In this document: positions 1 through 47,851 of the stretch, piece after piece
Numbering within the stretch: position 1 is the first letter of the stretch
How the letters are laid out: each line of letters begins with the position of its first letter
Notes under the pieces: generated by a model
Database searches by the model: none
What the model saw: only the letters and a program-made list of their open reading frames with translations
What the model was told of the DNA's origin: nothing
Made by a program: the position numbers and the translations under genes
Origin: Mesorhizobium silamurunense
GTDB lineage: Bacteria; Pseudomonadota; Alphaproteobacteria; Rhizobiales; Rhizobiaceae
Assembly: GCF_014843825.1 (NCBI RefSeq)
Contig: NZ_JHQR01000050.1
Coordinates: forward strand, 1 to 47,851
Reading direction: 5' to 3'
Length of the DNA stretch: 47,851 nt

Positions 1-86
1 GCAATTGCCACTCCCGCGCAGCCTGACCAGCGTGCAGTGCTGATCGGGTCGCGGGTCTCGTCCCGTCGAACGAGTGGCCTCGGATC
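1..86. other. Window edge upstream of nuoH
   Basis: Short stretch before nuoH. No gene can be supported here; it may hold the end of an upstream gene or the nuoH leader. Only a weak Shine-Dalgarno-like GAGTGG lies before the nuoH ATG, so the promoter or a coupled upstream gene probably lies outside the window. Confidence 0.4.
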
Positions 87-1073
87 ATGGAACTCGTCGT
101 TGCTCTTGGGCTGATCGTCTTCAAGGTCGCGTTGCTGATTGCGATCCTGCTGCTGCTGCCCTTGCCGCTGACGTGGCTGGAACGCAAGATCGCGGGGCAC
201 ATCCAGCAGAGGATGGGGCCGATGCGTGTGGGATGGCATGGGCTGCTGCAGCCGGTGGCGGACGGGGTCAAGCTCTTGACCAAAGAGGACCACATCCCGG
301 CCGAGGCCGACCGCTTCCTGTTCAAACTGGCGCCAATCCTAGCGCTCGCCCCGCCCTTCGTGGTGTTCGTCGCGGTCCCTTTCGGCGAATCCGTATCGGT
401 CCTCGGCACCGAGATCACCCTCTACGTCTCCAACATGAACGTGGCGCTGCTTTTTGTCTTCGCGGTGATCGGGATCGAGGTCTATGGCGTCATCTTCGGC
501 GGCTGGGCGGCGAACAGCAAATACGCTGTCCTGGGCAGCCTCAGGACCTGCGCGCAGATGATCAGCTACGAGATCCCGATGGGGTTCGCGGTCATCGGCG
601 TGGTCATGCTGGCGCAATCCATGAGCCTGCTCGACATCGTGCGGGCGCAAGCCAATGTCTGGAACATCGTCTACCAACCGGTCGGGTTCTTCGTATTCTT
701 CGTCGCCGGGCTGGCTGAATCTCAGCGCATTCCCTTCGACCTGGCGGAAGCGGAAGGCGATCTTGGGGCCGGGTTCCATACCGAATACAGCGGTATCCGC
801 TTTGCGTTCTTCATGGTCAGTGAATACGCCGTCATGCTTCTGACGTCGGTCCTGGCGGTGATCCTGTTCTTCGGCGGCTGGAACGGCGTGCTGGTCCCGT
901 TGCCACCGCTCCTCTGGTTCGCGCTCAAGGTCGCGTGCTTCGTCTATGTGTTTATCTGGTTCCGCTTCACTTTCCCGCGCTATCGCTACGACCAACTGAT
1001 GGCGATCGGGTGGAAAGTCTTGCTTCCTCTGTCGATGGCGAACATAATCATAACCGGTGTTGCTTTCCTTTAG
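87..1073 (+). CDS. nuoH: NADH-quinone oxidoreductase subunit H (NuoH)
   Basis: This is the integral-membrane subunit of complex I that forms the quinone chamber with NuoB and NuoD and links it to the proton channels. The 328-residue protein has about eight hydrophobic segments and the family signatures: WLERKIAGHIQQRMGP near residue 31, the SYEIPMG motif near residue 160, and the acidic loop AESQRIPFDLAEAEGDL followed by GFHTEYSG near 210-235. Length is normal for the family. Unusually it is not between nuoG and nuoI in one operon: nuoH-nuoI-CBS read rightward and converge on the rest of the complex I genes. NuoI starts 19 bp downstream, so the two are cotranscribed. The identification is certain; only the promoter is unseen. 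Confidence 0.97.
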   Translation: MELVVALGLIVFKVALLIAILLLLPLPLTWLERKIAGHIQQRMGPMRVGWHGLLQPVADGVKLLTKEDHIPAEADRFLFKLAPILALAPPFVVFVAVPFGESVSVLGTEITLYVSNMNVALLFVFAVIGIEVYGVIFGGWAANSKYAVLGSLRTCAQMISYEIPMGFAVIGVVMLAQSMSLLDIVRAQANVWNIVYQPVGFFVFFVAGLAESQRIPFDLAEAEGDLGAGFHTEYSGIRFAFFMVSEYAVMLLTSVLAVILFFGGWNGVLVPLPPLLWFALKVACFVYVFIWFRFTFPRYRYDQLMAIGWKVLLPLSMANIIITGVAFL

Positions 1074-1092
1074 GGGCTGCAACGAGGCGACG

Positions 1093-1659
1093 ATGTCGCG
1101 CGCACTGGACAGAACTGGAATATGGATCGGCTGGGCGTTCTTCGCCGATCTGGCGAACGCCTTGGCGCTGACCTTCGGCTACATGTTCTCCAGACCCGTG
1201 ACCATGCAGTATCCGGACAAGGAAAAATGGTTGCCCTATTCGCGTTACCGCGGGCATCACTTCCTAAAGCGCGACGACGAGGGCGAGATCAAATGCGTAG
1301 CCTGCGAACTCTGCGCGCGGATCTGTCCCTGCGACTGCATCGAGGTCATCCCTTATGAGGACGAGAAGGGCAACCGACACCCGGCAAAATTCGAGATCGA
1401 CATGGCCCGGTGCCTGTTCTGCGGGCTGTGCGAGGACGCCTGTCCGGCGGACGCGATCGCGCTTGGCCAACAGTACGAATTCTCGAGTTTTTCCTCGCGT
1501 GACCTGGTGATCGGGCGTGACGATCTGCTCGGCAAGCCGGGCAAAGCAACGACCGGCGGCGGCGTGGTCGCTGCACGCCTGAACACCGAGCAGGACGTGC
1601 TGGTCGAGACGAGCGAGCCACGGGGGTACAACTGGTGGCGGAATATCCGACGAACGTGA
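1093..1659 (+). CDS. nuoI: NADH-quinone oxidoreductase subunit I (NuoI), 2x[4Fe-4S] ferredoxin-like
   Basis: This peripheral-arm subunit carries clusters N6a and N6b and passes electrons from NuoG towards NuoB. The open frame could begin further upstream inside nuoH, but the ATG at 1093 is preceded by a GAGGCG ribosome site and gives the normal N-terminus (MSRALDRTG), 188 residues. Two complete CxxCxxCxxxCP motifs are visible, CVACELCARICP and CLFCGLCEDACP, as expected for two tetranuclear clusters. The C-terminal tail after about residue 140 is variable and somewhat longer than in E. coli NuoI. It is the second gene of the rightward nuoH-nuoI-CBS unit. Confidence 0.96.
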   Translation: MSRALDRTGIWIGWAFFADLANALALTFGYMFSRPVTMQYPDKEKWLPYSRYRGHHFLKRDDEGEIKCVACELCARICPCDCIEVIPYEDEKGNRHPAKFEIDMARCLFCGLCEDACPADAIALGQQYEFSSFSSRDLVIGRDDLLGKPGKATTGGGVVAARLNTEQDVLVETSEPRGYNWWRNIRRT

Positions 1660-1704
1660 AGGCGCGCCAGCTGGCAAGCCGGAGCGCGCAGACAGGAGGC
1701 TCAT

Positions 1705-2145
1705 ATGCTGGTCTGCCAAATCTTGAGGACCAAGGCTCCCGAGGTCGTCACAGTCACTCCAGGTCAGACGATGGTGGAAGTGCTACGGCTGTTTAGGGAG
1801 AACAACATCGGCTTCGTGGTCGTCAGCCGTTTCCCCGGGCAATGCCTGGGCACGCTGTCGGAGCGCGACTGCTGCAATGCGGTGGCTGAACACGGAACCA
1901 AGGCGCCCATGATGCGGGTCGCCGACATCATGAACCGCAGTGTGGCGACCTGTTCGGCTCAGGATTTGCTGCCCTCGGTGATGGCGACAATGACCAACCG
2001 GCGTACGCGCCATGTGCTGGTCATGGATGGCGACGCTACTGTCGGCGTGGTGAGCATCGGCGACGTGGTCAAGCACCGGCTCGACGAATTGCAGAACAAC
2101 GAGCAGGTGCTGTACGATTACATCGCGGGGACCGGTTATCACTGA
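1705..2145 (+). CDS. CBS-domain pair protein
   Basis: A 146-residue cytoplasmic protein made almost entirely of two CBS domains, roughly residues 5-60 and 75-130. It shows the typical N(N)IGFVVV / G(T)LSERD and RHVLVMDG...GVVSIGDVVK segments. CBS pairs (Bateman modules) usually bind adenine nucleotides or related ligands and act as energy sensors. The gene follows nuoI by 45 bp with a strong AGGAGG ribosome site, so it is probably cotranscribed with nuoH-nuoI. A role in sensing adenylate or NAD(H) status for this complex I is a guess from position. CBS proteins of this size are common in alphaproteobacteria away from nuo genes, so the link could be incidental. Confidence 0.9.
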   Translation: MLVCQILRTKAPEVVTVTPGQTMVEVLRLFRENNIGFVVVSRFPGQCLGTLSERDCCNAVAEHGTKAPMMRVADIMNRSVATCSAQDLLPSVMATMTNRRTRHVLVMDGDATVGVVSIGDVVKHRLDELQNNEQVLYDYIAGTGYH

Positions 2146-2182
2146 CGACGTCGGCTGAAGGGTGCAGGGTCAGGGCAGGCTG

Positions 2183-2200
2183 CCACGGAGAAGTCCGTGG
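2183..2200. terminator. Hairpin between convergent nuoHI-CBS and nuoG
   Basis: A perfect 7-bp stem CCACGGA/TCCGTGG with a GAAG loop lies in the 59-bp gap between the convergent CBS gene and nuoG stops. There is no clear T-tract on either side, so a bidirectional terminator is plausible but intrinsic termination is not proven. Confidence 0.5.
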
Positions 2201-2204
2201 TGCC

Positions 2205-4793
2205 TCAGCCCAGATTCTCAGGCCGCGCCTCGACCCCGGCGACAGTGGCGATCTCGAAGGCCGCGTGCGCCATTTGAACTTCCACCGGACATGGGTATTC
2301 GCCCCGCCGCATCAGGCTGTTGAGACGCAAGGATTTGTAGTTCTCGGGAACGAACACGAGGCCCCTGGGAAAACGCTTGTTGACCTTGAGCTTCGCCGTC
2401 AGTTCGCCTTGGGCCGATCGCACGACCACCTGATCGCCATCCGCAAGGCCAAGCTGCACTGCATCCCGCGCGCTCATCTCGACATATGGGTCATCCGCGA
2501 CCGTATTCAGGATCTCCGAGCGCTCGGAAAGATATCCGTTGTGGAACAGGCAGTTGCCGGTGACCAGCATGAGCCGGTCGGCTGCAATGGGGGCAGGCGG
2601 GAGGGCGAAGAACTCGCCAACGGGTGGCGCAAGGGCCGCCTTCGTGAAGGCTCCGTCGGCGCCAAGCCCATCCTGCGTCAACCCCTGGTAGGCCGGAACC
2701 AGCCGGGCAATCTCGCCGAAGATTTCGCCTTGGATCGACGGCCGCAACGCCTGCCCGCGAAGCGCTGCAACGAAGTCGAAAATCGACAGATTGTCCCGCG
2801 CCTCGAGCGCGGGTTCGCGGAATTTGCAGACCTTTTGGGCCCGGCCTTCGTTGTTGGTGAACGTGCCGGATTCCTCGCCATAGCTTGCCGCGGGCAGCAC
2901 GACATCCGCCAGGCCCGCCGTATCCGTGAGGAACGCGTCCTGCACGATCAGGAGATCGGCGGCACCAAGCGCCCGCTGCACGAATCCCCGGTCGGGATAG
3001 GACATCACTGGATCGCTTCCGGCGATATAGAGCGCGCCCATTCGCTTCCTGTCGCAGAGTTCCAGCATGGCGTCGAAATCCACGCCCGGTTCAGACGGGA
3101 TTTCGGCGCCCCAGGCCCGTTCGAGAGTTGTGCGCGCCGCATCATCGGCGAGCCCGCGCAGCCCCGGCAGCGCCGTCGGCAGAACGCCCATGTCCCAGGC
3201 GCCCAGTTGGTTGGCACGGTCGAAGAGGAACTGCATCGCCAGGCTCTTACCGAGCGCGCGCACAACCTGCAAAAGGTTGTTGAGTTGCTGCAACGTCGCG
3301 CGCGCCAGGGGCGATCTCAAGAGGTCAGCGCTGACAAGCACGGTGATGGTCCGGCCTTCCAGCAACGCTGCGGCGAGGCGGTCCGGACCGTCACCGCCGG
3401 TGACCGCTGCCGGCCGGCCGGTTGTTGCGCCGATGTCAGCAAAAACGTCGCCCGGCAATGCCTGACCAGCCGCCCCCAGTCCGGTCACCACCGCGGCAAG
3501 GCCCTGAGCCTCGCCGCCCGGCGGCACGCGAACGACCGCCCGCGCATCGGCGTCCAGACGGGATGGCCGCGCCGAGAGCATGAGCAACCTGGTCCGTCGC
3601 CGCCGTGCACAGTCCCGCAGCAAATATTCGGTGACTGGGTTTTCGTCCGTCACGTTGCCACCGACGACGAGCACACAGTCGTTGCCGATCACCTCCTCCA
3701 GCGGTGCGCGGGTGTAGAAGGCGGCCACCAATGGGCCGAGCGTATCAAAGGGCGTGGACCAGCGCGAGGAGCAGTCGATATTGTTGGTCCGGAATGCTGT
3801 CCGCATCAGCTTCTGGAACTGATAAAGCACCTCGTTGGGCAGGCGCGGCGAGGCTAGCCCGCCCGCAGCCTTGCTGGCAACGACCGACAGCCGCCGGCGG
3901 AAGTAGTCCCCCGCTTCGTCCCAGGAAACTGGGACCAGGACCCCGTCACGACGGATCATCGGCCGCTTGATCCGATCCTGACTCCGGACGAAGTCGAGGC
4001 CGAAGCGCCCGCGCACGCAGAGCGTTTCGCGGTTTATGCCATGCTCCACCTTCGAGCGGACCCGCATGAACTCGCCCTTGCGTGTGCCGACGGTCAGTTG
4101 GCAGCCGGTGCCGCAATGCGGGCAGACCGTGTCGGTCTCGACCAGATCCCAGGGCCGCGCCTTGTAGCGATAGGGGAAGCTCATCAGCGCGCCGACCGGG
4201 CAGACCTCGACGCAATTGCCGCATTGATCGCAACTCGCAAGACTGCCCTCGAAGCCAGTGACGGCAGTGTCCATGCCTTTTTCAACGGTGCCCAAGGCGA
4301 CCGCGCCGACGACTTCTTCGCACATCCGGACACAGCGCTGGCACTGGATGCAGCGGTTGACGTTCATGATGATGACCGGGCTGAGACGGATGTCCTCGGA
4401 GTGGAACACACGCTTGGCATCGCGGAACCGGCTTGTACGGGGCCCGTATGCCATCACCATGTCTTGCAACTCGCACTCGCCACCCTTGTCGCAGATCGGG
4501 CAGTCGAGAGGGTGGTTGGCAAGCAGCATGTCGAGCATGGAAGAGCGCGTTTCGTCGATCAGCTGCGTGTTCGTCCGCACCACCATGCCGTCGGTGACCG
4601 CAGTGGCGCAAGAAGGCTGCAGCCGTCGCTGCCCCTCAATCTCCACCAGGCACATGCGGCAGGAGGCCAGCGCCGGCAGCCGCTTCAGATAGCAGAAAGT
4701 CGGGATGTTGATGCCCAAACGCTCGGCGGCCTGGAGCACCGTGGAGCCCGGCTCCACTTCCAGCGTTCGTTCATCGATTGTGACGCGAACCAT
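2205..4793 (-). CDS. nuoG: NADH-quinone oxidoreductase subunit G (NuoG)
   Basis: The large iron-sulfur subunit of the NADH-oxidising arm of complex I. The N-terminus (residues 1-80) is a [2Fe-2S] ferredoxin domain with the SCRMC cysteines. It is followed by the HxxxCxxC-type C-rich segment (CPICDKGGEC), then two [4Fe-4S] motifs (CIQCQRCVRMC near 150, CDQCGNCVEVCP near 190), then a CPHCGTGC motif near 225. The last matches the extra N7-type cluster / molybdopterin-oxidoreductase fold. The rest (about 250-862) is the molybdopterin-type domain. At 862 residues it is close to E. coli-type NuoG and longer than mitochondrial-type alphaproteobacterial NuoG, consistent with an acquired second complex I. 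It is the last gene of the leftward operon. Confidence 0.96.
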   Translation of the reverse strand: MVRVTIDERTLEVEPGSTVLQAAERLGINIPTFCYLKRLPALASCRMCLVEIEGQRRLQPSCATAVTDGMVVRTNTQLIDETRSSMLDMLLANHPLDCPICDKGGECELQDMVMAYGPRTSRFRDAKRVFHSEDIRLSPVIIMNVNRCIQCQRCVRMCEEVVGAVALGTVEKGMDTAVTGFEGSLASCDQCGNCVEVCPVGALMSFPYRYKARPWDLVETDTVCPHCGTGCQLTVGTRKGEFMRVRSKVEHGINRETLCVRGRFGLDFVRSQDRIKRPMIRRDGVLVPVSWDEAGDYFRRRLSVVASKAAGGLASPRLPNEVLYQFQKLMRTAFRTNNIDCSSRWSTPFDTLGPLVAAFYTRAPLEEVIGNDCVLVVGGNVTDENPVTEYLLRDCARRRRTRLLMLSARPSRLDADARAVVRVPPGGEAQGLAAVVTGLGAAGQALPGDVFADIGATTGRPAAVTGGDGPDRLAAALLEGRTITVLVSADLLRSPLARATLQQLNNLLQVVRALGKSLAMQFLFDRANQLGAWDMGVLPTALPGLRGLADDAARTTLERAWGAEIPSEPGVDFDAMLELCDRKRMGALYIAGSDPVMSYPDRGFVQRALGAADLLIVQDAFLTDTAGLADVVLPAASYGEESGTFTNNEGRAQKVCKFREPALEARDNLSIFDFVAALRGQALRPSIQGEIFGEIARLVPAYQGLTQDGLGADGAFTKAALAPPVGEFFALPPAPIAADRLMLVTGNCLFHNGYLSERSEILNTVADDPYVEMSARDAVQLGLADGDQVVVRSAQGELTAKLKVNKRFPRGLVFVPENYKSLRLNSLMRRGEYPCPVEVQMAHAAFEIATVAGVEARPENLG

Positions 4794-4826
4794 TGGCTTC
4801 CTCGCCGTTCCCTTACAGCGTCCTCA

Positions 4827-6092
4827 TCAGTGAAACGGGCACCTCCGCTCTTCGATGTGCGCGACGAATTCATGCTCGAAATGCGCCAGTGCTGCCCGCA
4901 GGCCCATCGCCGCGCCGTCGCCCAGAGCGCAGAACGTGTTGCCGAAAATGCCTTTGCAGAGCGCCTCCAGCTGTTCCAGATCGCCCGGCGCGCCCTGGCC
5001 CGCCTCGACCCGGCGCAGCACTTTCACGACCCAGTTCAGCCCTTCGCGGCAGGGGGTGCACTTGCCGCAGGATTCGTGGTGGAAGAACTCGATGATCCGC
5101 GTGGCGACTTTGACGATGCAGGTCGAGTCGTCGATCACGATCACCCCGGCCGAGCCGAGCATCGAGCCGGCGGCGGCCAGCGAGTCGAAGTCCATCCCCA
5201 CGTCCAGCCCGCGCTCCGGGATCAGCGGCGCCGAGACTCCGCCTGGGATCACTGCCTTGAGCGTGCGCCCCGGCAGCGGCCCGCCGGCATAGTCACAGAC
5301 CAGTTCGCGCAGCGGTATCCCCATCGGCAGCTCGTAAAGGCCCGGTTTCCGCACCTGTCCGCTGAGGCAATAGAGCTTCGGGCCGGGGCTCTTGTCCGGG
5401 CCGATGCCGCGGAACCAGTCGGCCCCTCGCACCACGATATGCGGTACGCAGGCCAGTGTCTCGACATTGTTGATCACGGTCGGGCTGGCGTAGAGCCCTT
5501 CGACCGCCGGAAACGGCGGTTTCAGACGCGGCTGCGCCCGCTTGCCTTCGAGCGAGTCGAGCATCGCGGTCTCCTCGCCGCAGATATAGGCGCCGGCGCC
5601 GCAATGGATGTGCACGACGAAGTTGAAATCCGAGCCCAGGATCCGTGTTCCCAGATAACCCTTCGCATAGGCCTCGGCGATCGCCTGCTCCAGCCGGCAG
5701 ATCGCCAGCGTGTATTCCCCGCGGATGTAGACATAGGCGGTTTCCGCTCCTATCGCGTAGGCGCTGATCGCCATGCCTTCGATCAGTTGGTGCGGGTCAC
5801 GCTCCATGATGATCCGGTCCTTGAAGGTGCCCGGCTCGCCCTCATCGGCGTTGCAGCACAGGTATTTCGGCTTGCCGGCGCGCTTGGGCACGAAGCTCCA
5901 TTTCATGCCCGTAGGGAATCCGGCTCCGCCGCGCCCGCGCAGGTTGGATGTCTTGACGAGGTCGATAATCTCGTCGGGCGTGTGCTCCCGCAGCGCCTTG
6001 GCCAGCGCCCGGTAGCCGCCGCCGGCCTCATAGGTCGCGAGCAGATGGCCGTCCGCCACGTCAACGTTCCTGAGAAGGACCGGTTCGAACAT
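4827..6092 (-). CDS. nuoF: NADH-quinone oxidoreductase subunit F (NuoF)
   Basis: This is the NADH- and FMN-binding subunit of complex I where NADH is oxidised. The frame stays open upstream, but the ATG at 6092, four bases after the nuoE stop, gives the usual N-terminus (MFEPVLLRNV) and has a GGGAG ribosome site inside the end of nuoE; length is 421 residues. The glycine-rich nucleotide-binding segment RGRGGAGFPTGMKW is at about residues 52-65. The N3 [4Fe-4S] motif SCGKCTPC lies near residue 342 with a further Cys about 40 residues on (GNTFC). It lies between nuoE and nuoG in the leftward operon. Confidence 0.97.
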   Translation of the reverse strand: MFEPVLLRNVDVADGHLLATYEAGGGYRALAKALREHTPDEIIDLVKTSNLRGRGGAGFPTGMKWSFVPKRAGKPKYLCCNADEGEPGTFKDRIIMERDPHQLIEGMAISAYAIGAETAYVYIRGEYTLAICRLEQAIAEAYAKGYLGTRILGSDFNFVVHIHCGAGAYICGEETAMLDSLEGKRAQPRLKPPFPAVEGLYASPTVINNVETLACVPHIVVRGADWFRGIGPDKSPGPKLYCLSGQVRKPGLYELPMGIPLRELVCDYAGGPLPGRTLKAVIPGGVSAPLIPERGLDVGMDFDSLAAAGSMLGSAGVIVIDDSTCIVKVATRIIEFFHHESCGKCTPCREGLNWVVKVLRRVEAGQGAPGDLEQLEALCKGIFGNTFCALGDGAAMGLRAALAHFEHEFVAHIEERRCPFH

Positions 6093-6096
6093 GGCG

Positions 6097-6618
6097 CTAT
6101 TCTCCCGGCGGTCCTGCGGCGGCAAGATCGGCGCCAGTCGCCTGCCGTACCGTCGCGCGCAGCCTGTCCAGGAGCGCATCGATCCGCGTGATGTCGAGGT
6201 CGCCGTGATAGTCGTCGCCAACCTGCATCACCGGGGCCATCTCGCAAGCGCCGAGGCATTCGACGGTCGAAAGCGTGAACAGCCCGTCCGGGGTCGTGTC
6301 GCCCTTCTTGATGCCGAGCACCTCCTCCAGGTGCCTCAGCAGCTCATCGGATCGGCGCAGCATGCAGGAGACATTGTCGCAGAGCTGCAGGTGGAAAATG
6401 CCGACCGGCTCGGTATGGAAGAGGGTGTAGAAGGTCGCCAGTTCGTAGACCCAGATGCGCTCGACGCCGAGGATGTCGGCGACCTCTTCCAACACCAGTC
6501 CGGGCAGATGGCCATGTTCCCTCTGTGCGATCAGAAGCGCGGGCATGATCGCCGAGCGCTGATCGGGATATCGCGCCGCCGCCTCTTCGATCTTTTCGCG
6601 CATGGTCATCGCGCCCAA
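6097..6618 (-). CDS. nuoE: NADH-quinone oxidoreductase subunit E (NuoE)
   Basis: This small thioredoxin-like subunit carries the off-path [2Fe-2S] cluster N1a and pairs with NuoF. The 173-residue protein has the four cysteines in the family pattern: CDNVSC near residue 80-85 and CLGAC near 120-124. ATG codons at 6618, 6609 and 6603 are all possible starts; the first lies 7 bases after the nuoD stop. It is followed immediately by nuoF, as in most bacteria. The identification rests on the cysteine pattern and the WVYELATFYTLF-type helix. Confidence 0.96.
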   Translation of the reverse strand: MGAMTMREKIEEAAARYPDQRSAIMPALLIAQREHGHLPGLVLEEVADILGVERIWVYELATFYTLFHTEPVGIFHLQLCDNVSCMLRRSDELLRHLEEVLGIKKGDTTPDGLFTLSTVECLGACEMAPVMQVGDDYHGDLDITRIDALLDRLRATVRQATGADLAAAGPPGE

Positions 6619-6625
6619 ATCCCTG

Positions 6626-7840
6626 CTACTTGTCCACCTCCGCCATCACGGGGTCGAGGCTGCCGAGCACTGCGATCATGTCCGCCAGGTAGCGCGCGTT
6701 GGTGACCCCGAAGAGCGCCTGAAGGTTGACGAACGAGGGTGCCCGGACCTTCATGCGGAACGGTTTTGGCGACCCGTCGCTGATGATGTAGAAGCCGAGC
6801 TCGCCCTTTGGCGCCTCGATCGCCGAGTAGACCTCGCCCTTCGGCACCTTGAAGCCATAGGCCGACAGGTCGAAATGCTGGATCAGCGCCTCCATCGAGC
6901 AGTGCACCCGATCCTTGTCCACCGGGAAGGCGATTGTCGGCATGTCGATCTGGAACGGCCCGTCGGGCATCTGGTCGAGACATTGCTCGATGATCCGGAC
7001 GCTCTCGCGCATTTCCTCGACGCGGCATCGCCAGCGCGCGTAGCAATCGCCTTCATCGCGGGTAATAACGTTGAAAGCTAGCCGGTCATAGATCTCATAG
7101 GGCTCGTCGCGGCGGATGTCCCAGTCGACGCCCGAGGCGCGCAGGTTCGGGCCGCTCAGGCCCAGATCGATGCCGTCCGCGGCAGAGATCACGCCGATCC
7201 CCTGCGTGCGCTTCAGGAACACCCGGTTGTTATCGACCAGCCGTTCATAGTCGCGGATCCGGTTCGGGAAGATGTCGCAGAACTCCCGGATCTTGGGGAA
7301 GAATCCGTCGGGCAGATCCTCACGCACACCGCCGACCCGGCAGAAGGAGGTGTGCATCCGCGCCCCGCTGATCATCTCCAACAGGTCCATGATCATTTCG
7401 CGCTCGCGCATGGCGTAAAGGAGCGCGGTCATCGCGCCCAGGTCCAGCGGGAGTGCGCCGGTGATCAGAAGATGACCGGAGATCCGCGCCAGTTCGGCCA
7501 TCAGCACGCGGATATATTGCGCGCGGATCGGCGCTTCGATGCCCAGGAGCTTCTCCACCGCCAGTGCGAAGGCTAGGTTGTTCGAGGGCGGGCAGAGGTA
7601 GTCGAGCCGGTCGGTCAGCGGGAAGATCTGGGTGTAGGTGAAGCTCTCGGCCAGTTTCTCGGTGCCGCGGTGGAGGTAGCCGATATGCGGGTCCACGCGT
7701 GCGACATATTCGCCGTCCAGCTCGAGGACGAGCCGCAGCACCCCATGCGTGCTGGGATGCTGCGGGCCGAGGTTGAGAAGCACCTCCTTGGTGTGGGGCG
7801 CATCGGCTTCCGGCCAGCTCAGTTCCGTGACTTCGGTCAT
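6626..7840 (-). CDS. nuoD: NADH-quinone oxidoreductase subunit D (NuoD)
   Basis: The 49-kDa-type subunit, homologous to the [NiFe]-hydrogenase large subunit; it forms the quinone site with NuoB. The ATG at 7840 lies one base after the nuoC stop (7842-7844) and gives 404 residues starting MTEVTELSW; the frame is open upstream but only over nuoC. Visible signatures are LGPQHPSTHGVLR near residue 25, the HRGTEKLAE segment near 55, and the C-terminal APSFVNLQAL and DPVMAEVDK end. It is a separate gene here, not fused to nuoC as in E. coli. Confidence 0.97.
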   Translation of the reverse strand: MTEVTELSWPEADAPHTKEVLLNLGPQHPSTHGVLRLVLELDGEYVARVDPHIGYLHRGTEKLAESFTYTQIFPLTDRLDYLCPPSNNLAFALAVEKLLGIEAPIRAQYIRVLMAELARISGHLLITGALPLDLGAMTALLYAMREREMIMDLLEMISGARMHTSFCRVGGVREDLPDGFFPKIREFCDIFPNRIRDYERLVDNNRVFLKRTQGIGVISAADGIDLGLSGPNLRASGVDWDIRRDEPYEIYDRLAFNVITRDEGDCYARWRCRVEEMRESVRIIEQCLDQMPDGPFQIDMPTIAFPVDKDRVHCSMEALIQHFDLSAYGFKVPKGEVYSAIEAPKGELGFYIISDGSPKPFRMKVRAPSFVNLQALFGVTNARYLADMIAVLGSLDPVMAEVDK

Positions 7841-7841
7841 C

Positions 7842-8405
7842 TCAAGTCCCCGGTGTGGAACGGCCTCCCTGTGGAATGTCCTCGGTGGCAAGGTCGGGCT
7901 GCGTCGGCGGCGGGCCTTCGGCGCCAAACGGGTTCAGCTTGTCCTTGTAGCCCCGCAGCGGAAAGTCCTTGCGCTGCGGGAAGCCCTCGAACCCTTCCCA
8001 CATATAGATCCGGCGCAGGTCGGGGTGGCCCTCGAACCTGATCCCGTACATGTCCCAGGTCTCGCGCTCATGCCAATTGGCGGTGCGCCAGACCCCCGTC
8101 ACCGACGGGACCCGCGGCGGATCGCCGAGGCGGCACTTGATCCGCACGCGCCATTTGTTCGGCAGCGAACAGAGGTGGTACACCGCCTCGTAGCGCGGCA
8201 TCTCGGGGTAGTGATCGACCCCACAGATGTCGGACAGGAAATCGAACCGCAGCGCCGGGTGTTCCTTTAGGAACCGGCAAAGCTCGACGATCCTGTCAGG
8301 CGAAGCGGCGAAAGCGTGAACCCCATGCGAGAAGCCGAGCTCCTCGATTGCCTCCCCGAAACGTTCCGCGATCAGGGCGCGGATGAGGGACGTCTCCGCG
8401 CTCAT
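7842..8405 (-). CDS. nuoC: NADH-quinone oxidoreductase subunit C (NuoC)
   Basis: The 30-kDa-type peripheral subunit that helps hold NuoD on the membrane arm. The ATG at 8405 overlaps the nuoB TGA (ATGA), so it is translationally coupled; it gives 187 residues starting MSAETSL. The signature block is present: [20 protein letters not shown] with [10 protein letters not shown], followed by a C-terminal PLRGY. The frame remains open upstream through nuoB, but that extension is a shadow. The C-terminal 25 residues after DKLNPFG are low-complexity and variable. Confidence 0.96.
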
Positions 8406-8905
8406 GGCACCGCAACCCGATCCAGGGGTGTCCCGGCCAGCGCCCTGGATTTCTTGATCTTCTCCTGAAGCAGAAGGAAGCCGTGCATCAGCGCCTCGGG
8501 CCGAGGTGGGCAGCCCGGCACATGCACGTCCACCGGCACGAAGGTCTCCGCCCCTTGCACCACGGCGTAGGTGTTGTAGACCCCGCCCGAGATGGCACAG
8601 GTGCCCATGGCGATGACCCAGCGCGGCTCCGGCATCTGGTCGTAGAGCCGGCGCACCACGGGCGCGAATTTCCGCGTTATGGTGCCGGCGATGATCATTA
8701 CGTCGGACTGCCGCGGCGAAGGCCGGAACACCACGCCGAAGCGGTCGAGATCGTAACGGGCACACCCCGCCGAGATCATCTCGATGGCGCAGCAGGCGAT
8801 GCCGAAGGTTTCGGGCCACAGCGCCGATCTTCGGCTCCAGCTGATCAGGCTGTCGGCCGTGGTGAACAGCACGCTGTCGCGGATCGCGTTGTTTACGCCT
8901 CCCAT
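8402..8905 (-). CDS. nuoB: NADH-quinone oxidoreductase subunit B (NuoB)
   Basis: This subunit carries cluster N2, the last electron donor to quinone. The ATG at 8905 gives 167 residues ([10 protein letters not shown]) and overlaps the end of nuoA by 13 bases. The cysteine set is complete: the adjacent Cys-Cys in ACCAIEM near residue 39, GTCAISGG near 100, and [11 protein letters not shown] near 130. A longer frame reaching back into nuoA is not credible because the normal N-terminus is at 8905. It is followed by nuoC through an ATGA overlap. Confidence 0.97.
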
Positions 8906-9258
8906 TCCAGCGCCCCCTTCAGCCAGGCGTAGGCGAAGCCCACGAGAAGCAGCAAAATGAAGACGAACATCTCGACATAGCCGACCGGCCCGATCTCTTT
9001 CAGGACAACGGCCCAGGGAAAGAGGAACATCGTCTCGACATCGAAGACGACAAACAGGATCGCGAGGATGAAGAACTGCACCCTGAAGCGGCCTCCGGCA
9101 GCTTCGCCCGCCGGGTCCATGCCGCACTCATATGGCATGTTCTTCGCGGGATAAGGATTGGACGGGCGCAGTAGCGAGGAAACAAAAAGCGTAACCATCG
9201 CCACCAGGACAATTCCGGCGACCATGAAAAGAACCGGCAGGAACTCCATTCCGGTCAC
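8893..9258 (-). CDS. nuoA: NADH-quinone oxidoreductase subunit A (NuoA)
   Basis: A small membrane subunit near the quinone-binding region. It has 121 residues with three hydrophobic helices, the PYECGMDP loop near residue 43, and the [15 protein letters not shown] block near 70. The start is uncertain: a GTG at 9258 gives MTGMEFLP, while the ATG at 9249 gives MEFLP; neither has a strong ribosome site. It lies 154 bases downstream of nuoN, the largest gap in the leftward operon. Confidence 0.95.
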
Positions 9259-9412
9259 GTCGCGTAGCCCCGGTCACCTGCCGAGGGCTTTGCTCAGGCC
9301 GCTACCGACCCCTTTGGGACCGGTGATGCGGGCGCCCTTGGAAGCAACTTGGGCATTCCTTTCTTGCACGGCAAGAGTATTCCGTCGGCCAGATCATTGC
9401 AAATCCAATCGA

Positions 9413-10852
9413 TCAGCCGCCAATTGCGGCATGTTGAGCAAGCTTCAGAAACCACGCCGGAAACAGGCCGATGCCGATGGTGCCGGCAGCGGTGAAGGCG
9501 AGTGTGGCGCGGAGCGCGGGCGTCAGCGCCGGATCGAACGCGCCCTCCGGCTCGCGCATGTAGATCACCATCACGATGCGGATGTAGAAGTAGGCGGCAA
9601 CGGCGCTCAGCAGCACTGCGATCACCGCCAGCATGACGAAACCCCGCTCGACGAGCGCGACCAGCACGTAGAACTTGGCGAAGAACCCGGCTGTCGGCGG
9701 AATGCCGGCCAACGAGAACAGATAAAGCAGCATCAGAAGCGCCAGCCCGCGATGCGACTTGGCAAAGCCAGCATAGTTCTCGATGACCTCGCCCGAGAAA
9801 TCGCCGTTCCGCATCATGATGACGATGCCGAAGATGCCGAGATTCATGAACGCATAGATCAGCAAATAGAGCATCACGCTGGCGACCCCGTCCGCACCGC
9901 CGGCCGCCACGCCGAACATGGCGAACCCGGCGTGGGCGATGCTGGAATAGGCCAAGAGGCGCTTGAAATTGTCCTGCACCAGCGCCACGAAACTACCGAG
10001 CGCCATCGTCACTGCTGCAATGACCGCAACGATGATCCAGACGTTCGAGGCCGCGACCAGTGGGTTGAGGAACACCCGCAGGATCACAGCGAACCCCGCT
10101 GCCTTGGGCCCAACCGACATGAAGGCGGTGATCGTCGTCGGCGCGCCTTCATAGACGTCCGGCACCCACATGTGGAACGGCACCGCGCCGACCTTGAATA
10201 CCAGCCCCGCGACGATAAAGACCACAGCCAGGAGCAATCCGGGATCGAGCGGATCACCGGTCACCGCCGCAGCCATCCTGTCCAACTGCGTCGTGCCGGT
10301 GAGCCCGTAGATCAGCGAAACGCCGTAAAGGAAAATCCCGGTCGAGACCCCGCCGAGGATCACGTATTTCAGCGCCGCTTCGTTCGACCGCTGCTGCTGC
10401 CGCAGGAAGCCGGTCAGCACATAGGTGCAGAGCACCGTCAGTTCGAGACCTACATAGATCGACAGGAGGTCGGTCGCTGAGGCCATGATCATCATTCCCG
10501 AGAGCGCCAGGAGCAGCAGTACAAAGTATTCACTGCTCCCGATCCCTTCGATCTCGGCATATTTTCGCGAAAGAAGGAATGTCAGAACTGTGACCAGGTA
10601 GAACACGACCTTGAAGAAGACCGCGAAGCGGTCGGCGACGAACATGCCCGAGTAGGCCGGCCGCACCTCGCCCGCCAGCATGAGCGTCCCCAAGGCGGCA
10701 ATCAGCACGACCGCGACTGAAGCCCAGACAAGGAAATGTTGCTGCCCCTTCCGCACCAACTGCCCCAGGATCAGCAGGATACAGGCCCCGGTAACCACGA
10801 CGATCTCTGGCAGGCTCGCCAGAATCGACTGGAAAAGCGCGGCGGCGGTCAT
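9413..10852 (-). CDS. nuoN: NADH-quinone oxidoreductase subunit N (NuoN)
   Basis: An antiporter-like proton-pumping subunit next to NuoA/J/K in the membrane arm. The 479-residue protein has about 14 hydrophobic segments. The conserved TM5 Glu is E137 (YVGLELTV), the TM7 Lys is K220 (LVFKVGAVPFH), and the VPDVYEGAPT and MSVGPKAAGF motifs follow. The ATG overlaps the nuoM TGA (ATGA), indicating coupled translation. After its stop, 154 bp of non-coding sequence separate it from nuoA. Confidence 0.96.
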   Translation of the reverse strand: MTAAALFQSILASLPEIVVVTGACILLILGQLVRKGQQHFLVWASVAVVLIAALGTLMLAGEVRPAYSGMFVADRFAVFFKVVFYLVTVLTFLLSRKYAEIEGIGSSEYFVLLLLALSGMMIMASATDLLSIYVGLELTVLCTYVLTGFLRQQQRSNEAALKYVILGGVSTGIFLYGVSLIYGLTGTTQLDRMAAAVTGDPLDPGLLLAVVFIVAGLVFKVGAVPFHMWVPDVYEGAPTTITAFMSVGPKAAGFAVILRVFLNPLVAASNVWIIVAVIAAVTMALGSFVALVQDNFKRLLAYSSIAHAGFAMFGVAAGGADGVASVMLYLLIYAFMNLGIFGIVIMMRNGDFSGEVIENYAGFAKSHRGLALLMLLYLFSLAGIPPTAGFFAKFYVLVALVERGFVMLAVIAVLLSAVAAYFYIRIVMVIYMREPEGAFDPALTPALRATLAFTAAGTIGIGLFPAWFLKLAQHAAIGG

Positions 10853-12324
10853 TGGGCGCCCCCCTTACCCTGCACCTGCGCCAGTAGATGCTTCACCGAG
10901 GCGTCGATGATTTCGAGAAAGGGCTTCGGATAGAGCCCGATCCAAAGAACGAAGACGGCTAGCGGCAGGATCGCCGCCATTTCGCGGGCGTTCACGTCGC
11001 GGATCTTGAACCGCATGCCGATGCTGGCCGGTCCAAGCGCGACTTTCCTATACATGCCAAGCAGATAGGCCGCTCCCAGCAAGGCGCCCAGAACGGCAGC
11101 GGCACCGACAGCCAGGTTGGCTGCGAACGCGCCCGACAGCACCAGCAACTCGCCCACGAACGAATTCGTTCCCGGCAGCGCCATCGACGACAGGGCAAAC
11201 AGTGCAAGAAACGCTGTATAGACCGGCGCCGCCTTCATCAGCCCGCCATAATCCGCGATGCTGCGGGTATGGGTCCGCTCGTAGATAAGGCCCACGGACA
11301 GGAACAACGCGCCGGTCGTCACGCCATGATTGAACATCTGCAGGATGCCGCCCTCGAGCCCACGCAGGTTGAGAGTGAAAATCCCCAGCGTCACCAAGCC
11401 CATGTGGCTGATGCTGGAATAGGCCACCAGCTTCTTCAGGTCGTCCTGCGCCAAGGCGAGCAACCCGCCATAGACGATGGCAACCGCCGAAAGGACCAGC
11501 ATCAGCGTCGAATAGTGCACCGTCGCCTCGGGCAGCATTGGCAGCGAGAACCGCAGGAACCCGTAGGCACCCATCTTCAGGAGCACGGCGGCGAGGATGA
11601 TGCTGCCGGCCGTCGGCGCCTGCACATGGGCATCCGGCAGCCAGGTATGGACCGGGACCATCGGCACCTTGACCGCGAAGGCGATCAGAAAGGCGAAGAA
11701 CAGCCATGACTGGACCTGGAACGGCAAATCATGCGCCATCAGGGTGCGGATATCGAAGGTCTCGCCACCGTGGAGATAGAGCACGATGACGCCGATCAGG
11801 AACATCAGGCTGCCCGCCAGCGTGTAGAGGAAGAACTTGAACGCTGCATAGACCCGGCCGTCGCCACCCCAGACGCCGATGATCACATACATCGGAATCA
11901 GCATCGCCTCCCAGAAGACGTAGAACAGGAACAGGTCCAGCGCGCAGAACACACCCAGCATCAGCGCCTGCATGGCCAGCAGGCTGACCATGAACTCCTT
12001 CACCTTGCGGTCGATCGCGACCCACGAGGCGAGCACGCAGATCCAGCCCAAAAGCGCGGTCAGGAACACGAAGAGTGCGCTGATTCCGTCGACGCCAAGT
12101 GTGTAAGTGATCCCCAGCGCGGGCACCCACGGGTGCGTCTCGGTGAATTGCATCTCGTGGGTAGAGGTGTCGAAGCCGCCCAGCATGGCGATGCAAAGCG
12201 CGAAGTCGAGGATAGTGACAGCCAGTGCTATCCATCGCACCGCATCGTCGTTGCGGATAAACATCAGCGCCGCCGCCCCGACGGCTGGCGTGAAGACGAT
12301 GAGGCTAAGCAGAGGGACCGCCAT
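10849..12324 (-). CDS. nuoM: NADH-quinone oxidoreductase subunit M (NuoM)
   Basis: An antiporter-like proton-pumping subunit. The ATG at 12324, with an AGGGGG ribosome site about 6 bases upstream inside the preceding gene's end, gives 491 residues (MAVPLLSLIV); an upstream GTG at 12342 is less likely. Key residues are present: TM5 E139 (FYVFWEAMLIP), TM7 K219 (AVKVPMVPVHTWLPDAH), TM8 K250, and a glutamate in the late helix (GLIYERTHTR). It overlaps the preceding antiporter-like gene and, by ATGA, nuoN. Confidence 0.96.
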   Translation of the reverse strand: MAVPLLSLIVFTPAVGAAALMFIRNDDAVRWIALAVTILDFALCIAMLGGFDTSTHEMQFTETHPWVPALGITYTLGVDGISALFVFLTALLGWICVLASWVAIDRKVKEFMVSLLAMQALMLGVFCALDLFLFYVFWEAMLIPMYVIIGVWGGDGRVYAAFKFFLYTLAGSLMFLIGVIVLYLHGGETFDIRTLMAHDLPFQVQSWLFFAFLIAFAVKVPMVPVHTWLPDAHVQAPTAGSIILAAVLLKMGAYGFLRFSLPMLPEATVHYSTLMLVLSAVAIVYGGLLALAQDDLKKLVAYSSISHMGLVTLGIFTLNLRGLEGGILQMFNHGVTTGALFLSVGLIYERTHTRSIADYGGLMKAAPVYTAFLALFALSSMALPGTNSFVGELLVLSGAFAANLAVGAAAVLGALLGAAYLLGMYRKVALGPASIGMRFKIRDVNAREMAAILPLAVFVLWIGLYPKPFLEIIDASVKHLLAQVQGKGGAQ

Positions 12325-12332
12325 GGCGCCCC

Positions 12333-14093
12333 CTACTGCCACGCCACAGCGAATACGGCGATGGCCGCGATCACACCGGCGATCATAGCCAGCGCGTAGT
12401 GGGTCACGACGCCGGTCTGGAGCCGCCGCAACGCTCCGCCGCCGGCCAGGATCGTGCGAGCGACGGCGTTCACGAAGGCGTCCACGCCGTGCAGATCGAT
12501 CCGCAGTCCTGCCCGTGCCATCCCGTGCAGAAAGGGCAGCGCCGCGGTCTCGGACACGTCACTCACCGCCTTCTCGTAGCGCGCCAATGGTTTTTCGGCG
12601 AGCCACATGAAGCGCCGCGCGCCCATGCGGTAGAACCAGTCGGTATCGATGCTGATCGTATTCTCGGGGTCGAGCGCCCTGAGGAAGATGACGAAGCCCA
12701 AGGCGGTGAACATCAGCACGCCAAGGCTCTCTGTGACATGGACGCCGGTGTAGGGTTCGAAGTCGACCGGGTAGGGCAGAAGCGCGTAGAGCGTCTGGGG
12801 GAACACTCCGATCGCAATGCAGAGCACGGCTGCCATGCCCATCGCAACCAGCATGTTGCGCGGCGGTTCTCGCGCTTCCAGCCCTTGGTCCGTGCCGAAG
12901 AACATGTAGTACGGGAGCTTGAGCCCGGTGTGCAGGAACGTCCCCGATGACGCCATTGTCAGCGCCAGCACCACCAGCGCGCGATGATCCTGTCCGGCGG
13001 CAGCCACCACCATCGACTTGGTGACGAAGCCTGATAAGAACGGGAATGCCGAGATCGCAAAGGCGCCAACCATGTAGAGCGCAAGGGTTACCGGCAGGGT
13101 TTTGTAGAGCCCTCCGAGTTCGGTGAGCTTGCGCCGCCCGGTGACGTGGATCACCGCCCCCGCGCCCATGAAGAGGAGCGCCTTGTAGAGGATATGCGCG
13201 AAGGCATGGCTGACGGCGCCGTTCACCGCCATCTCGGTCCCGATGCCGATGCCCGCCACCATGTAGCCCACCTGGCTGACGATGTGATAGGCCAGGAGCC
13301 GCCGACAATCGTTCTCCAGCACCGCGTAGATAACGCCGTAAAGCGCCATCACTGTGCCGAGCCAGACAAGAAGATCGGTCCCCGGAAACGCCCGCGCCAG
13401 CACATAGACGGCGGTCTTCGTGGTGAAGGCGCTCATGAACACGGCCCCGGTGACGGTCGCTTCCGGGTAGGCGTCGGTCAGCCAGGCGTTGAGTGGCGGC
13501 ACCGCGGCGTTGAGCAGGAACCCGGCAAGGATCAGGCCGGTGGCGAAGCCCAGCCCGCCCTCGATCGGGCCGAAGAGCAGCGAACCGGTGGCGAACCCAT
13601 GGAGAATGATGCCGCCGAGCAGGGCAACGCTGCCGGTGATATGGACCATGAGGTAGCGGAACCCTGCGCGGAGTGCCTGATCGCTGCGCTGGGCAAAGAC
13701 CAGGTAGGCAGAGGCAAACGTCATACCCTCCCAGAACAGGAACAGGGTCAGGTAGTCGCCGGCGAACACCACTCCGAGCGCGCTGCCGACGTAGACGAAC
13801 GCCGCGACATGCTGTCCTGCGTGCGTCAGATGCAAGGCATAGACCATGCCGATCAATGCCATGATGCTGAAAACGGTGGCGAAGAGGATGCTTAGCTTGT
13901 CGACCTTCGCCATCATGATTTCCTGCCCAATGAACCGCGCCGCGCCGTAGCCGCCAGGATGCATCGTCAGCACGGCCAGGATCGCCAGCGTTGGGATCAG
14001 CAGCACATAGGCCTTGCGGACAGGCCCTTTCAGGAAGGGGATCGGAAGAGCGCCGAGAATGAACAGCAGGCCGGGATGGACGAAGTCAGTCAT
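12333..14093 (-). CDS. NuoL/MrpD-like antiporter subunit of complex I (second copy, with C-terminal extension)
   Basis: A 586-residue protein of the NuoL/M/N-MrpA/D antiporter family with roughly 14-16 hydrophobic segments. TM5 Glu is kept (E122, LFWEGMTF) and the TM8 Lys is kept (K226, AFTTKTAVY). At the TM7 Lys position, however, the protein has Asn195 (GFLLNAAVPPLNAWL). After about residue 480 it carries a roughly 80-residue amphipathic stretch and a final hydrophobic helix ending FAVAWQ. This recalls the lateral helix and anchor helix of NuoL, so it probably takes the distal NuoL position. The first bases overlap the end of the 84-residue gene by 8 bp. Databases often label such genes Na+/H+ antiporter subunit D; being inside a complete nuo operon argues for a complex I subunit. 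A canonical NuoL is otherwise absent. Confidence 0.85.
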   Translation of the reverse strand: MTDFVHPGLLFILGALPIPFLKGPVRKAYVLLIPTLAILAVLTMHPGGYGAARFIGQEIMMAKVDKLSILFATVFSIMALIGMVYALHLTHAGQHVAAFVYVGSALGVVFAGDYLTLFLFWEGMTFASAYLVFAQRSDQALRAGFRYLMVHITGSVALLGGIILHGFATGSLLFGPIEGGLGFATGLILAGFLLNAAVPPLNAWLTDAYPEATVTGAVFMSAFTTKTAVYVLARAFPGTDLLVWLGTVMALYGVIYAVLENDCRRLLAYHIVSQVGYMVAGIGIGTEMAVNGAVSHAFAHILYKALLFMGAGAVIHVTGRRKLTELGGLYKTLPVTLALYMVGAFAISAFPFLSGFVTKSMVVAAAGQDHRALVVLALTMASSGTFLHTGLKLPYYMFFGTDQGLEAREPPRNMLVAMGMAAVLCIAIGVFPQTLYALLPYPVDFEPYTGVHVTESLGVLMFTALGFVIFLRALDPENTISIDTDWFYRMGARRFMWLAEKPLARYEKAVSDVSETAALPFLHGMARAGLRIDLHGVDAFVNAVARTILAGGGALRRLQTGVVTHYALAMIAGVIAAIAVFAVAWQ

Positions 14094-14340
14094 AATAGCC
14101 CTCGCGTCGCATCAGCCCGCATTGATGGCCAAGAAACTTGGACACGAAGATTAGAAGCACGCAGGAGCCGAAGCCGTAGAGGGCAGACCAGCCAGGCAGC
14201 CGCTCCCACAGGTATTCAGCGTGTTCGCGGAAGACCAGAACGTCGGCGATAACGATCAGGCCGAGCACCAGATAGAATAGCCGGCGACGCTTTCTCGCAT
14301 GTCTCTCATCGCCAAAGAAATCGACGACACGCTTGATCAT
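14086..14340 (-). CDS. Small two-helix membrane protein within the complex I operon
   Basis: An 84-residue protein with a basic N-terminus (MIKRVVDFFGDERHARKRRR) and two hydrophobic helices at about 22-38 and 55-70. The C-terminal end contains a single Cys (GHQC) and an RREGYYD tail. The ATG overlaps the stop of the upstream antiporter-like gene (ATGA), and its own stop overlaps the start of the next one, so it is translationally coupled on both sides. It matches no complex I core subunit that I know. The tight coupling and position suggest a small accessory subunit or assembly factor of the extended membrane arm. This is inference only. Confidence 0.75.
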   Translation of the reverse strand: MIKRVVDFFGDERHARKRRRLFYLVLGLIVIADVLVFREHAEYLWERLPGWSALYGFGSCVLLIFVSKFLGHQCGLMRREGYYD

Positions 14341-15791
14341 CTGACGACTCTTTCCGCCAGGGCGAGGAAATAGTCCGGGAAGATGCCCATCGCCACCGAC
14401 AGGATGGCGGTCGCGACCAGCGGGATCGTCAACATCGGAATTTCACGAACGGTCGCCGGGCTCTCCTGCGCCTCCGTCCCGAAGAAGGCGGCATAGCTGA
14501 CCGGGAGGAAATAGGCGGCGTTCAAGACCGAACTTATCAGGAGCACGATAAGGAACGGGGTCTCCCCGGCCTCCACCGAGCCGAGCGCCAGATACCACTT
14601 GCTGATGAAGCCCGCAGCCGGTGGCACCCCGATCATGCTGAGCGAGCCGACGAAGAACGCTCCCATTGTCCAGGGCAGCCTGCGGCCGATGCCGGCCATG
14701 TCGCTGATGTTGCGCTTGCCGGACGCGCAATAGATCGAGCCGGCGCAGAAAAAGAGCGTGATCTTCGAGAATGCATGCGCCGCGATGTGGATGATCCCGC
14801 CGACCATCGCGACGGGCGACAGCAGAACCGCGCCCAGCACGATGTAGGAGAGCTGGCTGACCGTCGAATAGGCGAGCCGCGCCTTCAGGTCGTCCCGCGT
14901 CAGGGCGTAGATGGACGCCATCAGGATCGTGAACGAGACCACATAGGCCGTGGCGATGCCGAGCCCCAGCCCGCCCACCAGCCCTGCGCCGAAGACATGG
15001 AACACCACGCGCAGCACGCAGAACACACCCATCTTGACGACGGCCACCGCATGCAAGAGCGCACTAACCGGCGTCGGCGCCACCATCGCAGCCGGCAGCC
15101 AGGCGTGCATCGGCATCACCGCGGCCTTGGCGAAGCCGAAGAGATAGCAGAAATAGACGACGGTCAGCAGCGGCGCCGACGCGTCGACCCCCGCCAGCAG
15201 CCCCCCCGGCACAAAGTCGAGTGACCCCGCAATGCTGTAAGTCAACGCCAGCGCGGCCAGAAGCACGCTTTTCGACGCTCCCATCAAATAGACGAGGTAT
15301 TTGCGGCTGCCCGCCCATCCCTCCTCGTCCTCATGGTGGTAGACAAGCGGATAGGTAACGAGGCTCAGCGCCTCGTAGAAGATCACCAACGTGAACAGAT
15401 TGGCGGCAAAGGCGCCCCCGGCGGCGGCCGCGAGGCTGGCGGCGAAGCAGGCGAAGAACCGGGTCTGCGCATGCTCATTCAAGTGCCGCATGTAGCCGAT
15501 GGAATAGATCGACGCCACGATCCACAACAGCGACGATACGGTGGCAAAGACCATGCCGAGCGCATCGACACGGAAAGCGAAGTCGATCCCCGGCAGAATC
15601 TCGAACAGGCGCAAATCGACTGTCCCGCCCGCCAGCACCGTGGGCGCCATCGAGGCGACAATTGCGAACATGGCGATCGCGGCCAACGGCGAGACGGCAT
15701 CGCGAAGTTTCTCGCGTTTGTTCAGAAGGAGGACTGCCAGGGCCGCCAGAACTGGGACGGCAACGGCAAGCAGCGGCCGGATCGATATCAC
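14337..15791 (-). CDS. NuoL/MrpD-like antiporter subunit of complex I (first copy)
   Basis: A 484-residue polytopic protein of the NuoL/M/N-MrpD family. The functional residues are intact: TM5 E140 (VIFYEALSL), TM7 K222 (GFAKAAVMPMHAWLP), TM8 K253 (AVVKMGV) and a late Lys (HAFSKITLFF). It lacks the C-terminal lateral-helix extension, so it resembles NuoM/MrpD in size more than NuoL. The start is a GTG at 15791 with AAAGGA seven bases upstream, located just after the nuoK TAG. Together with the neighbouring 586-residue subunit, NuoM and NuoN it makes four antiporter-like subunits in one operon. Confidence 0.87.
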   Translation of the reverse strand: MISIRPLLAVAVPVLAALAVLLLNKREKLRDAVSPLAAIAMFAIVASMAPTVLAGGTVDLRLFEILPGIDFAFRVDALGMVFATVSSLLWIVASIYSIGYMRHLNEHAQTRFFACFAASLAAAAGGAFAANLFTLVIFYEALSLVTYPLVYHHEDEEGWAGSRKYLVYLMGASKSVLLAALALTYSIAGSLDFVPGGLLAGVDASAPLLTVVYFCYLFGFAKAAVMPMHAWLPAAMVAPTPVSALLHAVAVVKMGVFCVLRVVFHVFGAGLVGGLGLGIATAYVVSFTILMASIYALTRDDLKARLAYSTVSQLSYIVLGAVLLSPVAMVGGIIHIAAHAFSKITLFFCAGSIYCASGKRNISDMAGIGRRLPWTMGAFFVGSLSMIGVPPAAGFISKWYLALGSVEAGETPFLIVLLISSVLNAAYFLPVSYAAFFGTEAQESPATVREIPMLTIPLVATAILSVAMGIFPDYFLALAERVVR

Positions 15792-15794
15792 CGG

Positions 15795-16100
15795 CTATCC
15801 TTTCATCATGGTCACTTCGTCGACCTTGAGGGTGGACTTGTTCCTCGCCAGGGCGACCAAGATGCCGAGGGCAACGGCAACTTCCGCCGCAGTGATTGCT
15901 ATGACGAAGATTGCAAAAATCTGCCCGCGGTAGTCGTCGTAGTAGTGCCCAAAAGCTATGAAGTTGATGTTGACCGAGTTGAGCAGCAGTTCCAGCGACA
16001 TCAGCACGACCAGGATATTGCGTCTGAGCAGCACGCCCGCCGCACCGATCACGAACAGGACCACTCCGAGCACGATATACCACCAGAGCGGCACCATCAC
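15795..16100 (-). CDS. nuoK: NADH-quinone oxidoreductase subunit K (NuoK)
   Basis: A small three-helix membrane subunit homologous to MrpC. The 101-residue protein has the family features [19 protein letters not shown] with the TM2 glutamate (E37) and the second-helix glutamate in the [11 protein letters not shown] motif (E72). The start is either the GTG at 16100, which overlaps the nuoJ stop (GTGA), or the next codon ATG at 16097. It sits second in the leftward operon. Confidence 0.95.
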
Positions 16101-16597
16101 CGCGGCTCCTTCCGCGCCAGCACGATGGCGCCGATCAGGGCCGCCAGCAGGATGACGGAGGCGACTTCAAACGGCAGGAGATAGTCGGCGAAAAGCGTCG
16201 TGCTGAGTTGCCTGACCTCACCGCCGGTGCGCATTGCGACGGGCTCCGCGACCGAAAAGCGGTCGCTCCTGAGCACCAGTACAAGCATCTCGACCCCAAG
16301 CAGGACCAGCAGCACCAGAACAGGCAGGTTGCTACCCGGCAAGAACCGCTGCAACACCGCTTCGCGTACATCAATCATCATGATCACGAATAGGAACAGG
16401 ACCATGATCGCGCCGACATAGACGAAAATCTGGATAACCGCGAGTAACGGCGCCTCGAGCAAGACGAAGATCGCCGATACCTGCAGGAAACACGCCATCA
16501 GCGCCAACGCGCTGTGAACAGGATTCCGCGCCAGGACCAAGGTCAGGGCCGCGACCACGGACGCCGCAGCGAACAGAAGAAAGAACCCCTGATCCAT
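16097..16597 (-). CDS. nuoJ: NADH-quinone oxidoreductase subunit J (NuoJ)
   Basis: A membrane-arm subunit with five hydrophobic helices. The ATG at 16597 has a GGAGGAG ribosome site about 9 bases upstream and gives 166 residues starting MDQGFFLLF; an in-frame extension to 16627 is not needed. The TM3 region with the pi-bulge is recognisable ([20 protein letters not shown] near residues 55-75). It is the first gene of the leftward complex I operon, so transcription should start in the gap to its right. Confidence 0.95.
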
Positions 16598-16856
16598 CGA
16601 CGCCGCTCCTCCGACGCGAACTGTCACTCGGCGCGACAGGGCCGGACTTGAGATAGCTGTCCACTTCCGTTCACAAATTGTGCCCTAATATCCGATTTTT
16701 CTCAAGATTATCGTGGTTTAGTGCTGCGCTAAACTCACTACTCATATTTGAGAGCGAGGCGCACTTCTCGGAAAAGCCTTGCTGATCCGTGACAGGTTAG
16801 GCTCGGTTGAAGCGGGGCTTTCAGGCGGGACGGAAAGTCCCGAGCGGGAAATGGCT
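16598..16856 (-). promoter_or_regulatory. Upstream region of the complex I operon
   Basis: This 259-bp gap lies between nuoJ and the upstream cyclase gene, both read leftward. It contains an inverted repeat GTTTAG-N7-CTAAAC at 16716-16734, an AT-rich block at about 16681-16715, and the hairpin described separately. The inverted repeat is a candidate operator for the operon. I could not assign clear -35/-10 boxes, and no sigma54 motif or convincing FNR box is visible. Confidence 0.45.
16826..16842 (-). terminator. Possible terminator after the cyclase gene
   Basis: A 6-bp GC-rich stem CGGGAC/GTCCCG with a GGAAA loop lies 14 bases past the stop of the leftward cyclase gene. No clear U-tract follows on the minus strand, so it is only a weak terminator candidate. 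Confidence 0.35.
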
Positions 16857-18779
16857 CTAAGCTCCGGAAGGCCGTCCTTCGGTTCCTGATTGGCCTTCTG
16901 CCTTCAACAATCTGACCTCCAGGCGCTCGATCAGCGCCCGATAGCGCGGATGATCGCGCAGAGGATTCATATCCACGTCCTGCGCCATCCAGTGCACTTG
17001 CTGCAATCCAAGCTGCGGCACGCAGTGCTCCAGCGTATCGATCGCCTTTTCGACGGCGCCGATCGCCGCCAGGAAACACGCGACATTGTAGTGGCTGTTA
17101 TAGTCCTCCGGGTCGATGGTGATCGCGCGCTCGGCCCACTGGAGGGCGCGTTCGTCCAGGCCGAGATTGTGGAGGATGTAACAACCATAGGCATAGGCTG
17201 CCCCATCGTCCGGATAGAGCTGCATGGCTTTCTCGATGCGGGTAAGCAACTCCCCTGAAAGCCTGTGGGCTTCCTCCTCGTCGCCCAGCGTCTTGCGGCA
17301 ATCCCAGAGCATGCACATCGCACCATAGCTGTTGCGATCAACCTCCGCCGCCTTCTCATAGGCGGCCGCGGCCTCGGCAAACTTGCGCTCCATGCGCAGC
17401 ACGTCGCCCAAGGTCCTGTGCGCCTCGTAGAGATCGGGATCGAGCGCGATTGCTCGCTGGCAGGCGGCGCCTGCGAGCTCGATTTGCTCCTTCTGGAAAT
17501 GCGACATCGCGTGGGCCACGTGAGCTTCCGCCAGCGTCGAGTCCAAGGCCAGCGCGCGCTGCGCCTCGGCGCTCAAGGTGACAAGGTTTGCGCTGGGATC
17601 TCCGGATCTCAGCAACATGCCTTCAGCTAGCGCCAGCCCGGCCCGCGCCAGCGCGTATTCGGGATCGATCTCGAGCGCCCGCTGGTAGAGGCGTCGGGCG
17701 GAAAGGTGATTGCGACGGCCCAGGCGCAAGAAATGCTGCCGTCCCATGAGGTAATATTGATAGGCTTCGACGTTCTCGGTCGTGCGCTTGCCGATGGCAG
17801 CATACTCGGCCGGCATCAGCCGGATCTTCAGGGCATCGACGATGGCCCGCGCGATCTCGTCTTGGAGCGCAAATATGTCGTTGAGATCACGGTCGTAGCG
17901 CTCGGCCCACACATGATGCCCACTCATCCCGTCGATCAGCTGCGCGGTGATGCGAACGCGACTACCCGCCTTGCGTACGCTGCCTTCCAGCACATGCGAA
18001 ACGCGCAATTGCCGCGCCGCTTCGCTGACGTCCATCGACTTGCCTTTGAGGGCAAAGGTCGTGTTGCGCGCGGTGACTGCCAGCGCCCCGACCTTGCTGA
18101 GGTCCGTAATGATGTCCTCGGTGATGCCGTCAGAGAAGTATTCCTGCTCTGGGTCGCCGCTCATGTTGGTGAAAGGCAGCACGGCGATCGATGGTCGGTT
18201 GCGGAACGGAAGCGCATCCTTGGCCGACGGCACGGACGAGCTGGGGAGGGATTGCTCAATGGACATGACACGGTAAGCGCGTACCGGCTCCGCAATGTTG
18301 TGAACCCGTTGCTCGCCGATATCCGTATAGACGTATTCGAGTTTGCCTTTTACTTGATCGTAAATGGCGCGCCCGATGCAAACGCCGCCAGGCTCCGCGA
18401 GCTTTTCAAGCCGTGCCGCGATGTTCACCCCGTCTCCGTATATCGTGTCGTCTTCGACGATCACGTCGCCGAGGTTTACGCCCATACGGAACGCCATACG
18501 CCGGTTTTCGGGGAGCCCGGCGTTCTCGCCGTCCAGCTCGCGCTGCAGCTCGATCGCACACTGCACGGCGTTAACCGCGCTCCCAAACTCGATAAGCAGG
18601 CTGTCCCCGGCCGAGCCGACGATGCGTCCGTGGAACCGGGCGATTTTGGGCTCGAACACCTCAGCTCGGAGCCGCCGCAGCCGTCCCAGCGTTCCCGACT
18701 CGTCGGCCGCCATCAGCCGCGAGTAACCTGCCACGTCGGCAGCCAAGATCGCCGCAAGCCTGCGTTGCTCTTCTCGCAA
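16857..18779 (-). CDS. Class III adenylate/guanylate cyclase-TolB-TPR protein
   Basis: A 640-residue three-part protein. Residues about 1-175 are a class III nucleotidyl cyclase domain with the first metal-binding Asp in ILAADVAGYSRLM and the second in SAGDSLLIEF. The GDGVNIAARLE substrate segment follows. Residues about 190-325 resemble the TolB-like/FlgO domain often fused to such cyclases (SIAVLPFTNMSGDPEQEYFSDG, VLEGSVRK, AERYDR). The remainder is a run of TPR-type helices. No membrane segment is evident, so it is probably cytoplasmic. Such cyclases are numerous in Mesorhizobium-like genomes and their signals are mostly unknown. It precedes the complex I operon on the same strand, but a 259-bp gap argues for separate transcription. 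Confidence 0.92.
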   Translation of the reverse strand: MREEQRRLAAILAADVAGYSRLMAADESGTLGRLRRLRAEVFEPKIARFHGRIVGSAGDSLLIEFGSAVNAVQCAIELQRELDGENAGLPENRRMAFRMGVNLGDVIVEDDTIYGDGVNIAARLEKLAEPGGVCIGRAIYDQVKGKLEYVYTDIGEQRVHNIAEPVRAYRVMSIEQSLPSSSVPSAKDALPFRNRPSIAVLPFTNMSGDPEQEYFSDGITEDIITDLSKVGALAVTARNTTFALKGKSMDVSEAARQLRVSHVLEGSVRKAGSRVRITAQLIDGMSGHHVWAERYDRDLNDIFALQDEIARAIVDALKIRLMPAEYAAIGKRTTENVEAYQYYLMGRQHFLRLGRRNHLSARRLYQRALEIDPEYALARAGLALAEGMLLRSGDPSANLVTLSAEAQRALALDSTLAEAHVAHAMSHFQKEQIELAGAACQRAIALDPDLYEAHRTLGDVLRMERKFAEAAAAYEKAAEVDRNSYGAMCMLWDCRKTLGDEEEAHRLSGELLTRIEKAMQLYPDDGAAYAYGCYILHNLGLDERALQWAERAITIDPEDYNSHYNVACFLAAIGAVEKAIDTLEHCVPQLGLQQVHWMAQDVDMNPLRDHPRYRALIERLEVRLLKAEGQSGTEGRPSGA

Positions 18780-19267
18780 GGAACGGACCTCCCGCCAGTT
18801 GGAACAATCTTAGCCTAAGAAACGGCGAGAGCGAGCCCTTGTTCGGATGCCTGGAATCCGAAATTGGCGTTAAGGAAGCATATCGTAGCGAAATTCGACT
18901 GCGCGGCAGGTCGCAGAACCATACGAAATGATGCGGGAAGATTTCTGATTGAAGCCCACGAAATAATCAATGAAATCAACAACTCGAGCACATCCTCCGA
19001 GCCCACCATTGTCGTTATTTATCAATGCTTTATAGGGTGGTTCGCCACGAGGTTCGCCAATAGGTTCGCCAAGCAGCGGCTTGCGCGTGACGAGGCGTAC
19101 GACTCGATCCGTCCCCTGGACGGCCAGGCGAACCTGCGATGCCTCTCGCGAATAGAGTTCGGCATGATCGATATCGTCGTGCCTCAGTACGTCCATAAGC
19201 TATCCGGTCAAGGCCTCGGCCTCCGCCAGATAAACACCGAGCGACTTCCTTAAGCCATTCGGCGGCA
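18780..19267. other. Non-coding stretch between cyclase and the AraC/GyrI remnant
   Basis: About 490 bp with no frame I can support on either strand. Its left part should contain the cyclase promoter. The only structure seen is the triple 12-bp tandem repeat at 19039-19074, which is listed separately. The longest open frames here have no recognisable family features. Confidence 0.5.
19039..19074. repeat. Three tandem 12-bp repeats
   Basis: Three head-to-tail units share a 9-base core GGTTCGCCA: GGTTCGCCACGA, GGTTCGCCAATA and GGTTCGCCAAGC. The period of 12 is exact. The unit is too short for CRISPR; it may be a slippage product or a regulator array. Confidence 0.8.
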
Positions 19268-19534
19268 GAAACCGTTCCGTAACAGCCCTCATGCTTCGGG
19301 GACCTTCCGGGGAGAGCTCAGCCGCTGGCAATAGATCGGGAAGTTGTGTGCTTCCTCGCCGCTGGCCGGAAGCCAGTCGCGATAGAGGTAGAGCGCGGCG
19401 GGCTCCAGATTGTCGGTGTTGCCGACGACGCTTAGAACCGCGCAGCGTCCGCCAGGGATCTCGCCGGTCGATCTCTTCCCCGTTCGCCTCGGTCGGTTGG
19501 TCGTCTCGATACAAAGGTCACAGAATCGCCTCAT
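19268..19534 (-). pseudogene. Frameshifted C-terminal remnant of an AraC-type GyrI-domain regulator
   Basis: The minus strand encodes the C-terminal part of a GyrI-like effector-binding domain as found at the end of AraC-family regulators. One frame reads GGRCAVLSVVGNTDNLEPAA, then a YLYRDWLPASGEEA segment and FPIYCQRLS. The next frame then carries AVTERFLPP. Two apparent single-G insertions near 19284-19295 break the frame. No HTH domain is present upstream, so only a decayed fragment remains. I infer a former regulator gene lost after rearrangement; it lies just downstream of the four-gene unknown operon. Confidence 0.7.
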
Positions 19535-19562
19535 GGCACAAGGAGCTGACTGCCTCGTTGGT

Positions 19563-19736
19563 CTAGTTGGTCTTCAATTGACCAACCCGATTCTCCGCGA
19601 TCCACCGGGCTGCGAGCACCAGTGCGCCCATGCTGAAATCCTTGCCGTGCTTGGCCACCATTTCCTCCGACAGATTGGCGAGCCGTTCGAAGAATTCGTC
19701 CTTGCTCTTGTCCTCGGCGGTGGGTTCGGTCTGCAT
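19563..19736 (-). CDS. Small 57-residue protein of unknown function
   Basis: The ATG at 19736 has a strong AGGAGG ribosome site six bases upstream, so this start is preferred over an upstream in-frame ATG at 19754. The 57-residue product (MQTEPTAEDK...) is acidic at the N-terminus and probably two short helices (EFFERLANLSEEM, ALVLAARWIAENR). It has no signal peptide, cysteine or known motif. It lies 29 bases after the WD40-like gene on the same strand and is the last gene of an apparent four-gene operon. The function is unknown; the ribosome site and position are the main support that it is real. Confidence 0.65.
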   Translation of the reverse strand: MQTEPTAEDKSKDEFFERLANLSEEMVAKHGKDFSMGALVLAARWIAENRVGQLKTN

Positions 19737-19765
19737 GTTTTCCTCCTGTGTCATGCGGCCTGGCT

Positions 19766-20896
19766 CTAGTGTTTGAACATCTGGGCGGGAAAGGTGATGA
19801 TTCCGGCGGTGCCATCGACGGCACCCACCGCGAGGTGCCGTCCGTCGCCGGACCAGGCAAGCGCGGTCACTGCGCTGCCCAATGGCCTGACGAGGAGTTC
19901 GTCCCGCGCGCCGATCTGGGCGATGGTGATCCGGCCGTTGGCATAGCCGGCAGCAATCAGTCTCTTCTGCGGATGCGCGGCCACTGTCTCGACCGGAACC
20001 AGCCCGGCGCGACCAGTCTCCAGCGCGCCAGAGGTTTCTCCTTCAAGTGGCGGCGCGGCCATCGACCAACCGGCGATCCGGAAGGCGCCCGATGCAAACA
20101 GAGCGTTCTCCGGCACGCTCCAGCACACCGTACGGACCGGCGTTGGAAATCCCGTGACGATCTCAGCTCGGCCATCAGTCATGCTGACCAGAGCAAAGCC
20201 TCCGGTTTCGAGCCCGCAGGCCAGCCAGGTGCCGTCGCCGCTCCAGCGGATCGATACGGGGCGCGCTGAAAGGGAGATCTCACATAGGGGGCCAGCGTCG
20301 TTGTCTATCGGCCAGATCGACAGTCCGTTGTCCCCGCCGCAGGCAAGGCTCCTTCCGCCCGGTGAAAAGGCAAGCGAATCGGTGGATGGTATTGCATCCT
20401 GTCGCAGTCTCACCGCGTCGCCTCCGCCGTGCGACAGGAAGATGTCCTGCCCGTTGCTGACGGCTGTCATGGCTGTCCGGGGGCTATGGTCGATGGCGAC
20501 GGCCGGTCCGTCGATCTTGACCAGCGTCTCCATCTCATTGCCGTCCGAAGTCAGGTACACCACTTCGCCGGCCGCCGTTCCGACGAGGAAACCGGACCCA
20601 AGGTAGTTTGCGATCGGGACGTCACCCTCTCCGAGCGCGGCGGTGGCTATCAGCGGCGCCGGCTGCCTTTCCCTTGGGCGAATCGTCGTCTGGCCGAGAT
20701 CGCCGCTCACCCTGATCCGCGATTCCGGCGGCTCCTGGTCCGCGACCGCGGCTAGGGCAACCGTGCCATCAACGCCGGTGAAGGCGACAGACGAGCCATC
20801 GGCGCTGAAGCGCAGATCGGCGATCGCCGACGGGCGGCGCCAGCTTCTGGCTAGCAGGTCGAACAAGGTGAGGTTCTGTATCGCGTGCTGGTTCAT
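19766..20896 (-). CDS. WD40-like beta-propeller protein
   Basis: A 376-residue protein without signal peptide. It consists of repeated units with WD40-like features: repeated D/S-G-S-V-A/ R-S-L-A-C/ G-T-W-L-A-C and W(S)GDG elements (LRFSADGSSVAF, LAFSPGGRSLAC, IRWSGDGTWLAC, LAWSGDGRHLAV). About seven blades are suggested, consistent with one closed propeller, and the protein is likely a binding scaffold. The ATG at 20896 has GGGAG at good spacing; a GTG two codons earlier is possible. It sits between the coiled-coil gene and the 57-residue gene. I do not recognise a named family. Confidence 0.8.
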   Translation of the reverse strand: MNQHAIQNLTLFDLLARSWRRPSAIADLRFSADGSSVAFTGVDGTVALAAVADQEPPESRIRVSGDLGQTTIRPRERQPAPLIATAALGEGDVPIANYLGSGFLVGTAAGEVVYLTSDGNEMETLVKIDGPAVAIDHSPRTAMTAVSNGQDIFLSHGGGDAVRLRQDAIPSTDSLAFSPGGRSLACGGDNGLSIWPIDNDAGPLCEISLSARPVSIRWSGDGTWLACGLETGGFALVSMTDGRAEIVTGFPTPVRTVCWSVPENALFASGAFRIAGWSMAAPPLEGETSGALETGRAGLVPVETVAAHPQKRLIAAGYANGRITIAQIGARDELLVRPLGSAVTALAWSGDGRHLAVGAVDGTAGIITFPAQMFKH

Positions 20897-20910
20897 GGCC
20901 ACTCCCTTCG

Positions 20911-21219
20911 TCAGTTTCCGGTCTCCGCCAGGCTGCGGTCGACGTCGTCGATCTCACCTTCGGCGGCGGCGATGCGTTCCTCGTGCGCGGCGCATGCGTG
21001 CCTGAGCGTCGCCGCGCTCTCCTCGGCTTCATGCAAGTCCCGCACCAGTTGCGGGTTTGTGCCGTTCCTGCCGATCTCGAGCTCTAGGCGAAGCACATCC
21101 ATCTCGACGCCGGCGAGCTTCTGGTTGAGCCGCTGCGCCTCGGCGGTGAGCGCGGAGACGTTGGCGACAAGATCGAGGCGGCGCGCGAGCAGCGCGTCAC
21201 GCCTGGCTATTTGGCTCAT
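20911..21219 (-). CDS. Coiled-coil protein of unknown function
   Basis: A 102-residue, almost entirely helical protein with heptad-like Leu/Val/Ala spacing (LVANVSALTAEAQRLNQKL, LELEIGR, RIAAAEGEIDDVDRSL), pointing to an antiparallel coiled coil. The ATG at 21219 has a strong AGGAGG site and overlaps the end of the upstream gene by 23 bases, so the two are probably translationally coupled. There is no cysteine motif, signal peptide or known domain. The position before a WD40-like gene suggests partners in one complex; function unknown. Confidence 0.75.
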   Translation of the reverse strand: MSQIARRDALLARRLDLVANVSALTAEAQRLNQKLAGVEMDVLRLELEIGRNGTNPQLVRDLHEAEESAATLRHACAAHEERIAAAEGEIDDVDRSLAETGN

Positions 21220-21706
21220 CGGGTCCTCCTGTCATTTCGTCTCCGGGCGTCGGTCCGGGCGGCTTCTCGAAGGTCGACAGCAGTCCGGGCAATGTGCCGG
21301 CCTGCGACCGGAACTGCTTTTCGGCGGTCTCGATGTGGCTCTTGAGCTGATCCCAGATGTCGACGCGCATCACCGATGTCGTGTCGCCGGTGAGGCGCTC
21401 TATCTCTTCGACACGGAACTGGCGCGACAGCGAAACGCCGGAAAACACGAAGTCGCGCAGCAGGATGGCGTGGTTCTCGATGAACAGATGGATCATCGGA
21501 TGGGTTTCCGCGGTGACGCCGCCGGCAGCAAGTTCGGCCCGGATGAAATCCTGAAAGTGGCTCTGGAGGCGAAATTGGCTCTCGCCCAGGAAGCGCATGA
21601 CGAAGACCAAATCGCGAGGCATCAGCCTGACAAGATCGTCGGCGATGTCGTCTGGCAGTCGGGATATCGGCGATGGCAGGCCTTGGCTGTCCTTTTCGTT
21701 AGGCAT
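21197..21706 (-). CDS. Helical protein of unknown function, first gene of four-gene operon
   Basis: A 169-residue soluble protein, predicted mostly helical. The central part has recognisable amphipathic helices (DDIADDLVRLMPRDLVFVMR, FLGESQFRLQSHFQDFIR, HPMIHLFIENHAILLRDF), and the C-terminal tail is rich in Pro and Gly. The ATG at 21706 with GGAGAG upstream is preferred over an upstream TTG. No cysteine motif or catalytic signature is visible. It is the promoter-proximal gene of the leftward operon divergent from the mim operon, with a shared regulatory region of about 560 bp. I do not recognise the family. Confidence 0.75.
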   Translation of the reverse strand: MPNEKDSQGLPSPISRLPDDIADDLVRLMPRDLVFVMRFLGESQFRLQSHFQDFIRAELAAGGVTAETHPMIHLFIENHAILLRDFVFSGVSLSRQFRVEEIERLTGDTTSVMRVDIWDQLKSHIETAEKQFRSQAGTLPGLLSTFEKPPGPTPGDEMTGGPDEPNSQA

Positions 21707-21817
21707 GGCTCTCTCCAATGCTGAGCCGCATGGGCCGCCTCTTCAAAATAATAGAGAGAGGGTAGAATTGAATAGATGAAATCTGTTTTATAAATGCTGC
21801 GTGTGCTAAGTAAGCAT

Positions 21818-21831
21818 TTCGCAATTGCGAA
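21818..21831. promoter_or_regulatory. Perfect 14-bp palindrome between divergent operons
   Basis: TTCGCAATTGCGAA is a perfect dyad, lying about 110 bp upstream of the leftward unknown operon and about 125 bp upstream of the sigma54 promoter. A TATAAA-like -10 for the leftward operon lies at about 21788-21793. It is a good candidate operator, regulator unknown. Confidence 0.55.
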
Positions 21832-21856
21832 TAGAGTATAAATATTACAGGCGTAA

Positions 21857-21870
21857 TTTACATCTGTAAA
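21857..21870. promoter_or_regulatory. Inverted repeat TTTACA-TC-TGTAAA, candidate activator site
   Basis: Perfect 6-bp arms separated by TC. A second overlapping dyad, TGTAA-N7-TTACA, extends to 21881 and a TTACAG half-site lies at 21845-21850. The centre is about 95 bp upstream of the -24 element of the sigma54 promoter, a typical distance for an enhancer-binding protein. The AcoR/MimR-type activator encoded at 32139-34226 is the likely ligand (inference). Confidence 0.55.
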
Positions 21871-21954
21871 ATAACGTTACAGTTGGCGGATTCGTTTCCC
21901 GCCCAAGTGAACTGCGATTGGTTTCGAGCGGCCGGTATGGCTCATTTTTCAGAA

Positions 21955-21971
21955 CTGGCACGACGCTTGCT
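21955..21971 (+). promoter_or_regulatory. Sigma54 (-24/-12) promoter of the mim operon
   Basis: CTGGCACGACGCTTGCT matches the sigma54 consensus YTGGCACG-N4-TTGCW at every consensus position. The -24 GG is at 21957-21958 and the -12 GC at 21969-21970, so transcription should start near 21982, leaving a leader of about 280 nt before mimA. It requires an enhancer-binding activator, and one is encoded at the far end of the locus. Confidence 0.9.
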
Positions 21972-22264
21972 TCGTTCATTTCCATAAGAGGCCCATCGCG
22001 TTTCGGCGCGGTGCCAAAAGAACGAAGGAACGGAGGAGACAGGTCAGGTCCGCTTCGGTACGCCCATCGCAAAAGCGGTTGGCGCTGGAGCCCTACCAAC
22101 ACCTCGGAACCTTTGCCGCGATCCACTCGAACAGCCCGACGCTAAGTCGCGCCTGAACGCGCAACCCTTTGTCGTGCCGTTCGCACTCTCACTGGCGGCG
22201 TTGATTGCCGTCTCACGCCCGGATCAAGGAATCCGCGGCTCAAACCTGGTGGAGGCTTATGACG

Positions 22265-23932
22265 ATGTCGTCTTTGACGCTCAACAAGATCACCTCGCAA
22301 CGCGGCATTTCCGTAGGCGAGGCGACGAAGAAGATTTCCGACCTCGGTTGGAACCCGACCTACGTCCAGGAAGCGATGACGTTTCCGACGGACTACAAGA
22401 TCGCGAAGGCGCCGCGCGATCCGATGAAGCAGGTGCTGCGCTCCTATTTCCCGATGCAGGAGGAGAAGGACAACCGCGTCTATGGCGCGCTCGACGCCGC
22501 CCTTCGCGGCGACATGTTCCGCAATGTGGAGCCGCGCTGGGTGGAGTGGATGAAGCTCTTCCTCGCCATCATTCCCTTCCCGGAAATCTCCGCCGCCCGC
22601 TCGATGGCGATGGTGGCGCGACTGGCGCCGGGCGAGGACCTCAGGACCGGCTTCACCATGCAGATGGTCGATGAGTTCCGCCACTCCACTATCCAGATGA
22701 ATCTGAAGAAGTGGTACATGGAGAACTACATCGACCCGGCGGGCTTCGACATCACCGAAGAAGCCTTCGGCAAATGCTACGCAACCACCATCGGCCGCCA
22801 GTTCGGCGAAGGCTTCATCACCGGCGACACGATGACGGCCGCTTGCATGTACCTGACGGTCGTCGCCGAGACGGCGTTCACCAACACGCTCTTCGTCGCA
22901 ATGCCCTCCGAGGCGGCGCGCAACGGCGACTATGCGCTGCCGACCGTCTTCCTGTCGGTGCAGTCCGACGAGAGCCGGCACATCGGCAACGGCCATTCGC
23001 TGCTGATGGCGGCGCTGAAGGAGCCCGAGAACCATCTGCTGCTCGAACGCGACATGCGTTACGCGTTCTGGCAGAACCACGCCATCGTCGATGCGGCGAT
23101 CGGCACCTTCATCGAGTATGGCACCACCAATCGCGACAAGTCGAAGGAATCCTACGCGGAGATGTGGCACCGCTGGATCTACGAGGACTACTATCGCACC
23201 TACATGCTGCCGCTCGAGAAATACGGCATCAAGATCCATCATGACGATGTCCAGGCTGCCTGGGAGCGCATCACGAAGAAGAACTATGTCCACAAGGTCG
23301 GCCAGTTCTTCGCGGTCGGCTGGCCGGTCAATTTCTGGCGCATCGAAGCCCAGACCGACAAGGACTTCGAGTGGTTCGAACACAAATATCCGGGTTGGTA
23401 CGCCGAGTTCGGCGACTTCTGGAAGTGGTACGCCAAGCTCAGCCACAAGGGCGAGAAGGTGCTGCTGTTCAACAGCGACGTTGGCTACGTCTATCCGCAC
23501 CGCTGCTGGTCCTGCCTGGTGCCTTGCCTCATCCGCGAGGACATGGTGGTCGACGAGATCGACGGGCAATTGCACACCTTCGCCCACGAACTCGACCGTT
23601 GGACCGCCGTCGAGGCCTTTGCCGATGAGTATCAGGGCCGTCCGACGCCCGCGATGGGCCGCTTCAGCGGCAAACGCGAGTGGGAGACGCTCTATGACGG
23701 CTGGGACCTCGCCGATGCCATCAAGGATCTCAACTTCGTCCGCTCCGACGGCAAGACGCTGATCCCGCAGCCGCACCTGCGCTTCGGTGCCGACGAGCAG
23801 TGGACGCTCGACGACGTGCGCGGCAACATCCTCGGCTCGCCGCTCAAGGCGCTTCGCGGCATGTCTGCGGCGGATCGGGAGAAGCATCTCGCCGAGTATC
23901 GGGCCGGCTTCACCATCACGCCGTTCAACTGA
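22265..23932 (+). CDS. mimA: Soluble diiron monooxygenase hydroxylase alpha subunit (MimA/PrmA-type)
   Basis: The catalytic large subunit of a group of binuclear-iron monooxygenases that oxidise propane, acetone or phenol-type substrates with NADH and O2. ATGs at 22259 and 22265 are possible; the second has better spacing to GGTGGAGG and gives 555 residues. Both four-helix-bundle iron-binding half-sites are intact: E107 (FPEIS), E137/H140 (DEFRH), E202 (VAETAF), and E236/H239 (DESRH). The family's GRQFGEGFITGD segment is at 177-188. In the C-terminal YHS-like region the first Cys pair (C414, C417) is present, but the second pair usual in homologues (CSExC) is replaced by A440 and D444. It is the first gene of the sigma54-driven operon. 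Confidence 0.93.
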   Translation: MSSLTLNKITSQRGISVGEATKKISDLGWNPTYVQEAMTFPTDYKIAKAPRDPMKQVLRSYFPMQEEKDNRVYGALDAALRGDMFRNVEPRWVEWMKLFLAIIPFPEISAARSMAMVARLAPGEDLRTGFTMQMVDEFRHSTIQMNLKKWYMENYIDPAGFDITEEAFGKCYATTIGRQFGEGFITGDTMTAACMYLTVVAETAFTNTLFVAMPSEAARNGDYALPTVFLSVQSDESRHIGNGHSLLMAALKEPENHLLLERDMRYAFWQNHAIVDAAIGTFIEYGTTNRDKSKESYAEMWHRWIYEDYYRTYMLPLEKYGIKIHHDDVQAAWERITKKNYVHKVGQFFAVGWPVNFWRIEAQTDKDFEWFEHKYPGWYAEFGDFWKWYAKLSHKGEKVLLFNSDVGYVYPHRCWSCLVPCLIREDMVVDEIDGQLHTFAHELDRWTAVEAFADEYQGRPTPAMGRFSGKREWETLYDGWDLADAIKDLNFVRSDGKTLIPQPHLRFGADEQWTLDDVRGNILGSPLKALRGMSAADREKHLAEYRAGFTITPFN

Positions 23933-24031
23933 CCATCCGAGCGCGGGGGCCGGGTTCCGACCCCCGCGACATTCCAGAGGAAGGCATCTCCTGTCCTGCG
24001 GACGGGCCGGAGAGGAATTGGGAGGTTATCG

Positions 24032-25086
24032 ATGGCTGGTGCTCACACAGTGCGCCTGGAGCCGGTCGGCGTCGAGTTCGAGGTCGAAAACGGCGAAACG
24101 GTCCTGAACGCGGCATTCCGACAGGGCATCGCGCTGCCGCATGGCTGCAAGGAAGGGCAATGCTCGGCCTGCAAGTGCGTGCTGCTCGAAGGCGAAGTCG
24201 ACATGCTGAAATACTCGACCTTCGCCCTCAACGACATGGAGAAGGACGGCGGACACATCCTGTTGTGCCGATCCATCGCCTATTCCGACATGCAGGTCGA
24301 GCTTCTCAACTACGACGAGGAGGTCCTGGCGAAATCGATCGCGGTCAAGACGTTCAACGGCCGGATCTCGAAATTCGAGCATCTGACCCATGACATCCGC
24401 GGCATCGAGATCGAACTCGGCTCGCCGATAAAATTCTGGGCTGGGCAATATGTCGACATCACGGTCACCACGCAAAAAGGGGAGACGATTACGCGCTCGT
24501 TCTCCATGGCAAATACGCCGGACCAAACCCAAAAGCTTTCCTTCATCATCAAGAAATATCCCGAAGGAAAGTTCTCCGGAGAGCTCGATTCCGGAGGCAT
24601 CCGCGTTGGAGCCGAGGTCACCGTCGTCGGACCCTATGGAACCTGCTTCCGGCGGGAAGAACGGCAGGGTCCCCTGATCCTGGTCGGCGCCGGCTCCGGC
24701 ATGTCGCCGGTCTGGTCGATCCTCATCACCTGAAGAGCGGCGAGAAGCGGGACGTCTATTTCTTCTACGGCGCGCGGACGCCCAGCGACCTGTTCTACCT
24801 CGACAGGATCGCCGAGCTCGCCGGTCGCCACCCGGAGATGAACTTCATCCCGGTGCTTTCGCACGTCAACGGCGAGGCGTGGGACGGCGAGCGCGGCTTC
24901 GTTCACCAGAGCGTCGATGCCAAGCTCAAGCAATTGGCGGTCGACGGGCAGGGCGACGTCTACGCCTGCGGTCCGCCGCCCATGATCGATGCGCTGCAGC
25001 CGGTTCTGTTCATGAACGGGTTCGAGACCGAACGCATCTTCTTCGACCGGTTCACCACGTCGTCCAGCGCCACCCCTGCCCATTGA
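24032..25086 (+). pseudogene. mimB: Monooxygenase reductase (MimB-type), broken by a one-base frameshift
   Basis: An NADH:acceptor reductase that should feed electrons to MimA. The intact N-terminal frame (24032-24733, 233 residues) has a plant-type [2Fe-2S] domain (GCKEGQCSAC plus ILLCR), an FAD-binding RSFSMAN motif and the start of the NAD domain (GAGSGMSPVWSIL), then ends at TGA 24731. The missing part continues in another frame from CAC at 24727: HLKSGEKRDVYFFYGARTPS, then YACGPPPMIDA, to the stop at 25084. One base is missing in 24725-24727. There is no slippery heptamer, so programmed frameshifting is unlikely. The start has GGGAGG six bases upstream. This is the only reductase in the locus, so the enzyme may lack its electron donor unless this is a sequence error. 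Confidence 0.88.
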
Positions 25087-25138
25087 GACGGGCCGGAGCC
25101 AGCGACACCAAAGCAACTGCAACAAGGGAGTGAAGACA

Positions 25139-26197
25139 ATGGTAGCAACGTCGAGTTCAGTCGGATCGGGAGCCGCGGGAGCCGCGATCTTCGCCGATTC
25201 GGACAGCCGCAAATATCGGTACTTCGAGCCGAAAGGCCAGCGCGCCACCCACTACGAGGATGTCACGGTTGACGTGCAGCCCGACCCCGAACGCTACCTG
25301 ATCCAGGACTGGATCATCTCTTTCTCGAACGGCAAGGGCGCCTACGTCAAGGACAACACGGCTGCCAAGAGCTCGAACTGGCATGCCTTCCGGGCTCCCG
25401 ATCAGGAATGGGAGCGCACCCACTACCAGCGCCAGTCGAAGATCGAGACGATGGTGCAGAGCGTCATCACCAATGCCCGCCGCGCCGGCGCGCCGAAGAC
25501 CTTCGACAAGGTCTGGTCGAAGCTGCTGCAGGCGCATCTCGGAGCATGGAAGCATGCCGAGTTCGGCCTGGGCACTTCGCTCATGCAGGCGCAGCGCTAC
25601 GGCTACACGCAGATGATCAACAATGCCACGCTGACCAATTCCTCCTACAAGCTCCGGCTGGCCCAGGACATTACCCTCTATCTCGCCGAGATCGGCATGG
25701 ACATCACCGGTTGGGACGACGAGCTCGGCAAAAAGCATTGGCTCGAGGACGGCGTGTGGCAGGGCACCCGCGAGGCGATCGAGACGATCATGGGCACGGC
25801 CGACTATCTGGAACAGTACTTCGCCATCAACATCGTCTTCGAGCCGCTGGTTGGCGAACTGTTCCGCTCCGGCTTCCTGATGCAGGCGGCGGCGGCCAAC
25901 CACGACTTCATCACGCCGCCGGTGATTTCGGCGGCCGAAGCCGACTACGAGCGCAACCTCGCCAACACCATCGACCTGATCTACCTGCTCGCCAACGACG
26001 AGAAGCACGGCGCGGCCAACAGGAAGCTCTTCCAGGGCTGGGTGAGGAAGCACCGCGCGCTTGCCGACAAGGCAGCCATCGGCCTGCAGCCGATCTGGTC
26101 GATGCCGCATTCCAAGCCGATTTCGTTCACCGACGTTCGCGCCCAGTCCGAGGAACGGATTGGCCAGATCCTCGGCGAACTCGGCCTCAAGCGCTGA
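25139..26197 (+). CDS. mimC: Diiron monooxygenase hydroxylase beta subunit (MimC/PrmC-type)
   Basis: The small hydroxylase subunit, which has the ferritin-like fold without the iron ligands and stabilises the alpha subunit dimer. The ATG at 25139 has AAGGGAG eight bases upstream and gives 352 residues; a GTG at 25130 is possible. Family-like segments include YFEPKGQRATHYEDVTVDVQ near residue 30, an AHLGAWKHAEFGLGTSLMQA helix near 135, and DITLYLAEIG near 175. It follows mimB by about 50 bp and precedes mimD by 17 bp, matching mim/prm gene order A-B-C-D. Confidence 0.94.
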   Translation: MVATSSSVGSGAAGAAIFADSDSRKYRYFEPKGQRATHYEDVTVDVQPDPERYLIQDWIISFSNGKGAYVKDNTAAKSSNWHAFRAPDQEWERTHYQRQSKIETMVQSVITNARRAGAPKTFDKVWSKLLQAHLGAWKHAEFGLGTSLMQAQRYGYTQMINNATLTNSSYKLRLAQDITLYLAEIGMDITGWDDELGKKHWLEDGVWQGTREAIETIMGTADYLEQYFAINIVFEPLVGELFRSGFLMQAAAANHDFITPPVISAAEADYERNLANTIDLIYLLANDEKHGAANRKLFQGWVRKHRALADKAAIGLQPIWSMPHSKPISFTDVRAQSEERIGQILGELGLKR

Positions 26198-26214
26198 ACA
26201 AGGGAGAAGACATC

Positions 26215-26583
26215 ATGTCAGTAGCAGCACGCGACGCCTCGCAATCCAACATCTTCAAGTCGATGAAGGACATCACTTTCGAGCAGACGATTTCACACCA
26301 GTGCGGCGTCACCATGAACGACTCGGTCGAGGCGCGCGCCATCGCCGAGTTCATGGGCAAGAAGCCGGGGGTCATCGTCACCTACCAGCCGGCCATGATC
26401 CGCATCGACGGCGACGGCAAGCTGATCTTCAAGATGGACGAGATCAGCGAATATCTCGGCCGCGAGATGACCGCCGAGATCTTCGAGGTCAACACCTCCA
26501 CCCACTACGGCCGCATGGTGCGCATCGACGACAACACCGTGATCCTGTTCGGGAACATGGACGAGGTCTTCGAATACATCTGA
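26215..26583 (+). CDS. mimD: Monooxygenase coupling/effector protein (MimD-type)
   Basis: The cofactor-less regulatory protein (MmoB-like) that binds the hydroxylase and adjusts coupling and substrate access. It has 122 residues with a ribosome site AAGGGAG upstream of ATG 26215. It shows the family features: a short flexible N-terminus, CGVTMNDSVEARAIAEFM near residues 30-47, the IRIDGDGKLIF strand and EISEYLG helix, and the C-terminal VNTSTHYGRMV / VILFGNMDEVFEYI end. It lies 17 bp after mimC in the mim order. Confidence 0.94.
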   Translation: MSVAARDASQSNIFKSMKDITFEQTISHQCGVTMNDSVEARAIAEFMGKKPGVIVTYQPAMIRIDGDGKLIFKMDEISEYLGREMTAEIFEVNTSTHYGRMVRIDDNTVILFGNMDEVFEYI

Positions 26584-26674
26584 GCAAGCTCAAGGACCCG
26601 GCACGCCGCCCGGAAGCGGCGCGCCGGCACCCTCAATACGACGCCCCACCAACACGACGATTGCGGAGGCAAGA

Positions 26675-27697
26675 ATGTACAGGACACCCGACGGCAAGGA
26701 TATCTTCGTGGTCGATGGCCACACCCATTTCTGGGACGGCAGCCCGGAGAACCAGAGGAACATCCACGGCAAGCAGTTCATCGACTGCTTCTATGCCTAT
26801 CACACGAACCTGAGCCCGAAGGAGCAGCTGTGGCCGAAGGGCAAGTTCGAGAAATACAGCGCCGACGATCTTTATCGCGACCTGTTCATCGACGGCCCGG
26901 ACGATGTCGCGATCGTCCAGTCCACCTACCTGAAGGACTTCTACAAGGACGGCTTCAACACGATCGAGCGCAACGCCGAGGTCGCCAAACGCTACCCTGA
27001 ACGGTTCATCGTCAACGGGTCCTTCGATCCGCGCGATGGCGAGAAGGCGCTGGAATACATCCACTTCATGAAGGAGACCTACGACGTCAAGGGCGTGAAG
27101 ATGTATACGGCCGAGTGGAACGGCGCCTCCAAGGGCTGGAAGCTCACCGATCCCGATGCCTACAAGTGCTTCGAACTCTGCGAAAAGCTCGGCATCAGGA
27201 ACATCCATGTCCACAAGGGCCCGACGATCATCCCGCTCAGCAAGGACGCGTTCGACGTTCACGATGTCGACCACGCGGCGACGGATTTCCAAGGCCTCAA
27301 CTGGATCATCGAGCATTGCGGCTTGCCGCGCCTCGACGATTTCTGCTGGATCGCGACGCAGGAGACCAATGTCTATGGCGGCCTGGCGGTGGCGCTTCCC
27401 TTCATTCACTTGCGCCCGCGCTATTTCGGCGAAGTCATCGCCGAACTGCTGTTCTGGCTCGGGCCGGAGAAGCTCCTGTTCGGTTCCGACTACGCGATCT
27501 GGACGCCGCGCTGGCTCGTCGAGAAATTCTGGGCCTACCAGATCCCGCAGGACATCGCTGCAGAACGCGGTGTGCAGCTGACCGACGAGATCAAGGAGAA
27601 GATCCTCGGCCTGAATGCCACGCGCCTCTACAACATCGACATCGATGCCAAGAAGAAGGCGCTCGCAAGCTCGCCCTTCGGCATCGCGGCGGAGTAG
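26675..27697 (+). CDS. Amidohydrolase-family protein (PF04909-like) of the mim operon
   Basis: A 340-residue metal-dependent hydrolase of the amidohydrolase_2 type. Metal ligands are visible in order: DGHTHFW near residue 15 (HxH), HVHKG near 180, IIEHCG near 215 and FGSDYAIW near 270. A relative is a regular companion of mim/prm-type clusters; its exact role in the pathway is not settled. Hydrolysis of a downstream intermediate is possible, as is a role in enzyme assembly. It is followed by the DUF59 gene after 5 bp, so they are cotranscribed. No signal peptide. Confidence 0.9.
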   Translation: MYRTPDGKDIFVVDGHTHFWDGSPENQRNIHGKQFIDCFYAYHTNLSPKEQLWPKGKFEKYSADDLYRDLFIDGPDDVAIVQSTYLKDFYKDGFNTIERNAEVAKRYPERFIVNGSFDPRDGEKALEYIHFMKETYDVKGVKMYTAEWNGASKGWKLTDPDAYKCFELCEKLGIRNIHVHKGPTIIPLSKDAFDVHDVDHAATDFQGLNWIIEHCGLPRLDDFCWIATQETNVYGGLAVALPFIHLRPRYFGEVIAELLFWLGPEKLLFGSDYAIWTPRWLVEKFWAYQIPQDIAAERGVQLTDEIKEKILGLNATRLYNIDIDAKKKALASSPFGIAAE

Positions 27698-27702
27698 GGG
27701 CC

Positions 27703-28500
27703 ATGGCCACCGCCAGCGTTTCCGGCAGCCGCGAGAAGGAGCTCTGGCGGCGCCTTGGTGAGGTCAACGACCCGGAACTCGACGAAGCGATCACAGAGAT
27801 GGGCTTCGTCGAGCGGGCCGAGGTGATGGGCGATGGCAGCGTGGAGGTCGACTTCCGCCTGCCGACCTACTGGTGCTCGCCCAACTTTGCCTTCCTCATG
27901 CTCGACGGTGTCCGCAAGGGGCTCGACCGGCTCTCCTGGGCGCCCGCCTACCGCGTGAAACTGCACGACCACATGTTCGCCGAAGAGGTCAATCGCGGCA
28001 TCGAGGCGGGCAGGACGTTCGGCGACATCTTCGCCGAGCTTGCCGGGGACAAGGATATCGCCGCCTTGCGCGAAACCTTCAGCATGAAGGCCTTCAAGCG
28101 ACGTCAGGAGGCGGTCTTGCGCGGCCTGCGGGAGCACGGCCTCACGGATCGCGAAATCCTCGGCATGGACCTGGCGGCCTATGATGCCGCCAGGTTCGAG
28201 CCGGGCGAGGCGGCCGCGCAGAAGCCGCGATACCGCGCGGCTCTGCTCGAGCGGTTTCCCGACCGCCGCGCAGGCGATCCCGTCTTCGTGACCTGGGAGG
28301 GACGCCAAATCCCGCCTGCCGCGCTCAGTGCCCATCTCGCCGAGCTGCGCGGCGTGCGCGTCAACATGGAGTTCAACGGCGCGCTGTGCCGTGGGCTGAA
28401 GCAGACAAGATACAAGGAACTGGGTGTGGTCGACGGCGAACCGACGCTGGTCGACTTCATCATGGACCGCGTGCCGGCGCGAAACGCGCCGGCCGTCTAG
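27703..28500 (+). CDS. DUF59/MIP18-type metal-sulfur cluster protein with extended C-terminus
   Basis: The first about 110 residues resemble the MIP18/DUF59 family involved in iron-sulfur cluster assembly: the VNDPELDEAITEMGFVE block near residue 19, and a YWCSPNFAFLM segment with a Cys near 52. The remaining about 150 residues are a less familiar, mostly helical C-terminal part, unusual for the family, whose common members are about 100-130 residues. It starts 5 bp after the amidohydrolase and precedes the chaperonin gene. By position it is probably a maturation factor for the diiron hydroxylase or the reductase [2Fe-2S] cluster; this is inference. Confidence 0.82.
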   Translation: MATASVSGSREKELWRRLGEVNDPELDEAITEMGFVERAEVMGDGSVEVDFRLPTYWCSPNFAFLMLDGVRKGLDRLSWAPAYRVKLHDHMFAEEVNRGIEAGRTFGDIFAELAGDKDIAALRETFSMKAFKRRQEAVLRGLREHGLTDREILGMDLAAYDAARFEPGEAAAQKPRYRAALLERFPDRRAGDPVFVTWEGRQIPPAALSAHLAELRGVRVNMEFNGALCRGLKQTRYKELGVVDGEPTLVDFIMDRVPARNAPAV

Positions 28501-28575
28501 CAGCGTCGAAAGCAACGGCCTCCCTCGCACGAGGCCCCCAACCAACAAGCCGCCCGTAAGGCGGAAGGAGGAGTC

Positions 28576-30207
28576 ATGCCTAAAATAATGCTTCACAATT
28601 CGCAGGCGCGCCGGGCCCTTGCCCGTGGTGTCTTCAGGCTGGCGGCGGCCGTCGAACCGACGCTCGGCCCCAAAGGCATGAACGCAATGATCGACCGGCC
28701 GATCGGAACGCCGATGGTGACCCGCGATGGCGTCAGCATCGCCTCCGAGATCGAACTGCATGACCGTTTCGAGAACATGGGGGCGCAGGTCGTCCGCGAA
28801 GTGTCGATGCAGACCAATGAGGTCGCCGGCGACGGCACGACGACCGCCATCGTGCTCGCCAACGCACTGATCCAGGGCGGCATCGAGGCGAATGAGCGCG
28901 GCGCCAAATCGGTCGATCTCTGCAAGGGCATCGATCGCGCGGTGGCGGCGGTGGTGGCCGCCCTCAAGGCTTCGGCCAAGCCCGCCAAGGGCAACGGCAT
29001 CCTCGCCTCGGTCGCCAACATCGCCGCGACCGACGCCAGGCTTGGCGCGCTGGTGGCGGAAGCACACGAGCGCGTCGGCGCGGAAGGCGTCATCACCACC
29101 GACTTCAGCGTCACCACCGAGACCACGCTCGACGTGGTCGAGGGCATGTCGTTCGACCGTGGCTACCTCTCGCACCACATGGTCACCGACCAGGAGAAGA
29201 TGGAGGCCGTGCTCGAGTGGCCCTTCATCCTGATGACCGACCTCAAGATCAAGGAGCCCAAGGCGCTCGAGACCGCCCGCCGCATCGCCGACGAGGCCGG
29301 GCGGCCGCTGCTGATCGTATCCGAGGAAGTGTCGCCGGAAGTGGTGGTGACGCTGCTCGGCAAGCAGGAACCCGGAAAATACCTCATCGTCCATCCGCCT
29401 GAATACGGCCATTGGCGCAAGGCGATGATGGAGGATCTGGCGATCATCACCGGCGGCAAGGTGATCGCCCGCGATCTCGGCGGCCGGCTGGAGGACATCA
29501 CGGCCGAGGATCTCGGGACGGCCGAGCGGGTGAGGACCAGCGCGTCCTACACCTCGATCATTCGGGGCGGCGGCGACCATGCCGCGATCGCGTCGCGCCG
29601 CGCCCAGGTGCAGCGGCAGTATGAGGCCGCGCCGCCCAACATCGAGCAGGACAAGCTGCGCGAGCGCCTGGCCAAGCTTTCCGGCGGCACTGCCATTCTC
29701 TACGCCGGCGGCGTCACGCCGGTCGAGCAGAAGCGGACCATCCAGCTGATCGAGGATTCGCTGAATGCTGTGCGCGCCGCTTCCGAGGAGGGTGTGGTCG
29801 CCGGCGGCGGCTCGGCGCTGGCCCAGATCGCGCCGCTGCTCGACAAGGTGGCGGCCGAGGCGGAGGGCGACATCGCCGAAGGCGTGCGCCTGGTGCGCTC
29901 GGTGTTGTCGCGGCCGCTGTGGCGCATCGCCGCCAACGCAGGCGCGGATCCCGAAACGGTGGTGGCCGAGGTGACTCGCGTCAATGGCGGCCACGGCTAC
30001 AACGCGTCGGCCGGCAGCTACCAGAACATGTTCGAGGCGGGGATCATCGACCCGGTCCGTGTGACCTACACCGCGCTCGCTAACGCCGCCTCCGTGGCGA
30101 CGCTGATCCTGACCACCGAAACACTGATCGGCGATCTCGCCGAGGACGAGGACCCGACCGCCGGCCCGGCTCGCGGCGGCGGTTCGGAAAAGCTTGGCCG
30201 CGCCTGA
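28576..30207 (+). CDS. mimG: GroEL-like chaperonin dedicated to the monooxygenase (MimG-type)
   Basis: A 543-residue group I chaperonin that differs from housekeeping GroEL. It keeps ATP-site motifs (LGPKGMNAMI near 30, RDGVSIASEIEL near 50, AGDGTTTAIVLAN near 85 with catalytic-type DGTTT) and the VAGGGSALAQ region near 410. It lacks the Gly-Met-rich C-terminal tail, ending instead in an acidic and Gly-rich stretch. No groES gene is nearby. Work on mycobacterial MimABCD shows that a specific chaperonin-like protein is needed for active hydroxylase, and this gene fits that role. It has a GGAGGAG ribosome site upstream. Confidence 0.93.
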   Translation: MPKIMLHNSQARRALARGVFRLAAAVEPTLGPKGMNAMIDRPIGTPMVTRDGVSIASEIELHDRFENMGAQVVREVSMQTNEVAGDGTTTAIVLANALIQGGIEANERGAKSVDLCKGIDRAVAAVVAALKASAKPAKGNGILASVANIAATDARLGALVAEAHERVGAEGVITTDFSVTTETTLDVVEGMSFDRGYLSHHMVTDQEKMEAVLEWPFILMTDLKIKEPKALETARRIADEAGRPLLIVSEEVSPEVVVTLLGKQEPGKYLIVHPPEYGHWRKAMMEDLAIITGGKVIARDLGGRLEDITAEDLGTAERVRTSASYTSIIRGGGDHAAIASRRAQVQRQYEAAPPNIEQDKLRERLAKLSGGTAILYAGGVTPVEQKRTIQLIEDSLNAVRAASEEGVVAGGGSALAQIAPLLDKVAAEAEGDIAEGVRLVRSVLSRPLWRIAANAGADPETVVAEVTRVNGGHGYNASAGSYQNMFEAGIIDPVRVTYTALANAASVATLILTTETLIGDLAEDEDPTAGPARGGGSEKLGRA

Positions 30208-30244
30208 CACGGCATTCCACCAGATATTTCGAAAGGACACGACG

Positions 30245-31288
30245 ATGAAAGCCGCCAGACTCTACGAATACGACCCGCACATGAACGTGAAGCTCAAGAT
30301 CGAGGAGGTCGCCGCGCCGACGATCACGGCCCCGGACGAGGTGATCGTGCGGGTCGGCGCCGCCGGACTGTGCCGCACCGACCTCCACATCATCGAAGGC
30401 GTGTGGAAACCGACCATGGACCCCGACGGCAGCCTTCTGCCTTACATCATGGGCCACGAGAATGCCGGCTGGGTCGAGGAGGTTGGCAGCGGCGTCCGGT
30501 CGGTCAAGCGCGGCAACGCCGTGATCTGCCATCCGTTCCGCTCCTGCGGTATATGCCTCAACTGCCGGCACGGCGAGGACATGTATTGCGATAATGGCCA
30601 GTTCCCCGGCCTCGGCATGGACGGCGGCTTCGCCGAATATTTCATCACCAGCGAGCGCTCGCTGATCAAGCTCAACGCCAATGTCACGCCGATCGAGGTG
30701 GCGCCGCTGGCCGATGCCGGCATCACCGCCTATCGCGCCGCCAAACGGGCAGCGAAGCTGTTGCGGCCGGGCAGCTACTGCGTGCTGCTCGGCATCGGCG
30801 GGCTTGGCCACATCGCGCTGCAGTCGCTGCACGCGATTTCGGGCTGCCGCATCATCGCCGTCGATCGCGAGCCGGCCGCGCGCGTGCTGGCCAAGGACCT
30901 CGGCGCCGATTTCGTCCTCGACGGTGGGCCGAATGTTGTCGAGGAGGTCAAGCAGATCACCGGCGGCGGCGCCCATGTCGTCATCGATTTCGTCGGCGAG
31001 CTCGGCGTCGAGAACATCTGCTGGCAGATGGTGCGCAAGGGCGGCCAGCTGTTCGTCGTCGGGTATGGCGGCGCGGTCAACGTGCCGACCGCGCATCTGG
31101 TCATCGAGGAAATCAACATCGGCGGCAGCCTGGTCGGCAATTTCACCGAGCTCGTCGAGCTGATGGAGCTCAACGCCGACGGCAAGGTGAAGATGCACTA
31201 CACCGAGTACAACCTCGCCAGCATCAACACCGCGCTCGACGACTTCAAGAACCGGCACTTCACCGGCCGCGGCGTCATCGTGCCCTGA
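30245..31288 (+). CDS. Zinc-dependent alcohol dehydrogenase
   Basis: A 347-residue NAD(P)-dependent medium-chain dehydrogenase. Catalytic zinc ligands are seen in GLCRTDLH near residue 40 and GHENAGWVEEVG near 75. The structural zinc site is the CGICLNCRHGEDMYC block near 105-119, and the Rossmann motif LGIGGLGHIA is near 180. It starts 37 bases after the chaperonin gene with AAAGGA upstream. It would oxidise the alcohol formed by the monooxygenase to the ketone or aldehyde, as proposed for adh genes of propane/acetone oxidation clusters. Confidence 0.94.
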   Translation: MKAARLYEYDPHMNVKLKIEEVAAPTITAPDEVIVRVGAAGLCRTDLHIIEGVWKPTMDPDGSLLPYIMGHENAGWVEEVGSGVRSVKRGNAVICHPFRSCGICLNCRHGEDMYCDNGQFPGLGMDGGFAEYFITSERSLIKLNANVTPIEVAPLADAGITAYRAAKRAAKLLRPGSYCVLLGIGGLGHIALQSLHAISGCRIIAVDREPAARVLAKDLGADFVLDGGPNVVEEVKQITGGGAHVVIDFVGELGVENICWQMVRKGGQLFVVGYGGAVNVPTAHLVIEEINIGGSLVGNFTELVELMELNADGKVKMHYTEYNLASINTALDDFKNRHFTGRGVIVP

Positions 31289-31359
31289 AACATTTGGACC
31301 GGACTTCGCGCGGACGAGCCGTCGTCCGGTCCCCACCATCATCCAGAGGGAGAGAAAAT

Positions 31360-32049
31360 ATAAACAAATACATCTGTGAATTCATCGGCACGTTCGCGCT
31401 GGTCTTCTTCGGCTGCGCGACGGTCCTGTTCATGCGCTCAGAGGTCGGCCTGCTCGGCGTCGCCATGGCCTTCGGCCTGTCGGTGGTGGCGATGGCCTAC
31501 GCCATCGGACCGATTTCGGGCGCCCATCTCAATCCGGCGGTGAGCCTTGGCGTCTTCGTTTCCGGCCGGATGAAATTCAACGACCTTGTCGGCTATGTCG
31601 TTGCGCAATGCGTGGGGGCGATCGTCGCATCGGCGGTGCTCTACGTTATCGTAGAAGGCAAGGGTGGCGGCTATGATTTGGCGGCGAATGGTTTTGCCCA
31701 GAACGGTTGGTCGACCTATTCAGTGACCTCGGCGTTCCTGTTCGAGTTGATCGCGACGTTTCTGTTCCTGCTTGTCATCCTTCGTGCGACTGCCGAAGGC
31801 GGCGCCGGTGCTCTGGCCGGCCTGGCGATCGGATTGACACTGGTCATGATCCATCTCGCCGGCATTGCCGTGTCCGGATCCTCGGTCAATCCGGCGCGCT
31901 CACTAGGCCCCGCCCTGTTTGCCGGTGGGACCGCGCTGTCACAGCTCTGGCTCTATATCGTGGCGCCTTGCCTCGGCGCTGCGGCAGCCGGACTGGCGCT
32001 GCGTGTTGGTGTCATCGGCGTCGGCGAAACGGCACCGCAGCCGGCCTGA
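31360..32049 (+). CDS. AqpZ-type aquaporin with an apparent ATA start
   Basis: A six-helix major intrinsic protein with both NPA boxes (SGAHLNPAVSLG near 60; SGSSVNPARSLGPAL near 180). It has the selectivity-filter His (MIHLAGI) and Arg (NPAR), suggesting water- or small-neutral-solute conduction. About 230 residues. The normal N-terminus (xNKYICEFIGTF) begins at codon 31360, which reads ATA rather than ATG, with GGGAG seven bases upstream. The only conventional start in frame is a TTG at 31294 with an unlikely N-terminal extension. The start may therefore be a lost ATG or a rare ATA initiation. It is the last gene of the mim operon. Confidence 0.85.
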   Translation: MNKYICEFIGTFALVFFGCATVLFMRSEVGLLGVAMAFGLSVVAMAYAIGPISGAHLNPAVSLGVFVSGRMKFNDLVGYVVAQCVGAIVASAVLYVIVEGKGGGYDLAANGFAQNGWSTYSVTSAFLFELIATFLFLLVILRATAEGGAGALAGLAIGLTLVMIHLAGIAVSGSSVNPARSLGPALFAGGTALSQLWLYIVAPCLGAAAAGLALRVGVIGVGETAPQPA

Positions 32050-32094
32050 TCGGCTGCCCGCCCGCTGCCCCTTCTGTCGGCTGAGATTCCCCCG

Positions 32095-32127
32095 ACCCAT
32101 GGCGCGAATGCCATGGGTTTCCTTTTT
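32095..32127 (+). terminator. Rho-independent terminator of the mim operon
   Basis: A 9-bp stem ACCCATGGC/GCCATGGGT with a GCGAAT loop (32095-32118) is followed by TTTCCTTTTT. It stands 45 bp after the aquaporin stop and between two convergent genes. It closes the rightward operon. Confidence 0.9.
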
Positions 32128-32138
32128 GCCGCGTGTGT

Positions 32139-34226
32139 TCAGACGAAGCCGCGCCGGATGCCATATTGCTCGAGCTTGCGGTAGAGCGTTGGCCGGGAGA
32201 TGCCGAGCCGCTGCGCGACGCGGCTGAGATTGCCGCCCTCCGCGGCCAGCGCATTTTTCAACGCCTGGCGCTCCGCCTCGGCCAGCGTGCCTTCAGGCAC
32301 CTCCGATGAGACGACCGCACCGTCACTCGGCTTCGCGCTCTGTCCGGAATCAGGGGCGGTGATTTCCTCGGGAAGATCGTGACGACCGATATCGCGGCCG
32401 CGCGCCAACACATGCAGACGTCCGACAAGGTTCTTCAGCTCGCGCACATTGCCCGGCCAACGATAGGCCAGCAGCGCCGCGAGCGCCTCCTGCGAGAATT
32501 CCAGCGGCTCCTCGCCTGAGGCTGATGCGATTTTCCGGTTGAAATGTTCGGTCAGCAGCAGCACGTCGTCGCCGCGCTCACGCAGCGGCGGCACCGTGAT
32601 CGAGACCGCGCCGATCCGATAGTAGAGGTCGCGGCGGAAGCGGCCCGCGGCAACTTCCTGCTTGAGGTCGCGATTGGTCGAGGCCACAAGCCGGACATCC
32701 ACCGGCCGGCCCCGGCTGTCGCCGATGCGGTGGACCACGCGCTCCTCCAGGACACGCAGCAGAAACGGCTGGATCTCGAGCGGCATTTCGCCGATCTCGT
32801 CGAGGCTGAGCACGCCACCATTGGCAAGCTCGAAAACACCCGGCTTGCCGTCGCGCGAGGCGCCGGTAAAGGCGCCGGCGACATGGCCGAACAGCTCGCT
32901 GCCAAACAGATCCCTGGTGATTGCACCGCAATTCATCGCGATGAACGGATCGTTTAGCGTTCTTCGGTTGCCGGCATGGACAAGCCGCGCAAACAACTCC
33001 TTACCAACGCCCGTCTCAACTTCGACCAGCAGCGAGGCGACGCTGTTCGAGCGGGCGACGCGACAGGCGGCGTCGACGGCGGCGAGCAGGGCCTCGCTTT
33101 CGCCGACGATCATGGCGGCGGCATCCTGAAGATGCTTGTCCGCTTCCCGATGGACCATCGTCACGCTGGAGGCTGCCGGCGCCGAGGGGAACACCAGTGC
33201 CGCACCGCGCAGATCGCCGTCGAGCTTGAGCGGCGTGATGTGGCAGGAGCGCAGATGGGCCGGCAGCGCCCTGGCGATATCGGCTTCGGAACCTGACGAC
33301 GGAAGGTTCATCAGCCAGCGGCCGCGGCCCGCTTCCGCCGGGCCATCGGCCATTTCGGAGGCTTCGCCGTCGGGCACGTTGTTGCGGAAGATGGCGCGGC
33401 CCCGACGATCCAGGATCACCAGCCCGTCTTTCCGACGGTAACTGGGAGCAGAGGAAATGAAAGCTTCGAGCAGACGTGTGCGTTGCTCCTCCTGCTGCTC
33501 GGCCAGCGCCTTTTCGATCTCCCGGGCCGTGGCGGCGACAAGGGCGGTGTTGTGCGGCCTGAAGATCGGCGAATAGCCCGAGAGGTCGACGACCCCGATG
33601 ATCTTGCCATCGAGAGGATCGCGGATCGGGGCGCCGGCGCAGGTCCAGGATTTGATGCCGGCACAGAAATGCTCGGCAGCATGGACGAAGGTCGGTTCCC
33701 CGGTCCAAAGTGCTGTGCCTATGCCATTGGTTCCGACGGCGCCCTCGTTCCATTTGCCGCCGATGGCGAGGTGGATATCCATGCCATCATGCAACGTCTT
33801 CTTGTCGCCGATGGCGTCGATCAGCACGCCGTCGCTGTCGGCCAGAACCAGCATCGCGCCTGTTCCCTCCAGCAACTGGCCGATGGAGGCGAAAGACCGG
33901 CGCGCAGCGGCGAGCAGTTCGGCATTGGTCCGGGTCAGAAATTCGATCTCGTCGCGATCGCCGTTCAGCGGCGCTTCATGCCCTTGCGCGTTGATGCCGC
34001 CGGTTGCGCTGCGATACCAGGACTCGTGGATGAGGGAGCGAACGTGGCTTGGGTGGACTGCATCGCGGGCACATTTGGGTTCGTCCGCCAGAAAATCTTC
34101 CCAGGCGCGCATCGTGGCGCGCTCGTCATAGTCGATGCTGCCCAGAACCATTTGCTTGCTGGCTAACGGCGCGTGCGCCGGAAGAGCATCGATCTTCATC
34201 TGATTGGGGCCTATCTCGCGTTTCAT
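32139..34226 (-). CDS. AcoR/MimR-type sigma54 activator
   Basis: A 695-residue enhancer-binding protein, the likely activator of the mim operon. Residues about 90-245 are a GAF-type sensor (GKWNEGAVGTNGIGTAL; SWTCAGAPIRDP). Residues about 375-610 are an AAA+ domain with GAFTGA at 451-456 and Walker B LSLDEIGE at 474-480. Residues about 655-695 are a Fis-type HTH (LSRVAQRLGISRPTLYRKL). Walker A reads VETGVGKE (403-410): the first glycine, normally G in GETGVGKE, is V403 (codon GTT, one base from GGT). An alternative start is ATG 34199. It converges on the aquaporin gene. AcoR-like activators of this layout regulate mim/prm-type operons. Confidence 0.92.
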   Translation of the reverse strand: MKREIGPNQMKIDALPAHAPLASKQMVLGSIDYDERATMRAWEDFLADEPKCARDAVHPSHVRSLIHESWYRSATGGINAQGHEAPLNGDRDEIEFLTRTNAELLAAARRSFASIGQLLEGTGAMLVLADSDGVLIDAIGDKKTLHDGMDIHLAIGGKWNEGAVGTNGIGTALWTGEPTFVHAAEHFCAGIKSWTCAGAPIRDPLDGKIIGVVDLSGYSPIFRPHNTALVAATAREIEKALAEQQEEQRTRLLEAFISSAPSYRRKDGLVILDRRGRAIFRNNVPDGEASEMADGPAEAGRGRWLMNLPSSGSEADIARALPAHLRSCHITPLKLDGDLRGAALVFPSAPAASSVTMVHREADKHLQDAAAMIVGESEALLAAVDAACRVARSNSVASLLVEVETGVGKELFARLVHAGNRRTLNDPFIAMNCGAITRDLFGSELFGHVAGAFTGASRDGKPGVFELANGGVLSLDEIGEMPLEIQPFLLRVLEERVVHRIGDSRGRPVDVRLVASTNRDLKQEVAAGRFRRDLYYRIGAVSITVPPLRERGDDVLLLTEHFNRKIASASGEEPLEFSQEALAALLAYRWPGNVRELKNLVGRLHVLARGRDIGRHDLPEEITAPDSGQSAKPSDGAVVSSEVPEGTLAEAERQALKNALAAEGGNLSRVAQRLGISRPTLYRKLEQYGIRRGFV

Positions 34227-34312
34227 TCAGTCATCACGGAACCTTTGGGGTATGCCATGGCTGTATGCTGTTGCGGATTGGACGTGTTGAACCCGGTCCA
34301 ATCGCCTGCCGG

Positions 34313-34786
34313 TCAGTTAATGCCGAGTTTCGCGCCGATGTCGCCGGCAAGCTGTTCTTCGGAGTAGGTGGCGGTGAGGCGGGATCCATCCATGTCGGCA
34401 AGTTTCGCGGCGACAGTTTCATCGACCGGCGCGAAGTAGCCGTTCTGCTTGGTCGCCAGCACGAAAATCTGTTCTCCGCCGCGATTGCGGATATCGCCGA
34501 TGTGATGAAGTTGGCGCCCTGTATCCTGATCCTTGGAAATCACGCGGCCGTTGATGGTGACCTGAATGGACGGTTTAGCTTCGGCCACTGTCGCAGTACC
34601 GCCGCCAACATGGATGATCAGACCCTCCGCCTTCGGTTGCTGGCGAGGCATCCTCGAAGCCGAATAGCCGCCGCCGCTGATCTGGTCGGCAAGGCGAACG
34701 ATGGTGGAGCGGTTTTGCTCGATCAGTCGTTTGACCTGTACGTCCTCGCGCCGCGGGCCATCGCGCTTGGAGATGATCTCGACCAT
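34313..34786 (-). CDS. Conserved hypothetical protein upstream of the sigma54 activator
   Basis: The ATG at 34786 has a strong GGGAGG site and gives 157 residues starting MVEIISKRDGP. The protein is soluble and polar. It has a glycine-rich segment (GGGYSASR near 35) and a strand-rich core (EGLIIHVGGGTATVAE, IQVTINGRVISKDQD, QIFVLATKQNGYFAPVD). No signal peptide, cysteine pair or catalytic motif can be named. It reads in the same direction as the activator gene and ends 86 bp before its start, so the two may be cotranscribed. Function is unknown; a regulatory or accessory role in the monooxygenase locus is only inferred from position. Confidence 0.65.
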   Translation of the reverse strand: MVEIISKRDGPRREDVQVKRLIEQNRSTIVRLADQISGGGYSASRMPRQQPKAEGLIIHVGGGTATVAEAKPSIQVTINGRVISKDQDTGRQLHHIGDIRNRGGEQIFVLATKQNGYFAPVDETVAAKLADMDGSRLTATYSEEQLAGDIGAKLGIN

Positions 34787-35133
34787 GAATCCTCCCAGAT
34801 TCGTTGGCTTGGCAGTGCCGTCGCAACGGCTCATTCTTCTTCTTTGCAGCGAACCTTACACTGCCATAACTAGCTCCGCCATTCACATTAGATAGCGCCG
34901 AAACTCGTGCTGTTGGTAGCAGGTGGCTGCTACACGAGATTGCATGCAGTGCCCTTGGGTGCGACATGGCCGCAGATGAAGGCTTCGATCATGGCATGTG
35001 CGCTCCGCTCATTATCCTATTGAACGGAAGCGGCGGTCGCCGGCCGGTTTCAATCTTCATACTTCCCTCCATCCGAGATCCAGCCTTTGGCCAGGAAATC
35101 GGCGCGCGGAGGGCAAAAGATGTCGAGTAGGAT
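34787..35133. other. Non-coding boundary between mim locus and recombinase remnant
   Basis: About 350 bp with no gene supported. It probably contains the promoter for the leftward hypothetical and activator genes. The right part may be degraded recombinase sequence, as expected zinc-ribbon cysteine codons immediately before 35134 are not recognisable. Confidence 0.4.
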
Positions 35134-35700
35134 ATGGTGGCCTTCAAGAAGGGCAAATACGTCTACTGTCACTGCACCGGACATCGACAAAGGTCGTGGC
35201 GGCTATGCCGATTGTCGCCGTAAATATGTCAGAGAAGAAGTGCTCAACGACACGTTCGGCACGCTCCTCGACCAACTCCATTTCGACGAAGAGGTGCTGG
35301 ACTGGGTCAAGACCGCGCTCAAAGCCAGCCATGCCGATGAGCGTTGTGGGCACGAGCAGGCGATCCATCGTTGTCAAACCGAGTACAAACGCCTCGAAGA
35401 CCGTCTGCAAGCCATGTATCTGGACAAGCTCGACGGCCGCATCGACAACGTCTTCTATGACCGCATGTCGGCACAGTGGCGAACGGAGCAGGCCGCGAGA
35501 TCGAGCGCCATGGTCAGGCGGAAGAACCCTACATGGATGACGGCATTCGCCTGCTGGAGCTGGCACACGACGCTCGTCGCCTGTTCATAAAACAGCCTGC
35601 TCACGAGAAAAAACGTCTTTTGAATCTTGTACATCGAACTGCGAGTGGAACCGAGGTGAGATTCGTGCGGCTTTCAGGCAGCCGTTTGATTTGCGGAAAC
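35134..35700 (+). pseudogene. C-terminal remnant of a large serine recombinase, several frameshifts
   Basis: Fragments of the zinc-ribbon and coiled-coil part of a large serine recombinase occur in four pieces over three shifts of frame. They read FKKGKYVYCHCTGH, then KYVREEVLNDTF / FDEEVLDWVKTALKASHADE / RLQAMYLDKLDGRIDN, then EEPYMDDGIRLLELAHDARR / KKRLLNLV, then GEIRAAFRQPFDL. The catalytic N-terminal resolvase domain is absent. It is clearly non-functional. Its presence between the mim and sugar loci points to a past mobile-element event at this junction. A short unidentified in-frame tail continues to a stop at 35870. Confidence 0.85.
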
Positions 35701-35959
35701 CGTGGCGACAGCTGCAATCGAGGAGGCGCGTCAAGGGAAGTTATCCGCAGGGCATCCAGTTTGGCTGGGCAACCTATGCCGGTCACCGTTTCGCCCGCGA
35801 GCTGGACGAACCCGATATCGGCGATGCGTTGCCTTTTCGGCGGGAGGTGACCGCGCTGGCGGTCGATTAGACGCCGTGTTCATCCGACCGCTGTAGCCGG
35901 ATGGTCGTCAATTCCGGGTCCGGACGGACATGGTGGCAGCACGGATTATGCGAAGGTTT

Positions 35960-37003
35960 TTAGCGTGAACCTGCATTATAAGGAGCACGCAGTGTGACCT
36001 CCCGGCGACCGGTCGCGTTGACCCCAAGGGAAATCTCAGCAGCCTTGCCAATCTGCACGGCATGTTGCGTGAGTAGCCTCAATGCCTCGGACGCATCCTC
36101 CTCGGTCAATTTGCTTCTTGCTCCTCGCAGCCCCTGTCCGCGCCTAAACTCCCCGGGGCTGCAGCCGAAGCGGGCTCTGAATTTGTTGTAGAAGACTGCC
36201 GGGTTACCGAAACTGTTTCGCTCCATGATCATGCTGATCGTATGATCGGTAATGCGAAGTTCGTGCGCGGCGGCGTCCAGGCGCTGGTTCAGGCAATAGT
36301 CGCGATAGCCTATTCCCAAATGACGTTTGAACAGGCGTGAAAGATGGCTCAGCGTCAGACCTTCCGCATCCGCGATCTCGCTCAAGGTCCGGTTGTCGTC
36401 CTGTCCTCCGACCGCGTCCATGATCTTTAGGATGCGGTTGCGGCTGGCGGAGCGGAGGGGAGCCTCACCCCCCTCAGATTCCTGGTAGGGGATCGCGCGG
36501 TAGATGAAGCAGGCAAGGAGATTGGCGGTGGTGTCTCGCACCATCATCTCCTCGAGATGCCCGGTCTGATCGAGGACCAGCCGCGCCATCAGCGCCTTCA
36601 TGGGGGCGGTCCTGTTCATGAAAGAACGGCCGTGCAGGAAGGTGCGGCACAGATAGTGCCGGGACGAAAAACCGGGCAGCCCCAGCCGCTCGAAGTATGC
36701 GCCGTCGAGATGCACGCCGCAGATCAGCGCATCGGGCGAGACCGACGTGGAATTGTGCGGCACGTCCGAATTGATGATAATCACGTCGTCCGGGTTCATC
36801 TCGCAGAGCTGTCCGTCAACCACAAGTCGAAACCTGCCTCGCAGCACAAGAAGTATCTCCATTTCGCGGTGCCAGTGATAGGGAACGTCGATGGCGCCGT
36901 GGACGAAGGCCCAAAAATGCCGTGTCGCCGTGGGCGCATGGTTTTCAAAGCCGGCATCCTGTTTGCCGCGCAGCTCACCGGGGCTCAAATAGGCGATGTT
37001 CAT
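35960..37003 (-). CDS. AraC-family regulator of the beta-glucoside operon
   Basis: A 347-residue regulator. The N-terminal cupin-like sensor domain (YHWHREMEILLVLRGRF near 42-58; NPDDVIIINSDVPH near 70) precedes two HTH motifs of the AraC/XylS type at about 200-300 (LSEIADAEGLTLSHLSRLFK; ISMIMERNSFGNPAVFYNKF; CSPGEFRR). The ATG at 37003 has GGAGGAAGAG upstream. It is divergent from the GH3-ABC operon with about 165 bp between. By analogy with other divergent AraC genes of CUT1 transporters it should respond to the imported sugar; the ligand is unknown. Confidence 0.93.
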   Translation of the reverse strand: MNIAYLSPGELRGKQDAGFENHAPTATRHFWAFVHGAIDVPYHWHREMEILLVLRGRFRLVVDGQLCEMNPDDVIIINSDVPHNSTSVSPDALICGVHLDGAYFERLGLPGFSSRHYLCRTFLHGRSFMNRTAPMKALMARLVLDQTGHLEEMMVRDTTANLLACFIYRAIPYQESEGGEAPLRSASRNRILKIMDAVGGQDDNRTLSEIADAEGLTLSHLSRLFKRHLGIGYRDYCLNQRLDAAAHELRITDHTISMIMERNSFGNPAVFYNKFRARFGCSPGEFRRGQGLRGARSKLTEEDASEALRLLTQHAVQIGKAAEISLGVNATGRREVTLRAPYNAGSR

Positions 37004-37050
37004 CTCTCTTCCTCCGTGAGGGCGTCATGCAATAAGCATCAAAAACTGTC

Positions 37051-37063
37051 GTACTTCCAGTAC
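37051..37063. promoter_or_regulatory. Dyad GTACT-TCC-AGTAC in the divergent AraC/GH3 promoter region
   Basis: A 5-bp-arm perfect dyad, flanked by a longer imperfect one (AAACT at 37043-37047 and AGTTT at 37065-37069). It is the clearest structure in the 37004-37167 gap and a candidate operator for the AraC regulator. AraC proteins more often bind direct repeats, so this is tentative. Confidence 0.45.
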
Positions 37064-37167
37064 AAGTTTCGCGGCTAGATTTGCGGCCCCCCAAGTGTCA
37101 TCAAATTGTCGTCCTGGAAGAGACCGGACGCCCAGGCGCTGCCCGGCAATTCGCGGGTGGCGAACCG

Positions 37168-39564
37168 ATGGCGCGTGGCAAAGCGGATGAAATGTGCATG
37201 AGCTGGAATGTTTCCGATAGGCAGTTGGCTGCCCTCGTCGCGGAAATGACCGTCGAGGAGAAAGCTGCTGCGGTCAGTGGTCATGGATTGTGGCGCACTG
37301 CGACCAACTATCGCCTCAACATTCCCGAATTGCTGATGACGGACGGCACCTACGGGGTCCGTTATTCGATCGATCAGATCGACGGCATGCAGGATGGCGA
37401 CAGGCAACTCGCAGCGTTCCTCGGCGTCGTCAATACGGATCTTTCGACGGGCGTCGAAAGCGCGTTCGGCTCCACTCGTCCGGCAACCTGCTTTCCGAAC
37501 GGTTCCTCGCTGGCCTGCTCGTGGGACGTTGATCTGGCCTATGAGCTCGGCGAGGCGCTGGCTGCCGAATGCCAGGCTTTCGGCGTCAACATCCTGCTCG
37601 GCCCCGGCATCAACATCCGTCGCACACCGCTCGCCGGCCGGAGTTATGAATATTATTCCGAAGACCCCGTGCTTAGCGGGGAGGTTGCCGCGGCCGTTAT
37701 CAACGGTCTGCAGCAAAACGGCGTCGGCGCCTCGCTGAAACACTTCGCCTGCAACAACTCCGAAGTCCAGCGCACGACGATGAGCTCCATCGTCGAGGAA
37801 CGCGCCCTGCGCGAGATCTATCTCGCGGGCTTCGAGCGGGCCATCCGCAAGGGCAACCCCTGGACGGTGATGAGCTCCTACAACCGGCTGAACGACATCC
37901 AGGCAGCGGAAAATCATTGGCTATTGACCGAGGTGCTGCGCGACGAATGGGGCTACGACGGTGTTGTCGTTTCCGATTGGCATGGGATCAAGAACCGTCC
38001 CGCGTCGATGAATGCCGGCAACGATCTCGACATGCCGGAAAGCGGCGCGCGCAAGCAGGAATTGATCGACGCGGTCAAGGACGGCCGGGTGCAGATGGAC
38101 GCGCTCGACCAGTCTTGCCTGCGCATCCTCAAGCTTGTCCGCACGGCGCGCAACGCCATCCGGCCGAATGCCGAGGCCGAGTTCAAGAAGCATCACGCGC
38201 TCTCGCGGCGCATGGCGGCGGAATCGATCGTGCTCCTGAAAAACGAGAAGGCGATCCTGCCCCTCGACGCAGCGAAGTTTGGCAAAATCGCTGTCGTAGG
38301 CGCGGCCGCCGTCGAGCCGGTCATCCAGGGTTCCGGTTGTGCGACGACACGTCCAACCGAAATGGATATTCCGCTGGACAAAATCCGCGAGCTTGCTCCC
38401 GGCGCCGCGGTCAACTTCCATGCCGTGGCCGATTTCGAAGCCGGCAGCGTGTCCGAACAATCGGCTCTTGCGGCAGTCGATGCGGCCGATGTGGTGCTGT
38501 TCTTTGGCAATACCGAGGTCGGCTACGACGGCGAGGGCTCCGATCGTACTCATCTCAATCTTCACGCCAGCCAGGATGAGCTGATCGAGCGTCTCGGCAA
38601 GCGTAGCGGCAAGCTCGTTGTCATCCTGTCCACTCCGGATGCCGTGGCCATGCCGTGGATCGAAAGCGTTCGGGCTGTCATTGCCGCCTTCTTCGGCGGG
38701 CAGGGCGTGGGCATGGCCATCGCCGATGTCCTGTTCGGCAAACAGAACCCCTGCGGTAAGCTGACCGTGACATTCCCGGTCCAGATGGAGGATATCCCCG
38801 GCTATCTCACCTATCCGGGTGAGAACGGCCGTCATGTCTACAGCGAGGGCATCTATGTCGGCTATCGCCACTATGACAAGCGCAAGCTCGCCCCGCTGTT
38901 TCCATTCGGCTACGGGCTCAGCTATTCAACCTTCAGCTATTCCAACATCTCCACCAGCACCGACCGCATCGAAGCTTCGGGCACGATCCGGGTATCGTTC
39001 GACGTCACGAACACAGGCAGCGTCGCCGGCAAGGAAATCGCCCAGGTCTATGCGCGGCCGCACGGTCCCCGCCTGATCCGGCCGATCCGCGAGCTCAAGG
39101 GCTTTGCGAAGGTCGAGCTGCAGGCTGGCGAGACCAAGCGCGTCGAAGTGACGATAGACAGCCGGGACCTGCGCTACTACGACCCTGCCTACCGGCAATG
39201 GCTCCTCGATGCGGGCCAGATAAGCTTCGAGGTCGGAGCATCCTCGCGCGACATCCGTCTCGAGAAGACGGTCATGGTGGACGCGCCGGCTTTGCCGTCG
39301 ACGGTCCTTGACGTGGAGAGTCAGCCTTTCCTGGTGCTGGAGCAGGACTTCGCCCGTCGCCGCTTCCACGACTTCCTCAAAGCCCAACTCGATCTCGACG
39401 ACGAGGAGGCCGAGAAGATGATGGAGTACTGCGCCGGCTCCTTCCTGGGGATCTACAAGACCGTGTCCTGGGTGGCCGGCGAAAAGATCTCCAAAGCCAC
39501 GATGGCGGCATTTCTCGACAGTCTCAACAAGGAGATCGGCGAGACAGTCAGCAAGGCAGCATGA
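37168..39564 (+). CDS. GH3-family beta-glucosidase (first of two)
   Basis: A cytoplasmic glycoside hydrolase family 3 enzyme, probably splitting terminal beta-glucosyl units from imported oligosaccharides. The nucleophile is in VSDWHG (Asp270 from ATG 37168), and a probable acid/base glutamate is in DGEGSDR (Glu456). The GH3 N domain is about 40-330, the C-terminal alpha/beta domain about 345-560, and a fibronectin III-like domain about 610-690, followed by a helical tail. No signal peptide is seen. The start is uncertain (ATGs at 37168, 37192, 37198; GGTGG precedes the first). It is first in the sugar operon and clearly paralogous to the GH3 at 43945. Confidence 0.92.
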   Translation: MARGKADEMCMSWNVSDRQLAALVAEMTVEEKAAAVSGHGLWRTATNYRLNIPELLMTDGTYGVRYSIDQIDGMQDGDRQLAAFLGVVNTDLSTGVESAFGSTRPATCFPNGSSLACSWDVDLAYELGEALAAECQAFGVNILLGPGINIRRTPLAGRSYEYYSEDPVLSGEVAAAVINGLQQNGVGASLKHFACNNSEVQRTTMSSIVEERALREIYLAGFERAIRKGNPWTVMSSYNRLNDIQAAENHWLLTEVLRDEWGYDGVVVSDWHGIKNRPASMNAGNDLDMPESGARKQELIDAVKDGRVQMDALDQSCLRILKLVRTARNAIRPNAEAEFKKHHALSRRMAAESIVLLKNEKAILPLDAAKFGKIAVVGAAAVEPVIQGSGCATTRPTEMDIPLDKIRELAPGAAVNFHAVADFEAGSVSEQSALAAVDAADVVLFFGNTEVGYDGEGSDRTHLNLHASQDELIERLGKRSGKLVVILSTPDAVAMPWIESVRAVIAAFFGGQGVGMAIADVLFGKQNPCGKLTVTFPVQMEDIPGYLTYPGENGRHVYSEGIYVGYRHYDKRKLAPLFPFGYGLSYSTFSYSNISTSTDRIEASGTIRVSFDVTNTGSVAGKEIAQVYARPHGPRLIRPIRELKGFAKVELQAGETKRVEVTIDSRDLRYYDPAYRQWLLDAGQISFEVGASSRDIRLEKTVMVDAPALPSTVLDVESQPFLVLEQDFARRRFHDFLKAQLDLDDEEAEKMMEYCAGSFLGIYKTVSWVAGEKISKATMAAFLDSLNKEIGETVSKAA

Positions 39565-39611
39565 CGCGATGACGGCGCCGTTCGACGCTGACCGAACACG
39601 GCGACCCGATC

Positions 39612-39629
39612 ACCCGGGATGTTCCGGGT
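39612..39629 (+). other. Stem-loop before the sugar-binding protein gene
   Basis: ACCCGG-GATGTT-CCGGGT forms a 6-bp stem (7 with a GU pair) in the 98-bp gap between the GH3 gene and the binding-protein gene. There is no T-tract. It may be an mRNA processing or stability element that allows the binding protein to be made at a different level. Confidence 0.5.
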
Positions 39630-39662
39630 CTTGAGATCAACCAAAGCATCAGGGGAACTGAG

Positions 39663-40898
39663 ATGAATTTGCGACGCTTTACTTCCACGATATCCGTACT
39701 CGGCCTTCTCGCCGGTTCCAATACCGCGCTCGCGCAAACCGTCGATGTGCAGCATTACTGGACGAGCTCCAGCGAATCCAAAGCGATGAATACGGTGGCC
39801 GACGCCTTCAAGTCTAAGGGGGGCAAGTGGATCGACAGCCCATCCGCCGATTTCGACGCCGCGCTTGCGGCCGTCACCAGCCGCATTGCCGGCGGTGAAC
39901 CTCCCTCCGCCATCCTGATGACGCCGAATTCGGCCTTGCGCGAGCTTGCGGGTTCCGGCCAGCTTCGCGATTTCGACGACCTGGCTGCGGAAGGAGGCTG
40001 GCAGAAGGTGATGTCGCCGCTCGTGTGGAGCAAGCTGAACGTAGGTGACCACCTCGTTGCCCTGCCTGTAGGCATCCATGCGCAGAACTGGGTCTGGTAT
40101 TCCAAACCCCTTCTGGAAGAACTGAAGATCGAGGAACCCAAGACCTTCGAAGAGCTCTTCTCGGCCGCGGACAAGATCAAGGCGTCTGGCCGCATCGGCA
40201 TAGCGATTGGCGGCGAGCCCTGGCAGGAGGTCGGCATCCTTTTCAGCTCGATCCTTGCTCTGGGCGGTCCGGACTACTGGAACGAGCTGATCGTGAAGCG
40301 CTCCCCGCAAGCGCTCAAGTCGCCTGTCCTGCCGCAGGCCTTCGACATCTTCCGCAAGGTATCGACCTATGCGGACCCTGCCAGCCCGGGCCGTTCATGG
40401 AACGACACCACCAACCTGGTCGTCACCGGCAAGGCCGGCTTCCAGTTTATGGGCGATTGGGCGCGCGGTGAGTTCCTTGCCGCCGGCAAGGTCGCCGGCA
40501 AGGATTTCGGCTGTTTCCTCACCCCCGGCGAAAAGCCGAGCTACGCGATCCTGATCGACGTCTTTGCCTTCCCCGTGAACAAGGATGAAGACCGGATCAA
40601 GGGCCAGACCCTGCTGGCCCAGTCGGTCATGGACCCCGCCGTCGAGGAGCAGATTGCCGAGGTCAAGGGATCGGTGCCCTCCCGCACGGATGTCGATACG
40701 TCCAAGCTTGACGTCTGCGCGCAGCTCGGCGCCAAGACGCTCGCCACGCCGGGCGCCGCGGTGCAGGCGGCCTATGATGCGCTGGCAGGCGACTTGAATG
40801 GACAGGTGACCGATCTTGCCACCCAGTTCTGGACCGACAAATCCATGACGACGGAAGCCGCGGTCGAGAGCTTCTCGAAGATCCTGCAGAGTGAATGA
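39663..40898 (+). CDS. CUT1 sugar ABC transporter substrate-binding protein
   Basis: A 411-residue periplasmic binding protein with a Sec signal peptide (hydrophobic core STISVLGLLAG; likely cleavage after ALA in NTALAQ). It resembles the GtsA/extracellular sugar-binding group: VQHYWTSSSESKAM near the mature start, GGEPPSAILM near 85, and RSWNDTTNLVVTGKAGFQFMGDW near 250. It delivers the sugar to the two permeases encoded downstream. The gene is bracketed by stem-loops, a common feature of binding-protein genes that are expressed more than the membrane parts. Substrate inferred from the GH3 genes: beta-glucosides. Confidence 0.93.
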   Translation: MNLRRFTSTISVLGLLAGSNTALAQTVDVQHYWTSSSESKAMNTVADAFKSKGGKWIDSPSADFDAALAAVTSRIAGGEPPSAILMTPNSALRELAGSGQLRDFDDLAAEGGWQKVMSPLVWSKLNVGDHLVALPVGIHAQNWVWYSKPLLEELKIEEPKTFEELFSAADKIKASGRIGIAIGGEPWQEVGILFSSILALGGPDYWNELIVKRSPQALKSPVLPQAFDIFRKVSTYADPASPGRSWNDTTNLVVTGKAGFQFMGDWARGEFLAAGKVAGKDFGCFLTPGEKPSYAILIDVFAFPVNKDEDRIKGQTLLAQSVMDPAVEEQIAEVKGSVPSRTDVDTSKLDVCAQLGAKTLATPGAAVQAAYDALAGDLNGQVTDLATQFWTDKSMTTEAAVESFSKILQSE

Positions 40899-40904
40899 GC
40901 GCCG

Positions 40905-40932
40905 AGCCGGGCCGCGGTTTCGCGGCCCGGCT
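40905..40932 (+). terminator. Strong stem-loop after the binding-protein gene
   Basis: A 12-bp perfect stem AGCCGGGCCGCG/CGCGGCCCGGCT with a GTTT loop begins 7 bases after the binding-protein stop. It is followed by TGCTGCTGTTGTTG, a weak U-rich run. It should act as a partial terminator or 3' stabiliser, lowering permease expression relative to the binding protein. Confidence 0.75.
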
Positions 40933-40997
40933 TGCTGCTGTTGTTGAGGAACCACTAATGCGCGGAAGCCAGGATGGCCAAACAGGAAAGGAGTTTC

Positions 40998-41042
40998 ATG
41001 AACGCCACCTCGCCATCGATACGCGACCTGGAGGGAGAATGA
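40998..41042 (+). CDS. Possible 14-residue leader ORF coupled to the permease gene
   Basis: ATG at 40998 is preceded by AAAGGAG and reads MNATSPSIRDLEGE then TGA. The TGA overlaps the permease ATG at 41039 (ATGA), and the end of the mini-ORF contains the permease ribosome site GGAGGG. It is either a translation-coupling leader peptide or the shifted remains of a longer permease N-terminus. Support is the ribosome site and exact overlap only. Confidence 0.4.
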   Translation: MNATSPSIRDLEGE

Positions 41043-41914
41043 AGACCTGGCTGCATAGGCAGACCTTCAATCCGGATATCACGGTTGCCGTGTTCTTCGG
41101 CGTCGTCGCGATCTTCTTCTACGGGTCGATCCTATGGACCGGCTACATGTCGCTGACGCGCTCGACTCTGATACCCAGCTACGAGGTGATCGGCTTCGAT
41201 CAATACGTCAAGCTGTTCACCAATTATCGCTGGCTCGTGTCCTGCCTGAACATGGTGATCTTCGGCGTGCTATTCATCGTCGGGACCCTCAGCTTCGGCA
41301 CGATACTGGCCATCCTCGCGGATCGTCGCATTCAGGCTGAATCGCTGTTTCGGACCATCTTTCTCTATCCGCTCGCGGTTTCGCTGATCGTCACCGGGCT
41401 TTCCTGGCGATGGGTGCTCGATCCGGTGAACGGCCTGCAAGGCCTCATGCGAAACGCAGGATGGGAAAGCTTCACCTTCGATTGGCTGACCAATCCCGAC
41501 CGCGCCATCTATACGCTCGTCATCGCCAGCATCTGGCATTCGTCGGGCCTGGTGATGGTGATCGTCCTGGCCGGTTTGCGCGGCGTCGACAATGACCTCT
41601 GGAAGGCGATCCGCATGGAGGGCATTCCGCTCTGGCGCGCCTATCTGCAGGTGATTTTTCCCGGAATGCGGCCGGTGATTGCTTCCTGCGTCGTGCTGCT
41701 GATGTCCGAGGTGATCCGGGGTTACGATCTGGTCATCGCTATGACCAAGGGCGGGCCTGGCATCGCTACCGAAATGCCGGCGAAGTTCGCTGTCGATTTC
41801 TACTTCGCCCGCGTCAACCTGGGCCTCGCTTCAGCGGCGTCGATCGTCATGCTGCTGCTCTCGCTGCTGATGCTCTTGCCCTATTTCTACAGCGAATTCA
41901 GGAAGCGCACGTGA
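41039..41914 (+). CDS. CUT1 sugar ABC transporter permease 1 (MalF/UgpA-like)
   Basis: A 291-residue inner-membrane protein with six hydrophobic segments. The ATPase-contacting EAA-like loop is near residue 185-205 (WKAIRMEGIPLWRAYLQVIFPGM). The ATG at 41039 with GGAGGG upstream gives the start MKTWLHRQTF; the longer open frame from 40895 would overlap the stem-loop and is rejected. Its stop overlaps the GTG start of permease 2 (GTGA). It forms the heterodimeric channel of the beta-glucoside-type importer. Confidence 0.93.
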   Translation: MKTWLHRQTFNPDITVAVFFGVVAIFFYGSILWTGYMSLTRSTLIPSYEVIGFDQYVKLFTNYRWLVSCLNMVIFGVLFIVGTLSFGTILAILADRRIQAESLFRTIFLYPLAVSLIVTGLSWRWVLDPVNGLQGLMRNAGWESFTFDWLTNPDRAIYTLVIASIWHSSGLVMVIVLAGLRGVDNDLWKAIRMEGIPLWRAYLQVIFPGMRPVIASCVVLLMSEVIRGYDLVIAMTKGGPGIATEMPAKFAVDFYFARVNLGLASAASIVMLLLSLLMLLPYFYSEFRKRT

Positions 41915-42795
41915 GCCACGGCATTCAGGTCAAAAGACCGGTGTTTGGGCCGCGCGTCGCGCGCATCGGCCTCTACGCGTTTCTCATCGTGTCGGCGGCG
42001 TTCTTCCTGCTGCCGTTGCTGCTGATCATCAGCAATTCGCTCAAGCCTCTGGAGGAGATCCGGCAAGGCAATCTGCTCGCCTTGCCAGTCAGGCCGACTT
42101 TCGATGCGTGGATCACGGCCTGGAAAAGCGCCTGTACCGGCCTCGAGTGCGGCGGGGTTCGTCCCGGACTGTGGAATTCGATCAAGATCGCGGTGCCGAG
42201 CGTGGCGATCTCCACCCTCGTCGGCGCGCTCAACGGTTACGCCCTGGCGCAATGGAAATCGCGCCGCGCCAATCTGATTATGCTGCTGGTCACCATAGGC
42301 TTGTTCATTCCCTATCAGGCCATGCTCTACCCGACGGTCAAGATTCTGAGCAGCATGGGGCTGTTCCGCACCTACGCGGGCATCGTCCTGGTGCACGTGA
42401 TCTACGGCTTGCCTTACACGACACTGCTCTTCCGCAACTTCTATGTCGGGGTGCCCGACGAGATCAGCCGGGCGGCCCGCATGGAGGGGGCTAGCTTCCT
42501 GAGGACATTCTGGTCCGTCATCCTGCCGATTTCGACCAACATTCTCGTCGTCGTAGCGATCCTGCAATTCACCGGCATCTGGAACGACTATCTGCTGGGT
42601 TTGATCTTTGCCGGCAACGACAATCTGCCGATGACGGTGCAACTGACGAACATCGTCAACAACGCCCGCGGTTCTGTCTCGCCCAACGTCAACATGGCCG
42701 CGGCCGTCATCACGGCTATTCCGACGCTCGTGGTCTACTTTCTTTCAGGTCGCTATTTCGTGCGCGGCATCGCCGCCGGCGCGGTCAAGGGATAG
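41911..42795 (+). CDS. CUT1 sugar ABC transporter permease 2 (MalG/UgpE-like)
   Basis: A 294-residue inner-membrane protein with six helices (first at about 21-45). The EAA loop is near residue 180-205 (DEISRAARMEGASFLRTFWSVILP), and it has the family ending FLSGRYFVRGIAAGAVKG. GTG start at 41911 overlaps the stop of permease 1, so the two are translationally coupled. It pairs with permease 1 and the ATPase that begins 2 bases after its stop. Confidence 0.93.
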   Translation: MSHGIQVKRPVFGPRVARIGLYAFLIVSAAFFLLPLLLIISNSLKPLEEIRQGNLLALPVRPTFDAWITAWKSACTGLECGGVRPGLWNSIKIAVPSVAISTLVGALNGYALAQWKSRRANLIMLLVTIGLFIPYQAMLYPTVKILSSMGLFRTYAGIVLVHVIYGLPYTTLLFRNFYVGVPDEISRAARMEGASFLRTFWSVILPISTNILVVVAILQFTGIWNDYLLGLIFAGNDNLPMTVQLTNIVNNARGSVSPNVNMAAAVITAIPTLVVYFLSGRYFVRGIAAGAVKG

Positions 42796-42797
42796 AA

Positions 42798-43868
42798 ATG
42801 TCAAGCGTATCCATCCGCCAGATCAGGAAATCCTTCGCCGGCCTTACAGTGCTGGACTCCGTCGATATGGAGATTGCGCCGGGCGAGTTCGTGGTCATTC
42901 TCGGCTCTTCCGGTTGCGGCAAATCCACTTTGCTCAACGTGATCGCAGGGCTGGACGATTGCGACTCCGGCCAGATCCTCATCAATGATGTCGATGTTAG
43001 CAGCCTGGAGCCAAGCCAGCGCGGCCTTGCGATGGTGTTCCAATCCTACGCACTGTTTCCGGCCATGACGGTCCGGCGCAACCTGTCCTTCGGCATGGAA
43101 ATCGCCGGCACACCCAAAGCGAAGATCGCCGAAAAGGTCGCATGGGCTGCTAGGCTGCTCCAGATCGAGGCGCTGCTCGATCGTAAGCCAAGCCAGCTTT
43201 CGGGCGGCCAGCGTCAGCGTGTGGCGATAGGCCGGGCGTTGGTCCGCTCCTCCAGCATCTGCCTGTTCGACGAGCCGCTTTCCAATCTCGATGCCAAGCT
43301 GCGCGCGGAGACGCGGGTGGAACTCAAGCAACTTCACGCGACGCTAAAGTCGACGATGATCTATGTGACACATGATCAGATCGAAGCCATGACCATGGCC
43401 GACCGCGTGGCGATCATGCACAAGGGCAGGGTGGAGCAGTTCGCGGAGCCGCAGACGGTCTACGAGAAACCGGCCAGCCTGTTCGTCGCCGGCTTCATCG
43501 GCTCTCCGGCGATGAACTTCCTCAAGGGGCATCTTGAAAGGACGCGGCGGTTCAAGACGCATGATGTCTGCCTTGATGCGTCGTCCTATGGTTTCGCGAC
43601 CGAGCCGACGGCGCCGGAGGCGATATTGGGAATCCGCTGCGAGGACGTGAACGTCGTCGAGCGCGGCACGCCCGACAGCATGCCAGCAACGCTCGCCTTC
43701 ACCGAGCTTCTGGGCGCCGACGCGCTCGGCTGGTTCGACTGTCTCGGCCAGCGGTTCAGCGTCAAGCTGACCGTCGATGCCGCTCGGACGATGCAAAAGG
43801 ACGTTGGGTTTCGTTTCAACATGTCCAAGGCCTCGTTCTTCTCGGCGGCGACGGAACGGAGGCTATGA
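42798..43868 (+). CDS. CUT1 sugar ABC transporter ATPase (UgpC/MsmK-like)
   Basis: A 356-residue ATPase. Walker A GSSGCGKST near residues 36-44, Q-loop FQSYALFP near 80, signature LSGGQRQR near 135, Walker B ICLFDEPLSNLD near 155 and the switch His in YVTHDQIEAM near 190. A C-terminal TOBE-type regulatory domain occupies about 240-356 (GIRCEDV). It supplies energy for the two permeases. It is followed after 76 bp by the second GH3 gene on the same strand. Confidence 0.94.
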   Translation: MSSVSIRQIRKSFAGLTVLDSVDMEIAPGEFVVILGSSGCGKSTLLNVIAGLDDCDSGQILINDVDVSSLEPSQRGLAMVFQSYALFPAMTVRRNLSFGMEIAGTPKAKIAEKVAWAARLLQIEALLDRKPSQLSGGQRQRVAIGRALVRSSSICLFDEPLSNLDAKLRAETRVELKQLHATLKSTMIYVTHDQIEAMTMADRVAIMHKGRVEQFAEPQTVYEKPASLFVAGFIGSPAMNFLKGHLERTRRFKTHDVCLDASSYGFATEPTAPEAILGIRCEDVNVVERGTPDSMPATLAFTELLGADALGWFDCLGQRFSVKLTVDAARTMQKDVGFRFNMSKASFFSAATERRL

Positions 43869-43944
43869 CGGCGTCGCCGCGGCCGCGCCGGAGCAACGCG
43901 CGACCCTGCCGATCTTGTTCCACGGTCATTCCCGGAGACTTCAA

Positions 43945-46320
43945 ATGACGAATGAAAAGTTCATGGCCGGCGACTTCGCGGCCCTGGTGGCGCAGATGAC
44001 GGACGAGGAGAAAGTCTCGCTGGTCGCCGGCCATCACATGTGGAAGACGCAAGAGATCGATCGGCTGGGTATCCCGCACATCGTGATGACCGACGGCACC
44101 TATGGGGTGCGCTACTCGATCCCGCAGATTGACGATGATCAGGCCGGCGGCGTGGATTTCGCTGCGTTTCTTTCCGTGGTGAACCAGCGGGCGGACCACG
44201 TACAGACCGCATGGGGGCAGATGAAACCCGCCACCTGCTTTCCGAACGGAACCAGCCTCGCATGTTCCTGGGACGTCGACCTCGCGCACCAACTGGGCAA
44301 AGCGCTGGCCCGGGAGTGTCAGGAATTCGGCGTGCACTTGCTGCTGGGTCCGGGGATCAACATCCGGCGCACGCCGTTGGGCGGACGCTCCTATGAGTAC
44401 TACTCGGAAGACCCGGTATTGAGCGGGGATTTTGCCGCTGGTGTCATCAACGGCCTGCAAGAGAACGGTGTCGGTGCTTCCCTAAAGCACTTCGCCTGCA
44501 ACAATTCGGAAGTCGAGCGAACCACGATGGATTCCGTCGTGGAGGAGAGGGCGCTTCGCGAAATCTACCTCAGGGGCTTCGAACGGACGATCCGCCAGAG
44601 CGAGCCGTGGACCGTCATGAGCTCCTACAACCGGCTCAACGGCGTTCAAGCCGCCGAGAATTCCTGGCTGCTCACCAAGGTGCTGCGCGAGGAATGGGGT
44701 TACGACGGTCTGGTCGTCTCCGACTGGCACGGCGTCAAGGACAGGCCCGCCTCCCTGATCGCCGGCAACGATCTGGATATGCCGGAAAGCGAAACCCGCA
44801 AGGCCGATCTCCTCGCGGCAATCAAAACGGGCGATGTCGGCCGGGCGCTGGTCGATCGCGCCTGCGCGCGGGTTCTCGAGCTGGTCCGCAAGGCCAAGCA
44901 GGGAGAGAACCGGACAGTGACGTTCGATCGGGCGGGACACCACGCACTTGCTCGCCGTCTGGCCGCGGACTCCATGGTACTGCTCAAGAACGAAGGCGGC
45001 CTCTTGCCGATCTCGACAGTCAAGGTGAAACGGATCGCAATTGTCGGAGAGGGCGCCGCGGCGCCCGTCATCCAGGGCTCGGGCTGCGCGACGACGACAC
45101 CGACATCCAAGGACGTTCCGGTGGACGAAATCCGCAGGCTTGCGGGCAGCGGCGTATCAATCGATGTCTTCCAGGGAACGAGCGAGATCGCGTCCGAGCG
45201 CGAAGCACTGATCAGCGAGGCGGAGCAGGGCGTGGCCGGCGCCGATATCGTGCTGGTTTTCGTGAACACGGAAAATGGCTATGACGGCGAGGGGTCCGAT
45301 CGCCGCTCGCTCGACCTCGCGCCAGGCCACGACGCGCTGGTGGAACGGCTTGTCCGTGCCAATCCGAACATTGTCGTCGTCATATCGAGCCCCGATGCGG
45401 TCGCCATGCCCTGGATGGGGAAGGTGCCGGCGGTCGTCGAGATGTTCTTTTCCGGTCAGGCGACCGGCGGCGCCGTCGCCGACATCCTGTTCGGCCGCGT
45501 GAACCCGTCGGGCAAGCTGACCACCACTTTCCCGAAACGCATGGAGGACATGCCGACCTATCTCACCTATCCCGGCGAAAACGGGCGGCACATTTATAGC
45601 GAGGGTATTTTCGTTGGCTATCGCTGGTACGATGCGCGCGGCATCGAGCCGCTTTTCCCGTTCGGCTTCGGGCTGAGCTACACCGAGTTCGCCTACTCGA
45701 ATCTGGCGCTTGACCGAACGGTCCTGCAGTCCGGAGAAAAGGTCGCGGTCAGCTTTGCGGTGACGAACACCGGAAAGGTCGGCGGCAAGGAAATCTGCCA
45801 GGTCTACGCCCGCTATGGCAAGCCAAGGCTGAAGCGCCCGGTGCGCGAATTGAAAGGGTTTGCCAAGGTCGAATTGGAGCCGGGCGAGAGCAGGACCGTA
45901 ATGGTGGAAATCGCGGCAGAAGACCTTTGCGTCTACGACACTGCGCTTCAGGCCTGGACACTCGACAATGACGCGATCGCCATCGAGGTGGCGGCGTCGT
46001 CACGCGACATCCGTCTAAGCGCCGAATTGCAGACAGTCTCCGCCGTCGCGGTTCACCGGCGCATCGAACGGGATACGCAACCGATCTTCATTTTGGAAAA
46101 TCCGGCCGCTCGCGGTGAGTTCAATCGTTTCCTCCAGAAACAGCTCGGCATTTCTTCCGAAGATGCGGATCGCATGCTGGACCATTGCGCCAACTCGTTC
46201 GTCGGTATCTTCACCACCTTCGACCGGCGTTTCCGCCACACCTTCCCGAAGGCCGATGTCGAGGCGCTTCTAGCCGAGATCAATCGAGAAACATGCGGAC
46301 AAGAGCGTCACGCCGCCTAG
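43945..46320 (+). CDS. GH3-family beta-glucosidase (second of two)
   Basis: A 791-residue cytoplasmic GH3 enzyme, paralogue of the enzyme at 37168 and alike over its whole length. The nucleophile is Asp260 (VSDWHG) and the probable acid/base Glu449 is in YDGEGSDR. The fibronectin III-like domain lies about 590-670, with a helical C-terminal tail. The ATG at 43945 has CCCGGAGAC upstream; the longer open frame from 43777 overlaps the ATPase and is not used. There is no signal peptide. It is the last gene of the sugar operon. Small differences around the active-site loops suggest different linkage preference. Confidence 0.92.
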   Translation: MTNEKFMAGDFAALVAQMTDEEKVSLVAGHHMWKTQEIDRLGIPHIVMTDGTYGVRYSIPQIDDDQAGGVDFAAFLSVVNQRADHVQTAWGQMKPATCFPNGTSLACSWDVDLAHQLGKALARECQEFGVHLLLGPGINIRRTPLGGRSYEYYSEDPVLSGDFAAGVINGLQENGVGASLKHFACNNSEVERTTMDSVVEERALREIYLRGFERTIRQSEPWTVMSSYNRLNGVQAAENSWLLTKVLREEWGYDGLVVSDWHGVKDRPASLIAGNDLDMPESETRKADLLAAIKTGDVGRALVDRACARVLELVRKAKQGENRTVTFDRAGHHALARRLAADSMVLLKNEGGLLPISTVKVKRIAIVGEGAAAPVIQGSGCATTTPTSKDVPVDEIRRLAGSGVSIDVFQGTSEIASEREALISEAEQGVAGADIVLVFVNTENGYDGEGSDRRSLDLAPGHDALVERLVRANPNIVVVISSPDAVAMPWMGKVPAVVEMFFSGQATGGAVADILFGRVNPSGKLTTTFPKRMEDMPTYLTYPGENGRHIYSEGIFVGYRWYDARGIEPLFPFGFGLSYTEFAYSNLALDRTVLQSGEKVAVSFAVTNTGKVGGKEICQVYARYGKPRLKRPVRELKGFAKVELEPGESRTVMVEIAAEDLCVYDTALQAWTLDNDAIAIEVAASSRDIRLSAELQTVSAVAVHRRIERDTQPIFILENPAARGEFNRFLQKQLGISSEDADRMLDHCANSFVGIFTTFDRRFRHTFPKADVEALLAEINRETCGQERHAA

Positions 46321-46447
46321 ATTCCTGCAGCGTTGACCGTTGTGATGAATATCGTTGGCGCAAGCACTTCCGGCTGCCCTCGACGCCACAGGTGCGGGAC
46401 CTTCGGTTCGCTCGGCGGCAACGACAGCCTGCGTCGCACCGAGCCAC

Positions 46448-46620
46448 GGCCTGTCCCACGCCGTCGCCATCGGCTACAGCATCGTCGGCACGACAGCAAA
46501 CACCACCGGGCAGTCGTTTGAAGCGCTGACCATCCTGACCACCATCTGTCTGGCAATCAACCTTTCGGTGTCAGCAGCCATGAATATCTACAACCGACGC
46601 GTGACGCTGCGGCATTTATC
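46448..46620 (+). pseudogene. C-terminal fragment of an amino-acid ABC permease
   Basis: The frame contains VAIGYSIVGTTANTTGQSF, then ALTILTTICLAINLSVSAAM and NIYNRRVTLR. This matches the last two helices of HisM-type polar amino-acid permeases. Nothing recognisable as the rest of the gene lies upstream, so it is a fragment. It may have been part of a locus with the GntR remnant downstream. The assignment is by pattern only. Confidence 0.55.
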
Positions 46621-46707
46621 TTATGCCGATTGGCAACTTTGCGCCTCATGCCGGCTGTAGAACCCAGTCCTGCCAACCGCTGAAAGCAGACACTAGCGGC
46701 AACCACG

Positions 46708-47132
46708 TTGGAGGTCGCAGTTGCGCCTCATGTCAGCCGAAGAGGCTGGCGGTTGCTCGAACCGGCAGCCGCGGCCTTTGCCGCAACCAATGCCAGCGCA
46801 ACCGAACTGAACGCGGTTCGCAAAGCGCATCAGAGGGTGAGCGACGCCAGGGACATGCCAGATTTCGAGCATTGGGACGCCGAATTCCATCACCGAATAT
46901 TCGCGTGCTGCCGCAACGACTTCCTTAAAGAGATCCACAACCTCATGCGCGCCATTCGCAACCAGTCACCCTGGTTCGAAATGAAGAAGCGCTCGTTCTC
47001 GGAGGAACGCCGCCTGGGGTATCGCGACGAGCACCAGGCAATCTGGAGCGTCTGGTTCGCCGCGATGCGGAAGGTGTGAAAAATGCGATGCTGGCGCATC
47101 TTAGAACCGTCGAGCACAATCTTCTAGTCTAG
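46708..47132 (+). pseudogene. GntR/FadR-type regulator remnant (FCD domain), frameshifted
   Basis: The frame from about 46760 gives a typical FCD effector domain: LLEPAAAAFAATNAS, then FEHWDAEFHHRIFACCRN, FLKEIHNLMRAIRNQSPWFE, and KKRSFSEERRLGY with DEHQAI. A one-base deletion at 47043-47044 throws the frame; the next frame continues LERLVRRDAEG, then VKNAMLAHLRTVEHNLLV, to the stop TAG at 47130. The winged-helix DNA-binding domain is missing upstream. It is a pseudogene, probably formerly an amino-acid-related regulator next to the permease fragment. Confidence 0.8.
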
Positions 47133-47234
47133 GGCGGCAGGTCCGCGCATCACCGCAGAGCTGCAACAGAGGCCGCTACCCCGCACGCGGACGCCGCTCG
47201 ACTCGCGCTGGTAGCAAGGCGGCTGGACGACCGC

Positions 47235-47251
47235 CCCCGGCCCCTCCGGGG
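47235..47251 (-). terminator. GC-rich hairpin downstream of the AhpC/TSA-like gene
   Basis: CCCCGG-CCCCT-CCGGGG lies about 100 bp past the stop of the leftward gene. There is no T-tract, so it is only a possible terminator. The surrounding 47133-47353 stretch has no gene I can support. Confidence 0.3.
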
Positions 47252-47353
47252 TTCATCGGCAGGCGAGAGCGGTGCCGATTGTGGGGCCCGTATCAGGCGA
47301 CAGCCGCAAACTTCGCGTAATCCTGCGCCCAGCCCCACTACCGAAGCTGCGCC

Positions 47354-47851
47354 TTACCTTCCGATTTGCGACGCTGCCGACATCAGCTCCTGAGTGTTCG
47401 GGGCGCCGAATAGGCCGCCATCAAGTACCTCATTGGAAGTCCAGCGAACGACACCATCGCGGTCCAGCAAGAACTGGCCGACGAGCTGCCCAATGCCGGT
47501 GGCCATCATCTGTTGATCCGCTTCCGTGATTTCGTAGCTGTCCTTCTTGTTCAGATATTCGAGCGCCGCAAACGGGTCCATCGGTTCCGGCATTTCGCCC
47601 GGCAAGTCGACCCGCATCGACTTCACATCGCTCATCGAAACCTTTTGCGGCCATGCGCTCTCGTCTTCGGTGATCTGCATATTCGGCAATCCAAAGGCGC
47701 GGTGTGAAGTCCGCTCCGGATCGGATGCAGCGAGCAGGCCGAGCATCGGATGGTATCGCAGATACAGGCGCGCCCGCTCGATGGGCGTGTTGACCACCGT
47801 CAGGCTTTCGATGCCCTTCTCCTTGAGGGCTGGGGTGAGTTGCGAAAGCAT
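47354..47851 (-). CDS. AhpC/TSA-family (redoxin-like) protein, partial at window edge
   Basis: Only the C-terminal 165 or so residues are inside the window, and the frame runs off the right end on the minus strand. The visible part has the redoxin-like pattern LKEKGIESLTVVNTPIERARLY, then YLRYHPMLGLLAASDPERTSH, AFGLPNMQI, and QFLLDRDGVVRWTSNE. The catalytic Cys-containing N-terminal part would be beyond 47851. It resembles thioredoxin-fold proteins annotated AhpC/TSA family. The ATG at 47849-47851 may be an internal Met and should not be taken as the start. Confidence 0.75.
   Translation of the reverse strand: MLSQLTPALKEKGIESLTVVNTPIERARLYLRYHPMLGLLAASDPERTSHRAFGLPNMQITEDESAWPQKVSMSDVKSMRVDLPGEMPEPMDPFAALEYLNKKDSYEITEADQQMMATGIGQLVGQFLLDRDGVVRWTSNEVLDGGLFGAPNTQELMSAASQIGR

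What the first reader, a model, noticed from the sequence alone, without database searches (positions are those of the whole stretch)
9413..15791. Complex I operon with four antiporter-like subunits instead of three
The operon encodes NuoM, NuoN and two further NuoL/MrpD-like subunits (484 and 586 residues), while no separate standard NuoL is present. This is seen directly. Established knowledge: modified complex I cassettes with a fourth antiporter-like pump have been described and proposed to move an extra proton (Chadwick and colleagues). Inference: this enzyme may have a longer membrane arm and a different H+/e- ratio, possibly suited to low-driving-force use or reverse electron transport next to an NADH-consuming monooxygenase.
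Basis: partly seen in the sequence, partly recalled or inferred. Interest (0 to 1): 0.7.

Follow-up and report, generated by a model that had tools for sequence, protein, structure and literature searches.

The report
Complex I with four antiporter subunits
This rhizobium-like bacterium's second respiratory complex I operon lacks the usual NuoL gene and carries in its place two antiporter-type pump genes with a small gene between them, so the enzyme would likely have a longer membrane arm with four pumps in a row; the kind is already known from rhizobia, but the pump predicted to sit outermost lacks a lysine that every other kind of pump subunit compared here has.

Summary
The operon encodes NuoM, NuoN and two more antiporter-like subunits (484 and 586 aa), no NuoL; a standard nuo operon with NuoL lies elsewhere in the genome. 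The kind is known: rhizobial "green complex I"; in all 80 related loci fetched the 586-aa gene runs into nuoM-nuoN. (2) The lateral-helix segment grows with pump number: 21 residues in MrpA (18 of 18), 49 in alphaproteobacterial NuoL (30 of 30), 73 in the operon's 586-aa subunit (86 of 86 rows, about 83 distinct), 54 in most free-standing relatives. This supports four pumps in one complex. (3) The 586-aa subunit has Asn for the helix-7 lysine that 62 of 62 other antiporter subunits keep, so a fifth pumped proton is open; the Asn also occurs in free-standing relatives. (4) The genome has no MrpB or MrpE match, which speaks against a separate Mrp antiporter. The neighbouring monooxygenase is absent from the 80 related loci. 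Assembly and stoichiometry are untested.

The parts
14337..15791 (-). 484-aa antiporter-like subunit (MrpD-like, 'Y484'); has the canonical Glu (TM5), Lys (TM7), His and Lys (TM8) and Lys (TM12); no lateral helix; likely the added pump
14086..14340 (-). 84-aa protein ('S84') of a conserved family, no Pfam or NCBIfam match; two membrane helices judged by eye
12333..14093 (-). 586-aa antiporter-like subunit with C-terminal lateral helix ('X586'); likely outermost; Asn195 in place of the TM7 Lys, His151 in TM6
12699..12917 (-). ruler segment of the lateral helix, Tyr488 to Gly561 of the 586-aa subunit (position computed from residue numbers)
10849..12342 (-). nuoM
9413..10852 (-). nuoN
15795..16100 (-). 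nuoK
16097..16627 (-). nuoJ
8893..9258 (-). nuoA
8402..9127 (-). nuoB (longest ORF; the true start is probably inside)
7842..8819 (-). nuoC (longest ORF; the true start is probably inside)
6626..7927 (-). nuoD
6097..6618 (-). nuoE
4827..6221 (-). nuoF
2205..4793 (-). nuoG, with a Molybdop_Fe4S4 (PF04879) match
87..1073 (+). nuoH, convergent to the rest
1057..1659 (+). nuoI, convergent to the rest

Best explanation
The operon encodes a complex I in which a three-gene cassette (484-aa antiporter-like subunit, 84-aa protein, 586-aa antiporter-like subunit with a lateral helix) stands where NuoL should be, so the membrane arm would likely run NuoN-NuoM-484-586, four pump-type subunits held by a strap about one pump longer than in ordinary complex I. 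Shown by sequence: the gene content, the absence of NuoL from the operon, the 73-residue strap segment, the residues kept and lost, and the Mrp kinship of the cassette. Inferred: that the four subunits sit in this order in one enzyme, that the 84-aa protein joins or seals the 484-586 module, and that NADH oxidation drives all four. The 484-aa subunit has the canonical pump residues and is the likely added pump. The 586-aa subunit keeps Glu122, Lys226, His300, Lys304 and Lys359 but has Asn195 for the TM7 lysine, always together with His151 in TM6. I commit to it being a working but differently gated outermost pump, with up to five protons per NADH. My odds for the ratio, given the four-subunit arm: about 0.4 for five protons, 0.35 for four (586 a silent strap-bearing cap), 0.25 for another ion or ratio.
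Against: Asn195 replaces the TM7 lysine that 62 of 62 other antiporter subunits have, and TM7 His at 202 is Asn in 119 of 120 close homologues, so the 586-aa subunit may not pump. Asn195 is not specific to complex I: 25 free-standing loci have it. Both added subunits cluster with Mrp proteins. The model is unsure (pLDDT under 50) in most of the strap. No assembly, structure or stoichiometry was measured.
Confidence: 0.75

Rival explanations
1. The 586-aa subunit is a non-pumping cap and strap: the enzyme has four antiporter folds but three canonical pumps (N, M, 484) and still moves four protons per NADH, like ordinary complex I.
For: TM7 Lys replaced by Asn in all scored nuo-borne rows (85 of 86, one cut) and 120 of 120 close homologues; the Glu-Lys pair is called essential for catalysis in ND4/Nqo13 (PMC9802314 passages).
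Against: TM5 Glu, TM8 Lys, TM11 Lys and TM12 Lys are kept in 240 of 240 proteins, which a silent subunit would not need; free-standing antiporters carry the same Asn; NuoL K229A showed no difference in an Mrp surrogate test (PMC4938563 passages).
Confidence: 0.3
2. The 484-84-586 module moves Na+ or K+ rather than, or besides, protons, as its Mrp ancestry might suggest, and the enzyme exports cations with NADH energy.
For: Both subunits form clades with subunits of Mrp-type clusters, a family known for Na+(K+)/H+ exchange (PMC5703873 passages).
Against: The antiporter subunits MrpE, F, G and B of the donor clusters are not in the operon, and MrpE and MrpB are not in the genome; antiporter-like subunits of complex I of the same fold pump protons (PMC9802314).
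Confidence: 0.12
3. The 484-, 84- and 586-aa proteins form a separate antiporter that merely shares the operon, and the complex uses NuoL from the other operon.
For: A standard NuoL exists elsewhere in the genome; both subunits cluster with free-standing Mrp proteins.
Against: The strap is longer in every nuo-borne row than in the free-standing relatives, on the branch where the gene is found in the nuo operon; no MrpB or MrpE match; the genes stay together in the 80 related loci as far as the contigs reach.
Confidence: 0.07

Closest known systems
[quoted passage not shown] paper not held; known here through passages of PMC9040806, PMC7415380, PMC5419562 and PMC4967309)
   Same: Two MrpD-like subunits replace NuoL, rearranged gene order, second complex I besides a standard one, host group
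   Different: No difference found. The 84-aa subunit, the strap count and the TM7 Asn are not mentioned in the passages read
Complex_I_3 of Ca. Manganitrophaceae (PMC9040806, passages)
   Same: MrpD-like pair most closely related to the rhizobial one
   Different: Five pumps (two NuoM) and 26 more residues in the lateral helix, as reported there; sequences not reached here
2M complex I of Nitrospira (Chadwick et al. 2018; paper not held; known through citing papers)
   Same: A fourth antiporter-like subunit and a lengthened lateral helix
   Different: There the extra subunit is a second NuoM and NuoL is kept; here NuoL is replaced by an Mrp-derived pair
Free-standing Mrp-type clusters with three antiporter genes (L154, L174, L224)
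   Same: The 484-type, 84-type and 586-type genes in the same order
   Different: MrpE, F, G, B and C and a further antiporter gene instead of nuo genes; strap segment about 54 residues
Ordinary complex I (E. coli; the same genome's contig C409)
   Same: NuoA-N soluble and membrane core except NuoL
   Different: NuoL with a 44-49 residue segment and a TM7 lysine

Membership tests
Green complex I | Two MrpD-like subunits in place of NuoL | tested here: met
   definition from PMC9040806
Green complex I | Second complex I besides a standard Nuo14 operon | tested here: met
   C409 carries NuoL, M, N, H and others; definition from PMC7415380
Green complex I | Rearranged gene order | tested here: met
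   nuoJ-K first and nuoH-I convergent; NuoH likewise convergent in 12 of 12 related genomes. The original description of the order was not read
Green complex I | Additional 4Fe4S cluster in NuoG | tested here: inconclusive
   PF04879 Molybdop_Fe4S4 match at residues 219-270; feature from a legend in PMC4967309; cysteine ligands not compared with ordinary NuoG
Green complex I | Upregulation in symbiosis | not testable with these tools
   Reported in PMC7415380
2M complex I | Second NuoM gene with NuoL kept | tested here: not met
   One NuoM, no NuoL in the operon
2M complex I | Lengthened lateral helix | tested here: met
   73 residues against 49 in NuoL
Mrp antiporter | MrpB, MrpE and the other small subunits | tested here: not met
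   No PF01899 or PF04039 match in the genome; MrpF and MrpG not searched
Mrp antiporter | Kinship of the 484- and 586-aa subunits with Mrp-borne subunits | tested here: met
Complex I (proton-pumping NADH:quinone oxidoreductase) | Soluble and membrane core subunits | tested here: met
   NuoA-K, M and N found in the window; NuoL absent
Complex I (proton-pumping NADH:quinone oxidoreductase) | NADH oxidation coupled to proton pumping; H+/2e- ratio | not testable with these tools
   Needs the enzyme

The most novel reading that the evidence does not exclude
Green complex I is a natural four-antiporter enzyme whose outermost, strap-bearing subunit has dropped the Glu-Lys switch that every other kind of pump subunit uses, with a helix-6 histidine in the lysine's place. 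Either the outermost pump is gated in a new way, or protons leave from inner pumps, which would contradict the model in which all protons leave through the distal subunit. Its strap is a molecular ruler that adds 24-28 residues per pump from two pumps to five.
Probability: 0.35. Interest if true: 0.75.

Novelty: new member of a known kind. Interest (0 to 1): 0.5.

Why it matters
Whether each antiporter-like subunit of complex I pumps one proton, or all protons leave through the outermost one, is an open debate (passages of PMC9802314 and PMC11496545). An enzyme with one pump more than usual and an outermost pump without the switch lysine could help to tell the models apart by an H+/NADH measurement against the standard enzyme of the same cell. 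The review PMC7415380 reports that this form is upregulated in nodules of the strains that have it, and that it was proposed to raise the efficiency of nitrogen fixation.

Tried and rejected
Hypothesis that the TM7 Asn arose when the subunit joined complex I: rejected. It is also in 25 free-standing loci and in 120 of 120 proteins of the sister set.

Hypothesis that the strap is too short for four pumps, formed from the statement in PMC9040806 that rhizobia lack the 26-residue insert: rejected by the ruler. That statement compares rhizobia with the five-pump form.

First AlphaFold model (A1, 73 rows) had mean pLDDT 56.7 and was not used. The second (A2, 104 rows) reached 77.3 but is unsure in most of the strap; its matches show the fold only.

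One donor cluster for both pumps: the 586-type tree puts a free-standing Mrp protein (L154) next to the nuo-borne clade (SH-aLRT 100); the 484-type tree leaves the nearest relative open (support 50). All trees are quick ones; L218 and L221 have long branches that meet.

Row choices: the first ruler run picked wrong-frame ORFs for 11 of 31 NuoL and 2 of 18 MrpA rows; these were re-picked by BLAST, and all 31 and 18 rows are counted. L217 is partial. L243, a different complex without a 586-type gene, was left out of the 173 rows. The tree used 10 of the 86 nuo-borne rows; the tree left out five long-branched rows of 82. 'Free-standing' means no nuo soluble subunit matched in the fetched stretch; some stretches are cut at contig ends (the shortest 3.2 kb).

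Papers: only passages were read of PMC9040806, PMC7419157, PMC7415380, PMC8879329, PMC5419562, PMC4938563, PMC9802314, PMC5703873, PMC9568556, PMC11496545, PMC6606698, PMC4967309 and PMC12361115.

Full report
What is there. The window is contig C437 of a 7.04-Mb genome whose 586-aa protein is closest to those of Mesorhizobium. On the minus strand run nuoJ, nuoK, a 484-aa ORF, an 84-aa ORF, a 586-aa ORF, nuoM, nuoN and nuoA to nuoG; nuoH and nuoI are convergent at the left end, followed by a CBS-domain ORF. The genome has nine PF00361 matches: four here, three in a standard nuo operon on C409 (L, M, N), and two on C196 next to a NuoH-like match, which I read as a hydrogenase-4-type cluster.

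Known kind. The two large ORFs pass NCBIfam cut-offs for Mrp-type subunit D families, not for NuoL. In genome contigs 186 stretches matched a pattern, 168 encode a relative of the 586-aa protein, and the best 80 were kept. All 80 have nuoM-nuoN after it; 78 have the 484-type gene and 79 the 84-aa gene before it, the exceptions (L034, L079) being cut at the contig end. NuoH lies beyond nuoG on the opposite strand in 12 of 12 genomes looked at (positions set). This is the rhizobial green complex I, described in PMC9040806 as two MrpD-like subunits replacing NuoL (passages). PMC7415380 reports it as upregulated in symbiosis (passages).

Origin of the cassette. NF009310 was searched in 289 genomes of the class and 398 of the phylum; 63 and 21 of them, own genome included, have a match over the cut-off. 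Fetching the surroundings of these hits and of a few weaker ones gave 93 loci. Six have nuo soluble genes nearby: five with the 586-type gene (L152, L217, L238, L239, L240) and L243, a different complex. The other 87 have none in the stretch held. In three loci scanned with Pfam (L224, L174, L154) the cluster holds MrpE, MrpF, MrpG, MbhD/MbhE, MnhB, MrpC and an antiporter gene before the cassette, and no MrpA was among the ORFs scanned. An ORF lies between the 484-type and 586-type genes in 167 of 167 loci holding both. A member of the 84-aa family was found in 166 of them (E under 0.001 with a profile built on the same loci; L218 missing). In the tree of 77 antiporter-like proteins the 484-type and the 586-type each form one group, Mrp-borne and nuo-borne members together, apart from NuoL, MrpA and MrpD. 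The nuo-borne 586-type proteins form one group, nearest to that of a free-standing Mrp cluster.

The strap. I counted residues from the Tyr at the start of the lateral helix to the Gly before the last membrane helix. MrpA has 21 (18 of 18). NuoL has 49 (30 of 30 alphaproteobacterial, own genome included) and 44 in E. coli. Free-standing 586-type rows have 54 in 69 of 87 (range 17-56, cut rows included) and nuo-borne rows have 73 in 86 of 86. In the two protein sets it is 73 in 120 of 120 and 54 in 119 of 120. The difference from the free relatives shows as one 19-column gap in the strap. PMC9040806 gives 26 further residues for a form with five pumps. A near-constant step per pump is what a strap along the pumps would need. 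It is sequence evidence, not a structure; the strap is judged purely structural in PMC9802314.

The odd residue. Glu of TM5 and Lys of TM7 form the ion pair of the antiporter-like subunits (passages of PMC9802314 and PMC11496545). The 586-aa protein has Asn195 in the lysine's column. In the 82-row alignment all 62 other subunits (NuoL, M, N, MrpA, MrpD, the first antiporter gene of the free clusters, 484-type, hydrogenase-type) have Lys; the 20 rows of 586-type have Asn 13, Lys 5, Ser 1, Arg 1. Over 173 rows of 586-type: nuo-borne Asn 85 and one cut; free-standing Lys 59, Asn 25, Arg 2, Ser 1. Asn goes with TM6 His151 in 110 of 110 rows; Lys goes with Gln 51, His 6, Lys 2. These are few events on the tree, so the pairing may be inheritance. 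Glu122, Lys226, Lys304 and Lys359 are kept in 240 of 240 proteins and His300 in 239. TM7 His at 202 is Asn in 119 of 120 nuo-type proteins and His in 117 of 120 of the sister set. In a surrogate test outside complex I, K229A of NuoL made no difference (PMC4938563), while MrpA-K223 and MrpD-K219 are called extremely important for antiport (PMC5703873). The effect of the loss cannot be told from sequence.

Not a free antiporter. The genome has no MrpE and no MrpB match and no further PF00361 match. MrpF and MrpG were not searched.

The monooxygenase. A Phenol_Hydrox protein is at 22205-23932. It is found in none of the 80 related loci, at least 72 of which hold the full 10-kb flank, so a functional tie is unsupported.

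What is not claimed. Nine paper searches showed no listing that I recognised as reporting the 84-aa family, the TM7 Asn or the strap count for rhizobia; only listings and passages were seen. [quoted passage not shown] Chadwick et al. 2018) were not available and may contain them.

Noticed in passing
window 1705-2145 +: A CBS-domain protein ORF directly follows nuoI on the same strand.
   Followed up: no
window 16857-18779 -; L246 5277-8202: A cyclase-plus-TPR protein lies upstream of nuoJ; on contig C474 of the same genome a 71-residue nuoH-like fragment (65% identity) is followed by an ORF whose start resembles such a cyclase by eye. A match to the window's cyclase was found in only 2 of 80 related loci.
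   Followed up: partly
window 22205-23932 +: Methane/phenol/alkene hydroxylase large subunit (PF02332), absent from the 80 related loci.
   Followed up: partly
L224 3213-10608, L174 9137-16444, L154 1862-9521: Free-standing Mrp-type clusters with three antiporter genes and the 84-aa family, in alpha- and gammaproteobacteria by the names of homologues; they do not fit groups 1-3 as described in the PMC5703873 passages.
   Followed up: partly
L219, L220, L218: 586-type subunits with Arg (L219, L220) or Ser (L218) at the TM7 position; L219 and L220 also have Thr at the TM8 Lys and Met or Ile at the TM12 Lys, L218 has Gln at the TM5 Glu: possible further decay of the third pump.
   Followed up: no
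G000 contig C196 (L245): Two antiporter-like ORFs of 716 and 719 aa (stop to stop) with Glu instead of Lys at the TM12 column, next to a NuoH-like match.
   Followed up: no
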